Source: Hygrophila difformis
Lineage: Eukaryota > Streptophyta > Magnoliopsida > Lamiales > Acanthaceae
Direction of reading: 5' to 3'
NCBI GenBank assembly: GCA_030278955.1
Contig: JAOANR010000003.1
Coordinates: 33,862,080 to 33,926,079 of the forward strand
DNA: 64,000 nucleotides
The notes under the pieces are model-generated. The model did not search any database. It was not told where the DNA came from and saw nothing but the letters and a program-made list of their open reading frames with translations. Numbering within the stretch: position 1 is the stretch's first letter; each line of letters starts with the position of its first letter. The translations under genes and the position numbers were made by a program. Below, one piece after another: positions 1-64,000 of this stretch.

Positions 1-104
1 ATACCCCCATTAACGACTTTGCCACAGTAGTTGCATTTGCTTTTTTTTCTATCATTTCCAACTGGAGTTGCATGCTCCCAGCCAATATCTGGATTTCTAG
101 ACAT
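1..104 (-). CDS. hAT transposase, N-terminal BED-finger fragment
   Basis: The minus strand opens with ATG at 104-102 and stays open to the window edge (34 codons). It begins MSRNPDIGWEHATPVGND and then shows a basic stretch and CNYCGKVV, the first half of a BED zinc finger (C-x2-C). This start is typical of plant hAT-superfamily (BED/DUF659) transposases, where the BED finger binds the element ends in the nucleus. The rest of the protein lies left of position 1, so integrity cannot be judged. A host gene domesticated from a hAT would look the same here. Confidence 0.6.
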   Translation of the reverse strand, partial: MSRNPDIGWEHATPVGNDRKKSKCNYCGKVVNGG

Positions 105-1246
105 TTTTCTAAATACCAAGAAGACAAAAGCTCTTTTAATTTTGCAGTAATTTGAGCTACACAAGAATATATACACGAATAGTTTTTAAAGAACAATGAT
201 TAATTTTAATGATACAATTATTTTTACAAAAACTAGTGCTTTGGCACACATTAACTTGCAATTGGATTTATCAAGTATATCAACTAATTAAGTACCTCTC
301 TGCTCACCAAACTCCTAATAATAATAAAGAAAATAGAGACATAATATAATAATATAATATACTTCATTTTAAAATCAGAAATTGTATATTATATTAAATT
401 ACTAAACCAGAAAAAGAAAACAGGAAAGAAAACAGAAGAAGAAATAACTGCTCCTTACAAGTTACAAGTGTGCAGGGACTTACAAGAAATTAGTTAATTA
501 CTAAGTATTTTTAATTACTTACAAGTGCAGGGACGCACTTGTAAATCAGAAAATGAAAGTGCAGGACGCACAATAAATTACTAAATCAGAAAAAGAAAAC
601 AGGTAGAAGAAGAAGAAAACAGGAGGAAGAAGAAGAAGAAAATAGGAGGAATATACCAGGTATCACCGCCGCCGTCCGCCGCCTCCGCCACCAGATCCAG
701 TACCACTCGCCACCACCGCTCGGCGACCGAGCCTCGATGCCCGCGCCTCTGGTCAGATCCCAGCGCCCGCGCCTCCGCTCGGAATGCACCCGTCGGGCGT
801 CGGCCGTCGCCCACTTCTCTGCTTGGATCCCGGCGAGCTCGCGCCTTTGCTCTGAGACTATACTCACCAATTTTTTACACACCAATTGTAAGTCTTGCAA
901 TTTATGCTTCTTATTTTCCTCCCGCTGTCTGCTGTGTGTATATAATACAATTGCCTCCCCAAAGCCTAAAGTTGCGGAAGCCCCTAAAGCCTAAAGTTGC
1001 GGAAGGAAAAATGGGGTGGAAAATGGGTAAACTCTAAAGCCTAAAGTTGCGGAAGGAGAATCTCGGCTCATCTCGCGATAACACGGCGATTTCCCGGCGA
1101 TATTCCAATTGTCACGGCGTACCGGCAAAATCTCGGCGAAATCTCCGGCGACATCGTCGAAAAATTGAACCGGGTAACGTTCTCGGAACGGCAACTGCAG
1201 TACGTACCGCCGAGATCTCGGCCGTCTCGGCCGAGATGGCGAACCA
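105..1246 (-). mobile_element. Presumed 5' untranslated and subterminal part of the same hAT element
   Basis: This stretch lies upstream of the BED-finger ORF on the minus strand. 105-640 is AT-rich. 660-880 is GC-rich and CCG-rich, with a GTGAGT donor-like site on the minus strand near 864. A 17-bp motif GCCTAAAGTTGCGGAAG occurs three times (964-980, 989-1005, 1039-1055). 1060-1246 is full of CTCGG/CCGAG motifs. Clustered short repeats near an end are usual for hAT elements. I could not find both terminal inverted repeats, so the right boundary at 1246 is only the point where sequence shared with 6681-7831 begins. Confidence 0.35.
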
Positions 1247-2201
1247 TGTCCATATCCAATAATTATGGGAAAATTTCGAACCGATTCGCCGATAAGCAAG
1301 AACGTTGAATGAAATTCAAGAACAGGAGAACATACCAGACCTGATGCAAAAGGACTCAAAAATGAAGAGTTCGAAGATGACACTTGAGATACGGACCAAC
1401 ATCCATTAAATTGGATGGATCCGAAATCATCCTATTCTAAAAATTCAAAGAAGAATCGGAAGAACAAAATTTGGGAACTGGCTACCTAGGGTTTACGGAT
1501 TAAAATTGAAGAACATCTATTCTATTACATAAAATCAAAGGCGTGCAAGCCCAAAGAACTACATTGCGAAATCTGAAAATTATTCCTACCTAGCAGCGAC
1601 CACGAACGGCTCCGGCTTCAATCCGACAGCGTTTCGGCACTCGGGTATGGGTTTTTTTCTATGCTGTCAAAGGGGAAGTATTTATAGAAGAGATGTGGCT
1701 TGGGCTCCAAAATGAGATCATAACAGCAAGGATACGCATCTAAACAGCAACGATTTGAAAAGATTCATAAATATTTGAAATATGCCGCTTGGGATTGCAA
1801 CCTGGTGTGAGGTAGGAGTTTGGATATGACATGGGCTGCAGCTCGCCTCTTCCTTGTGCTGGGTGTGAGTAGCAGCAAAAGATATGAGATGGATATGAGT
1901 GAGGTGTATCTCATATCTCATTTGTAGTTCAACTCCGCCCTTCTCTAGCTCACATCCTAATTCCGATTCGGATCCTGTAAACAACTAACCAAACTGTTAG
2001 CAACTTCCATATTTCTATTGCATTTCCACCAAATTATGTTTAATTTATATAATTTCATCGCAAATTAATTTTCATTGCAAAAATATAAATTTTCGCTCAA
2101 TTACTTCGCTCGATTATATAAATTGCCCTAAAATGTGAATTTATTCTCATGCCGAGGACACGAAAATGGATGACAATAACAGTCAATTTTGACTGTTATC
2201 A
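1247..2201 (-). repeat. Truncated 3' LTR of the Athila-like element
   Basis: It is nearly identical to 6681-7831 apart from a deletion of about 190 bp. In this copy, sequence matching about 7330-7520 is missing between short repeats of the type GGATATGAGTGAGG. It starts on the minus strand at 2201 with TGATAACAGTC, which folds back on itself (TGATAACAGTC with GACTGTTAT). The homology stops at about 1247, although the full LTR should continue for about 2.1 kb more, so the left end was removed or displaced by the hAT sequence. Confidence 0.72.
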
Positions 2202-4559
2202 ACATTCTCACATTTAAAACTGCTCGTCCCCGAGCAGTCAGAACTCGTGTTTCCTGAAACATGAGGTCTGCAAAGGAATCCATTTGAGTGGCCTCACACA
2301 TCTTTCAAATTTTCTCAGGCTAATTGAATCAAAAACTCATGCTTGAAACAATCATAGGCTTTTAGTAAATCCGAACAACATGATACACCATACTCTAAAC
2401 AAATTTATTTCTCAGGCGATTCCTTTAATTTTTCATGAATCCCGTGCTTAGCACAAATCATTGGCTTGATTTCAAAAATTTGATGACCAGAGAGAATCTG
2501 CCTCACATTTAGTAAACTAGGAAAAATCACTCACTCTTGGATTTGGTTTGAATATTTCACGCACAATCAATGTATTAGAATTGTCCCATAAGCTTGAAAG
2601 TCGGCCCAATCTCCATCTGCTCATTCATTTGAATCAAGATCCTAATGTCTTTGAATAGTGTTGTAACGGGGCATACGGTTATGACAAGTTGGTACGGAGG
2701 GGACTAATTGTGGCTTGAAATATGACAAGAATGATAAAATTTGGCATTTTAATTAAGAACGACATTTCCCAATTTTTTTATTTTTTTCTCTTTTTTTTTC
2801 TTCTTTTTTCTTTGGTAGCTTCTTTATTTTTCATTTTTTTTTCTTTCTCACGCTTCTGGGAATCTGTCTTCATTGTTCTTTTTTTTTAAAATTTATTTGC
2901 CATTAATGATTTCATCCTTGTCATTGGGATCAGATTGTTGAAGGACTTCAAATGAAAGAGATTGGTTAAATGTACTAGCTTACCAAAGAAAATAGGCTTT
3001 CAGGCTCAGCGGGGTTATTCCTAAAGGGAAAATTTTCAGGTAGGATTATTCCAAGCAGAAGGCCAAATAAAAAATTTGTTAACTAACTGCCTCAATCATA
3101 TATTCTCGATTCGCAGGATATGGCGTGATCTTGAAATGATCGTTCTCGCAAGTTTTAGTGTCCTTCAATGTACATGATTTCGCTCTTCAAAGAAAAATAG
3201 CAAGTGTTGTGACTGGCGGCTCAGATCTCACATGGTTTGGAATCAAGTCATCATTTTTCATCAATTTCACCTTTAATAGATACTTGCACTTTGCTCAATT
3301 AATTTAAAGGACCGCGGAGTCGTTAACTCGCTCTAAGTAATTATATCATGCCATTTTTCTCAACGTATTACCTTTAAAAATTTCTTGCACTTAACCTCAA
3401 TTGTCTTAGCCCAGTTAAATTTCAAGATTCAATCATTGGCCATGGATCGCAAGTATGCCTCCTAAATGCAAAATATGAGGCAACCCTATCCTAGAAAGCA
3501 GCAGATAAATTCCACTATAGCATGCACATATAACCAGAATGAAAGGAATGAGAAGACTTCTAACTAGAAAACAGGGAATACACTGGATGCCCGGGCCATT
3601 CTCACATTTAGAGCTTGACTCTAAATGTAGAATTTAAAATTTTCGTGCAATCAGACATGCACTATTCAAGATTTGACTTTGAGAATGGGAGATCACATTC
3701 TCACATTTAGAGCTTGACTCTAAATGAGAATTTTGAATTATTGGACCAAGTAGCAGGACTTGGTTCGAAACAAGACAATATTTTTATTTTTTCTTATAAA
3801 AAAAAACGTATATGTATATCCTAGCATGCTCCTATCAAGATCAATATTTTTTTTTTCTGAAATTAAATATGCAAAAAAATAGGTCATATTAATTCTGAAT
3901 TCAGCTAAAATTGTCCCGGTTTTGAATTTCTTCAAAGCCTGAATTATTTTCCACTGTTTCAGAAATAATTTGACCGGAACCTGGATGATGATCTTCTTTT
4001 TGTGAATTGTTCCCCTTGGATCCTGCATTTCAATATCAGATAAATTTTATTAGACTTCCTAAAATCAACATTCTCACATTTAGAGATTTACTAGCTCTAA
4101 ATGCTAAATTTTGACTTTTGGATTGCTGTCAGATAGAATAATGATTTATTGAAAGATTCAAAACAGAAAGTTCGGGTTGCCTCCCGGAGAGCGCTATAAT
4201 TTGATGTCCATAGCTGGACCAAGGTGGGTAGTAGGATGGAATAATTTTGTCACGCGGTGGTTCCATGTCTTCAGTTGCTTCAGTTCCAATTGACCTCTTA
4301 GCTACTCGTTTCCATTGATGGTTGCATGCTTTCATTTCCTTTCGGAGATGATGAGCGTTCAATTCCTTGATTAAGGAGTACTTTGGGTGACTTCGAGGAT
4401 TATCGGTTCATCAACAACTGAAAGCATTAGAGGTACCTGCACAACTTTGTGAAGTTAGTAATGGTTTGGAAAATCAGAATGAAGGTTAAAAGTTAGTGAG
4501 TAATCAGGAGTGTAATTCTTTAACAGAACGGCGCTGCATCCGCCCCGGCAACGGCGCCA
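2202..4559 (-). other. Internal region of the Athila-like element, no recognisable gag or pol
   Basis: The region has only short ORFs without recognisable domains. Near 4129-4200 the minus strand carries GCGCTCTCCGGGAGGCAACC, a signature commonly seen in the non-coding 3' part of Athila/Tat-type elements. Purine-rich runs (minus strand) occupy about 2770-2890. A short hairpin motif (ACATTCTCACATTTAGAG, then CTCTAAATG) recurs at about 3600, 3697 and 4070, and its first half recurs at 2202 beside the LTR. The element probably relied on proteins of an autonomous relative; that is inference. Confidence 0.5.
4543..4559 (-). promoter_or_regulatory. Primer binding site, tRNA-Asp type
   Basis: The plus strand reads CCCCGGCAACGGCGCCA, which equals the 3' end of plant tRNA-Asp(GTC) with CCA. 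The minus strand is therefore complementary to that tRNA, and it directly follows an LTR ending in TTTCA at 4560. tRNA-Asp priming is described for Athila-related elements. Confidence 0.75.
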
Positions 4560-7500
4560 TGAAACTTTGACAGTCCTTCCACCACCTTTTAGAAATGATT
4601 TAGAAAAAGAATTGATTTTTCGCTATCCTTTGAAAGAATTCATCTAAAATGTGGGTGGTTAATGATTTTATTAATAGTTGAAGACTGTGCACCGAAAGCG
4701 CACGGTTGTCAAAGTTTCCGTAATTTATTGGTAAGACCGGATCGTTCACTGGAGGATGTGCGTCTGCTAAATTTTCTACTCGGTTACTCGTATTTGATTG
4801 GTTTGATTTCCTAATATTCTAAGGTTGACAGAATTGAAAGTCTATTCTAGAAAGCAGTGAAAATATGCAGACATTATGCAATGCAAACAGAAGGACTGAG
4901 AAGAAGAATAATGAACGAAGTGTAGACTTGCACAAATCAAACTTCCAATTTAATGATTCGGATCTTAGTCTTGAAATAATTCCCCGGTTAGATAATCACT
5001 CACACATCCTTAATCGTTTTCCCTTTTGACAGACAGGTACTTACAATTAATTCCACGTACATTTAAAACACCTCGAATTTCTTAAATACCTTAAGCTCGT
5101 GAATACCCACCTTAAGCTCGTGAATACCCTCCAGGTCTCATCACTTACTTAAGGTGGAAAGCAATATCTAATCTATCTCTTCAGAGCAAGATTAAATACA
5201 CTTGTTTCTTTTGGTCACACCCAAACTATCATTAAATCTCCAAACCCAATTGCTAAATATTTCCAAGTTCGCTATATGAAATTTAACAACTCATCCAAGT
5301 GACCTCTATGAAAGCAGTAAAGAAAGCGATTAAAGAAAGCAATTAAAATTCTATCACTTGGACGTTTTGCCAAACCCAATCCTAACGAGTTGGAACATAC
5401 TTTTACCTTTCGATAAAATGCAATTGAAAATTCCAAAGAATTGTGGGGGCATGGTTATGTGGTAAGGAACTACTAGTAAATTCCTCCCGATCAAGTGCCC
5501 ACTTGGATTTTTAATAAACTGTTTGACAAAAGAAATTTATGTTAAAATTACTCCCTGTTATTTTAGAAAATCATCAAAGCCTATTTATTGACGTCTAATA
5601 TTAATTAGTGTACATGGCACATAGCCCAATTGCCCTGAAAATCCATGATATGACTGACTAATACTATGTTTCAACAAATAGTATTTTAAAAGAATTTTTA
5701 AAGTTATTCCCTTTTAAACGACAGGTACTAAACCCCAATTTGAGAAGACTCTGTTTAATTCTTTTTAAAATTAACCCTTGATCGAATTTGAATTATTCAT
5801 AACTAGAAAAATTACCCCTTACTTAGATCCAAAATTTAGAAATAAACATTTGGAAATTTAGTTCATACGAGTCTTTGTAATTGTCCATGGGAAGTATCCA
5901 AAATATTTATATATTATTAGAAACTATAACACACAATTATATTAATAGTTTTAAAATGACTCAAATGACCTAAAATATATAAAGTAGGTGGAGACTGAAG
6001 GACGGCATAGAAGAATAGATATCTCGGATCCATGAAGAGAGAATCAAAATACTTAAAATACACTTGATGAAGAATCCGAACTACAAAGCAGGAGGCTAAT
6101 GACATAAATCACTCGGACCCAATTTCTCATCCGGATCTTAAGCTATTACTTAATAGATTTTTCTAACTTTCATGTTTTGATTCGAATTTTGTAACTTCAA
6201 CACTACAAAATTGCCATGTTTCTACACCATTCGAATCTTCACATAAAATTGGATCAATCTTATACATGCAAAAATTTTGTTCAAAAACAAAATAAAATAT
6301 ATGGGTTGGGACGTAGGGTTTATATTAAGTTATACATACACAAACACAAAATCAAAGGACCAAACATGCCAACTTCATTTAAACGGAAGAAGATGATAAA
6401 AAAATATTCTAACTCTAACTAGACCCATGTGAACAGACTCAATAGTCCAGATTCATGATTTACTCAAAGAATTTAATTTAGACCCTAATCTTGGAACTAA
6501 TGAAAGAGATAAAAAGAAATTCTATCGTGGCTCAACTGCACCAGGAAGATTAATAATGCATGTCCAGAATTCAGGAAATCAATCAAGATATCCAAATTCC
6601 AAAAATCTGATACAGGCATGTGAACAAGAGTAACCAGGTCCTGCGAATTCATGAACTTCCAAGATTTACCAGAAATTGATTCGTCCATATCCAATAGTTA
6701 TGAGAAAATTTCGAACCGATTCGCCGATAAGCAAGAACGTTGAATGAAATTCAAGTACAGGAGAACATACCAGACCTGATGCAAAAGGACTCAACAATGA
6801 AGAGTTCGAAGATGACACTTGAGATACGGACCAACATCCATTAAATTGGATGGATCCGAAATCATCCTATTCTAAAAATTCAAACAAGAATCGAAAGAAC
6901 AAAATTTGGGAACTGGCTACCTAGGGTTTACGGATTAAAATTGAAGAACATCTATTCTATTACATAAAATCAAAGGCGTGCAAGCCCAAAGAACTACATT
7001 GCGAAATCTGAAAATTATTCCTACCTAGCAGCGACCACGAACGGCTCCGGCTTCAATCCGACACCGTTTCGGCACTCGGGTATGGGTTTTTTTCTATGCT
7101 GTCAAAGGGGAAGTATTTATTGAAGAGATGTGGCTTGGACTCCAAAATGAGATCATAACAGCAAGGATACGCATCTAAACAGCAACGATTTGAAAAGAAT
7201 CATAAATATTTGAAATATGCCGCTTGGGATTGCAACCTGGTGTGAGGTAGGAGTTTGGATATGACATGGGCTGCAGCTCGCCTCTTCCTTGTGCTGGGTG
7301 TGAGTAGCAGCAAAAGATATGAGATGGATGTGGAGGGTGTGACGTAGAATAGGGTGGTGAGATGAAAACTTGGTGAAGGGTATGAGTGAGTCTGGTCAGG
7401 ATGTGAGTTGGTGAGTGACTGATATCCCATATTCAAGGTGAGCTGGAATGGATATGGATATGAGTGACTTGTATCTCATATCCCATTTAACTCATATCTT

Positions 7501-7831
7501 GTGGTGAGAGTTAGAGGTTTGGATATGAGTGAGGTGTATCTCATATCTCATTTGTAGTTCAACTCCGCCCTTCTCTAGCTCACATCCTAATTCCGATTCG
7601 GATCCTGTAAACAACTAACCAAACTGTTAGCAACTTCCATATTTCTATTGCATTTCCACCAAATTATATTTAATTTATATAATTTCATCGCAAATTAATT
7701 TTCATTCCAAAAATATAAATTTTCGCTCAATTACTTCGCTCGATTATATAAATTGCCCTAAAATGTGAATTTATTCTCATGCCGAGGACACGAAAATGGA
7801 TGACAATAATAGTCAATTTTGACTGTTATCA
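4560..7831 (-). repeat. 5' LTR of the Athila-like element (about 3.27 kb)
   Basis: It starts on the minus strand at 7831 with TGATAACAGTC and ends with TTTCA at 4560, immediately before the tRNA-Asp PBS. Only 6681-7831 has a surviving partner (1247-2201). 4560-6680 is assigned to the LTR because of the PBS position; a second copy would be needed to prove it. The right flank at 7832 begins TGCAT inside the E2 LTR. Confidence 0.6.
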
Positions 7832-7859
7832 TGCATGTGCATGCGTCACTCGACATACT

Positions 7860-9513
7860 CTGTAAAAGAAAAATAACAACGGGTTCCGTCAGTATAAAAA
7901 TAACGAGTAAGTCAATTCCTAACAAAACAATTTAAGGGGTTACATGTGTTTAATTAAAATTACACTTTTCAAGCATTACGAAATTAATTTAAAATTCATA
8001 GTTTACTCGCAGCGGAAAAACACGATTAATTTATTCAAGACGAGAATACATAATTTAAGGACTTAATTTAAAAGCGTAATTTAAAAGCATAATTTAAAAA
8101 CGTAATTTAGAAGCATAATTTAAAAGAGCGATAAATAATTACAGCTTAATTAAACACGCACACAAGTCTTTTTTAAATTTTATCTCGTAAACTAAGAAGA
8201 GGACACCATACTGGGGAGACCACTGACGAGGCAGTCCAAATAAATGGGAGACCACTAACGAGGCAGTCTCAATAATTGTAGGACCACTAACGAGGCGATC
8301 CAAATAAATAAAGCGCGCGAGATCACTAACGAGGCAACCTCAGATAGTAGGGAGACCACTAACGAGGCAGTCTCAAAAATAATAGCATGAAGATCGGCTC
8401 AGCCTAGTGAACGGGATTTTTCGAAAGTTTATGTTTCGTTGTATACAAAGGATTCAATATCGCATTTCATAGTTCGAGTTTTCTCAAGTTTGAAAATCCA
8501 ATTCGCCACAGTTTACGCCTTTTTAAATTAAAAATTCATCTTTTAATAAAAAATTTTGAAATTTACACAGTAGCTCAAGGACACCCATACGAACAACTTC
8601 CATGTTTCGAGTTCTTGGAAATAAGGTTTCGAAGTGAGTCAAATTTCAAGTTCTTTACAAGGGAAGATTTCTGCCCAAAGGACTGATTCTGAGATAGTTT
8701 CGTGCAACGCCGATTAAAAATTCATTTTGAGTCCAATTGATCCGAAATTTTTAAAGGTTGTAGAAAACATCTTAATGAAAAAATTTCATGTTTTAGGATT
8801 TTGGAAATAATGAGATTTAGATGTTCAAAAGTCGTCACCAACACACTGTTTGCGTTCGGGTTCGAAAAACAGTTTTACACATGTTGTTAATTCGTCCGAT
8901 TTAACATATAAAATGAACTTCAAAATTCATGAAATTTTATACACATAATCTTGACACAATTATCTACAACTATTGTTTAGAAATGCAAGGTCGAATCGAT
9001 CTAGAAACGGGTGAAAAATATGCAACAAGTCGAGTCAATGAAACTGTCCAGATTTCAAACGTTTGGTTTTAATGCAGAAACTTTGCGGAACGATTTTGGG
9101 GTATCAAACCTTTATGAAAATGGCCGAAATTTTGACATAAGATAGATTAAAGTCTTATGAACAAAATCTATGTTGAAAAGTTTTCGGTTTGAATTACTGA
9201 AGGTCGGGTTTTAGGCGAGTTTCTGAGATTGGTCGAAAATAGGGTTTTTGAAAACCGATTTTAGTTACGTGCCTAGATCTTAAGTTTTAAATGACAATAA
9301 ACCACAAAAATTGTAGATTAAGGTCTTGACTTACTTAGTTAGAGAATAGGGTTGCTGTAAGGGATTTCTGGACGTCCTAAGGTCGCGATGAACGGCCAAC
9401 TTCTCCGATCGCTTTTTGTTCGTCCCCCGACTTGAAATCGTAGCAAAGGGAAGATGGTTAGATTTCGAGTTTTTAAGACTTATGGACGACTTAAACACTA
9501 TAATATGACTTAC
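7860..9513 (-). other. Predicted leader intron in the E2 3' LTR
   Basis: On the minus strand two GTAAGT donors occur, at 9513-9508 (context CTTGGTAAGTCA) and 9334-9329. The acceptor is a pyrimidine-rich tract ending CTTTTACAG at 7860, followed by AGTATG. The same donor and acceptor layout occurs in E3, E4 and E5. It is a prediction from sequence only. Confidence 0.45.
8216..8374 (-). repeat. Tandem covarying hairpin array in the E2 3' LTR
   Basis: It holds five units with the constant core CACTAACGAGGC flanked by short inverted arms (GAGAC with GTCTC, GGAC with GTCC, GAGAT with ATCTC). The first unit joins a GAGAC left arm to a GTCC right arm, as if two units of the six-unit array at 16970-17165 had fused by deletion. 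The arms of different units differ, but usually in compensating pairs. Confidence 0.8.
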
Positions 9514-10204
9514 CAAGGTTCTAGATGGCAGAGGCTTCGTCCCGGTCGTCCCGTCTTCGCCGGAGAACTCTCCGGAAAGTGAACTTGAAGGGTTTTTCGG
9601 CTTGGAGAGGAAGGATGGGAGAGTCTAGGGTTTGTCTTCTGAAAATAATGGATAGGGGGCGCCCAAAACCGACCTTATGCACTTCCCTAATGCTGTGATA
9701 GGCTTGCCACCGATAGAGGTCGGATTTTTGGCAAGAAAATCGCCATGGAAGGAAAGTTTACACCTCCTGCACCTCTGGCGCGGTGGTGACGCGCACGTAT
9801 AGGTTTGTCCGCGCGGAGCACGCGCGACCAGTCCTGGGACGCGTCTCCCTCATGCCGCGCGGTGGCCGCGCGCCGGCACGCGGAGGGCGCGTGACGGCCG
9901 GACCGGCCGGTTCGGCGGTTTGTGTGGTCCGTCGGGTCTTTTCTTCTTTTCTCTATCGGTTTTCTATCCTCTACGTGGTTGGCTCGACTCCTCGGGTCGT
10001 TTCCGGTTCGAAATCTCTATCTTAAATTCATTACGAAGTCGGGTTAACGCTCGTAACATTTCCGTGCCATAATTAATCTAGTTAAATTAGTTCCTATTCC
10101 TCTTAATGTTTTTCCAAGCTGCCTACGTACCCTGCGAAGGGATCAAGTCATAACGTAGTTCAAAACAATTTGAATTTGTTTTTTTTTTTTTCTCGGGTGT
10201 TACA

Positions 10205-10220
10205 TCCTCCCCCCCTTAAG
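10205..10220 (-). promoter_or_regulatory. E2 polypurine tract
   Basis: The minus strand reads CTTAAGGGGGGGAGGA immediately before the 3' LTR start TGTAACACC. This is the expected plus-strand priming site for reverse transcription. Confidence 0.85.
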
Positions 10221-10227
10221 AATACAG

Positions 10228-13200
10228 TTATGTCCCCATAACTGTGGTCGGTTCATCTTGGAAGAGGGTAGGGTAACGTTATTTCATGTCGGCTTCCAAT
10301 TCCCACATTGACGTCTCCGTCTCGTGGTTAGACCACAGGACTTTGACCATCTTCACAGCTTTATTCCTTGTTATTCTTTCCTTGTAATCGAGTATTTGTA
10401 CCGGGATTTCTTCATAGGTTAGATCATTATCCAATTCGATTACGTCCAGTTGGAGTACATGTGCCGGGTCGGGTACATACTTCTTCAGTTGGGAGACGTG
10501 AAACACATTGTGGACGCGTGCTAGTTGAGGCGGCAGTGCTAGCCGATACGCTAGATTTCCCACTCTTTCTAGGATCTCATATGGTCCTATGTATCGTGGA
10601 CTCAATTTCCCTCGTTTGCCGAAGCGCATCACACCCTTCATTGGTGACACCTTCAGCATGACTTTATCGCCGACTTGAAATTCCAAGTCTTGCCGTCTTA
10701 CGTCCGCATAACTCTTTTGCCGGTCCTGAGCGGCTCTCATCTTTCCTTGGATGACCTTAATTTGTTGAGCCATGTCCTCCACCAGTTGTGGTCCTACTAC
10801 CACCGTCCGATCGTTCTCTTCCCAACTCAAGGGACTCCGGCACCTTCGTCCATACAGTGCCTCGAAGGGTGCCATGCCGATGCTAGCATGGTAACTGTTG
10901 TTGTAGGAAAACTCGATCAAAGGCAGATGATGCTCCCAAATTCCCTTAAATTCTAGCACACAGGCCCTCAGCATGTCCTCCAGCGTTTGGATCGTTCGCT
11001 CCGTCTGCCCATCCGTCATGGGATGGAATGCGGTACTCATCTTTATTTGTGTACCGAGAGCTTCTTGCAGTTTGGTCCAAAATTGAGAGACAAATTTACT
11101 GTCTCTATCCGAGATGATGTCATGTGGTACCCCATGCCGGCGTACCACATTGTCGACATACGCCCTTGCCAGTTGGTCCATTGACCAAGTATCCTTCATT
11201 GGGATAAATATGGCGGCTTTCGTCAACCTATCCACGATCACCAAGATTTTATTCATTCCCTTTGGTGAACGCGGTAACCCCGAAACGAAATCCATTGAGA
11301 TACTATCCCATTTCCAGCTTGGGATCTCCAATGGTTGCATTAGTCCTAAGGGTTTTTGTCGTACTGCCTTGACCTTCTGGCCGGTGAGGCGTCTTGCCAC
11401 AAACTCGGCTACCTCTCTCTTCATGTTCGGCCACCAATAGTTCTTCTTCAAGTCTTTGTACAGCTTGTCCCCTCCGGGGTGAACCGAGTAGGGGGTGTTA
11501 TGGCCCTCTTCCATCACCTTTTTCTTCAGATCCGTGGATTTTCGTGGTATACACCACCTTCCCTTGAAGCGGATGCTTCCGTCCTCATGAATTTTGAAAT
11601 CCATTGCCTTTCCTTCGGCAATGCTCCTCCTTATTTCTTCCAACTTCTCATCACCCGGTTGGGCGAGTCGTATCTCATCGAATATGGTAGGTCCCACTAC
11701 CATCGCGTTGATGACTTCGGTTACTGTGCCAGGATGCACCAGTTCTAGACTTAATTTCGCCAAGTCTCTGTACAATTCGGCCGGTATCACAAGTGAATTC
11801 GCAACGTGTTGAGTCTTTCGACTCAAGGCGTCGGCCACGACGTTGGCCTTTCCTTCGTGATACGCGATCTCCAGGTCATAATCTTTAATCAGTTCCAACC
11901 ATCTTCTCTGCCTCAAATTCAGCTCTTTTTGTGCGAATATGTACTTGAGGCTCTTATGGTCGGTGAACATTTGACACCTTCGCCCATAGAGATAGTGTCT
12001 CCAAATATTTAAGGCGAACACGACCACGGCCAGTTCCAGGTCGTGCGTCGGGTAGTTTTCCTCGTGTGGTTTTAGTTGTCGCGATGCGTACGCTATAACC
12101 CTTTGATCTTGCATTAGCACGCATCCCAATCCCTCCTTCGAGGCGTCGCTGTACACCTCGAAGTCTCCATCCTCTGATGGTAATGCCAATACTGGCGCTG
12201 TGGTAAGTCGTTTCTTCAGATCCTGGAATGCGGCTTCACACTCACTGGTCCAGTCGTACTTCACCCCTTTCTTCAACATCTGGGTCAACGGGCGGGCGAT
12301 TTTTGAGAAATCCTTTACAAATCGCCTATAGTAACCCGCCGGTCCAAGGAAACTTCTTATCTCCATTGGATTCTTCGGTGGCACCCACTCGGTTACTGCC
12401 GAGATCTTCGCGGGGTCCACTGCCACCCCACTGGCGGATACGATATGCCCAAGAAATGCAACTTCCTTTAGCCAGAAGTCGCATTTGGACAGCTTACCAT
12501 ACGGTTAATTTACTCGTAAGATCCTTAGCACTTTATGTAAGTGCTCGGAATGTTCTTCCTCGCCCTTTGAGTAGATCAAGATGTCGTCTATGAACACCAC
12601 CACACATTGATCTAATAGTTCTGGAACACGTTGTTCATGAGGTTCATGAACACCGCTGGGGTGTTCGTTAGTCCGAATGATAGCACCGTGAACTCGTAGT
12701 GTCCATAGCGAGTCGTGAACGCCGTCTTTGGGATGTCCTTCTCGGCGATTCGCAATTGATGATATCCGGAATGCAGGTCGATCTTGGAGAACACTGTAGC
12801 TCCCTTCAGTTGGTCGAACAAATCCTCAATCCCGGGCAGCGGGTACTTGTTCTTGATAGTGACTTGATTAAGTCGTCTATAATCGATACACAGTCGCAAA
12901 CTCCCGTCCTTCTTCTTAACAAACAAGACCGGTGCTCCCCATGGAGATGTGCTCGGCCTAATATATCCTTTCCCCAACAATTCCTCGAGTTGTTCCTTTA
13001 GCTCCTTCATTTCTAGTGGCGCCATGCGGTAAGGAGCCTTTGAGACAGGTTCCGTTCCCGGAATGAGATCTATGGTGAATTCAAGATCTCTCTCAGGGGG
13101 CATGCTGGGAACGTCTTCAGGGAACACATCCAGGTATTCTCTTACCACCGGAATGTTGTCTATCTTGACTCCTTCAGCTTCGAGGTTATGAATGTAGCAT

Positions 13201-13694
13201 GCATATAATGCGTAGCCTTTACGCATTAGGCTACATAACTTGAGGGCGTTGACTATCTTGTTAGACTTCTTTGGGGGTTGAGAGTAGAAGATGACTCTCT
13301 TCCCTCTACTCTTTGACAGCGTGATCTTTTGCTTTTGGCACTCGATCACGGCCTTATATCGGGTTAGCCAATCCATCCCTAATATGACGTCAAAGTCTCT
13401 GACGTTAAACTCTACTAAGTTCGCGAAAAACTCTACGTTCTTTATTCCTACAAGTATTCCATTGTAACGCTTAGAGCATGCTATTACTTCTCCAGAGGGC
13501 AGTTGGATACCTAAGCTAATCATCTCGCACTTAGGTAGATCTAGTTCAGTTACAACTTTCGAAGATATAATCGAACAACTGGCTCCGGAATCAAATAAAA
13601 CTCTAAGTGGAGTACTCAGGACATGAAAGGTACCTGCCATCACATCACCCTGTGCGGGTATGTCAGCCTGGTTGATCACGTTCAACCTTCCCAT
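10228..13694 (-). pseudogene. pol: E2 pol: protease, RT, RNase H, integrase, chromodomain (broken)
   Basis: Domains in order: aspartic protease with [10 protein letters not shown] (about 13580); RT with [13 protein letters not shown] and the catalytic FIDD near 12580; RNase H with [13 protein letters not shown] (about 12150); integrase zinc finger region (about 11400); integrase core with [16 protein letters not shown] and [15 protein letters not shown]; the GPY motif [10 protein letters not shown]; and a C-terminal chromodomain including [20 protein letters not shown]. Damage: a frameshift near 12617 just before the RT active site, a TAA at 12505-12507, and a TAA at 10279-10281 that removes the last 17 residues. 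The integrase HHCC finger keeps both histidines (HNTPYSVH), but both cysteines are replaced (ARRLTGQK). Confidence 0.9.
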
Positions 13695-14902
13695 CGGCCT
13701 CCCTTGATTGGCCGGCTGGTTCTGATTCGGATTTGGATTTTGTTGGTGGTTTGGAGGGCGCTGGTTCGGATTCGGAGGAGGCCGATATCCCTGATTGTTG
13801 CCGTTCCTCCCCCTTGGTTGAACGGATCATTGGGTCCAGTGACCAAGTCTTCTCTCTTTGTGATGTTCTCGAGTCGGGTTCGACATTCCTCCCTCCGATG
13901 GCCAATACGGCCGCACCGGAAACATTCGCCCACTTGAGGGCATCTCCTCACCAGGTGCGGCCTGCCACACCTCGGACACGGTGGCACTCGTCCTCCTTGG
14001 TTGAAATTCCGACCATTGTTGTTTTGAACATTCCCGTTCGGACCTCGGCGAAAGTTGTCCCCACCAGTAGTGTTGCCCGTCCTATTGTCCCGGTTTCTTT
14101 TGTCTGGTCCTTGTGCCCCTCGGCTAGATTCCCCAGCAGCCTTCCTTTTTAGCTGTTGCACTCGTGCGACTGCTACCGCACGATCGTAGACAGATTGTAG
14201 GTCCGGGTAGTTAACTCCGGTGATCACCTCTCGAATTAACAAGTTCAATCCCATTTCGAATTTCTGTGCCTTCTCCCTGTCCGTGGGTACCATCCAAGGT
14301 GCGAATCTCACCAACTCCTTAAACCGAGCATAATATTGTTGGACAGATTTCTCCCCTTGCTTCAGGGATGAGAACTCTTCGTACAGTGCTGCCTTTGTAT
14401 TCATTGGGTAGAAGCGCTCCTTGAGTAATTCCATAAACTCGTTCCATGAGTAAGGTTCGTCGTCTTCGCTAAGTTTTCCCTGGGTAGCTTGCCACCAGTC
14501 ATCGGCCTCGCCGCCCAGATAGTACGAAGCCACGTGAACCTTCTCTCCCTCCGGGCATCTTACCGCATTCAGTAATTTGTCAAAGGTCCTTAATTATTCT
14601 TCGAGCTTAGCTGGGTCTCCCTCACCGAAATAGTAGGGAGGTCGGTAGGGGTTCACCGAAGCCAGGAAATTGATCCTTGCTTCTGGTGGTGGTGCTGCGG
14701 CAGCTCCGCCCTGGTTAACGTAAGCATTGCCCAGTGCGACCAGTAGTTCCTCCATATTCCTCATTCGCCTTTCCGCTGGGTTGGGCATTGGGCCCGCTGG
14801 GTGTGGTGCTTCGACGTTAGGTGCCTGTTCATCCTGCTGCCGTGGTGTATCTTGGGTGTTGGGAGTGGTCGGTAAGGTCCTTGGTCGCCCCCTAGGTGCC
14901 AT
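13682..14902 (-). pseudogene. gag: E2 gag with CCHC zinc knuckle (broken)
   Basis: The start is taken at ATG 14902 (MAPRGRPRTLP); an upstream in-frame ATG at 14926 lacks support. It contains the retrotransposon gag region (ASYYLGGEADDWW, then FKELVRFAPW) and the CCHC knuckle CFRCGRIGHRREEC near 13890, preceded by a second cysteine-rich stretch CPRCGRPHLVRRC. An in-frame TAA at 14594-14596 splits it after DPAKLEE. A one-base frameshift near 13815 shifts the reading away from pol; in the correct frame a Q/N/P-rich linker runs on into the protease, so gag-pol was originally one frame. Confidence 0.85.
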
Positions 14903-15324
14903 TCTGTTATAAACACGCGAGCACAAAGAAGGTTTAGAGTTCTGGGGATTTGATAGAGTGTTGGAAGAAAGTGATTTACTAAATCGAGCGATGTCTACTA
15001 AAAGTCGGTAGGATTTGTATTTATTTATTCAGTTGTTTACGTTAAGGGCACAAGGGTCGAAACGTTGAGACCCTAGGTTTTAGGGTTTAGGGTTCGAGGT
15101 ACCTTTGTGGAATTGTTATGTATACATAGATATGTTGTTTATGGATATCTGGTTCCCTTGGTTGGTTGAGTTTCATCGAGATAAAATGTATAGATTGTGT
15201 ATAAAATAGATGCTTGGGAATTTATTGCTAAATAGGGAATTTTATCCGGTACAAGCTATCGTAATGCTAATATTAGTTCGGGGAAATAGAAAAGAGAACA
15301 ATAGGAATAATGTATCAATAATCC

Positions 15325-15852
15325 CTAAGCCTGGGGAGGGTAGGTGGCAGGATCCTCCATGGGGTCATCCTCGTCACTTGAATCTTCAATGGTGCCCGTG
15401 CCAAGGGATCCATGGAACACCGGGCTTGCTGGCCAATGGGGCCCAGCAGCAAGAGCAGGTTCGACGACTGCAACTGGAGTAGGGGCAGCTGCAGGGACAG
15501 CGACAGGATCAGCAACGGAGCTAGCTACAGGAGGAGCTCCTGGGCTAAGAGGGGCGTGTGGGAGCAAGTCATCCCTCAGGTTAAGCAGTTGATTTCCCAA
15601 GATCCCTGCTTGAGTCTCTATGCCGTTAATCTGGGTCCGAAGCTCAGTCTCGCGGGTCTGGAGTTCGTTGATTTGAATTTGGAGTTGGGTTAGATCTTGA
15701 TGCCCTGCTTCCCCCAGATTAGTTAGGTGGCCCAGGTTAGCCTCCATTTGTTCTACCCTTAGTCTGAAGTTGTTCACGTTTTGAGGGGATTCGAGGTATG
15801 CTTCAATCAATCTCATTAGTAGGTTGATCATGTTCACGTTTGGTGCGGCCAT
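15325..15852 (-). CDS. E2 accessory ORF between PBS and gag (coiled coil, acidic tail)
   Basis: This is a 175-aa intact ORF starting MAAPNVNMINLLMRLIEAYL. Residues about 15-90 are heptad-like (LRVEQMEANLGHL, TQLQIQINELQTRETEL) and predict a coiled coil. Residues about 95-145 are rich in Pro, Ala and Val. The C-terminus holds SSDEDDPMEDP. The same ORF occurs in E3 (20422-20949) and E5 (54191-54589), always between PBS and gag position. The ATG directly follows an AG with a CTAAC branch-like motif upstream. It is not gag (no knuckle) and I recognise no family. It is the only intact ORF of E2, while gag and pol are broken. Confidence 0.8.
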   Translation of the reverse strand: MAAPNVNMINLLMRLIEAYLESPQNVNNFRLRVEQMEANLGHLTNLGEAGHQDLTQLQIQINELQTRETELRTQINGIETQAGILGNQLLNLRDDLLPHAPLSPGAPPVASSVADPVAVPAAAPTPVAVVEPALAAGPHWPASPVFHGSLGTGTIEDSSDEDDPMEDPATYPPQA

Positions 15853-16166
15853 CTAATGTTGACAAGGTAGGTTAGAGTTAGAATATGTTTTAGGCAAGAT
15901 TAGATATGCATGAATTTAAATCTATATGCAACATGCAAGTGCAAGTCCCCTCCCCCAATTAAAATTTATCTATGTGTTAAAAATAAATTCCACTACATGG
16001 GTGAAAATAAAAATTGGGCCTCCATAGTGGGCCAAGCATTTTAATAATACTTTGGCTAAAATATTGGGCTACGTAGAAATAAATTTTTGGGCTAAGTAAA
16101 ACTAGTGGTTTTAAAAGTGATATATTTAAAAATAATGCTAGGATTTAAAAATAATGGTACCAAAAT

Positions 16167-16175
16167 AATAATAAC

Positions 16176-16229
<54 letters not shown>
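16167..16229. repeat. (AAT)n microsatellite in the E2 leader
   Basis: A run of about 20 AAT/ATA trinucleotides with one interruption lies between the PBS and the accessory ORF of E2. The corresponding leaders of E3 (about 19965-20060) and E5 are ATT-rich but shorter. Confidence 0.9.
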
Positions 16230-16230
<1 letters not shown>

Positions 16231-16247
16231 GCTTTAAAATATATTCC

Positions 16248-16261
16248 GGGCTCTGATACCA
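16248..16261 (-). promoter_or_regulatory. E2 primer binding site, initiator tRNA-Met type
   Basis: The minus strand reads TGGTATCAGAGCCC three bases after the LTR end (GTTACA at 16265). This complements the 3' end of initiator tRNA-Met, the usual primer of plant chromoviruses. Confidence 0.88.
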
Positions 16262-16264
16262 ACT

Positions 16265-17385
16265 TGTAACACCCCGGATTTGATAACCCAGGCCGGGATG
16301 CTACCGCCACACCTCCCTAGCAAGACACGGCTCCTCTGACCTTGCCAAGGAGATGCAAGGCTTATAGGTATTCGAAAGAATTTAAAACATCTCAACATTG
16401 AGTCCGGAATAATAATAATACTTGGTTTCAAAATACGGAATAGCAATCATCCATGCATGTCAAAGAGTAGATAATATAGCGGAAAGTAATCACGGCCAAC
16501 ATGGCCAAACCTCGGGTTCAACAGGCCCGATAAAACAGTTTTAAAACGCAATGAATGAAAATGTTCATAAAAGTTTTCCCCCAAGTGCATGTGCATGCGT
16601 CACTCGACATACTCTGTAAAAGAAAAATAACAATGGGTTCCGTCAGTATAAAACTATACCGAGTAAGTCAATTCCTAACAAAACAATTTAAGGGGTTACA
16701 TGTGTTTAATTAAAATTACACTTTTCACGCATTACGAAATTAATTTAAAATTCATAGTTTACTCGCAGAGGAAAAACACGATTAATTTATTCAAGATGAG
16801 AATACATTATTTAAGGACTTAATTTAAAAGCGTTATTTAAAAGTATAATTTAAAAACGTAATTTAGAAGCATAATTTAAAACAACGATAAATAATTACAG
16901 ATTAATTGAACACGCACACAAGTCTTTTAAATTTTATCCCGGAAACTAAGAAGAGGACACCATACTGGGGAGATCACTAACGAGGCAATCTCAGTTCGTA
17001 GGACCACTAACGAGGCAGTCCAAATAAATGGGAGACCACTAACGAGGCAGTCTCAATAGACAATAATTGTAGGACCACTAACGAGACGATCCAAATAAAT
17101 ACAACGTGCGAGATCACTAACGAGGCAATCTCAGATAGTAGGGAGACCACTAACGAGGCAGTCTCAAAAATAATAGCATGAAGATCGGCTCAGTCTAGTG
17201 AACGGGATTTTTCGAAAGTTTACGTTTCGTCGTATACAAAGGATTCGATATCGCATTTCATAGTTCGAGTTTTCACAAGTTCGAAAATCCAATTCGTCAC
17301 AGTTTACGCCGTTTTAAATTAAAAATTCATCTTTTAATCAAAAATTCTGAAATTTACTCAGTAGCTCAAGGACACCCATACGAAC
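16265..17385 (-). repeat. E2 5' LTR, PBS-proximal part
   Basis: This part of the 5' LTR lies next to the PBS; it continues at 27326 after the E3 insertion. CGAAC at 17381-17385 is the left copy of the E3 target-site duplication. The U5 end carries GCCTGGGTTATCAAATCC (minus strand), shared by all Tekay LTRs in the window. Confidence 0.88.
16970..17165 (-). repeat. Six-unit covarying hairpin array in the E2 5' LTR
   Basis: Six units contain the core CACTAACGAG(G/A)C. Arms in plus-strand order: GAGAT/ATCTC, GGAC/GTCC, GAGAC/GTCTC, GGAC paired with GATCC, GAGAT/ATCTC, GAGAC/GTCTC. Five of the six keep complementary arms even though the arm sequence changes. Spacers are AT-rich and differ in length. 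Confidence 0.85.
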
Positions 17386-18043
17386 TGTAATACCCGTAAA
17401 TTTTAGAATATAAAAATAGGAATTAATCCAATAGGAGAGAAGGTTTTGTTTCCGAGAACCCGTAGACGCGGAAATGCACGGAAGTCAAAGGACGACGAAT
17501 TAGAACCCGACGGACCAAAACCGACGGTCTTAAGATTTCAAGCATAAAATCGAATTAAGTCGGAATAAATTTATGATGAGAAGCATAATCCGAAAATGAC
17601 CCAGAAAATCGAGCGCGAAAACGTGGAAGGATAGAAGTCCGAAAGAGAGGAGAAAAAGACCCGACGGATCGGATCGCACGGACCCGCCCGGACCGCAGTC
17701 CAGGCGAGGGCCGCGCGCTGGCCGGGCGGGGTTTGGCCAAAAGGCGCGCCAACCCCGCGTGGCTCCACAGAATGTGGCAAGTTGCGCGTTTTCGGCGATT
17801 TCTTACCATAATTCGACCCCCCGACTAAGGAAAGAAGATTTTGGACGGGGGAAGGTGAATAAGGTCGACCCAGGGTTGTCTCCCCACCCCATAAGCAGTC
17901 ACAAATCTCCCTCCACTCTCCCAAACTCTCTCCAAAGCCAAAACACCTTCCGGCGACTTCCCGACGACTTTCCGATCACTTCCCGTCGACGAAAACCAAC
18001 GGAGGAGGCGTGGAATACAAGATCCCTAGTGTTCTAAACTGTG

Positions 18044-19592
18044 GTAAGTCGTTCATAGATTTCCATTTAAGTTTTTGAACCCGAAAACTCGATCTAACAT
18101 TGGATTTCTTCGTCCGATTTGAAATCGTGGCCAAAGTCGGAAGCTTGACGTTGAGGAGATCCGTTCGTAGCAAACCTAGACGAGCCAGCGACCTTAGGAC
18201 GACCAAAACTCCCTATCACTGTAAGTTGAGCCTTCCATATCAATACGGGTGATTTAGGGGCGTCCGGTATAGTCGTAATGTAACGAAACGTAAAAATCGA
18301 AACTAAAAACCCCAACTTGCGCAGTTTCTGAAATCGGCCTAAAACTCCTATTTCGAGGATTCAATCCGAGAAACTCAAAACTAGACTTTTAATCCAAACA
18401 CATAAATCTAGGTTGTATAAAAATTTCAGATATTTTCGTTAACGTTTGCTATTTTAAATCGCATCGAGAAGAAACTGTTTTGACAAAACGTGTTTGAAAT
18501 CTGCCTATGAACATGTCCGAACTTAGTGAGTCTATTTCTATATTTTGTAGCCCGATTTGATCTTTGCAATCTAAATGAAAGTTGTAGATAATCATGTCTA
18601 GTATATGTGGTTAAAATTTCAGAATATTTGGAGTCCATTTGATATGTCAAAACGCCAATTTTCCGAACTGTGGCAAATCTGTTTTGAGACAGTAAACTGT
18701 CTTCGCATTAAACTTGATTTTTGACATGTTTCCTCAACTTATTTCGAAAACGTTAAAACACGAAAGTTGTTCGTTAGGGTGTTTTGCATAAACTGTGAAA
18801 TTTTCAGATTTTTCGGACTTAAACCGAATTTTTAAATTGAAAAGGGGTAAACTGTGACGCCAAGATACTTTTAAATCGAAGGATTTTGAAATTTCGAAAC
18901 GAACGATCAAAGATTTGAAATACGATACATCTATACTTTTGAAAAACCCCGATACATTAAATCTAAACGATACATGAGATACTTGGTGGAGGGTGAGTGC
19001 TCTGCAGGGTGCCCCTCTAGCCTTTCTCTTCGGGCCTATAATGGACGAGAGAATTTGATGAGATATTACGCCAATCGGCGGGAGATACATGGCCTACTCT
19101 CTCGGGTTGTCCGTATGGATTTCTCGAGGCTCCGGAGTGGTACTGGGTATGGCAGATACGGCTGCGGCCGCCGGATCACCGGCTAAACGAGATACTTATG
19201 AAATGGCCGCGGCCGCCGGATCACTGGCTAAACGAGATACTTACGAAACGGCTGCGGCCGCCGGATCACCGGCTATACAAAACACTGAGAAATGGTTATG
19301 TAACGGGGAAATAAAAGATTTAATATTTTTAAGTATTTATTTATTCTTGCATGTCTTTAAATTATGCATTTAAATTATGTCTTTAAATTTCGTATCATGA
19401 CTAAATTGTTATTGTGGATTAAATGCATGTTCAAGTACACAATTAAAATATTATTTCCTTTAAATTTTGTGAATGCATGTTAGGAGTGAAATGTTAATTA
19501 TCTAATTAAATCCCTTTATTGATATGTTAGGATCGACTTACTCAGTATTTTATATACTGATAAAAATCGTTGTTTTTCTCTTTTCTTTTCAG
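18044..19592 (+). other. Predicted leader intron in the E3 5' LTR
   Basis: Donor candidates are GTAAGT at 18044 (ACTGTGGTAAGTCG) and GTAAGT at 18221 (ATCACTGTAAGTTG). The acceptor is TTTTCTCTTTTCTTTTCAG ending at 19592, followed by AGTATG. Between the two donors lies a conserved block (GATCCGTTCGT, then TAGGACG) also seen in E4 and in E6 at 63910-63960, so the second donor may end a small exon. Confidence 0.5.
19161..19290 (+). repeat. 45-bp GC-rich tandem repeat (3 units) in the E3 5' LTR
   Basis: Units start at 19161, 19206 and 19251. Each contains GCGGCCGC and a small hairpin of two CCGG arms around ATCA. The second unit has an arm mutation (ATCACTGGC). The 3' LTR has two units (from 26596 and 26641). 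The position corresponds to the hairpin arrays of the E2 and E5 LTRs. Confidence 0.85.
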
Positions 19593-19935
19593 AGTATGAA
19601 GATAATGCATGAGCATATGCATTGGGGGATGGAAAAACTTTAATATTGTTTTTATTGCCTTCATGATACTTGCATAACGGGCATGTAAATCCCGAGTTTT
19701 GGCCATGTCGGCCCACTTTACATTCTTTTTTTCCACTGCGATATATTATTACTACTACTATATGTGTGGATGATACTTATTATTATTTTTACATAGATTC
19801 CGGACTTGTTTCTAAATCTTTTTGCAATACCTATAGCCTTGCATCTCTTTGGCAAGCTCGGAGAATCCGTGTCTTGCTAGAGAGATGTGGCGGTGACATC
19901 CCGGCCTGGGTTATCAAATCCAGGGTGTTACAAGT

Positions 19936-19950
19936 TGGTATCAGAGCCCG
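19936..19950 (+). promoter_or_regulatory. E3 primer binding site
   Basis: TGGTATCAGAGCCCG lies three bases after the 5' LTR; it is the initiator tRNA-Met type. Confidence 0.9.
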
Positions 19951-20421
19951 GAATATTTTAAAGCTACTATTATTATTATTTTAAAATATTTTGAACTAAG
20001 TATTATTTTTAAATTTATTATTATCATTATTATTTTTAAGACTACTAGTATTATTATTTTAGCCCAAAATTTGAGCCCAAAAATTTTCCTATCCAATTAG
20101 TATAATATTTTGAGCCCAAAGGGGGTTAAATTATTTTAACCCAATAATTATAATTATTTATTTTAAGCCCAACCATTTCGGCCCAAATACCCATGCTTTT
20201 ATTTCTTAAGTCCAAATTATTATTTTTGGCCAATATAGAGGCCCAACTTTTTAAATCCATGATTAAATTTAAATAAAAAATAAAAAAAAAAAATAAAAAA
20301 ATTACATTAAAATTAATTTTTGGGGGGGATTGCATATGCATATTCATGTAGATTTAAATTCCTGCATATCTTGACTTTTATTCGAAACATGACCTGACTC
20401 TAACCTCCTTGTTGACATTAG

Positions 20422-20949
20422 ATGGCCGCCCCAAACGCGAACATGATCAACCTACTAATGAGGTTGATTGAGGCGTACCTCGAATCTCCTCAAAACGTGA
20501 ACAACTTCAGACTAAGGGTAGAACAAATGGGAGCTAACCTGGGCCACCTAACTAATCTGGGCCAAGCAGGACATCAAGATATAACCCAACTCCAAATCCA
20601 AATCAATGAACTCCAGACCCGCGAGACTGAACTTCGGACCCAGATTGACGACGTAGAGACCCAAGTAGGGGTCGTGGGACATCAACTGCATCATCTGAAG
20701 GATGATCTACTCCCACCTGCCCCTCTCGACCCGGGAACTCCTCCTGCGGCTAGCCCCGTTGTTGATCCTGTCGCTGTCCCTACAGCCGCCCAACCACCAG
20801 TTGTTGTCATTGATCCTGCCCCGGCTACTGGGCCCAATTGGCCAGCGAGCCCAGTATTCCATGTACCCCTTGGCTGGGGTACCATTGAGGAGTCGAGTGA
20901 TGAGGATGATCCCATGGAGGACCCAACCACCTACACTCCCTCAGCTTAG
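20422..20949 (+). CDS. E3 accessory ORF (coiled coil, acidic SSDEDDP tail)
   Basis: This is an intact 175-aa ORF, MAAPNANMINLLMRLIEAYL at its start, very close to the E2 protein. Domains: a short amphipathic start, a coiled-coil region around residues 30-95 (LQIQINELQTRETELRTQID), a Pro/Ala/Val-rich linker, and the terminal IEESSDEDDPMEDP. The ATG follows TTGACATTAG, with CTCTAAC about 25 nt upstream, which looks like a splice acceptor. About 100 bp after the stop, GCAATAAAATACAAGC (21052) provides an AATAAA signal. It is intact in a copy that has lost gag-RT, which suggests it is still under use or is young. Confidence 0.82.
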   Translation: MAAPNANMINLLMRLIEAYLESPQNVNNFRLRVEQMGANLGHLTNLGQAGHQDITQLQIQINELQTRETELRTQIDDVETQVGVVGHQLHHLKDDLLPPAPLDPGTPPAASPVVDPVAVPTAAQPPVVVIDPAPATGPNWPASPVFHVPLGWGTIEESSDEDDPMEDPTTYTPSA

Positions 20950-21422
20950 GGACCTTTATCGCATTCCTTCTACTATTACCGTTCCTATTTTCCGACCTAT
21001 TCCTATCCTTGTGATTCCTACCGCTTGTATCGAATAACGTTTTCAATTGAGCAATAAAATACAAGCATTTATGTTATATTCTACTTCCATAGTGGCCACA
21101 TGTATATGTGTATGCACATATTCAGAACCGCCTTCCGTATCCAAACGTATGGTGGGGGACTCAACAGAACAAAAGTACAAGGTATTAATAAGCAAACACC
21201 ACATATAAATGTTAATCAAACGGGAGTACCTCGAACCCTAAACCCTGAAATCCCAAGTCATCAATTAACCACAATTCTAGAGTTAACAACCGAAATAGGT
21301 AATCATGGAGTAACACAACAAAAGCACAAACTACGAAACACGGAAATGGAAATCATTGTCTTACAGTCTCATAAGGAAACTACTTCTACTATGCACCCCA
21401 AGAGTACCGTAAAAACGAAGGG

Positions 21423-22755
21423 TCACTGATCAGGAGGCGGGAACTGGCGACGCATGTAGTCGTCCATCTGACGCATGTAGCCATACATGTCAGTCATGGT
21501 GGCCTGCTGCTCCGCCTGTCTCATAGTGAGCGTGTCCATACGATCCTGATAGAGATCCATCCTAGCATCCAAGGCATCGTAACGAGCCTGCCAGCTGCAA
21601 ACCCGGCATCTATACTGACACGCATCTCCTGCATCATCTGGAGCATCTGCGTCATGTCCTGACCCTGCGGTGGAACCCCACCCTGCTGTGGAACCACAGG
21701 AGGAGGAGGTGGCCGCTCTGGAGGAACAACTAAGATCAAACCACCATCCTCAGGCTGCGGGTGCAGTATAGCCCGAGGCGCTCCACGACGCAAAGTGCTG
21801 CGCCGAGCGGCATAAGACGGAATACGGTAGTGCTCACCTGGAGCTAAAGGGTAGGGGTCCGTCTCGGAAGACGTGCGGATCCCCTGGGCAGCGCATAACC
21901 CACAAATGAGGTGTGCGTGAGTGATCACCCTACTCCCTCGCCCCCGTCGTAAACCCCTCAGGTTATCCGCAATGCACGCGCCCACATTTACCCGACCGCC
22001 TCGTGCGATAAAGCAGATAGTCTCAAAGACATGATCTATGACGATATGACTCCGGGTGATCGGCCGAATGCGTCCTAACCAAAGCTGAGCAAGTACACGC
22101 CAAGGAGTATCCAAAGACGTCAGTCGTAGCTCGTGAGGGTATCCAGTCCGCGGGGGTACCTCGGTACACAAGACACCCCAGGCAGGAGCATAAACCCGGC
22201 CCTCTGGCTGTGGTCGGAACGCGCCATCATCTGGAAGGCCGAAATAGATGTTGATCGCCCGAGCACTGAAGTCTAGGTAGCGACCGCGAACCCAGACTCG
22301 AGAAAGGTCGTCGTCTACCCCAAGACCGCTGATGTTGGCGATAACCTCCATAGCTAGATAGCGGAGGCAACACCGTCGGGATGACGTGCAAGACCGGTCC
22401 ACTGGAGATGCCCCAAAAGTGCACTGATCCGGTCATCGCCCATATGATCAGGGAACAAGCCTCGCTCGGGAACGTAAGCCCTCTTTCGACGAAGCTCGTC
22501 GAAGTAGAAGTCCTGGGCGGCCATCGTCGAGAAACGGAACCTATCATGCCGGCGAGGACGCACCTCGTCAGGGAGATCTCTGAGCCTCGGCACCCGCTCC
22601 TCGTCCTCCTCGGACTCACTGTCGTCACTGTCATCAATATCCGGCATCACCGGAGCGGCAGTGCTAGGGCCGGCTACATCACGTCGAGTAGCCCGTCTCT
22701 TGGCCCCCGGAAGGACCATAAGGAACGCCAAGATGAACCACAGGAAGAGCAACAT
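21423..22755 (-). pseudogene. E3 antisense gene: plant-transposon/Athila ORF1-like domain
   Basis: It is read on the minus strand from ATG 22755 (MLLFLWFILAFLM) or from the aligned next Met. Order: basic stretch, acidic SDDSESEEDEE, then QDFYFDELRRKRAYVPERGL, then a globular domain with VWVRGRYLDFSARAINIYFG, PITRSHIVIDHVFETICFI and CIADNLRGLRRGRGSRVITH, a Pro-rich linker, and a Met/Gln-rich helical C-terminus. The RGRYLDFS..AIN..FGLPD signature resembles the putative plant transposon domain (Transposase_32/Athila ORF1 type). Two single-base frameshifts (near 22370 and near 21595) break it. The same gene lies antisense in E5. It sits where gag-pro-RT would be. Confidence 0.75.
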
Positions 22756-23470
22756 CCTGCGAACACCCAATACCAATTGTTAGACTAATGACCCACACAC
22801 GGAACAACATCAAATATATATACATAGTTCCAACGGGAGAAATCTAAGAAAGCTTCGAACTTCATAGTTATTAATACATACCAGAAGATAACCAAACCAA
22901 TGATTGTACCCAAATAAATTCGGAAACCCATTGCGGCATTTCATCGAACACGTTAAATGCGAAAAACAACAAGCTTCAATTATACTCATAAGATACACGA
23001 AATTTGCCCATAAATTAACAATTGCTCAAGCAACAACTCATCATCATAATATGACACCAAACAACAACAATGAATCCATCTTTCATGTCACAATACCACC
23101 TAAAATGAAGAATTCCATATTATTCCTAAATACCCACATCGCCGAGAAATGGCCAAAAACAAATACACATTGGGGCATAAACTCAACAAAATCAACAAAA
23201 ACATCAATAATCACATATGCTTGCTAATTCGCACAAATCAAGCTTAAAAACAACAAATCCCCAAATTGTACACATAAACCCTAATTTCGCAATCTACCCA
23301 AATTCTAACAAATCAAGACATAAAAATTGAAATTGACAAGCTAAAATAGAAGATACATACCTTACAAAGAGAAATCGGAGTCGAAACCGGAAGAATCTGA
23401 GCACGGAAGAACGAAATTGAGAGGAAGTTGGGAGGAATTTCGGAAATGACAGGGACGAAATGGCTCGCGC
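22756..23470 (-). other. Upstream part of the E3 antisense gene: leader and possible introns
   Basis: On the minus strand 23470-23375 is a pyrimidine-rich leader that ends in TTGTAAGGTATGT, a good donor. A TTCGCAG acceptor lies directly before the ATG at 22755. In between, a short block around 22960-22930 reads NVFDEMPQ in one frame and is conserved in E5 (59510-59490) with silent codon changes. The rest is AT-rich. The layout looks like a spliced antisense transcription unit starting near the pol remnant. Confidence 0.4.
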
Positions 23471-23639
23471 GGGGCGCGAGCCCTATTTCTTCCTACTGGT
23501 GGCGCCGCGCGGTGGCCAGGCGCTAAAGCCCCTAACCCCGCGCGGACCCCGCGCGGGACGCGGAAAACGAAAGTTTTTTTTTCCTTTTTCTTTTCGATTT
23601 TCTTTTCCTATTTCTTTACTCATCCCCTGCTTCACACTA

Positions 23640-24535
23640 TACGACTGGACCAGTGAGTGTGATTCCGCATTCCAAGAATTCAAGGAACGACTTACCATTG
23701 CGCTGGTATTGGCACTACCATCGGGGATGGGGGGAGACTTCGAGGGGTACAGCGACGCCTCGAAGGAAGGTTTGAGATGCGCACTAATGCAAGCTCGAAG
23801 GGGGTAGAGCACACGAATCACGTCAATTAAAGCAACACGAGGAGAACTATCCGAGGCACGGCTTGAAACTAGCCGCAGTCGTGTTCGCTTTAAAGACGTG
23901 GATGCACTATATGGACGTAAATGCCAAAGTCCCTTAAGCTGGGAAAAGAGCGATAGGACTATGATAATGGAACCGCAACTTGTCGAGGACATGGCTCAAC
24001 AAGTCAAATGATCCAAGGAAAGATGGGAGCCGCGCAAGACCGGCAAAAGAGCTATGCCGACGTGAGACGGCAAGATTTGGAATTCCAAATAGGCGATAAG
24101 GTCATGTTAAAGGTATCACCAATGAAGGATGTGATGCGCTTTGGCAAGCGGGGAAAATCGAGCCCACGGCACATAGGACCATACGAGATCCTAGAAAGAG
24201 TGGGGAATCTTGCATACCGACTAGCATTACCGCCACAATTTGCTCGTGTCCACGACGTGTTCCACGTCTCACAACTGAAGAAATACGTCCATGATCCGAC
24301 CCACATACTCCAACCGGAGGAAATTGAGCTGGACGACGACTTAAGCTACGAAGAAATTCCGGTGCGAATACTCGACAGGAAGGAGAGGGTAACAAGGAAT
24401 AAGACCGTGAGAATGGTTAAAGTTCTTTGGTCTAACCACGAAGCCGAGACGACAACGTGGGAGCTAGAGGCAGACATGAAGGATCGTTACCCAACCCTAT
24501 TCCATGACAATGCAACAACAGTTATGGGGGCATAA
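23640..24535 (+). pseudogene. pol: E3 pol remnant: RNase H start, integrase C-terminus, chromodomain
   Basis: 23640-23806 encodes the beginning of RNase H ([28 protein letters not shown]). After degenerate sequence, 24008-24535 is an open frame with the integrase C-terminal part ([18 protein letters not shown]), the GPY motif ([15 protein letters not shown]) and the chromodomain ([20 protein letters not shown]). It ends at a normal TAA in TVMGA. Compared with E2, the RT, most of RNase H and the integrase catalytic core are gone, so no enzymatic function is expected. The 175-codon frame remains uninterrupted. Confidence 0.88.
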
Positions 24536-24819
24536 CTGTAATCTTAAGAGGGGGAGGATGTGACGACCCGAACATTTCCGGATATTTTGTATGAATACTT
24601 TGTACCCCAAATAAACAAATTCAAATTGTTTTGAACTACGTAATGACTTTATCCCTTCACGGGGTACGTAGGCAACTCGGAAATTTCAATTCTGAGTTCA
24701 GTCAAATAATAACAAACAACGACACACAATAATACAATCGCTTAATCAAACAATTCCCGAACTCGCGAGAGGATGAAGTGCAACTTCGAGGACGAAGTTG
24801 GTTCTTAAGGGGGGTAGAC
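24536..24819 (+). other. E3 3' untranslated region with a fossil LTR start and the functional PPT
   Basis: Right after pol come TCTTAAGAGGGGGAGGATG and TGACGACCCG, matching the PPT and LTR start of E2/E5 (AGGGAGGGAGGA, TGTAACACCCG). 24612-24715 then continues like the first 100 bp of those LTRs (AAATTCAAATTGTTTTGAAC). The working PPT, GTTCTTAAGGGGGGTAGAC, is at 24801-24819 beside the real LTR, preceded by AACTTCGAGGACGAAGTT, a perfect hairpin at 24782-24799. Confidence 0.75.
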
Positions 24820-27320
24820 TGTAATACCCGTAAATTTTAGAATATAAAAATAGGAATTAATCCAATAGGAGAGAATGTTTTGTTTCCGAGAACCCGTAGA
24901 CGCGGAAATGCACGGAAGTCAAAGGACGACGAATTAGAACCCGACGGACCGAAACCGACGGTTTTAAGATTTCAAGCATGAAATCGAATTAAGTCGGAAT
25001 AAATTTATGATGAGAAGCATAATCCGAAAATGACCCGGAAAATCGAGCGCGAAAACGTGGAAGGATAGAAGTCCGAAAGAGAGGAGAAAAAGACCCGACG
25101 GATCGGATCGCACGGACCCGCCTGGACCGCAGTCCAGGCGAGGGCCGCGCGCTGGCCGGGCGGGGTTTGGCCAAAAGGCGCGCCAACCCTGCGTGGCTCC
25201 ACAGAATGTGGCAAGTTGCGCGTTTTCGGCGATTTCTTACCATAATTCGACCCCCCAACTAAGGAAAGAAGATTTTGGACGGGGGAAGGTGAATAAGGTC
25301 GACCCAGGGTTGTCTCCCCACCCCATAAGCAGTCACAAATCTCCCTCCACTCTCCCAAACTCTCTCCAAAGCCAAAACACCTTCCGGCGACTTCCCGACG
25401 ACTTTCCGATCACTTCCCGGCGACGAAAACCGACGGAGAAGGCGTGGAATACAAGATCCCTAGTGTTCTAAACTGTGGTAAGTCGTTCATAGATTTCCAT
25501 TTAAGTTTTTGAACCCGAAAACTCGATCTAACATTGGATTTATTCGTCCGATTTGAAATCGTGGCCAAAGTCGGAAGCTTGACGTTGAGGAGATCCGTTC
25601 GTAGCAAACCTAGACGAGCCAGCGACCTTAGGACGACCAAAACTCCCTATCACTGTAAGTTGAGCCTTCCATATCAATACGGGTGATTTAGGGGCGTCCG
25701 GTATAGTCGTAATGTAACGAAACGTAAAAATCGAAACTAAAAACCCCAACTTGCGCAGTTTCTGAAATCGGCCTAAAATGCCTATTTCGAGGATTCAATC
25801 CGAGAAACTCAAAACTAGACTTTTAATCCTAACACATAAATCTAGGCTGTGTAAAAATTTCAGACATTTTCGTTAACGTTTGCTATTTTAAATCGCATCG
25901 AGAAGAAACTGTTTTGACAAAACGTGTTTGAAATCTGCCTATGAACATGTCCGAACTTAGTGAGTCTATTTCTATATTTTGTAGCCCGATTTGATCTTTG
26001 CAATCTAAATGAAAGTAGTAGATAATCATGTCTAGTATATGTGGTTAAAATTTCAGAATTTTTGGAGTCCATTTGATATGTCAAAACGCCAATTTTCCGA
26101 ACTGTGACAAATCTGTTTTGAGACAGTAAACTGTCTTCGCATTAAACTTGATTTTTGACATGCTTCCTCAACTTATTTCGAAAAAGTTAAAACACGAAAG
26201 TTGTTCGTTAGGGTGTTTTGCATAAACTATGGAATTTTCAGATTTTTCGGACTTAAACCGAATTTTTTAATTGAAAAGGCGTAAACTGTGACGCCAAGAT
26301 ACTTTTAAATCGAAGGATTTTGAAATTTCGAAACGAACGATCAAAGATTTGAAATACAATACATCTATACTTTTGAAAAACCCCGATACGTTAAATCTAA
26401 ACGATACATGAGATACTTGGTGGAGGGTGAGTGCTCTGCAGGGTGCCCCTCTAGCCTTTCTCTTCGGGCCTATAATGGACGAGAGAATTTGATGAGATAT
26501 TACGCCAATCGGCGGGAGATACATGGCCTACTCTCTCGGGTTGTCCGTATGGATTTCTCGAGGCTCCGGAGTGATACTGGGTATGGCAGATACGGCTGCG
26601 GCCGCCGGATCACCGGCTAAACGAGATACTTACGAAACGGCTGCGGCCGCCGGATCACCGGCTATACAAAACACTGAGAAATGGTTATGTAACGAGGAAA
26701 TAAAAGATTTAATATTTTTAAGTATTTATTTATTTTTGCATGTCTTTAAATTATGCATTTAAATTATGTCTTTAAATTTCGTATCATGACTAAATTGTTA
26801 TTGTGGATTAAATGCATGTTCAAGTACACAATTAAAATATTATTTCCTTTAAATTTTGTGAATGCATGTTAGGAGTGAAATTTTAATTATCTAATTAAAT
26901 CCCTTTATTGCTATGTTAGGATCGACTTACTCAGTATTTTATATACTGATAAAAATCGTTGTTTTTCTCTTTTCTTTTCAAAGTATGAAGATAATGCATG
27001 AGCATATGCATTGGGGGATGGAAAACTTTAATATTGTTTTTATTGCCTTCATGATACTTGCATAACGGGCATGTAAATCCCGAGTTTTGGCCATGTCGGC
27101 CCACATTACATTCTTTTTTTCCGCTGCGATATATTATTACTACTACTATATGTGTGGATGATACTTATTATTATTTTTACATAGATTCCGGACTTGTTTC
27201 TAAATCTTTTTGCAATACCTATAGCCTTGCATCTCTTTGGCAAGCTCGGAGAATCCGTGTCTTGCTGGAGAGATGTGGCGGTGACATCCCGGCCTGGGTT
27301 ATCAAATCCGGGGTGTTACA
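24820..27320 (+). repeat. E3 3' LTR
   Basis: It is 2501 bp, directly after the PPT, ending GGGGTGTTACA, then CGAAC. It differs from the 5' LTR by one lost 45-bp GC repeat unit and scattered substitutions. It holds the same donors (about 25478, 25655) and the acceptor before AGTATG (about 26984). Confidence 0.93.
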
Positions 27321-29074
27321 CGAACAACTTCCATGTCTCGAGTTCTTGGAAATAAGGTTTCGAAGTGAGTCAAATTTCGAGTTCTTTACAAGGGAAGATT
27401 TTTGCCCAAAGGACTGATTCTGACACAGTTCGTGCAACGCCGATTAAAAATTCATTTTGAGTCCAATTGATCCGAAATTTTTATAGGTTGTAGAAAACAT
27501 CTTAATGAAAAATTTTCATGTTTTAAGATTTTGGAAATAATGAGTTTTAGATGTTCAAAAGTCGTCAGCAACACACTGTTTGCGTTCGGGTTCGAAAAAC
27601 GGTTTTACACAGGTTGTGAATTCGTCAGATTTAACATATCAAATGAACTTCAAAATTCATGAAATTTTATACACATAATCTAGACACAATTATCTACAAC
27701 TTTTGTTTAGAAATGCAAGTTCGAATCGATATAGAAATGGGTGAAAAATATGCAACAAGTCGAGTCAATGAAACTGTCCAGATTTCAAACGTTCGATTTT
27801 AATGCAGAAACTTTGCGGCACAATTTGGGGCACCAAACCTTTATGAAAATGGCCGAAATTTTGACACAAGATAGATTAAAGTCTTATGAATAAAATCTAT
27901 ATTGAAAAGTTTTCGGTTTGAATTACCGAAGGTCGGGTTTTAGGCGAGTTTCTGAGATTGGTCGAAAATAGGGTTTTTGAAAACCGATTTTAGTTACGTG
28001 CCTAGATCTTAAGTTTTAAACGACAATAAACCACAAAAATTGTAGAGTAAGGTCTTGACTTACTTAGTTAGATAATAGGGTCGCTGTAAGGGATTTCCGG
28101 ACGTCCTAAGGTCGCGACGAACGGCCAACTTCTCCGATCGCTTTTTGTTCGTCCCCCGACGTGAAATCGTAGCAAAGGGAAGATGGTTAGATTTCGAGTT
28201 TTTGAGACTTATGGATGACTTAAACGCTATAATATGACTTACCAAGGTTCTAGATGGCAGAGGCTTCGTCCCGGTTGTCCCGTCTTCGCCGGAGTACTCG
28301 CCGGATAGTGAACTCGAAGGGTTTTTCGGCTTGGAGAGGAAGGATGGGAGAGTCTAGGGTTTGTCTTCTGAAAATAATGGATAGGGGGCACCCAAAACCG
28401 ACCATATGCCCTTCCCTAATGCTGTGATCGGCTTGCCACCGATAGAGGTCGGATTTTTGGCAAGAAAATCGCCATGGAAGGAAAGTTTACACCTCCTGCA
28501 CCTCTGGCGCGGTGGTGACGCGCACGTATAGGTTTGTCTGCGCGGAGCACGCGCGAGCAGTCCTGGGACGCGTCTCCCTCATGCCGCGCGATGGCCGCGC
28601 ACCGGTGCGCGGAGGGCGCGTGACGGCCGGACCGGCCGGTTCGGCGGTTTGTGTGGTCCGTCGGGTCTTTTCTTCTTTTCTCTATCTGTTTTCTATCCTC
28701 TACATGGTTGGCTCGACTTCTCGGGTCGTTTCTGGTTTGAAATCTCTATCTTAAATTCGTTACGAAGTCGGGTTAACGCTCGTAACATTTCCGTGCCATA
28801 ATTAATCTAGTTAAATTAGTTCCGATTCCTCTTAATGTTTTTCCCGGGTATTACAGTCTACCCCCTTAAGAATCAACTTCGCCCTCGAAGTTGTGGTTCG
28901 GTTTCTTCGAGTTAAACCTTAGTATGGTTTTGGTTATGTTTTTGTTTTGTGATTTATTTTGTGACTGAACTTAAAATTTAGATTTCCAAGCTACCTACGT
29001 ACCCTGCGAAGGGATCAAGTCATAACGTAGTTCAAAACAATTTGAATTTGTTTTTTTTTTTCTCGGGTGTTACA
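27321..29074 (-). repeat. E2 5' LTR, outer part with an embedded PPT and LTR start
   Basis: It starts on the minus strand at 29074 (TGTAACACCCGAG) and joins 17385 once E3 is removed; 27321-27325 is the duplicated CGAAC. Unlike the 3' LTR it contains about 145 extra bp (about 28850-28990). On the minus strand these hold CTTCGAGGGCGAAG, TTCTTAAGGGGGTAGAC and TGTAATACCCGGG, meaning a second polypurine tract and a second LTR start nested inside the LTR. Confidence 0.85.
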
Positions 29075-29147
29075 CAAACAATTTCCGAGCTCGCGAGGAG
29101 ATAAAGCGCAACTTCGAGGACGAAGTTGATTCTTAATGGGGGTAGAC
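29075..29147 (+). other. E4 internal remnant with PPT
   Basis: These 73 bp read like the end of the E3 internal region (AACTTCGAGGACGAAGTT hairpin, then TTCTTAATGGGGGTAGAC) and abut the E4 LTR. The rest of E4 lies beyond E2, to the left of the window. Confidence 0.8.
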
Positions 29148-31595
29148 TGTAACACCCGTAAATTTTATCATATGAAATAGAATTTAATCCGAGAAGCAAA
29201 AGGATTTTGATTCCGAGAAACCGTAAGTCAGAAATGCACAGGAGTCAAAGACGACGAATTAGAAGCCGACAAATCCAAAACCGACGGACTTAAAATTTCA
29301 AACACGAAATCAATATTAAGCCGAAATAGATTTAAGATAGAATTTATAATCCGAGAACGACCCGAAAAATCGAGGCCGAAAATGTAGAAGGATAGAAGTC
29401 CGGAAGAGAGGAGAGAAGACCCGACGGATCGCACGACCCGGTCCGGACTGCAGTTCGGACCGGAGCCGCGCGGTCTCTGCGCGAGGACGAGCCACCACCG
29501 CGCCAAGCAGCTGACAGCTGCAATTCGCGCGATTAAGGCGATTTCTTACCAAAATTTTCGACCCCGACTAAGGAAAGCCAATCCCAGTCTGGGGAAAGGC
29601 TATTAGGTCGAGAGAGGGCTGATTCCCACCCCAGTCTCAGTCTCTCAAACCTATCCATCATCCAAAACTCTCCCAAGACAAAAGCCACCTTTCCGACGAC
29701 TTTCCGACGACCTTCCGGCGACTTTCCGGCAACCAAAACCGACCGTGGAAGTGTGTAGATCAAGGATTTCAGGCTTTGAATTATTGGTATGATGTGAATC
29801 AGTTTCCTATTCGTTTTAAGATCATAAATCATCATTCTAACTTACGGATTCCTACTTGCAAACACGTTCGTGGCCAAAGGAGAAGGAGTACGTGTTGCGT
29901 AGATCCGTTCGTGGTGATTTTGGACAAATCGGTCGACCCTAGGACGTTCAAGAACTCTATTACAGTAAGTCAATACCTTTCATGTCAATACGGGTGGTCT
30001 AGGGACGTCCGAAACATTAGATGTGAAACGAACCGTTAAAATCGAACCTAGAGAAAACCCTACGGCGCAGCGATCTTGTGTGAATTTTTTGAACCCTTAA
30101 AACTATTCAAAACGAAAAACATAAAACATGAAAAACGTTTCTAAGACACTGTTCTAGTTCATGTAAAACTTTCATAATTTTTCATTGAGTTTTACTACCC
30201 AAATTCACGTCGGACATAATCTGTGAATTTATGAAATTTTTTAAATCTGACAGTGCATTTGTTCAAACTTGATGAGCATGTTTCAATGATTTCTATTTCG
30301 ATTTAATCTTTGTGATGTAAACAAAAGTTGTAGATAATCATGTCTAGTATGTGTCTACAAAATTTCAGAATTTTTGGAGTCCATTTGATGTGTCAAAAAG
30401 TCGAGTTTTGAAACTATGTCGAACCTGAATCCTGACAGCATACTACTCATGTGGAAAACTTGATTTTTGATTTGTTTCTTTAACCCGGATTGAAAAACTT
30501 AAAACAAGAAACTTGCTCGTCTCTGTGTTTTCGAGTTACTGGTAAAATTTCAGAATTTCCGGACTCAAGAAAAATTTTTAATTAATTTTGGAGTAAACAG
30601 CGTCTTGTGAAAATCGTATTTCGAGAAACTTGTTGAAATTGTGAGATTGGCCTTTAAGGTTTAAACGAGTGGAAATTCCTTTGAAATAAAATACATGAAA
30701 CAAAAGTTTTTGAAAGATCCCCATTGCATCTTGATTAAATAAAATTAGGGGGTGAGTGCTCTGCAGGGTGCCCTCCTAACTATTCACTTCGTGCCTTTAT
30801 GGGCGATGGTGACCCCGCGCGAAATATGAGAAATATTACCAAAACGGCAATGTAATTTGGGCCTACACTCTCGAGAATACCCGTATGGGTTTCCCGAGGC
30901 TCCGGAGTGGTACTGGGTATGGCGGATAGGCTGCGGCCGCCGGGCTACCGGCTAAACGAAAACTTACGAAATTGGTTGCGGCCGCCGGATGGCCGGCTAA
31001 ACAAAATACTGTTGAGATGGTGGTTTAATGGGGGAATTTAAAAGCTTAAATTTTTATTTACTCATTTAAGTCATTATTTATGCATTTAAATTATGTCTTA
31101 AAATTTATGCCTATGCTTAAATTATTATTTATGAGTACATGTGTCTTTAAGCATGCAAATTAAATTAGTATTTTTAAATTGGCAAATAAAGTGTTCTATA
31201 TGCATGATTGGAAGGATAATCTCAGTTAATAAAACGAACCACTTTATTGCTGTGTTAGGGTTGATTTATTCAGTATTTTATAATACTGATAAAATTTGTT
31301 ATTTCTCTTTTCTTTTTCAGAGTATGGCGAAAATGCATGAACATGTGCATTTGGGGGACATCTTTTAAACATTTCTTTATCGTTTTATTTAAACATGCAT
31401 ATCGGGCCTGTATATCCCGAGTTTTGGCATGAACATGTGAATGATTATTATTTTTAAGTAATTCCGGACTTGTTTTTAAACTCTTCTCAATACCCATACC
31501 CTTGCATCTCTTTAGCAAGCTCGGAGAACCCATGTCTTGCTAGGGAGGTGTGGCGGTGGCATCCCGGCCTGGGTTATCAAAACCGGGGTGTTACA
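29148..31595 (+). repeat. E4 3' LTR (Tekay type)
   Basis: It is 2448 bp, starting TGTAACACCCGTAAATTTTA and ending CGGGGTGTTACA; the right flank TTTAG (31596-31600) is the presumed TSD. It contains the conserved block CGTTCGT, the donor GTAAGT at 29965, two GC-rich units with GCGGCCGC (30930-31010) and the acceptor before AGTATG at 31321. It is more diverged from E3 than the two E3 LTRs are from each other, so it is older. Confidence 0.88.
29965..31320 (+). other. Predicted leader intron in the E4 LTR
   Basis: The donor is TATTACAGTAAGTCAA at 29965; the acceptor is a long pyrimidine tract TTTCTCTTTTCTTTTTCAG ending at 31320, followed by AGTATG. GGTATG at 29786 stands where E3 has its first GTAAGT donor. 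Confidence 0.45.
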
Positions 31596-33115
31596 TTTAG
31601 ATAATGAAGCAAAACACAAGCATTTGATAAACAAACTGGTTGTGTGCTGTAGGTGTCGGTTGGAATCATATAATGTTCTATTTGAAGCTGGCAAATGTCC
31701 ATAAGCAAATCAGACCTGCAAAAAAATAATAGACGCTGAAATAAAGCAAGATGAAACATCTAGATATTTAACATTACACTTAATATTACTCACACAAAGG
31801 GGGGCAAGGTTATTGCACTGGAAGTAGTTTGTAAGACTTGATGCACGTAAAAGTATTTGATTAGCTTTTGACTTGTTTCTTGAAGAATGAGTAAGGAATT
31901 TTTGAAGGAATGTGTGTGCTTGTTGAGCTTTTTCCAGGAATAATTAGAAGCATTGACATAAATAAAAACAGCAAACACAACAAAACCAAAATGAACAAAT
32001 CATCCACTTCACATCACTAATAAATCCGACAAATTACCAGCACAAAACTAAAAAAAATATTCAATTCAAAAAAGAAAAAATTGGGAAAAATTTAAAACCT
32101 GAAAACTGCCAAGTCAAAGGCCACACATTGTGAGACAAAGGACTCCCCTTATCTTGCATCCAGCATTTATTTCCAAATCCAGAGGCCACAACGACACAAA
32201 TCAGTGAAGAAAATGGGTACAACTATAATATCTGCAACAGAGGGCAAGAAGATTGGACTTTGAAATGCGATTGGCAATGCAAAAGCACAATGAGAACAAA
32301 AAGAGTGCACATCTTACCAAAGAAGGAAAGCAAGATTTGCAAATTTAATAATTGAACACAGATTCAACTGTAGAATATCGAATTCAGGTACGGACATGAA
32401 ACCAGTTAAATCAGACAAAACCAAAAAAGACCAACTTAGTTAATTGTTCATCCAAATTTATAGCAGCATAAATAAACCAAAAATAAAATCAACATGTTAG
32501 CATTCCCAATAAGTATCTATTTCATCAATGATCAGCAATGATTCATTAGACAGATTCTAAAACCCGAAGGTAGCACCAAATTTAGGATATGAGATCCCTA
32601 ATCAATAACAATGCGAATTCCAATGTGAACACAACCATCTGTTGAATTCTGACAATTTAACAACACCTGATTAGCCATGGCGGAATTGATTGTAAACATC
32701 CAAAAAAAACTCATGGAAATATTTAAGATATGCATAAATTAAATAAGAAGAATAAAGCATTTAATAGCTGAAACAGATATATGTATCTTACTTAATGTAA
32801 TACTGCAGAAATAATAAACCATATTTTATCTTCAACTTATGTCAATGCTTTAATCATATCATAAATAAACAACACATTCATACACAAGCAGGCATTGCAA
32901 ATTGTTTAGACCAAAGTAATTTAATAAGCATCATGCTAAATATGTCTCTTGTGTCTTTTTAGGTTGTTCCCTCATAACATAAAGCAGCATAAATATTCTC
33001 AAGTTCTTTTCCTTTCTTACAGCATGTGGAAACTTAATGGGAACCAAACCAGCAGACTTTAACCAAGCAAAAAAAGGATCAGAATACGAGTAGACATATC
33101 CAAACAAACCCATAC
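31596..33115. other. Non-coding DNA beside E4; one half of a local duplication
   Basis: No ORF with a recognisable domain. 31663-31757 is repeated at 33568-33663 (GGAATCATATAATGTTCTAT and onward) with a few differences, so this interval was duplicated or rearranged. The rest is AT-rich and resembles intron sequence. No further exon of the neighbouring formate-THF ligase fragment was found. Confidence 0.6.
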
Positions 33116-33551
33116 CTTTTTATGAAGAAAAGCTCCCAATGCCTGGCACAGACCAACAGTAGTTGTTGATTTTCCTTCTCCAAGAGGTGTTCGAGTAATC
33201 CCTCCAACAACCAAACGATAGACATCTTTACTTTCTTGAAACTCGTCAAGCACAAATAATAAAACCTAAAAATACAATTCACAAGCAATCTCACATAATT
33301 AATAGCATCCCATTTCTTAAGTGATGCAATGAAAATACACATCCACAAAGATCTACCCCGAATTTTAGGAAAGGATTAACCAAAGCTGCAGACGCATATA
33401 TTACCTTAGCCATATACTCGGCATAAAGAGCTTAATGTTAGTGATTGAGATTGAGATCTTGGGCAATTTCTGATATCTGAAGCGGCTCCACTGGATTCGC
33501 AATATCTGTGTTGTCTGGCACCGGTGACGCCACTTCCAACTTCCTCGTCGT
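33116..33551 (-). pseudogene. Formate-tetrahydrofolate ligase fragment (two exons)
   Basis: Minus-strand exon 1 (33551-33405) encodes RKLEVASPVPDNTDIANP and VEPLQISEIAQDLNL, then two stops, and ends AAG before GTAATA. Exon 2 (33265-33116), after a TTTTTAG acceptor and before GTATGG, encodes 50 residues with the ATP-binding loop TPLGEGKSTTTVGLCQALGA. Both match the N-terminus of plant 10-formyl-THF synthetase, a cytosolic one-carbon enzyme of about 635 residues; only about 100 are here. The PTP of the family motif is changed to RTP. Retained introns mean it was captured as DNA, not through mRNA. Confidence 0.88.
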
Positions 33552-33889
33552 CTTACACAAGTAACTGGAATCATATAATGTTCTATTTGAAGCCGGCAAT
33601 TGTTCAGAAGCAAATCAGACCAGCAAAAAAATAATAGATGCTGAAATAAAGCAAGATGAAACCCTGCAAAAAAATAATAGACGCTAAAATTCAAAAGTAT
33701 TCTTTCTTGTTATCAAGTCACTGTGGCATTTGAATTTGTTCTTCGAAAAATGTGTAGTATTACAGATTGAGTCTGTTTTTTCGTTGCATTAGTTTCTTAA
33801 CTATATCCTATTTCTTCAAAAAGCCATTATGGCAATCCATATTCCACTCTCCATTAGTGACTCTAGAATACTGTTTGCTTCATTTCTAG

Positions 33890-34146
33890 GAGAGGAAGAT
33901 GGAGTTGCGTCAAGCGATCATTAAAATGGAACAAGGGTGAAGTGCAGATGGCATCTTTCAGGTGATTATTTGCAGTTCTGCTGTGATGTGCAATGCAATT
34001 GATTGGGTTCTAATGCCTTTCTGGTTTTCCACGTCCGTGCTGATCGTATACAATCAGATCTTGAGGAACTATTTAAGGCACTAACTGATCGTTGCAACAA
34101 ACAATCTATAGAGATGAAGGCATCAACAATGATCCAGCTTCCCAAG
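33890..34146 (+). pseudogene. EH-domain/Pan1-like protein fragment (two exons)
   Basis: Exon A (33890-33961), after TTTCTAG and before GTGATT, encodes KMELRQAIIKMEQG, a stop, and SADGIFQ. Exon B (34033-34146) encodes VRADRIQSDLEELFKALTDR and then IEMKASTMIQLPK before GTGTTC. This pair resembles the C-terminal helical part of plant EH-domain (EF-hand) endocytic proteins of the AtEH/Pan1 type. The exon B acceptor is AC instead of AG, and exon A has TGA, so it cannot be expressed normally. It lies about 340 bp from, and opposite in strand to, the formate-THF ligase fragment. Confidence 0.65.
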
Positions 34147-35695
34147 GTGTTCCCTTAATTTTATTTATTGATGTATTTATTCTGTTGGGCATAGTCTATA
34201 TGCCCAGTTCTTCACCCACTACTCTGTTTTTGCCCTCTGGGCATTCTTCTTATCTAGCTGTTCATTTTTAGCTTCAATGTGACAAAACTACCTAATGCAA
34301 CTTAGGTAAATGGTCAACATTATTATGCTACTGTTCATCTTATTTTGAAGCCTGGAAACAAAACATGTGGCAGAATGAAATGATGAAAAGGAAGAGATCA
34401 ATAGTATAGGCTTTTGTCTAATGTTTCTGTATTAGAGGTCTTCCAGGATTCATGAACATTTTGCCTTTGGTGGCTACGGAATTTGCATGCTATGTGCACC
34501 AATTCTTTTATGCCATTCATACAAAAGCTAGAAATTTTATCAAGCACCTCAAAGAATAAGAACAGTAACATAAATTTGAGGTTCAAATCGAACAAACCTA
34601 GAATCAATGGAAAATCTATTTTGGGGAAAAATGAAAAGAAAAAATAACAGTAATTGCACCCGAAAAATCAAATCCAGAACCCAATACAACCCAGATTCCC
34701 AGAGACCAAAAAAAGCAAATAAAAATAACGATAGATGCATTTGACCACAACAAAATGAGCGCCAGAGCAATGATCCAAATTTGAATAATTCCAAATCATA
34801 TAAACAGTAGCCAAAAACATAAATCTAAATGCAATTCTACAACCCATTAGACAAAACCTAAGTTTCCGATCGAGAGGAAGCTAACCTGAAGCAGTGCAAT
34901 GATTTTCACCAAAACAAGAACTGGGGAGGCAGTCGGTATATCCCTCTAGCACCGGCATCAAAAGAGGAGGTCAAATTAAACAAATACAATATCAATCCCC
35001 AACCAACCAACCAACAACATCAATCACGAAATGACATCGAAACCCAACAACATCAAAGGAAGAAGGTTAAGAATGAAAAAGAGGAAAAGCGTGCAGAGAT
35101 ACCAATACCACAACCATCGACCGCCGCTCACTGTGGCGTTGCTGAAAATGGCTCCACCAGCAGCCGCTGCTCCCGGCACCGCCCACGGGCTTCAGCCGCT
35201 GCTCTGTCGCGCACTCCCAAATCCCCACGCTATTGAGGGAATTAGGGCAATGGGAAAGGGTCGGGGGAACCACGGAGCGTGCGGGGCAGGGTAGGCCGTC
35301 GGCGGAGGATACGCGGCGGCCGGCAGGTGCGAAAGCAGCGCAGCAACGGCAATGGAAACGCCACAAAGGTGAAATCATTGATGAAGAATGGAACAACGAA
35401 GAAGGCAAGGGCAGGGCGACGGGAGCCGGGGGACCGCAAGGATCGGAGGGCAAAGACCGATGAAGAACAGAAAGAAATTGGAGGAAAATCGAGGGCAAAG
35501 ACCGATGAAGAACAGAAAGAAATTGGAGGAAAATCGATGGAGTTTCTAGGGCACACTTGGGAAAAGAGAAAAAGAGAAGAGGAAGGCATAAATATGCAAT
35601 CGGGTCGGGGATTATGGCAAGGATCCGGCACTGTTATTAAGAAACAACTGTAGCAAGATTCCCTCCCACATATATTAGATATTAGATATATCTTA
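34147..35695. other. Unassigned interval left of the Helitron, with a captured-promoter-like GC-rich part
   Basis: 34147-35030 is AT-rich without recognisable coding. 35100-35560 is GC-rich, with several overlapping ORFs on both strands and no domain I recognise; such islands often derive from a gene's first exon. It contains the 45-bp duplication at 35448-35537. The interval ends ATCTTA just before the Helitron start. Confidence 0.5.
35448..35537. repeat. 45-bp tandem duplication
   Basis: Two adjacent, nearly perfect copies start at 35448 and 35493. Each contains GGCAAAGACCGATGAAGAAC and GAAATTGGAGGAAAATCG. The unit is a multiple of three and keeps the plus-strand frame open, but I recognise no protein. 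Confidence 0.85.
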
Positions 35696-35880
35696 TCTAC
35701 TATACTATAAGAGCGGGAGCTCTCAAAATGGAATTGCATTCTCCACCGTTGGATGCAAAATCCAATTGAATTTGTGACCATTGGATTGAGTGTTCAATTA
35801 CTAATATCGGGTCGATTCGCGTCGGCAGCAGATTCATTCATCGTTACTACCGCGATCTTGTCTTCTCCGCCTCCATCGTT

Positions 35881-36490
35881 ACTGCTTTTTTTCGCTATCC
35901 TTTTCGCCTTCCTCTGTGGCCTCCCGCTCACCTCCGCTCCGCTGTTTCTAGCGATCACTGCCGCGACGCCGGCGTGGTGCCTTTGTGGGCGTCTTTGTGC
36001 ACGCTCTCTTCTTTCGTGGATTTGTGCGAGAGTTTAGGGTTCCCCAGATTTTGGTAAGGATCTCTCTTCTTTAGTTTTTTCTGCAATTTGTGATGTGTCT
36101 CGCCATCTCTACATCCATTATTCCTGCACAATTTCTGGATTCCGATTCCTACTCTGGCATAACAATTTCTAGCATTGTGTATCGTTATTGCTTTTTTCGC
36201 TTTCCTCTGTGGCCTCCCGCTCACCTCCGCTCCGGTGTCTCCAGCGATCACTGCCGCGGCGTCGCCGTCGTGCCTTTGTGGGCGTCTTTGTGCACGCTCT
36301 CTTCTTTTGTGGATTTATGCGAGAGTTTAGGGTTCCCCAGATTTTTTAAGGATCTCTCTTATTTAGTTTTTTCTACAATTTGTGATTTGTATCGCCATCT
36401 CTACGGCCATTATTGCTGCACAATTTCTCGATTCCGATTCCTATTCTGCCATAGTAATTTATCCACTTTCGTTTATAGAATCTTGTATGC
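35881..36490 (+). repeat. About 306-bp tandem duplication in the Helitron leader
   Basis: Two copies start at about 35881 and 36187. Shared landmarks include CCTCTGTGGCCTCCCGCTCA, TTTGTGGGCGTCTTTGTGCA, GAGAGTTTAGGGTTCCCCAG and CAATTTCT(G/C)GATTCCGATTC. The copies differ at several per cent of sites. The duplicated unit is a GC-rich, CT-rich leader-like sequence with a GGTAAGGA donor-like site, present only in copy 1 (copy 2 has TTTAAGGA). Confidence 0.85.
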
Positions 36491-38162
36491 AATTGTTGAA
36501 TCGGTTTTCTATCTTCTCCAACAGGGTCGCGCCCTCGGCGTTTCACCGTATAATTGGTCTTCTTTAATGTGTGAGTTAAATTTTAATTTGAAATTCTCAA
36601 TTTCTGCTATTGAGATATTGATTGTGATTGTCATATAAATCCTGCGTGTATTTACAAAGGCTTCTGTTTTGTTGAGTACAATTGTGTTTGTGTAATTGTG
36701 TTGGTTGCAAAACGCCTGTATTCAGCCAATCTCAATCAGTGGTGGTTTGTGAAAACTGCCACACAGTTTTGTGCCAGCTGACAGGAGGGCGAGCTCGGTT
36801 AACGGAGGGATGTTCTTTTCGAAGGAAGGGTGGCTGATTTACTTGGTGGTATACCGCTTTAGGAGCATACACTTCAATGGTTTGTGCTTGCTGTGTTTAT
36901 TAATTGCGCGAGGATGTGTAGTTTGTTAGTAGGATGACTTTTCTCGCGATTAAAATTGAATTGGGATTTGTAAAGATTTGCCATTCCTTTTTACTTGTAT
37001 GTGTCAAAACCAAAACGTAAAATCGCCCCTTTTGTGTGTGGTGTATTTTTTCTCCTGTTCCTTAAGTTGCCGGTTACTCAATATTTACATTATGGAATTA
37101 ATTGTTTCTTTCCTTGTGCACAGATGCTGTACGCTGTAACAACCTGATTTTGTTATGGATTCTTCATCATTTTTTCTCTGTGAAGACCGTTTGGTTGATT
37201 GCTTTGTTGAGCCTTGCCCATCCATACTTGCTTCGGGTTCGCAGGGGGGTTCTGGTGCTGTCACCCCAGGTGCTGTCCTCCATGCTCTTTCCAAATTCTT
37301 CCAGCTTTGGTTTTCTAGAATTTTTTCTAACTGTTGGCTGGTGGTTTTTTAAATAAGGTGTTCTTTCAAGAATTGACCAACAACAAATGTCCCTATTCTT
37401 GTAACTCAGCTTTGCCCTGGCGCTTCCCAAGGTTTGTTGAAATAATTCCTGTCCTTGAATACTTTTTAAGCTTTGTTTGGTAATTAGCTCTGGTTTATAT
37501 GACTTCCTTTCTTTTGTGTCGGGTTCCTCACTTTTGCAGACAAACCTGTGCGACGCAAAAGGAGTGGTTAGGCATTTGCTACTGTTGTTGTTTATAATTT
37601 AGAATTTTGTTTTTTAATATTTGTCCAATTGGTGCAATGTTATTTATTGTAGTTCGCACGGCGTTCCCTGCTCAGGGCTTGCATTTGCCGCGCAGACTTC
37701 CACGTTGTAAACTTTTATTCCTTATAGAAATCCTTCTTTACATAGTTGCACACTGTCATTGTAGCAATCTTATAAATGTTCCTTCCTTCCGTCTTGTACA
37801 GCTAAGACGGCGCCTGTCATTCCTCATTCACCCAATGTGGCTTCATTTCGAGCCAGTGCCCTCACACATGGTGAGCCGCAACCTTATTATATACTTCTAT
37901 GCTCCTTTTGGTTTTTTTGTTTGTTTCTATATTGTTCGTTCTCCCCCGTATGTACCCATCCCTTGCCAGCATTACTCCCTGGCTATTCTTACCAGTTATG
38001 TTCTTGATTTTTGGGTGGTTTCTCGCGTGAATTTAGGTCTCAATGGTTTTTGTTCTTTTCTCTCTGTTGTAGTCACCTTCTTAAGCTTGGATTCGGTTCC
38101 GTCTGCCTTTACCAATTTAACCGCACATTCTTTGCATTTCCCTCAATTGTCTCTTCCATGTA

Positions 38163-41100
38163 GGTTTGTCACATTCTTCGGGTTGGCATTTGCCTTCCGA
38201 GCCATTTGTTTTGCCAAAGGTTCCAAGCTGCTTACATTGTGGTGCATTCAAATTCCCACGGGAACCTCCTCACTTTTGTTGCATGGACGGGAATATCAGT
38301 ATTTATTTTAATCCAATGCCTGCATCGCTCAAGGAACTTCTGCTGTCGCCTTCTCCAGAAGCTGTTGCTTTTAGGGCATATATCCGTGCAATTAATAATC
38401 ATTTTGCATTTACTTCTTTCGGTGTTAGGTATGACACAGATTTGGCCAGGAATAATCAAGGTGTTTACACTTTTAGGGTGCAGGGTCAGCTTTTCCATTT
38501 CATTAACCCTCTTGATACATCTACGAATTTGGAATTATATTTTTATGATAATGACCACCAATGTGTTGAACGCTCCAAGTCTTTTCCACGCATTCATCCA
38601 AGTGTCATAAAAACCATTGTCGAAATCCTTTCAGAAAATCCATACTCTAAGTTCTTCCGATCATTGAATGATGTTCCTAATTTGCCAGACTATAATATTA
38701 TTCTTCATTGTCCTGTAATTGACCAGAAAACTTTTAACAAACCCTCTGTTTCGCAGGTTGCTGCGTTGTGGCTTGAAGATGAGGGTGATGCAGCCACCAC
38801 AAACCGCCATATTAAGCTACATAGCCACGGTGGTCAGAGCCATCCTATCTTATATTATTATGGGTGTTATGATCCTCTGCAGTACCCGTTGTTGTTTCCA
38901 TTCGGTGAAAGTGGATGGCATCAAGGTATAAAAAAGAATAAACATAAACTGCCTTGAGTACACCACTCAGTTATTAGTTTCAGGCCCATTTGGAACTTCC
39001 AGTCCCGCTTCGTGTTCGGACGATCTTCTTGCGCATGAAGCACAGTGTGAGTTGTTTTTCTTGTAACTATATGGTGTTTGTCCACCTTTTTATTTGTTTC
39101 CGTTTTTGATCTTTGTACCTTCCTTTACAGTGGCTGAAGCCTCACCATCTGATTGCTCTTTTGTTTCAATTAGAGAGAATTATGCATACATATTTTAGAT
39201 TAGGCTTCAGGATTCCCCATATGTCCTGCATTTTGGTCGGCTTACCCAGCAATTTTTTGTTGATCAATACATAAAAATAGAAACCCAAAGGCTTGATTTT
39301 CATAGATCAAAGCAGGCGGACATTCGCAATGAGTTCTTAGAAGGCATCCAAGATTGCTATGCAAGTGGTGAGAAGGAGGGTGCGCATTGTGGCCAACGGA
39401 CATACTTTCCCCCGTCCTTCATTGGTGGTCCCCGTGATATGCGCCGCCGATATATAGATGCAATGGCTCTTGTTCAACACTTTGGTAAGCCTGATCTTTT
39501 TTTAACAATGACATGCAATCCAAATTGGCCTAAAATCAAAGAGTTGTTACTGCCTAATGAAGAAATGCAGAATTGGCCTGATTTAGCAGCCCGTGTCTTC
39601 CATTGAAAGTTCCTAGAACTCGAACATGATTTAGTACAGTGGAATCTATTTGGTGAAGTGATTGCATATACATATGTGATTGAATTCCAAAAAAGAGGTT
39701 TGCCACATGCGCACATTTTGCTGATACTTGCTCCAGCTTCCAAATTCTTTACAACTGATGAATATGATACCTTTGTCTCTGCTGAAATCCCTGATAAAAA
39801 TGATAATCCATATTTGTACACTTTGGTTAGAACTCATATGATGCATGGCCCATGCGGAGAATTAAATCCGGCTAACGTTTGTATGCAGGGTGGTCTTGGT
39901 TGTTCTTACAACTTTCCCAAAAAAATTTCCAGGGAAACGACGAAAGGCCATGATGCGTACCATGTTTATAGACGCCGCGATACTGGGTTTACAGTTCGTG
40001 TTAGAGGCCAACAATTAGATAACAGATGGCTTGTGCCCTATAATCCTTTTTTGTTGGCTAAGTATAATTGTCATATTAATGTTGAAAATTGTGCAATAGT
40101 TCATTCAGTTAAGTACATTTACAAACATGATAAAATACAATTTGATGTTGGGCCAGATAAAGACTATGAGGGTGTGGACAAGATCAAGCAATACCAATCT
40201 GCTAGATGGGTTTCGCCTCCAGAAGCGGCCTGGAGAATTTTCAGATTCACTCTTACTGAAATGAAGCCTGCTGTTATTCACCTCCAGTTGCATTTAGAAA
40301 ATTTCCAGTGTGTTCACTTCAATGCACGCGAGAAATTGGCCAATGTTTTGCGAAATCCTTTCAATGGGAAAACAATGCTTACTGAATTCTTTTTCATGAA
40401 CAGGACTAATGGTGAAGTGCATCGACTGAAGTTGACGTACCCTGACTTCCCCACCCATTTTGTCTGGTATGCGAGCAAAAAATACTGGCAGTTCCGAAAA
40501 GTACATCAGGTTGCAATAGGTCGTGTGAACCTTGCACATCCCACAGAAGGGGAACGATACTACCTGCGGTTACTATTAATGAAGGTGCGTTGTCCAACTT
40601 CTTTCCAGGATTTGTTAAGGTACCAGGGTAAAACTACGCAAACGTTCAATGAGACTTGCTGCCTCCGCGGTTTATTTCAAAATGATAATAGTCAGGAGTT
40701 ATGCCTTCAGGAGGCTGCTAACTTTAGTATGCCTTATGCACTTCGTTGGCTTTTTGCAACTGTGCTTGTCTATTGTGAGCCTCAAAACCCACGGGCCTTG
40801 TGGGAGATGTTTGAGGATTCGCTTTATGAGGATTTTGTCAATGTGCAGCTGCCAACCTACCTTATCTAGACTAAAGTCCTTAGCCAAATCGGTTCATTCT
40901 TGCTTTCAATGGGGAAAACCATAGAATCCTATATTTTAATTGACCATCAACTGCCCAATATTTTTCATGAACATTATACAAAAGAAGTTGAGGCTGAAAT
41001 GAATATTATTGTTCATCCTAATGACCTTGAAGCTATTCAACAATTGAATGAAGGACAACGTGATGCATTTCAGAAAATTACTTCTGCTGTTTATGGTGGG

Positions 41101-42456
41101 CAAGGTAGTGCATTCTTTGTTGATGGGCCAGGAGGAACTGGGAAATCGTTCCTTTATAGAGCCTTACTTGCAGATGTCCGTTCCAAAGGGTTTGTTGCCC
41201 TTGCTAATGCGAGCTCTGGGATAGCAGCTTCATTACTTCCTGGTGGCCGGACAACTCACTCTCGGTTTAAAATCCCATTTGACACTTCAAATGGGACACA
41301 CTGTCGGTTAAGTAAACAAAGTTCGTTAGCAAAATTGATCAAGGAAAGCAAGCTCATTTTATGGGATGAAGTTACCATGTCTAAGAAATGTGCGATTGAA
41401 GCGCTGAATGAACTGCTCCAGGATGTGATGAGTACAGATGTTCTGTTCGGAGGAAAAGTTGTTGTTTTGGGGGGTGATTTCCGGCAAACGTTGCCAATTG
41501 TTAGGAATGGTAGCGAAGCTGATATCATTGCGTCTTGTTTAATTCACTCTCCCCTTTGGCCTTCATTTTAGACCATCCATTTAATTGCAAATATGCGTGC
41601 TCGGTTCGACCCTGCATTTACCTCTTACTTATTGCATGTTGGGAATGGAGTTCAACCAATGGATATGCACTCTACTATTCAAGTTCCACCTGATCTTTGC
41701 ATCTTATATGAAAATGGTTTATCCTCTGTGGAAAAATTGACTGACTTTGTGTATCCATCTTTTGAAAGTATGCAGGGTGCCAATTCTGTTGCAGAGAATA
41801 GCATGCTCCTGAGGACAAAGAATTGTTACGTTGATGAATTGAATTCTATGCTCATTGATCGATTCCCGGGTGAATTAATTGAATATTTTAGTCGAGATGA
41901 AACAGAGTGTCCTGAAAATCAGGCTGTTTATGAGGACCTGCTGAATTCGTTGTCCCCTGGTAGTCTCCGCCCCCACTGATTAGCTTTGAAGGTTGGTGCG
42001 CCAATCATCTTACTGAGAAATTTGGATTCAACTCAAGGGCTTTGTAACGGGACCCCCATGGTGGTAAAAAAGCTATGCTCTAATATTATCCATGCAGCAA
42101 TTTCCTTTGGTGAGTTTAGTGGTAAGGATGTTTTCTTACATAGGATACCTTTGAAAGCACTATCCGACCTGCAATTTCCAGTTCCTTTCAAGCATGTCCA
42201 ATTCCCGATTCGATTGTGCTTTGCAATGACAATTAATAAATCCCAAGGCCAGACCCTTGATCGTGTTGGAATTTACTTGAAAGAGCCTGTGTTCTCGCAT
42301 GGTCAATTATATGTTGCTTTATCCCGTGTCCGGTCAGTATCAGACGTAAGACTTCTTATTTGCCCAACAGGTCAATTCATCAGTTGGAACAGAACAAAGA
42401 ACATAGTCTATAAAGAAATCCTTCAAGCATCGTCTTCTGCATCAGCCCCTCTGTAG
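38163..42456 (+). pseudogene. Helitron Rep/PIF1-like helicase (decayed by nonsense changes)
   Basis: The coding sequence resumes after an acceptor (TTCCATGTAG, 38162). It has a CxxC zinc finger (CLHCGAFKF), then a Helitron_like_N region (GGPRDMRRRYIDAMALVQHF), the Rep HUH motif in KRGLPHAHILL (about 39700), a shortened Tyr motif (VKYIYKHDK, about 40110), and a PIF1-type helicase with Walker A GGPGGTGKS, Walker B LILWDEVTM, GGDFRQTLPIV, TINKSQGQT and YVALSRVRS. An intron is likely at about 39048-39129. Stops are TAG 39196, TGA 39604, TAG 40867, TAG 41569 and TGA 41977; otherwise the frame is continuous from about 39130 to 42456. The enzyme would nick and unwind DNA for rolling-circle transposition. 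Confidence 0.9.
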
Positions 42457-42667
42457 TTTACGTTATTCATTTTCCTTTGGTCACTATTTTGTACCTTATA
42501 GCTTATTGGAGATGTATTATTGGTAATTCAGCTGTAGGTGATGAGGAGTCCCCCTTGTCGTTACCGGTTATTATTTCTAACCTACTCTCCTGTTGATATT
42601 TTCTGCTTTAAACCCTGTACTCAGTTCTATTGTATATAGATTAAAATGGACTTAATCCACTTGCAGG

Positions 42668-42995
42668 CTACATTTCTAGAGGCTACCCGTGTGTACAAAG
42701 CTTTCATTGAGATTTTGAATATGCACAGGAACTATAATGTGTACAATAGAAGTTTATCAGGAAGTATGCTTCTAGATTTTTTATTTTCGATGATTTACCT
42801 GTTTTTAAAGTAATGGAATTCAACAATTGCAAGTCATGAATGTTTGTAGGTACGTCTCTGTCCTTTTTGAGCACCATCCAGACATACTTGTGGAGTGCAC
42901 TCATCTTTCACCTGATACTTCGGCCCCTGTTCGTGCCCGGAATCAACCTGATAGGAATAACATTCAGCATTCACTATTGGAAGGCCCGTACATGT
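42668..42995 (+). pseudogene. SIN3-like PAH2 fragment, copy 1 (two exons)
   Basis: Exon 1, after ACTTGCAG, encodes TFLEATRVYKAFIEILNMHR. Exon 2, after TGTTTGTAG (42849), encodes YVSVLFEHHPDILVECTHLS and PDTSAPVRARNQPDRNN. Together they match the second paired amphipathic helix of plant SIN3-like corepressors (VYKSFLDILNM..., LF.DHPDLLEEFT.FLPD). SIN3 scaffolds histone deacetylases in the nucleus; here only the domain fragment exists, with introns and no start. Confidence 0.75.
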
Positions 42996-43295
42996 CGATA
43001 TAAATTCCACCTGTGTGTACTTGTCAGACCTCACAATATTGTTGATGATAGTATACAACCTTGGAGACCTTCTACACTTCTATTAAATTACCCCATTATT
43101 TGATTCCTTTGTCATCAAAACTAGAGTATGATACCCTCGGTAATTTTCATGTTTACAATATCTATTATTTATTGTTCTATCTGCTTTCCTTAAATTTTAT
43201 TGTATATCCATTTAGTTTCAGATGTGGAATTGAGAAGAAATTATTTTGAGATTTGAGAAGGAATTTGAAAATTGTTAATTATTTGGTGTTTGTGT

Positions 43296-43480
43296 TTCAG
43301 GCAACTCACCTGCAAATCACTTTGTACCCAGGCTTCAACTGGTAGCAACAAGCAGGGAGAGACGACATCAGATGCCATATCATATCTAAAAACTATTGGA
43401 GAGAGTTTCCAAGACAAACTGGATAAATATAATGAATTTTATTGATGTCATGAAAGCTTTCCATTCAAAAAGGTTTTAAA
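43296..43480 (+). pseudogene. SIN3-like PAH1 fragment, copy 1
   Basis: After a TTTCAG acceptor (43300) the frame reads STGSNKQGETTSDAISYLK, then TIGESFQDKLDKYNEF, followed by a frameshift and then DVMKAFHSKR. It matches the first PAH repeat of SIN3-like proteins (DALSYLK.VK..F.DK..KYD.FL.VMKDFK). It follows PAH2 copy 1, which is the reverse of the order in the parent gene. Confidence 0.72.
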
Positions 43481-44091
43481 CGTTGCTCCTCTTAGTTTAC
43501 TCTCTTACAGTTTTCCATTTGGGAAGTGGGCTTCCTCTGGTCACTATTTTGTCCCCTCACTTATTTCTACCTTATAGCTTGTTGGAGATGGATAATTGTT
43601 AATTCAGCCGTAGCTGATGCGGAGTCAGGGTTGTCGTTAGCAATGATTATTTTTAACCTATTGTGACGTTGCTGTTTTCTCTTTTAAACCCTGTACTCAG
43701 TTCTACTTTTTACTTCTGTTGAGTGCTTACCCTAGAAAGGTATTTCCCTTTCACTTTGGTCTTCTGTTTACTTGCGCGTTTATTTTGTACCATCAATTCT
43801 ACTTGTGTGTACTTGTCAGACGTCACAATATTATTGATGGTAGTATACAATCTTGGAGACCTTCTACACTTGTATTAAATTAGCCCATTATTTGGTTCCT
43901 TTGTCATCAAAACTAGACTATGATATCCTCCATTTTTTTCATGCTTGCAATATCTATTATATTTTGTTCTGTATGTTTTTCTTAAATTTTTTTGTATATC
44001 CATTTAATTTCACATGTGGAATTCAGAAGAATTGGTTTTGAGCTTTGGGAAGGAATTTGAAAGAAGTTAATTATTTTAGTGTTTATCTTTC

Positions 44092-44275
44092 AGGCAACTC
44101 ACCTGCAAATCACTTTGCAGCCCATGCCTCAACTGGCAGCAACAAGCAGGGAAACACCGCATCGGATGCCCTCTCATATCTAAAAACTATCGGTCAGAGT
44201 TTCCAAAACAAATTGAATAAATATAATGAATTTCTTGATGTCATGAAAGCTTTCCATTTAGAAAGGTTTAAAACA
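44092..44275 (+). pseudogene. SIN3-like PAH1 fragment, copy 2
   Basis: After TTTCAG (44093) the frame stays open: NSPANHFAAHASTGSNKQGN, TASDALSYLKTIGQSFQNKL, NKYNEFLDVMKAFHLERF. It is better preserved than copy 1 and followed by PAH2 copy 2 in the natural order. Confidence 0.78.
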
Positions 44276-44583
44276 CTGCTCCTCTTAGTTTACTCTCTTT
44301 CAGTTTTCCATTGTAGCTAACTGAACTTTTCTGTATGTTGCTCGTATGATTGTTCTAAAATCAAGACAACTGGTGTTATATCTAAAGTAATGGAGTTATT
44401 TGAAGGTGCCCAGGACCTTTTTGCCTAAACTCCAAGTCTCCAATCACTGTATATAGATTAAAATGGACTTTATCTACTTGCAGCCTGCATTTGTAGAGGA
44501 TGCCTGTTTGTGCAAAGCTTTCATTGACGTTTTGAATGTGCACAGAAACTATAATAAGTCTACAACAACAGCTTATCTGGGAG

Positions 44584-46267
44584 TATGGGTGAAAACGGGA
44601 CGGATACGGGCGGATAGTGCTCAACTCGTATCCTATCCCATATTTTTTTGTCAAATACGGAATCGAATACGAATAAGCCGGATACAAATACAAATTCGAA
44701 TATACCGGGAAACGAATACGAGACGGATTCGGATTTTAACTCGGATAATCTTATAATTTTTATAATTAATTTTTTTTATATTTTTAAGAGAATCGGAATA
44801 TACTCCAAGATCATTAGTTATTTCGTTCAAGACATCTAAATAACATCACTACAGGATGTTACATATTATAGTTTAGATGTAAAGAACCTAATATGATTTG
44901 ATTTAATTAATTACATATGGCTTTCAACCTTTTGATTATATTTATACATATAGTATTACTTATTTATTTTATAGATATATGCTAGCTCACCCCGTCTTCT
45001 TCGCAAGAACCGATTTACAGATTCTGCTTAAACAGTAGAGTCTCATACTGAATAATCATATCATTAAAAATAAGGACTTACTTGGCAGAACACAAATGCA
45101 TTGAATATCAACGTGTTTTGCACTTTAAAAGCATGATTTCTTGTATCATTCCCTAGATTCAGAATTTGCCGTCCCCGGAAATTGATGACCAAGAGAACAG
45201 TTACTTGATAGAGAGCCTAGAATCAGAGACAAGTTTTTCTTATGAGCACAAAATTTTTCTTTCACCCTTCATTCAGGCATATGAACGTAATATACTGTTA
45301 TTGAAAACTGAAATGATACATGTAATATTAACAAATTCCTCCACATTATATTTGTTATGAGAGGTTCCCTGAAACAGCAGCAATTACTTGATCAACAAGC
45401 ACTCAAAGTCAGAAGAGAGTAATGCAACAAAATAACATGCCACTTTTTCCCTATGTCACCACTGACTACTCTAAAGTAGGGATGATGAAAACTCGACTAG
45501 ATACTCGATCAAAACTCGATTAAACTATTAAATTTATCCATGTACTGTATATCATATTAACTAATTATTTTAGTAATTTTATTTTATCAATTTATTTGCG
45601 GTTCAAATTCAAAATATTTATAGAATTAGTACTAATAACTTGATAATTAGATTTTGATACTCTAGTAATTATAATTTTTCTTTCGTTACAAAAATATCTA
45701 TATGGAATATTTAATATAGCATATTAGGAGTATATATATTTATTTGTATATTACTACTTTTTTTTGTCATTAACATTTTTTCATGTTATTAAATTAGTTA
45801 TAATATAGGAAATGAGACTTGACCACAGTGGTGATGTTCTTTGCCTTTCATTTAAATTCGACCTGTAGGAACTAATAGAGTATCTACCAGACTTTTCTGC
45901 CGCCCAATGCACTCGATCTACCATGAAACGGTTCAGCCTCTGCCCTTCTATATTTTGTATAAATTCGTCCCATATTCCTAACTCCCAATCGAACAAAGGC
46001 CTTCTTAATTCGACATTCCAGACCCATTCAATACCACTCCAATTTTCGGACTCTGCTACCTTTCCATTCTTATTCACTGATAAAGCAAAAATGCGACGAT
46101 ATCTTTCCCTAAACCGATTTTTTCGAATACGGGCGGATATTTGCAATCCCATATCCTGTCCCGTATCCGCCAAATATCCGCCGGATATAAAAATTCGAAT
46201 TCGGATTCGAATATAATCGATACGGCATCGGATCGGACGGGAATTATCCGTCCCGCTTTCACCCCTA
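44584..46267. mobile_element. Non-autonomous hAT element, 1.68 kb
   Basis: The terminal inverted repeats are TATGGGTGAAAACGGGACGG (44584) and, at the right end, the complement of TAGGGGTGAAAGCGGGACGG (ending 46267). Perfect 8-bp target duplications TCTGGGAG lie at 44576-44583 and 46268-46275. Subterminal sequence is rich in CGGATA/TATCCG motifs. No transposase is present. It includes a piece of a LINE in antisense. Confidence 0.9.
45830..46100 (-). pseudogene. LINE (non-LTR) fragment inside the hAT element, near the RT C-terminal zinc-binding region
   Basis: The minus strand reads RYRRIFALSVNKNGKVAESE, GIEWVWNVELRRPLFDWEL, WDEFIQNIEG and then RVHWAAEKSGRYSISS. This pattern (ALSVNK..., W.W...LRR.LFDWE, D...W....SG.YSV.S) is typical of the segment after the RT in plant L1-type elements. 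It is a short fragment without ends. Confidence 0.65.
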
Positions 46268-46499
46268 TCTGGGAGTATGGTTCTGGCTTTTTTTTGGATG
46301 ATTTATCAGTTTTTAAAGTAATGGAATTCAACAATTGCAATTGATGAATGTTTGTAGGTGGGTCTCTGGCCTTTTTCAGCACCATGCATCCTCGCATACT
46401 CGTGGAGTTCACTCATTTTTCACCTGATACTTCGGCCCCTGCCCGTGCCGGAATCAACCTGATAGGAATAACATTCAGTATATGCAGGCCAGCGACCCT

Positions 46500-49495
46500 C
46501 GGATGACTATTTGAAGGCCCGTACCTGTCGAGAAGGAAGGTTCAATAGGTTATTCTTTAACTCTACTTTTTCCTGATTCATTGTATGGTTCATTCCTTCT
46601 TAATGCGTGGTATATTCACTTTGCGTATTTAAAGGATTCATCACGTAAATGATTTGTTCTGGTTTCTTACATTTTTTTTTTAATTATTTACATAGAATTT
46701 AAACGTTAGGTGTATCTTTTAATTATTATGCATTGGCTTATTCTTCATTCTGTTGTATTAAGCAGCCAAAATTTTCCTTATCCCTTTACCGATCCTCTTT
46801 CGAAGTGAAACAGTGGAGTGGTATTCTTTCCAGATCTTTCAGACCAAAATGAGATATTTTAAGAATTCTTGGGGCCTATTAATAGAAATATTTTTAAACA
46901 TTGGAGTGTAGAAATTTCCAAATTTTTAAGTTGAGGTGCACCTTTTGTCAAAGAAATTAGTGTTATCATTTGGGCAATTAAGGAAGCATAATTTCCCTTA
47001 TATTTATTCATATATGCTTGCTGATGTTAACGTGTGTGTACAATGCTGGAACTGATTCTGCAATTAATTTGTACTTGTCATCTCCTCCAGCCCTGTTTAA
47101 TTTACCGCAGGACAGGTATGGAATACTTTTTCCTTTGTGCTAAGGTCCACGACTATGCTTACATTTTGATGCTATTTTTTTCCTTCAAGCTTTTTTCCCC
47201 CAGTTTTTTTTTTTATTTGCATTGAAGCCCGGAACCATAGCAACATTCTTATAATGCTGTGTATGCCCAAATTTGTGGGAGGCTTTTGGGAGGGTGGAAC
47301 CCCTGCATACACAGGGAGTTTTGCACCAAAGATCCATACCTCTGCTTTTAGGGAAAAGGTCGTTTATACGCCTCAATATGGGAACTTAGGATTTATATCG
47401 GAGTGTTGGCCGACAAATTTTTTTGGTGATATTCCTTGCAGTAAGATATTGCCTTGCATCAGTTCTACATTACAGCGGGGTTCCCCTGCAGTCGCCTGGA
47501 GTCATTCCCTCCTCCACGGGAGAAACCGGTCAGCCTTTGTGGCAGTCTTACTCGTGAGTCTTTGTGCCAGTCTTGCTCCTGTTTTTTGTACAGGTCCTTA
47601 GGTTTCGGCGGCTTTGGATTTGCTAGCAATTGATTCATTATTTTTTATTTTACTTGCCCATTCAGTTTCCGTTTGTTTTTCCTATTAGGAGTCATAGTTA
47701 TTTATCTCCTGTACGGTTCGGAAAGAAAACTTTGATTTATTTCTTCTGCTCTGTCTTGTCCAGTACACCGTCTCTTCCTAGGTATACGGCTGTTGCGTAT
47801 CCCAAATACTCAAAGATGCATATGGAAATAAACGGTTATCACACAAATAGCCTCAAAGTGGTTAGGATACTGTGGGAGATATTTTATTTTGGGTGCTGCA
47901 TTAACTCATCAAAAATAAAGCCATCCAAGTCAGTAGTATTCGCTTCTCTTAGTTTTTCCGTTGTTAATAGTTTATATGAAAGAACAGAACCTTCCTCATT
48001 CTGCACATTTGTTTCATTGCTTTTTTAAGTAGAGACCTTTGCTGCCCAGTACTTCCGTGCACATCTTTCATCAACATTTATGATTCTCTTGGCTGAGCAG
48101 GCACCTCTTTTGTCAATTGTACCATGTTGCTCCATATATGACTTCTTTCACTTTATGTATTTATACATGTATATTGGTTGTTAGTTCTAGTGCTAATAAA
48201 ATGTGTTTGGGTAGGTTTCCCACTTTCCCCGCCGACTCCCTTGCGTAGCTGGAATTCGTTCGGAAGATTAACGTGATCTCACATAAAAAATATTATTATG
48301 GGTTCCATCTTGGTAAAAGGTTATTCTTTGATTGATCTTGTGTTTACTTAAATGTTTGCTTATATTGATGTGCAACTTCCACTCATTTTGATCCTATGTT
48401 ACCCGCAGGCCTCTCAAAAATCCACACACCACTTGCAGATTGGCATTGGTGGGTTGGTACCCCAGCTACTCACTCACATTTTCAGCTATTTATTTTAGGT
48501 CACCCATTTGTCTTTGTTTGTATGTTAAACGAAATGGCTGATCAACCTACCTTGTTTTGTTCTTTGCCCCCTCTTGCGGTTGCTCAGTTTCCTTTTTTTT
48601 TTTTTTTTTTTTTTTTCTGTCGCTCTAGATTGTATGTAAACCGATCTCAAACGCGCGATTGATTTTTTTTGGGATTCTTTGTTTTTTATTAGATACAGAT
48701 ACCACATTAACTGGTGATATACAAATGGTGCATGGCCCTTTTTGGCACTTCCCTTATATTATACAGTTTATCTTCTTCCTATGTTTGAATTTATCCACAC
48801 TATTACGACCGACAATAAAAGGAAGCCGCTACAAACCTTTTTGCGTCTTAATTCGATGCTTCCAACTCGCCTTTTCGTCTAAAAACAATCTACGATCCTA
48901 GGAACCTAATCACACACCAATTCCTCGTGTTTGTTATCTTCTATGGGCTTTATTTACTGTTTTCTCGAGCAAAGGTAAATTACCAATTCTTTAATATCTG
49001 ATTTATGGAGCAAATTGTTGCTAAGGTTATTGTTATCACCAATTCTTCCATTGGAGATTGTATTACCTTCGTAAAATTCCAGTTTCGCTTCTTAACCAAT
49101 ACTTTTTGTCTTTGTTTGATTATCCTCTTGTTTTCGTATTCTTAACCAATAATCCTCAAATCCATGGACCTACAGGAGTTTCATACAAAAATTTGAACCG
49201 TATGATTGAAAACAAATCATTTATTTGAAATTAGATAATTATTACTCTATCCGTACAATAATCTTATCTTCTTAATTAGGAATACGAATCCATCTATACA
49301 TAGTATATATAAACAACATAAATTAATAAAATCACCACATTTTTACAATATTCCTGTATCCTCTTCAAATGGGATCTAATGAGAACTTCTACTTCTGTTA
49401 CTTGCGAATGTTTCCCCTTGCGAAACTATGATAAAAATTAGAGTTCACTTTAACATTTAATAGTGAAAAAAAATAAAACGATCTCGTTTTATAAT
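46500..49495. other. Unassigned sequence, possibly the 3' part of the Helitron
   Basis: I see no recognised domain. 47254-47601 is a 115-codon plus-strand frame (starts MLCMPKFVGGFWEGGTPAY) without known relatives to me. 48590-48617 is a run of about 28 T. The composition is T-rich on the plus strand with several TTTCAG/TTGCAG sites, as in captured introns. No GC-rich hairpin followed by CTRR was found. Confidence 0.5.
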
Positions 49496-49500
49496 ATTTA

Positions 49501-49770
49501 CTCCTTCCGTTCCTTATTAGTAGTCTTTTTAAAAAGAAATACATTAACAGGGCTTGTAATGATTTGTCTGGATTATTCTATTTTTTTGAAAGTATTTTCT
49601 TTAGCAATAAACCATAGAAAGGAGTGGAGAAATAATGCACTCTATTCTTCGAATATCTTTAATGATAATATAGAGGTCATAATAGAAAAGTATAAGATAA
49701 ATATGTAAAGCGAAACCTTTTTTTGCTCGTTTTTTTTCCTAAAAAGATAACTAAAAAGGAATGTTAGCAG
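49501..49770. mobile_element. Possible degenerate Stowaway-like MITE
   Basis: The left end, CTCCTTCCGTTCCTTATTAG after TA, matches the Stowaway-type terminal repeat CTCCCTCCGT. The right end, AACTAAAAAGGAATGTTAGCAG before TA, is a poor complementary match. It is AT-rich, about 270 bp, with TA on both sides. The short right-end similarity could be chance. Confidence 0.35.
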
Positions 49771-49899
49771 TATTTAAAAGGAAATCAAGATGATATCTTA
49801 CTTTGATAGGAGGCATTAATTACAGCAGCCTTTTGGCAGGCATTATTACCTCACACTCTAATCAATCACCTAGGTGCTATCACTGCACTCCCTTCTTTA

Positions 49900-50745
49900 A
49901 GTTAACTGATAAAAACAAAACAATAACTTTTTTAAAACAACAGAAAAAGACACTTTCCCTTCAATGTCAAACTCATTAACTTCATTCATACGTTCCATAC
50001 CTCTACCCATTCGCCAATACAAGAAATTTCCCAATCAGCCCTAGATCGAGAGCCACCTAGCCGAACACCACCCCTGCGCCCTTCCCCTTCGCCCTTCATT
50101 TCAGCTCCGAGCCCCTGGATCCTTCCTCTTCTCCTGAACCCTTCCTTTCCGCCGAGCCCTTCCCTTCTGGTACGCAATTGGCTGATTTCCACCTTTTGGG
50201 TGGAGGACTCGTGCATTTACTGCTACGCACCTGTTAGCAAACATTGCTTCTTGCTACATTCGAGTCGTCGACGTTCAGATCCAGTTAAGTATACCTTTTT
50301 TTTTATATACATCTGTTAGTGTGACCCGAGTTGTTGTATAAGATGCAAGGTTCGTTGTTCCTGTGCGCTGATAATGGTTATTCCCTGCGTGGGTGTGATA
50401 CTGATTGCTTTATATTGTTTGTTTAAAACCAATTTTCAGATTTGGAATTTCTTGCTTCTGTCAAATTTTAAATTCTTTACTTTGGCAAACCAGGGTAGTG
50501 CCCTTTAGGTAACATAGAACCTACCCTTTAGCCTATCTGCCGATGCCTTCCATATGTTTACCAAAATGCCTGCGTCTTTCTTTATTCGCCACTTTAAAAA
50601 AAAAAAGGTTTCTGCATCTTTTTCCGTTCATGTTATTTTTTGTTCTCTACAGAATGTAGTTAAAATTGCGGAACCTAACATTCCCTTACATAGAAGGGAA
50701 TCGCAACCAAAAGAACTGTTTGACCATATTGCTACTAGCCAAGAT
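49900..50745. other. Unassigned interval with a C-rich, leader-like part
   Basis: 50030-50170 is C-rich (CCCTTCCCCTTCGCCCTTCA) and resembles a plant gene leader, followed by candidate donors (CTGGTACGC at 50168, CAGTTAAGT near 50283). No protein domain can be read. It ends at the insertion point of E6 (AAGAT before 50746). Confidence 0.4.
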
Positions 50746-51049
50746 TGTAATATCCGTAATTTTTAGGATATAAAATAGAATTTAAACCAATGAGAAAAGA
50801 GGTCTTATTTCCGAGAACCCGTAAAATCGAAAATGCACGGAAGTCAAAAGACGATGATTTAGGAGCCGACGAACCCAAAACCGACGGACCTAAGATTTCG
50901 AACATGAAATCAATTTAAGTCGGAATAAATTTAGGATGGGAACCGTGATCCGAGAATGACCCAGAAAATCGAGTCCGAAAACACGGAAGGATAGAAGTCC
51001 GAAAGAGAGGAGGAAAAGACCCGACGGATCGGACCGCACGGACTTGCCC
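50746..51049 (+). repeat. E6 LTR, first part
   Basis: It starts TGTAATATCCGTAATTTTTAG and matches the first 300 bp of the E3 LTR with many substitutions. No PPT precedes it, so it is a 5' LTR or a solo LTR in plus orientation. It is interrupted by E5; TGCCC at 51045-51049 is the left E5 target duplication. Confidence 0.82.
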
Positions 51050-51797
51050 TGTAACACCCGAGAAAAACAAATTCAAATTGTTTTGAACTACGTCATGACT
51101 TGATCCCTTCACAGGGTACGTAGGCAGCTTGGAACTAATTTCTAATTTCAGTCACAAAATAAATCACAAATTAAATCATAAAATAAATCACGAGATAAAT
51201 TACGAGATTGATCGCAAGGACGATAGGAGGAGTTGGAACTAATTTAAACTAGACTACTTAGGCCACGGAAATGTTACGAGCGATAAGCCGAACTCGTAAC
51301 AAGTTTAAGGTGAAGATTCCGAACCGGAGACGACTCGAGGAGTTGAGCTAACACATAGAGGGTAGAAAACTGATAGAGGAAAGCAAGGAAAGACCCGACG
51401 GAGCGAGCGAACCGCCGAACCGGCCGGTCCGGCCGGCCCGCGCCCGCCGCGCGGCCACCGCGCGGATGGAGGCGTCGCGACACCAGGCCAGGCCACGCGT
51501 ACTCCGCGCTGTCAAAACAATAGGTGCGCGTCACCAGCGCGCCAGAGGTGCAGAAGGTGTCTTCTATGGCGATTTTCTTGCCAAAAATCCGTCCCCCATC
51601 AAGGGCAAGCGGATCAAGGCATTGGGGGAAGCCATAATATCAGCCTTGGGCGCCCCCTACCCCATATTCTCAGAAAACCTAACCCTAAACACTTCCAATC
51701 TTCCTCTCCAAGTCAAAACGCCTCCGAACTCACTTTCCGACGAGTATTCCGGCGACGACGAGGCAAACGGGACAAAGCCCTACCCTCTAGAACCTTG

Positions 51798-53472
51798 GTA
51801 AGTAGTATTACAGTGTTTGAATTGTCCATAAGCTTTGACAAACTCGAAATCTAACCCTTTTCCTTTGCTACGATTTCACGTCGGAAAACGAACAAAAAAC
51901 GATCGGAGAAGTTGGCCGTTCGTCGCAACCCTAGGACGCCCGGAAACCCTTTCCAGCGACTCAAAACTCTAACTAAGTAAGTTAAGACCTTACTCACAAA
52001 TTCTTGTGGTTTATTGTTGTTTAAAACTCGAGATCTATACCCGTAACAAAAATCGATTTTCGAAAACCCTATTTTCGTCCAATTTCAAAAACGCGCCTAA
52101 AACTCGACCTTCGGGAATTCAAACCGAAAACTTTTCAACATAGATTTTGTTCCTAAGACTTTAATCTATCTTGTGTCCAAATTTCAGCCATTTACATTAA
52201 GATTTGCTATCCCAAATCTCGCCGTAAACTTTCTGTGATAAACCGAACATTTGAAACTGTTGACAGATTTCATTACTCGACTTGATGCATGTTTTTCACC
52301 CATTTTTAGAATGATTCAACTTTGCATTTCTAAACAAAAGTTATAGATAAATGCTTCTAGATTATGCATATAAAATTTCATGGATTTTGGAGTTCATTTG
52401 ATATGTCAAACGGCCGAATTTCAGAACCTGTTTTAAGCGATCTTTTGAGTCCGCGCGTGTACAGCGTGTTGTGGTCGATTTTTGAACACCTAAAATTCAT
52501 TATTTCTAATTTCTTAAAACATGAAAGTTGTTTATTAATGTGTTGTGTATCTCCTGTAAAAATTTCGGATCAATTGGCTTTGAAATGAATTTTTAATCGG
52601 CGTCGCACGAACCTGTGACGTAATCCGTTTTCGAGACAGAAATTATCTTTTGTAAAGAACTCAAACTTTGACTCACTTTGAAACCTTATTTCCGAAAACT
52701 TAAAACATGAAAGTTGTTCGTGTGTGTGTTTTTGAGCTACTGTATAAATTTCAGAATTTTTGGTGTGAAAATGAATTTTTAATTAAGAAAGGCGCAAACT
52801 GCGTCAAATCGGATTTTTCGAACTTGAGAAAACTCGAACTATGAAACGCGATATCGAATCTTTTGATCACTTGAAATACGAACTTTCGAAAAATCCCGTG
52901 CACTAGGCTGAGCCGATCTTCATGCTAATCATTATCTTTGAGACTGCCTCGTTAGTGGTCTCCTTACTATCTGAGATTGCCTCGTTAGTGATCTCGCGCG
53001 CTGTGTTGTGGACTGCCTCGTTAGTGGTCCTACTATCTTTTGAGACTGCCTCGTTAGTGGTCTCCCATTGTTGTGGACTGCCTCGTTAGTGGTCCTATGT
53101 TGAGATTGCCTCGTTAGTGATCTCCCGGTATGGTGTCCTTTTCTTAGTTTGCGGGATAAATTATAAAAGACTTGTGTGAGTGTTAATTACGCTTAAATCT
53201 TATTTACCATGTTTTTAAATTACACATTTAAATTACGTCATTAAATTATGTCCTTAATTCCGCTTTTAAATTAAGTCTTTTAAATTATGCAATTTCGTCT
53301 TGGATAAATTAATCATGTTTTCCGCTGCGAATAAAATATGAATTTTTAATTAATGCATGAAAAGGTAAAATCTTTGGATTTAAACACATGGAACCCCTTA
53401 AATTGTTAGTTAGGGATTAACTTACTCGGTATATTTTTATACTGATAAACCGTTGTTATTTTTCTTTTACAG
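51798..53472 (+). other. Predicted leader intron in the E5 5' LTR
   Basis: Donors are GTAAGT at 51798 (ACCTTGGTAAGTAG) and at 51977 (AACTAAGTAAGTTA). The acceptor is TTTTTCTTTTACAG ending at 53472, then AGTATG. In the 3' LTR the second donor is altered to AAGTTAAG (about 61650), while the first is kept. Confidence 0.5.
52940..53124 (+). repeat. Six-unit covarying hairpin array in the E5 5' LTR
   Basis: The core GCCTCGTTAGTG is constant in all six units. Arms in order: GAGAC/GTCTC, GAGAT/ATCTC, GGAC/GTCC, GAGAC/GTCTC, GGAC/GTCC, GAGAT/ATCTC. All six are complementary. The array lies in the predicted intron, upstream of the AT-rich part. Confidence 0.9.
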
Positions 53473-53820
53473 AGTATGTCGAGTGATGCATTGCATATGC
53501 ACTTAGGGGAAACCATTATGGACATTTTAAATTCTGCATCGTACTGTTTTTACCGGGTCTGTTAAACCCGAGGATTTGGCCATGTTGGCCGTGATTTACT
53601 TTCCACTGCATTTACTCTATTTATTTTCGCACATGATGATTACTACTATCGTATTTTGAATTAAGTATTATAAATTTCCGGACTAAATCTTGAAATGTTT
53701 TAAATCTTTTACATACCCACAAGCCTTGCCTTTCCTTAGTGAGCTCGGGAAACCGTGTCTTGCTAGGAAGATGTGGCGGTGACATCCCGGCCTGAGTTAT
53801 CAAATCCGGGGTGTTAGAAG

Positions 53821-53835
53821 TTAGTATCAGAGCCC
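53821..53835 (+). promoter_or_regulatory. E5 primer binding site (mutated)
   Basis: TTAGTATCAGAGCCC stands where E3 has TTGGTATCAGAGCCC; one G to A change in the tRNA-Met complementary part. Confidence 0.8.
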
Positions 53836-54190
53836 GGAAAATTTTTTTAAGCTACTACTATTATTTTAAACCATTATTTTTAAAACCCAAGTATTATTTT
53901 TAAAATTATTTATTTTGACTACTAGTATTATTTTAGCCCAAAAGCTTATTTTTACATAGCCCAAAATCTTAGCCAAAAGAAATATTAAATTTTTGGCCCA
54001 CTATAGAGGCCCGACTTTTATTCTTACCTATGAAGTAGATTTATTTTAAAAATACATGGATAGATTACATTTTTTTTGAAAATGGGAAAAAGGGGAACTT
54101 GCACTTGCATGTTGCGTATAGATTTAAATTCGTGCATAACTAATCTTGCCTAACACATGTTCTAACCCTAACTTACCTTGTTGACCTTAG

Positions 54191-54589
54191 ATGGCCGAAC
54201 CAAATGCAAACATGATCAACCTGATGGTAAAACTGATGAATGCGTACCTCGAGTCCCAACATCATATCAATTATTTCAAGACGCGGGTAGGACAGTTGGA
54301 GGGTAACCTGGCCCATGTGGGTCACCTTAGGAAAACAGACCATCACCACATAACCCAGCTGCAGGAGCAAGTCACACACCTCCAAGCTCAAGTGGCCCAG
54401 CTCCAAGACAAGGGAGATGACTTGGAGGAGCAGATAGAGACCCTGGGCTGGGAACTGACTAACCTAGCCCAGGACGAGGATGGGGCGGTTCTTCAGAACC
54501 CGGGGCCTGCCCCCAATGTCGCCATGCCCATCGATGTGTCGAGCGATGAGGATGATCCCATCAAGGCCGAGCCTACCCACTCGTTTTAG
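54191..54589 (+). CDS. E5 accessory ORF (coiled coil, acidic tail), shorter form
   Basis: This is a 132-aa intact ORF, MAEPNANMINLMVKLMNAYL at its start, homologous to the E2 and E3 accessory ORFs. Residues about 30-95 form a strong heptad pattern (LQEQVTHLQAQVAQLQDK). The Pro/Ala linker is much shorter. The tail is PIDVSSDEDDPIKAEP. The ATG follows TTGACCTTAG with CTAAC upstream, as in the other copies. An AATAAA-containing GAGTAATAAAAATACAAGCC lies about 110 bp after the stop. Confidence 0.8.
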   Translation: MAEPNANMINLMVKLMNAYLESQHHINYFKTRVGQLEGNLAHVGHLRKTDHHHITQLQEQVTHLQAQVAQLQDKGDDLEEQIETLGWELTNLAQDEDGAVLQNPGPAPNVAMPIDVSSDEDDPIKAEPTHSF

Positions 54590-55137
54590 ATCTAGTGATC
54601 CAGCTACGCATTATTAGTATATTTTCCTTTCCGTACTATTAGCAGCACTCCTATTTCTATTTCCAACGCTTGTAGCCCAAACGAAATTTATTTCTGGAGT
54701 AATAAAAATACAAGCCTATTTAAATTTATTCCATACATTTTATTTAATTCCTTAACTACCATGATCAAAGAAGGGAACCTACAACCCTAGACCCAAAAAA
54801 AAAAAACCGAACAGATTACTGAACAAAAAAAAAACAAAAATAAAAGTAAAAATAAATAAATAAATAAATTTTACCTAAGTTCCAGCAACCTCTACAAACA
54901 GACCCCAATAAATTGATACATATTAAAAAACTTAATCTTCATTCAATAAAATTTTCCCCTTGCAAGCAGCTATTTATTTAACATATAAACTCTACCCCGT
55001 ATTTCTTATCACACTAGTTTATCTAAGTTCCTTGAAGCGGTTTAGTCAAGCAACGGCGCAAGTATTGTTGGGCAACCCACCCACATGCAGATGCGATAGG
55101 AAGGTAACAGTAAATCCAGAACATCTCAAACCATAAA
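54590..55137. other. E5 internal non-coding part before the solo LTR
   Basis: It contains the AATAAA signal downstream of the accessory ORF and A-rich simple sequence (54795-54870, AAATAAATAAATAAA). No gag is found at this position, unlike E2. Confidence 0.6.
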
Positions 55138-55802
55138 TGTAACACCCCGGTTTTTGGTCACCCAGGTCGTGATGTCACCGCCACACCTTCCTAGCAAGAC
55201 ACGGTTTCTCCGAGCTTGCTAAAGAGATGCAAGGCTATGGTTTTTAAGAATTTAAAACATTCAAACAGCCCATTTATATATAATTTAAAAATAATGTCAT
55301 TACAGTTGCAGCGGAAAATAATATTTACATAAGTATAATGCAGCGGAATTTAAATATAGCCAACACGGCCAGAATACGGGTTAAACAGACCCGTTCATGC
55401 AATTTCTAGTCTAACGTAACATTTAAAAATAAAGCATTTCCCCAAAATTCCCATGAATGCATATGATGATGCATATTCTTCAGCTCTGAAAGAAACATGG
55501 GAAAAAAAATACGGTTTTGGTCAGCACTACGTGCTGAGTAAGTTAGCACAAACATGATTAAGGGGTTTCAAAGCCGTTATTTAGATTTTGAGAAAACATG
55601 TACACAACACCACATCATTTAACTTATTTATCTAACAATAATTAAATGGCATAATTTAAAAGATAGAGATTTCATAAGATCATAAATATAACTTGCAAAG
55701 TAATGTAATGGTAGGACATAATTTAAAAGCATAATCTAAAATGAACAATTTTCGAGTCTTCTAGTTTCATATCTCATGTCTCATGTTTCAAGTTTATATC
55801 TC

Positions 55803-55995
55803 AATTGCCATTTGGCAAGCTTTATTTATCAATTGCCTTCCGGCAAGCATTATATTTCAATTTCCTTTCGGCAAGCATTATATCTCAATTGCCTTTCGGC
55901 AAGCATTATATCTCAATTGCCTTTCGGCAAGCATTATACCTCAATTACCTTTCGGCAAGCATTATATTTCAATTGCCTTTCGGCAAGCATTGTAT
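55803..55995 (-). repeat. 28-bp tandem hairpin repeat (7 units) in the solo LTR
   Basis: The unit contains TTGCCTTTCGGCAA, a 5-bp stem with a 4-nt loop, and the spacer GCATTATATCTCAA. In the first units the loop changes (TTGCCATTTGGCAA), and some arms are mutated. Because 28 is not a multiple of three it yields repetitive open frames in all three phases that are not genes. Confidence 0.9.
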
Positions 55996-57714
55996 TTCAT
56001 GTGTATTTTATTTCAAAGGAATTCCCAATCATTTAAACCTTAAAGGCTAATTTCATGTTTCAACAAGATTTCAAGATTTGACTTCCAGTAAACCACTGTT
56101 TACTCTAAAATTCGTCTAAATTCAGATTTAATTCCAAAAATTCCGAAATTTCACCACGACTCAGAAACATCGAGATGAACAACTTTTGTGTTTTAACTTT
56201 TTCAATCCGAGATACCCAAACATGTCAAAAACATTAATTTTCGCAGAAACACAAATCTGTCCGAATTTTATATGTCACAGTTTAAAGATTTCAAATTCTA
56301 CCATAGCAAATCAACTCCAAATTTAATGAAATTTTACAAAGACCATCTTAAGACGTTTATCTACAACTTTCATGTTCGGCAAAAGATCTAATTCAGTCTA
56401 GAACTAATGTCAAAAATGAAATCAAGATCAGACCTAAGTTCTGTCAAGAAATTCAAGATCTAATTTCAAGCAGTTCGGTTTCGGTTGGTTTTCACATATC
56501 AAATTGTCACGAAAAATTCTGAAAATTTACGGTGGTGTTCTTAATGTATAGATCTACAACGCCTATGTTTAGCACCAATCCTGAATCGGTCCAGATCTAA
56601 GTCAAAAATCAACCTCAAGTTCGGACTAAGAATCTACCACCGTTTCAAGATCTAAACCCAAGGCAGGTCTATTCGTGGTCGTTTTCGTATATCAAAACAC
56701 GATGAAAAATTATGAAAATTTTACAGTAGATAGATCTATGTCTTAGGAACGTTTTTCGTGTTTTACGTTTTTCCGTTTGAAGTCGTTTTAAGGTTCGGAA
56801 AAATTAGACAACACTGTTGCGCCGTTAAAAGATTTACGTTGGCAGATTTCATGTGCTTGATTCGAATCTTTAAATCTAACGTATTTTAATTTCGCCCAAA
56901 ACCATGTAAGAGTTAACTTACAGATCTATGGATGTCTCGGCTCGATGATTCGGAGGCGTGGCTTCCACGTTCTTCGTTCTCCCTCCGAGATCCTTCGTTT
57001 TTCCTCAACGCGTCCGGATCGGGGTTTAGAATAGAAAAGAGGTTTAATTAGGATTCGTTTTCGAATCTTGAATGGAAAGGAATGAACAAGATCTTACCAC
57101 GAAAGCAAGGGTCTCCAAATTTTCGTCCAACACAGTCTTCGAATGCCTTCGTGCCTCCGACGACTCCGGGATTAGGGTTTCGACGTGTAGAGGGATTTCG
57201 TAGGGTTTCGTAAAAAGTTGGGGCTGATTAGGATGGTTATTTATAGATGGAAAGGACCTAAAGGTCGTCCAAAGGCAGCCCTAGGATGTCTTGAGTCGCA
57301 AGGTGTTCAACCGAAGTCGGAAAATCCGGATTCGGGCGAGTAAATCTCGCACGGGGCGTTTCTGCCAGTTGGCGCGGTCGTGGCGCGGTCCAAGGCCAAC
57401 AACCGCGCGGCCAGCGCGCCACTCACGCCTGGACTCCGTTCCGGGCGGGTCGTGCGATCCGTCGCGCTTTTCCTTCTCTCTTTCGGACTTCTATCCCTCT
57501 ATGTTCCCAGATTCCGATTTTCGGGGTATCTTCGGGCTCCGATTTCCTATCCTAATTTTATTCGGATCTAAATTTACATTTGGACTCGGGTTATTGAGTC
57601 CATCGGTGTTGGGTTTCCGTGTAACCATTTATTCGATTAAATTGTCTTCGGCTTCCCGGGTTCTCGGAATTTTGTTTCCTTTTTAATTTAAATTCCATTT
57701 CTCATCTTTTATGA

Positions 57715-57775
57715 TTCTTTATTTATTTATTATGTTCTCTTTATTATTTATTTATTTATTTATTTATTTTATGTT
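57715..57775. repeat. TTTA simple repeat at the solo LTR start
   Basis: TTATTTATTTATTTATTTAT-type sequence lies just inside the LTR edge. Confidence 0.85.
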
Positions 57776-57996
57776 GCAAAATTCTCGGGTATTACAATAA
57801 AATAGGCAGAACAATTAAACCATGCTTCTAAAACAGCAGTAAACAACTAACACATGTCAAACACGTAACTAAGCAATAACACAACGAAAATATAAACCAT
57901 AAATCCCAGACAACAACAACGTCCTCATAAGGAGGGAACTAAACAAAGTACGTCTGATGCAAAACCTAAACGAAAACGCGAAAACGAAAGGAGACA

Positions 57997-59311
57997 TCAC
58001 TGATCGGGAGGCGGGAACTACGCATGTAGTCGTCCATCTGCCGCACATAGGCGTACATGTCGGACATGGTGGCCTGCTGCTGAGCCTGCCTCGTAGCAAA
58101 CGAGTCCATACGGGTCTGGTAGAAGTCCAATCTAGCATCTATGGCATCATAGCGAGCCTGCCCAGCTGCAAACCCGGCATCCATGCCGACCCGCATCTCC
58201 TGCATCATCTGCAGCATCTGAGCCATCTCCTGTCCCTGAGGTGCCACTGCATGAGGTGGAACTGATGGAGGAGGGGGTGGCTGCTCCGGTGGTATAACAA
58301 GGATCAAGCCGCCATCATCAGGCTGCATGCGAAGTACAGCACGGGGAGCCCCACGACGTAAGGCGCTACGCCGGGCAGCGTAAGTCGGGATACGGTAGCA
58401 ATTGCCCGCCACTAGATCGTACGGATCTGTCTCCGGTGTCGTGCGGATCTCCTGCGCCGCGCACAATCCACAGATGAGGTGAACGTGGGTAATCACCCTA
58501 CTCCCTCGTCCTCTCCGCATACCCCGCAAGTTGTCCTCGATACAAGCTCCTACATTCACCCTACCGTCTCGCGCGATAAAGCAAATGGTCTCGTAGACGT
58601 GATCCAGGACAATGTGGCTCCGGGTGATCGGCCGGACGCGCCCTAACCATAGCTGAGCAAGCTCTCGCCAAGGGGAGTCCATCATCGTCAAACGCAGCTC
58701 ATGACCGTGCTCGAGCTGAGGAGGCACTATGGTGCACAAGGTATCCCACGCAGGAGCAAGAACTCGTCCCTCGGGCTGTGGGCGGAATGCGCCATCGTCA
58801 GGCAAGCCAAAATAAACATTGATCGCCCGAGCACTGAAGTCGAGATAGCGACCACGAATCCATACCCGAGATAGGTCGTCACCCTCCCCGAGACCGCCAA
58901 TGTTGGCGATAACCTCCATAGCCAGATAACCGGAGGCAACGCCCTCGGGATGACGTGCAAGACCGGTCCACTGCAAATACTCCAAGACTGCACTGACCCT
59001 GTCATCGCCCAGATGATGAGGATATATGCCTCTCTCAGGGACATAAGCCTGTTTCGACGAAGCTCGTCGAAATAGAAGTCCTGGGCAGCCCTCGTCCTAA
59101 ACGGGAACCTGTCGTGCCGGTGAGGACGCACCTCGTCAAGGAGACCCCTGAGTCTCGGGCCCCGCTGCTCCTCGTCCTCCTCTGACTCGCTCTCCTTAAA
59201 GTCAGGCATCGCCGGAGCGGCATGGCTGGGGCCGGCCTCATCAGCAACTCGTCTCCTAGTCCTCGGAGGACACATGAGAGACGCCAAAACGACCCACAAA
59301 AAGAGCAACAT
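57997..59311 (-). pseudogene. E5 antisense gene: plant-transposon/Athila ORF1-like domain
   Basis: It is read on the minus strand from ATG 59311 (MLLFLWVVLASLM) or the aligned next Met (MCPPRTRRR). It has an acidic ESESEEDEEQ, QDFYFDELRRNRL, a frameshift near 59040, then a 339-codon frame with VWIRGRYLDFSARAINVYFG, PITRSHIVLDHVYETICFI and CIEDNLRGMRRGRGSRVITH, a Pro-rich linker, and a Gln/Met-rich helical end. A second frameshift near 58010 alters the last residues. It is homologous to the E3 antisense gene, with many silent differences. Confidence 0.78.
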
Positions 59312-60130
59312 CCTGCAAATCAATACCAATCATAAGACTAAATCCCACACAAGACTCAAGCAGGAATACGTAAGGGACATCAATATAATCTTCCAAGGTG
59401 ACTACGCCATAAGAATATAAAATCCTACTGTTCACCAAGACAAACCGGAAGGTAATCTGGGCAAAGGATGTGCTAAAACTAATTCCCAAAACCTTTGTGG
59501 CATTTCGTCGAGCACGTTATGTGCGCAATAAACCAAAACCCAAGTTACTAACAAACACATGGAAGATTTCCCACAAAATGAAACAACCACTCTAATAACA
59601 ACACATCATCTCCTTACAACACCAAACAACAAGGAAACGAACTAATAATCACACCCCAATAACAACCAAACATCAAAAACTTCATAGCCTTTCTAAGGAT
59701 TCAAATCCAACAAGAATTTGCCAAACACATAAACACATTATGGCATAAATACAAGCAAGGCAACAAGAGTAACAACAATTACCACGTACACTTGCTAATT
59801 TGCACAAATCAAGCCTAAAAATAACAAACCCCCAATTTTTGTACATAAACCCTAATTCCTAAATCTCTTCACAAATCAAGTCATTCAAAGCATAAAAATT
59901 GAAATTAGTAAGTGGGTTTAGTAGATTCATATTTTGGTGAGTGAAATTGAAGTCGAAATCAAGCAAACGGGAAGGTAACTCGCCGGATTTAGAGAGAATT
60001 GGGGGTGTGGTCTCGAGTGGGAAATGGAGGAAGTGGCTCGCGAGCCCTATTTTTCTCGAACAGGGGCAGCCGCGCGCTCGCCGCGCGCTGAAGCCCCATA
60101 CCGCGCGGCCACCGCGCGGGACCCGGAGGG
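59312..60130 (-). other. Upstream part of the E5 antisense gene
   Basis: On the minus strand TGATTTGCAG precedes the ATG as an acceptor. The conserved NVLDEMPQ block lies at about 59512-59489. 60030-59960 is a C/T-rich leader. The rest is AT-rich and intron-like. It parallels E3 22756-23470. Confidence 0.4.
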
Positions 60131-60179
60131 AGTTTTATTTTTTTTTCCTGTCTTGATTAATCTCTTTTGCTATAAACCC

Positions 60180-60679
60180 CTCACTTAACCCGAGCATACA
60201 TTGGCGGTGAGATACAACGACATGGGGTATCACCGACATCATTCCTGACAAAGACAGTAGGATTACCTCGCATATTCTTTTTGTAAGGCAACAGAAAACC
60301 TTCGGGACGAAGAAAACATGGGAACCATAAGAAATCCTGTGAAGAGTGGGAAACCGCTTATTGACTAGCGTCACCATCACAGTTTGCTCGTGTTCACGAC
60401 GTATTCCACGTCTCTCAATTGAAGAAGTATGTGCACGATCCGACCCATGTACTCCAACCGGAAGAAGTTGAATTTGAGGATGACCTAAGTTATGAGGAAG
60501 TTCCGGTGCGAATACTTGACACAAAGGAGAGAGTAACGAGGAATAAGACCGTGAGAATGGTCAAGGTCCTTTGGTCCAACCACGAGACGGAGATGGCAAC
60601 GTGGGAGTTGGAGGCCGACATGAAACAACGTTACCCTACCCTCTTCCAAGATGAACCGGCCACAGTTATGGGGACATAA
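60180..60679 (+). pseudogene. pol: E5 pol remnant: integrase traces and chromodomain
   Basis: 60195-60290 shows degenerate integrase core traces (QRHGVSPTSFLTKT). 60380-60679 is open: [20 protein letters not shown], then VRILDTKERVTRNKT and [20 protein letters not shown], the chromodomain, ending TVMGT and TAA. No catalytic residues remain. Confidence 0.86.
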
Positions 60680-60688
60680 CTGTATTCT

Positions 60689-60702
60689 TAAGGGAGGGAG
60701 GA
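60689..60702 (+). promoter_or_regulatory. E5 polypurine tract
   Basis: TAAGGGAGGGAGGA directly precedes the 3' LTR start at 60703, only about 10 bp after the pol stop. Confidence 0.88.
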
Positions 60703-63439
60703 TGTAACACCCGAGAAAAATAAATTCAAATTATTTTGAACTACGTCATGACTTGATCCCTTCACAGGGTACGTAGGCAGCTTGGAACTAATTTCTAAGT
60801 TCAGTCACAAAATAAATCACAAATTAAATCATAAAATAAATCACGAGATAAATCACGAGATCGATCGCAAGGACGATAGGAGGAGTTGGAACTAATTTAA
60901 ACTAGACTACTTAGGCCATGGAAATGTTACGAGCGATAAGCCGAACTCGTAACAAGTTTAAGGTGAAGATTCCGAACCGGAGATGACCCGAGGAGTCGAG
61001 CTAACACATAGAGGGTAGAAAACCGATAGAGGAAAGTAAGGAAAGACCCGACGGAGCGAGCGAACCGCCGCACCGGCCGGTCCGGCCGGCCCGCGCCCGC
61101 CGCGCGCTGCTGCGAGGCCACCGCGCGGATGGAGGCGTCGCGACACCAGGCCAGGCCACGCGTACTCCGCGCGGTCAAAACAATAGGTGCGCGTCACCAG
61201 CGCGCCAGAGGTGCAGAAGGTGTAAACTTTCCTTCTATGGCGATTTTCTTGCCAAAAATCCGTCCCCCATCAAGGACAAGCGGATCAAGGCATTGAGGGA
61301 AGCCATAATATCAGCCTTGGGCGCCCCCTACCCCATATTCTCAGAAAACCTAACCCTAAACACTTCCAATCTTCCTCTCCAAGTGAAAACCCCTCCGAAC
61401 TCACTTTCCGGCGAGTATTCCGACGACGACGAGGCAAACGGGACGAAGCCCTACCCTCTAGAACCCTTGGTAAGTAGTATTACAGTGTTTTGAATCATCC
61501 ATAAGCTTTAACAAACTCGAAATCTAACCCTTTTCCTATGCTACGGTTTCACGTCGGAAAACGAACAAAAAGCGATCGGAGAAGTTGGCCGTTCGTCGCA
61601 ACCCTAGGACGCCCGGAAACCCTTTCCAGCAACTCAAAACTCTAACTAAGTTAAGACCTTACTCACAAATTCTTGTGGTTTATTGTTGTTTAAAACTCGA
61701 GATCTATACCCGTTACAAAAATCAATTTTCGAAAACCCTATTTTCGTCCAATTTCAAAAACTCGCCTAAAACTCGACCTTCGGGAATTCAAACCGAAAAC
61801 TTTCAACATAGATTTTGTTCCTAAGACTTTAATCTATCTTGTGTCCAAATTTCAGCCATTGACATTAAGATTTGCTAACCCAAATATCGCCGTAAACTTT
61901 CTGTGAAAAACCGAACATTTGAAACTGTTGACAGATTTCATTACTCGACTTGATGCATGTTTTTCACCCGTTTTTAGAATGATTCAACTTTGCATTTCTA
62001 AACAAAATTTGTAGATAAATGTGTCTAGATTATGCATATAAAAGTTCATGGATTTTGGAGTTCATTTGATATGTCAAACGGCCGAATTTCAGAACCTGTT
62101 TTAACCGATCTTTTGAGTCCGCGCGTGTACAGCGTGTTGTGGTCGATTTGTGAACACCTAAAATTCATTATTTCTAATTTCTTAAAACATGAAAGTTGTT
62201 TATTAATGTGTTGTGTATCTCCTGTAAAAATTTCGGATCAATTGGCTTTGAAATGAATTTTTAATCGGCGTCGCACGAACCTGTGACGAAATCAGTTTTT
62301 GAGACAGAAATTATCTTTTGTGAAGAACTCAAATTTTGACTCACTTCGAAACCTTATTTCCAAAAATTTCAGAATTTTTGGTGTGAAAATGAATTTTTAA
62401 TTAAGAAAGGCGCAAACTGCGTCAAATCGGATTTTTGGAACTTGAGAAAACTCGAACTATAAAACGCGATATCGAATCTTTTGATCACTTGAAATACGAA
62501 CTTTTGAAAAATCGTGTGCACTAGGCTGAGCCGATCTTCATGCTAATCATTATCTTTGAGACTGCCTCGTTAGTGGTCTCCTTACTATCTGAGATTGCCT
62601 CGTTAGTGATCTCGCGCGCTGTGTTGTGGACTGCCTCGTTAGTGGTCCTACTATCTTTTGAAACTGCCTCGTTAGTGGTCTCCCATTGTTGTGGACTGCC
62701 TCGTTAGTGGTCGTATGTTGAGATTGCCTCGTTAGTGATCTCCCGGTATGGTGTCCTCTTCTTAGTTTGCGGGATAAATTATAAAAGACTTGTGTGAGTG
62801 TTAATTACGCTTAAATCTTATTTACCATGTTTTTAAATTACGCATTTAAATTACGTCATTAAATTATGTCCTTAAATTCCGCTTTTCAATTAAGTCTTTT
62901 AAATTATGCAATTTCGGTCTTGGATAAATTAATCATGTTTTCCGCTGCGAATAAAATATGAATTTTTAAATTAATGCATGAAAAGGTAAAATCTTTGGAT
63001 TTAAACACATGGAACCCCTTAAATTGTTAGTTAGGGATTAACTTACTCGGTATATTTCTATACTGATAAACCGTTGTTATTTTTCTTTTACAGAGTATGT
63101 CGAGTGATGCATTGCATATGCACTTGGGGGAAACCATTATGGACATTTTAAATTCTGCATCGTACTGTTTTTACCGGGTCTGTTAAACCCGAGGATTTGG
63201 CCATGTTAGCCGTGATTTACTTTCCGCTGCATTTACTCCATTTATTTTCGCGCATGATGATTACTACTATCGTATTTTGAATTAAGTATTATAAATTTCC
63301 GGACTAAATCTTGAAATGTTTTAAATCTTTTACATACCCACAAGCCTTGCCTTTCCTAAGTGAGCTTGGGAAGCCGTGTCTTGCTAGGGAGATGTGGCGG
63401 TGACATCCCGGCCTGGGTTATCAAATCCGGGGTGTTACA
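60703..63439 (+). repeat. E5 3' LTR
   Basis: It is 2737 bp, ending GGGGTGTTACA and followed by TGCCC. It contains a hairpin array (62558-62742) and the acceptor before AGTATG (about 63096). Confidence 0.92.
62558..62742 (+). repeat. Six-unit hairpin array in the E5 3' LTR
   Basis: Same arms as in the 5' LTR, except that unit 4 starts GAAAC (one mismatch to GTCTC) and unit 5 ends GTCG (one mismatch to GGAC). The loop core GCCTCGTTAGTG is unchanged in all units. Confidence 0.88.
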
Positions 63440-64000
63440 TGCCCGGACCGAGGTCCAGGTGGAGGCCGCGCGCTGGCCGTGCGGTGTTTGGCCTTCCAGC
63501 GCGCCAACCCCGCGTGACACCCCAGAATGCGGCCATTCACGCGATTTCGGCGATTTCTTGCCATGTTTCGACCCCCCGACTATGGAAAGTGGATTTTGGA
63601 CGGGGGAAGGAGTATTAGGAAGACCTAGGGTTAATTCCCACCCCATTTGTGGGCCTCCAAACCCTCTCTTCTCTCCCAAGACAATCCCAAAGCCAAACAC
63701 TCTTCCGAAGACCTCCCGACGAACTTCTGGCGACTTTCCGGAAACCTTCGACGATCGTAGAGACGTGTAGATCAAGGTTTACATCCCTTAGATCATTGTT
63801 AAGGAGTATTCAGATTCATTTTCTCGTTTTTATCTCCAATCCTTAATCTAACTTTCGAATATTGGACTTGTAAACACGTTCGTGACCGAAGGAGGAAGAG
63901 AACGTGTGCGAGGATCCGTTCGTAGTAACTTTGGACGAGCCGAGCGACCCTAGGATGACCAAACACTCAAGCACTATAAGTTGATGCCTTTCATATCAAT
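63440..64000 (+). repeat. E6 LTR, second part, runs off the window
   Basis: 63440-63444 is the duplicated TGCCC; 63445 onward continues the E6 LTR (GGACCGAGGTCCAGG, CT-rich leader 63640-63700, GATCCGTTCGTAGTAAC, CCCTAGGATGACC) up to the second donor region, ACTATAAGTTGATGCC, where E3 has GTAAGT. The GT there is ATAAGT, so this donor is mutated. Confidence 0.82.

Follow-up and report, generated by a model that had tools for sequence, protein, structure and literature searches.

The window, a 64,000-nucleotide stretch of the Hygrophila difformis genome, contains five LTR elements or parts of them (E2 to E6). E2 lies on the strand opposite E5, and its 5' LTR is split by the nested insertion of E3. 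Target duplications of 5 bp are present in E3, E5 and E6; at E4 a target duplication was looked for and not found. The landmarks are:

51050..53818, + strand: E5 5' LTR, beginning with TGTAACACCC; target duplication TGCCC at 51045-51049 and 63440-63444
60703..63439, + strand: E5 3' LTR
17386-27320: E3, inserted in the E2 5' LTR; duplication CGAAC
55138-57796: E6, a solo LTR inside E5; duplication ATAAA

The E2 frames match Retrotrans_gag, RVP_2, RVT_1, RT_RNaseH, Integrase_H2C2, and rve. Judged from these frames and the LTR pairs, gag, protease, reverse transcriptase, RNase H, and integrase follow one another in that order between LTRs, the arrangement of Ty3/Gypsy elements, and E5 is an element of this type. 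Tekay/Del chromoviruses carry a chromodomain after the integrase core and have a long LTR that starts with TGTAACACCC. The E5 LTRs are 2.7 kb long and start this way. We did not adopt the Tekay/Del assignment despite the fitting LTR start, because the 740-aa E2 frame gave no match to the chromodomain PF00385 at E values up to 10; some pol relatives of E2 do have a chromodomain. Among the 120 relatives listed for the E2 pol, the named plants of highest identity (at least 90% query coverage) are Cuscuta epithymum (69%) and C. europaea (68%). Elsewhere in the window there are Helitron pieces (39607-41571), with a Helitron_like_N and PIF1 helicase frame.

Each LTR of E5 and E2 contains a row of short hairpins built on one loop core, which we call type A:

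52940..53124, + strand: type A tandem hairpin array of six units, E5 5' LTR (core search and arm check)
62558..62742, + strand: type A array of six units, E5 3' LTR; units 4 and 5 each have one broken pair
16970..17165, - strand: type A array of six units, E2 5' LTR; unit 3 pairs via G-U
8216..8374, - strand: type A array of five units, E2 3' LTR; the last unit is a fusion after a deletion

The original prediction of six units with a single loop core and matched arms in the E5 5' LTR was borne out by the core search and the arm check. The core GCCTCGTTAGTG occurs there six times free of mismatches (52946-53119), and all six pairs of arms are complementary, in the order GAGAC/GTCTC, GAGAT/ATCTC, GGAC/GTCC, GAGAC/GTCTC, GGAC/GTCC, GAGAT/ATCTC. 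With up to two mismatches the core is found at 25 places in the window, where 2.31 are expected and none of 100 shuffles reached 25; two of these places (16018 and 53999) look like chance. The E2 5' LTR has the same six unit types in identical order (C, T, GG, C, GG, T). Its third unit is GGAT/GTCC around the core GTCTCGTTAGTG, so that the five complementary units of six predicted earlier are confirmed by Watson-Crick pairing and become six of six when G-U is counted. Because this order is shared in spite of a flank difference of about 16%, the type A unit types are old and orthologous and not remade in each element. The arrays in the E5 3' and E2 3' LTRs are additional to the copies predicted originally.

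On the sense strand the type A stem extends inward by three pairs (UG, GU, CG). GAGAY units may thus fold as GAGAY-UGC-CUCGUUA-GUG-RUCUC, with five outer pairs and the three inner ones making 8 bp around the seven-base loop CUCGUUA; GGAC units have 7 bp, the outermost pair being absent. The arms GAGAC/GTCTC form an auxin-response-like motif, a reading that we rejected, as the motif is lost in the GAGAT/ATCTC and GGAC/GTCC units. The hairpin slot is followed, a short way downstream, by A/T-rich tandem repeats in the LTRs of E5, E2, E3, and E4, many of them akin to TTTAAATTAYGCA:

53214-53287, 62832-62910, 8049-8126, 16807-16881, 19356-19389, 31046-31094: A/T-rich tandem repeats

The exact GAGAY unit has 15,902 copies in the 915 Mb plant genome (246 contigs) and its reversed control has none. 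Among the matches listed, read by eye, the arms of the exact units were always matched (C-G or T-A), though the search pattern permitted mixed arms. Between E5 and E2, differences amount to 3 in 134 sites of the units, 12 in 51 of the spacers, and 84 in 538 of the flanks (units versus flanks, Fisher p=5e-6). For a broader comparison we used 94 sources, namely the four window LTRs and 90 genomic loci (L039-L128; 70 found via the flank outside the array and 20 via the unit), the loci being the first among the matches listed and nearly all from one contig. The number of adjacent units ranges from 1 to 8, and 46 of the 94 sources have six.

Across these 46 arrays, with a threshold of six arrays for calling a variant shared, variants in the units number 2 shared, 1 middling, and 64 private, as compared with 95, 65, and 346 in the flanks (shared versus private, p=8e-5). 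In the spacers 7 variants are shared and 25 are private (p=0.005). Removal of the loci that had been selected by a unit leaves 43 arrays, in which thresholds of 5, 6, and 8 give p values of 1.9e-4 to 6.9e-4 and pi is 0.145 in flanks versus 0.030 in units. The selecting pattern sits in the upstream flank, and so makes the flanks appear more conserved, not less. Loop variants in the 46 arrays are private in 14 cases, one occurs in four arrays, and none is widely shared. Only two stem variants reach 8 or more of the 46 arrays. Each is a single-sided change in unit 3 that keeps its pair, and no pair-breaking variant is this common. The less frequent stem variants divide into 29 pair-breaking and 21 pair-keeping ones, and since private variants so often break pairs, single copies decay freely. 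As a set, the arrays have barely changed in their units while single copies decay. The earlier claim of selection on the units is thus supported both by the divergence of E2 from E5 and by the deficit of shared relative to private variants in the sets of 46 and 43 arrays. Three type A arrays (L111, L112, and L113; C1, about 878-886 kb) follow one another at intervals of about 3.7 kb, an arrangement that resembles tandem LTRs or short elements; they carry a repeated unit pair, GAGACC plus GAGATT, as does L110 near 843 kb.

Pairing within type A was recounted cell by cell in the 46 arrays. Single changes kept the pair in 38 cells and broke it in 36, and three double changes all kept it. Two of the three come from L112, whose rearranged units are out of register because units were assigned by order in this count; the third (unit 5 of L107, GC to AT) is private. 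In a separate set, 519 of 548 candidate units passed a filter that itself favours pairing (no more than two core mismatches, and 5 or more of the 8 pairs formed); in these the fifth pair is CG in 259, TA in 185, TG in 69, and other in 6, and the second pair is AT in 353, GC in 155, and other in 11. The 23 window units (9 distinct) have a covariation of 0.330 versus 0.252 when shuffled, with all slides lower; 7 of 500 shuffles were as high. Like the other shuffle counts given here, this one is not to be read as a probability, since common descent links the units and the loci and is not fully controlled.

The paired differences of type A thus come down to a small number of old unit types that recur across the sampled arrays. 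The original prediction took paired arm changes as the mark of selection and named, as a result that would speak against it, unit types explained by unequal exchange among a few ancestral units. The paired difference is real, and selection on the units is supported. A compensatory double change common to several orthologous units was found in none of the 46 six-unit arrays, and that counter-argument half holds for type A, as few unit types recur and unequal exchange has reshuffled them. By that prediction's own standard, type A alone would not carry a claim of compensatory selection.

Related LTR families fill the same slot with other hairpins. We distinguish a type B row, which in some copies stands between type A units, types C and D, and the array of E6. 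Those in the window are:

19158..19275, + strand: type C array, E3 5' LTR, GCCGG ATCA CCGGC, three copies, one with G-U
30930..30998, + strand: type C hairpins, E4 LTR, two copies
55794..55999, - strand: tandem hairpins TTGCC GAAA GGCAA, seven copies, solo LTR E6

Among the E6 copies one has a GGAA loop, one an AAAT loop, one a G-U pair, and one a broken pair. The type B hairpins were excised from 25 loci via their flanks and not via pairing. Their stems are CTGCC/GGCAG (B2, B3), CTGTC/GACAG (B4, B5), TTGCC/GGCAA (B6), and GCCGG/CCGGC (B8), and the fully paired rows are 21/23 for B2, 23/24 for each of B3, B4, and B5, 20/21 for B6, and 19/25 for B8. B7 (TAGCC or TCGCC/GGCAG) has a fixed mismatch and is fully paired in only 2 of 26 rows; the pattern for B1 had no match in the 25 loci. 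Two type B stem changes occur in at least three loci, GACGG (5) and TTGCT (3), and both retain pairing via G-U. The loops vary while the stems are mostly kept, which indicates that pairing and not loop sequence is the common feature of the arrays. A fixed loop with a variable stem, as proposed originally, therefore describes types A and D and does not extend to type B.

The acceptor string TTTTCTTTTNCAGAGTATG occurs at 2526 places in the genome (control 0). The first 30 loci found with it have type A units in 27 cases and type D in 3; 12 further loci, picked from the same matches, comprise 8 with type A, 1 with A plus B, 1 with a worn C-like array, and 2 without an array. In L167, a C-like copy, the array is nearly lost. 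Type D has GGACATAAGAGCC between the arms GCTTG/CAAGC, ACTAG/CTAGT, GCTAG/CTAGC, or ACTTG/CAAGT. A hand count of the first 100 of 4013 places gave 43, 26, 14, and 4 of these four fully paired stems (87 in total) and 13 broken ones: 7 GCTTG/CTAGC, 3 ACTTG/CAAGC, 2 ACTAG/CTAGC, and 1 ACTAG/CAAGT. A narrower search gave 68 T-A, 17 A-T, 15 T-T, and 0 A-A among the first 100 of 2693. The T-T unit (GCTTG/CTAGC), a fusion of half-units that recurs, argues against strict constraint. Covariation in 22 type D units from three loci (14 distinct) is 0.224 versus 0.119 when shuffled, a value that 0 of 500 shuffles reach, and slides give at most 0.046.

Counts of perfect stems, which tandem copying inflates, exceed dinucleotide shuffles for types A, B, and D and for E6 (reached by 0 or 1 of 300). 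For type C they are not clearly above the shuffles, 75 and 34 of 300 reaching them. This result, the fixed mismatch of B7, and the nearly lost array of L167 also speak against strict constraint. Sister LTR families fill the slot with unrelated hairpin arrays that have paired arm variants of their own, and this is new support beyond type A. In the lineages that went on multiplying, complementarity has been conserved, in type A together with the loop.

With exact flanks on both sides, 979 copies of the slot measure 195-225 bases, the length of six units. No copy between these flanks had an empty slot (1-31 bases), a result that would miss deletions removing the flanks; the copy L149 has two units. 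The folding energy of the E5 array is -57.4 kcal/mol in sense (z -1.92) and -37.3 in antisense (z -0.43). Sense folds better in 46 of 46 type A arrays, but the flank does likewise in 44 of 46, and two type B arrays (L052, L104) and one of type D (L146) have little or no sense-strand advantage. For these reasons we give the strand argument from folding energy little weight.

We predict that the array lies inside an intron of the LTR leader, based on splice-like signals that are conserved among the LTRs. In the E5 5' LTR these are:

51798..51803, + strand: predicted donor 1, GTAAGT; similar places are GTAAGT in E2 and E3, GTATGA in E4, and GTAAGA in E6
51977..51982, + strand: predicted donor 2, GTAAGT, start of the predicted long intron containing the array; absent from the E5 3' LTR
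53426..53445, + strand: hairpin TCGGTAT/ATACTGA over a branch-site-like motif, covarying among families
53466..53472, + strand: predicted acceptor TTTACAG|AG, recurring in related LTRs

A donor-like signal occurs near LTR position 650-770 in E5, E2, E3, E4, and E6, with a second GTAAGT near 825-930. An acceptor-like TTTNCAG|AG or TTTCAG|AG occurs near 2170-2420 in the same five elements; the E3 3' LTR is without the acceptor G, and the type D locus L130 has the acceptor alone among these signals. In addition, CCTAGGACG or CTTAGGACG is present near LTR 800-900 in E5, E2, E3, and E4 and was not found in E6. One predicted spliced junction had 0 genome copies at up to three mismatches, which fits packaging of unspliced RNA only and also fits no splicing at all.

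The second hairpin lies 23-31 nt upstream of the acceptor CAG. In 119 rows it reads TCAGTAT/ATACTGA 66 times, TCGGTAT/ATACTGA 30 times, GCAGTAC/GTACTGA 4 times (outermost pair lost), and TCAGCAT/ATACTGA 3 times (broken), tallies that are not independent, as the 140 sources partly overlap. E6 has TCAGCAC/GTGCTGA. Among 19 distinct rows, at least 5 of them mis-picked, the covariation is above that of all 2000 shuffles and the paired fraction was reached in 1 of 2000. The 3' arm holds CTGAY, which we take to resemble the plant branch site.

We propose that the array acts in cis as a multivalent RNA element and is carried by unspliced genomic RNA alone, export or packaging being its likeliest use, and we give this reading a probability of about one in two. 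Its parts differ in strength. Selection on hairpins at the RNA level is probable. Restriction of the array to unspliced RNA is a prediction that we find reasonably likely: the slot would sit within a long LTR leader intron, and only RNA that retains the intron would carry the array. Since only such RNA can found a complete new LTR or element, an element inside the intron would mark it. A role in export or packaging is a tentative assignment, as is the original suggestion of packaging, nuclear export, or translation. A protein may bind the repeated hairpins, the Gag of the element itself and a host factor for export being the likeliest candidates, and identical loops in series would suit multivalent binding. 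The bound hairpins would mark full-length RNA for export, packaging, or both, and spliced RNA would serve translation.

Effects on splicing offer another use for the hairpins. By folding the long intron or hiding the branch site they could leave some RNA unspliced, with no binding protein of the element involved. The array and the branch-site hairpin share one predicted intron and the 3' arm of the latter has the branch-like CTGAY, but the array is about 300-560 nt upstream of the acceptor, and mere folding needs no constant loop, yet types A and D have one. We regard this explanation as unlikely. A mutational by-product, in which slippage and template switching during reverse transcription multiply hairpins and correct their arms with no function, is rather less credible still. 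It would account for arrays of 1 to 8 adjacent units, for the half-unit fusions (E2 3' unit 5; type D GCTTG/CTAGC), and for the one private pair-restoring double change in L107 unit 5. Arm correction leaves unexplained the constant loop and the deficit of shared unit change beside variable flanks, as well as the absence of empty slots, and in the 46 arrays there is one in-register double change against 36 broken cells.

At the DNA level, the units could be inverted-repeat sites for a transcription factor. Tandem enhancer boxes occur in some plant LTRs, and a conserved, palindromic motif in tandem within an LTR has that appearance. We nevertheless give this little credence: the arms differ jointly while complementarity stays, sister families have unrelated sequences in the slot, and the array, some 1.1 kb 3' of predicted donor 1, does not sit in a promoter-like place. 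It is very improbable that the array is an ordinary tandem repeat of palindromic units, conserved merely because the sampled copies are young. The 15,902 exact copies do indicate a large family, but the sampled copies have diverse flanks (in 43 arrays, pi is 0.145 there versus 0.030 in units), and the contrasts between units and flanks oppose this explanation unless conversion between loci is more frequent in units than in flanks.

The export or packaging reading can be carried further, to a self-recognition code in which a family-specific array in the retained intron is read by the family's own Gag, export and packaging are confined to that family's unspliced RNA, and arrays are replaced wholesale as families diverge. 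We consider this doubtful; if true, array and reader would relate like lock and key in each LTR family. Plant LTR elements fill much of many plant genomes. For the way in which they choose their own full-length RNA for export and packaging, thousands of natural hairpin copies in one genome, together with unrelated replacements in sister families, make the array a directly testable candidate.

Rfam 15 had 0 matches in the window at gathering scores. In the open-licence PMC texts searched, the type A core and its reverse complement were absent, and no description of such hairpin arrays in plant LTR introns was found. Searches with the core gave 9 loci with single matches and 2 with two units in a viral collection, and 19 loci with two units in a prokaryote collection; on reading, we judged the 21 two-unit loci unrelated, with L019 set apart. 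This locus (6746-6878 of JAHJSN010000058.1, labelled Alphaproteobacteria) is a contig end with a tandem row of about three hairpins, GTGTTGG...CCAACAC, which have in their loop CTGYCTCGTTAGTGG, a string similar to the plant loop. It was found through CTGYCTCGTTAGTGG itself, so that the likeness may be chance. The Paenibacillus locus L027 (4782-5003) has repeats around CTCGTTAGTGATG TTTTT CATCACTAA, a terminator-like hairpin.

Tandem repeats in the untranslated regions of plant LTR elements have reportedly been described as sources of satellites (Macas, 2009). They resemble the array in being tandem and inside LTR elements; the comparison is with the title, which states no hairpin or pairing constraint. 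Retroviral packaging signals consist of several short stem-loops in the leader of unspliced RNA. The array likewise has several short hairpins in the leader of what would be unspliced RNA, but the retroviral signals are not tandem copies of one unit and are not in a plant LTR intron. The Ogre intron is internal, unlike the intron predicted here in the LTR leader. In the available part of a 2025 review, Ogre and EVADE are given as notable exceptions among plant elements in having functional introns (PMC12786077). EVADE also differs, as its splicing removes the protease domain (PMC12786077) and our predicted intron is in the LTR leader. The same part of the review covers the IAP RTE, the MusD MTE, and CAR motifs, structured or repeated cis RNA elements that help unspliced or intronless RNA to leave the nucleus, and calls the status of CAR-like motifs in plant LTR elements unclear (PMC12786077). 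These three are not from plant elements; in animal elements, structured RNA serves the export of unspliced RNA (PMC12786077). In BARE, a plant LTR element, the RNA that is spliced and translated is separate from the one that is packaged, and amplification of spliced-RNA copies from genomic DNA was unsuccessful, according to the portion of the report available (PMC3735527). BARE differs in that it is a Copia element with a 104-nt intron just after gag, for which that portion describes no tandem hairpin array; it resembles the array-bearing elements as a plant LTR element in which spliced and packaged RNA are separate (PMC3735527), a split that we propose for ours.
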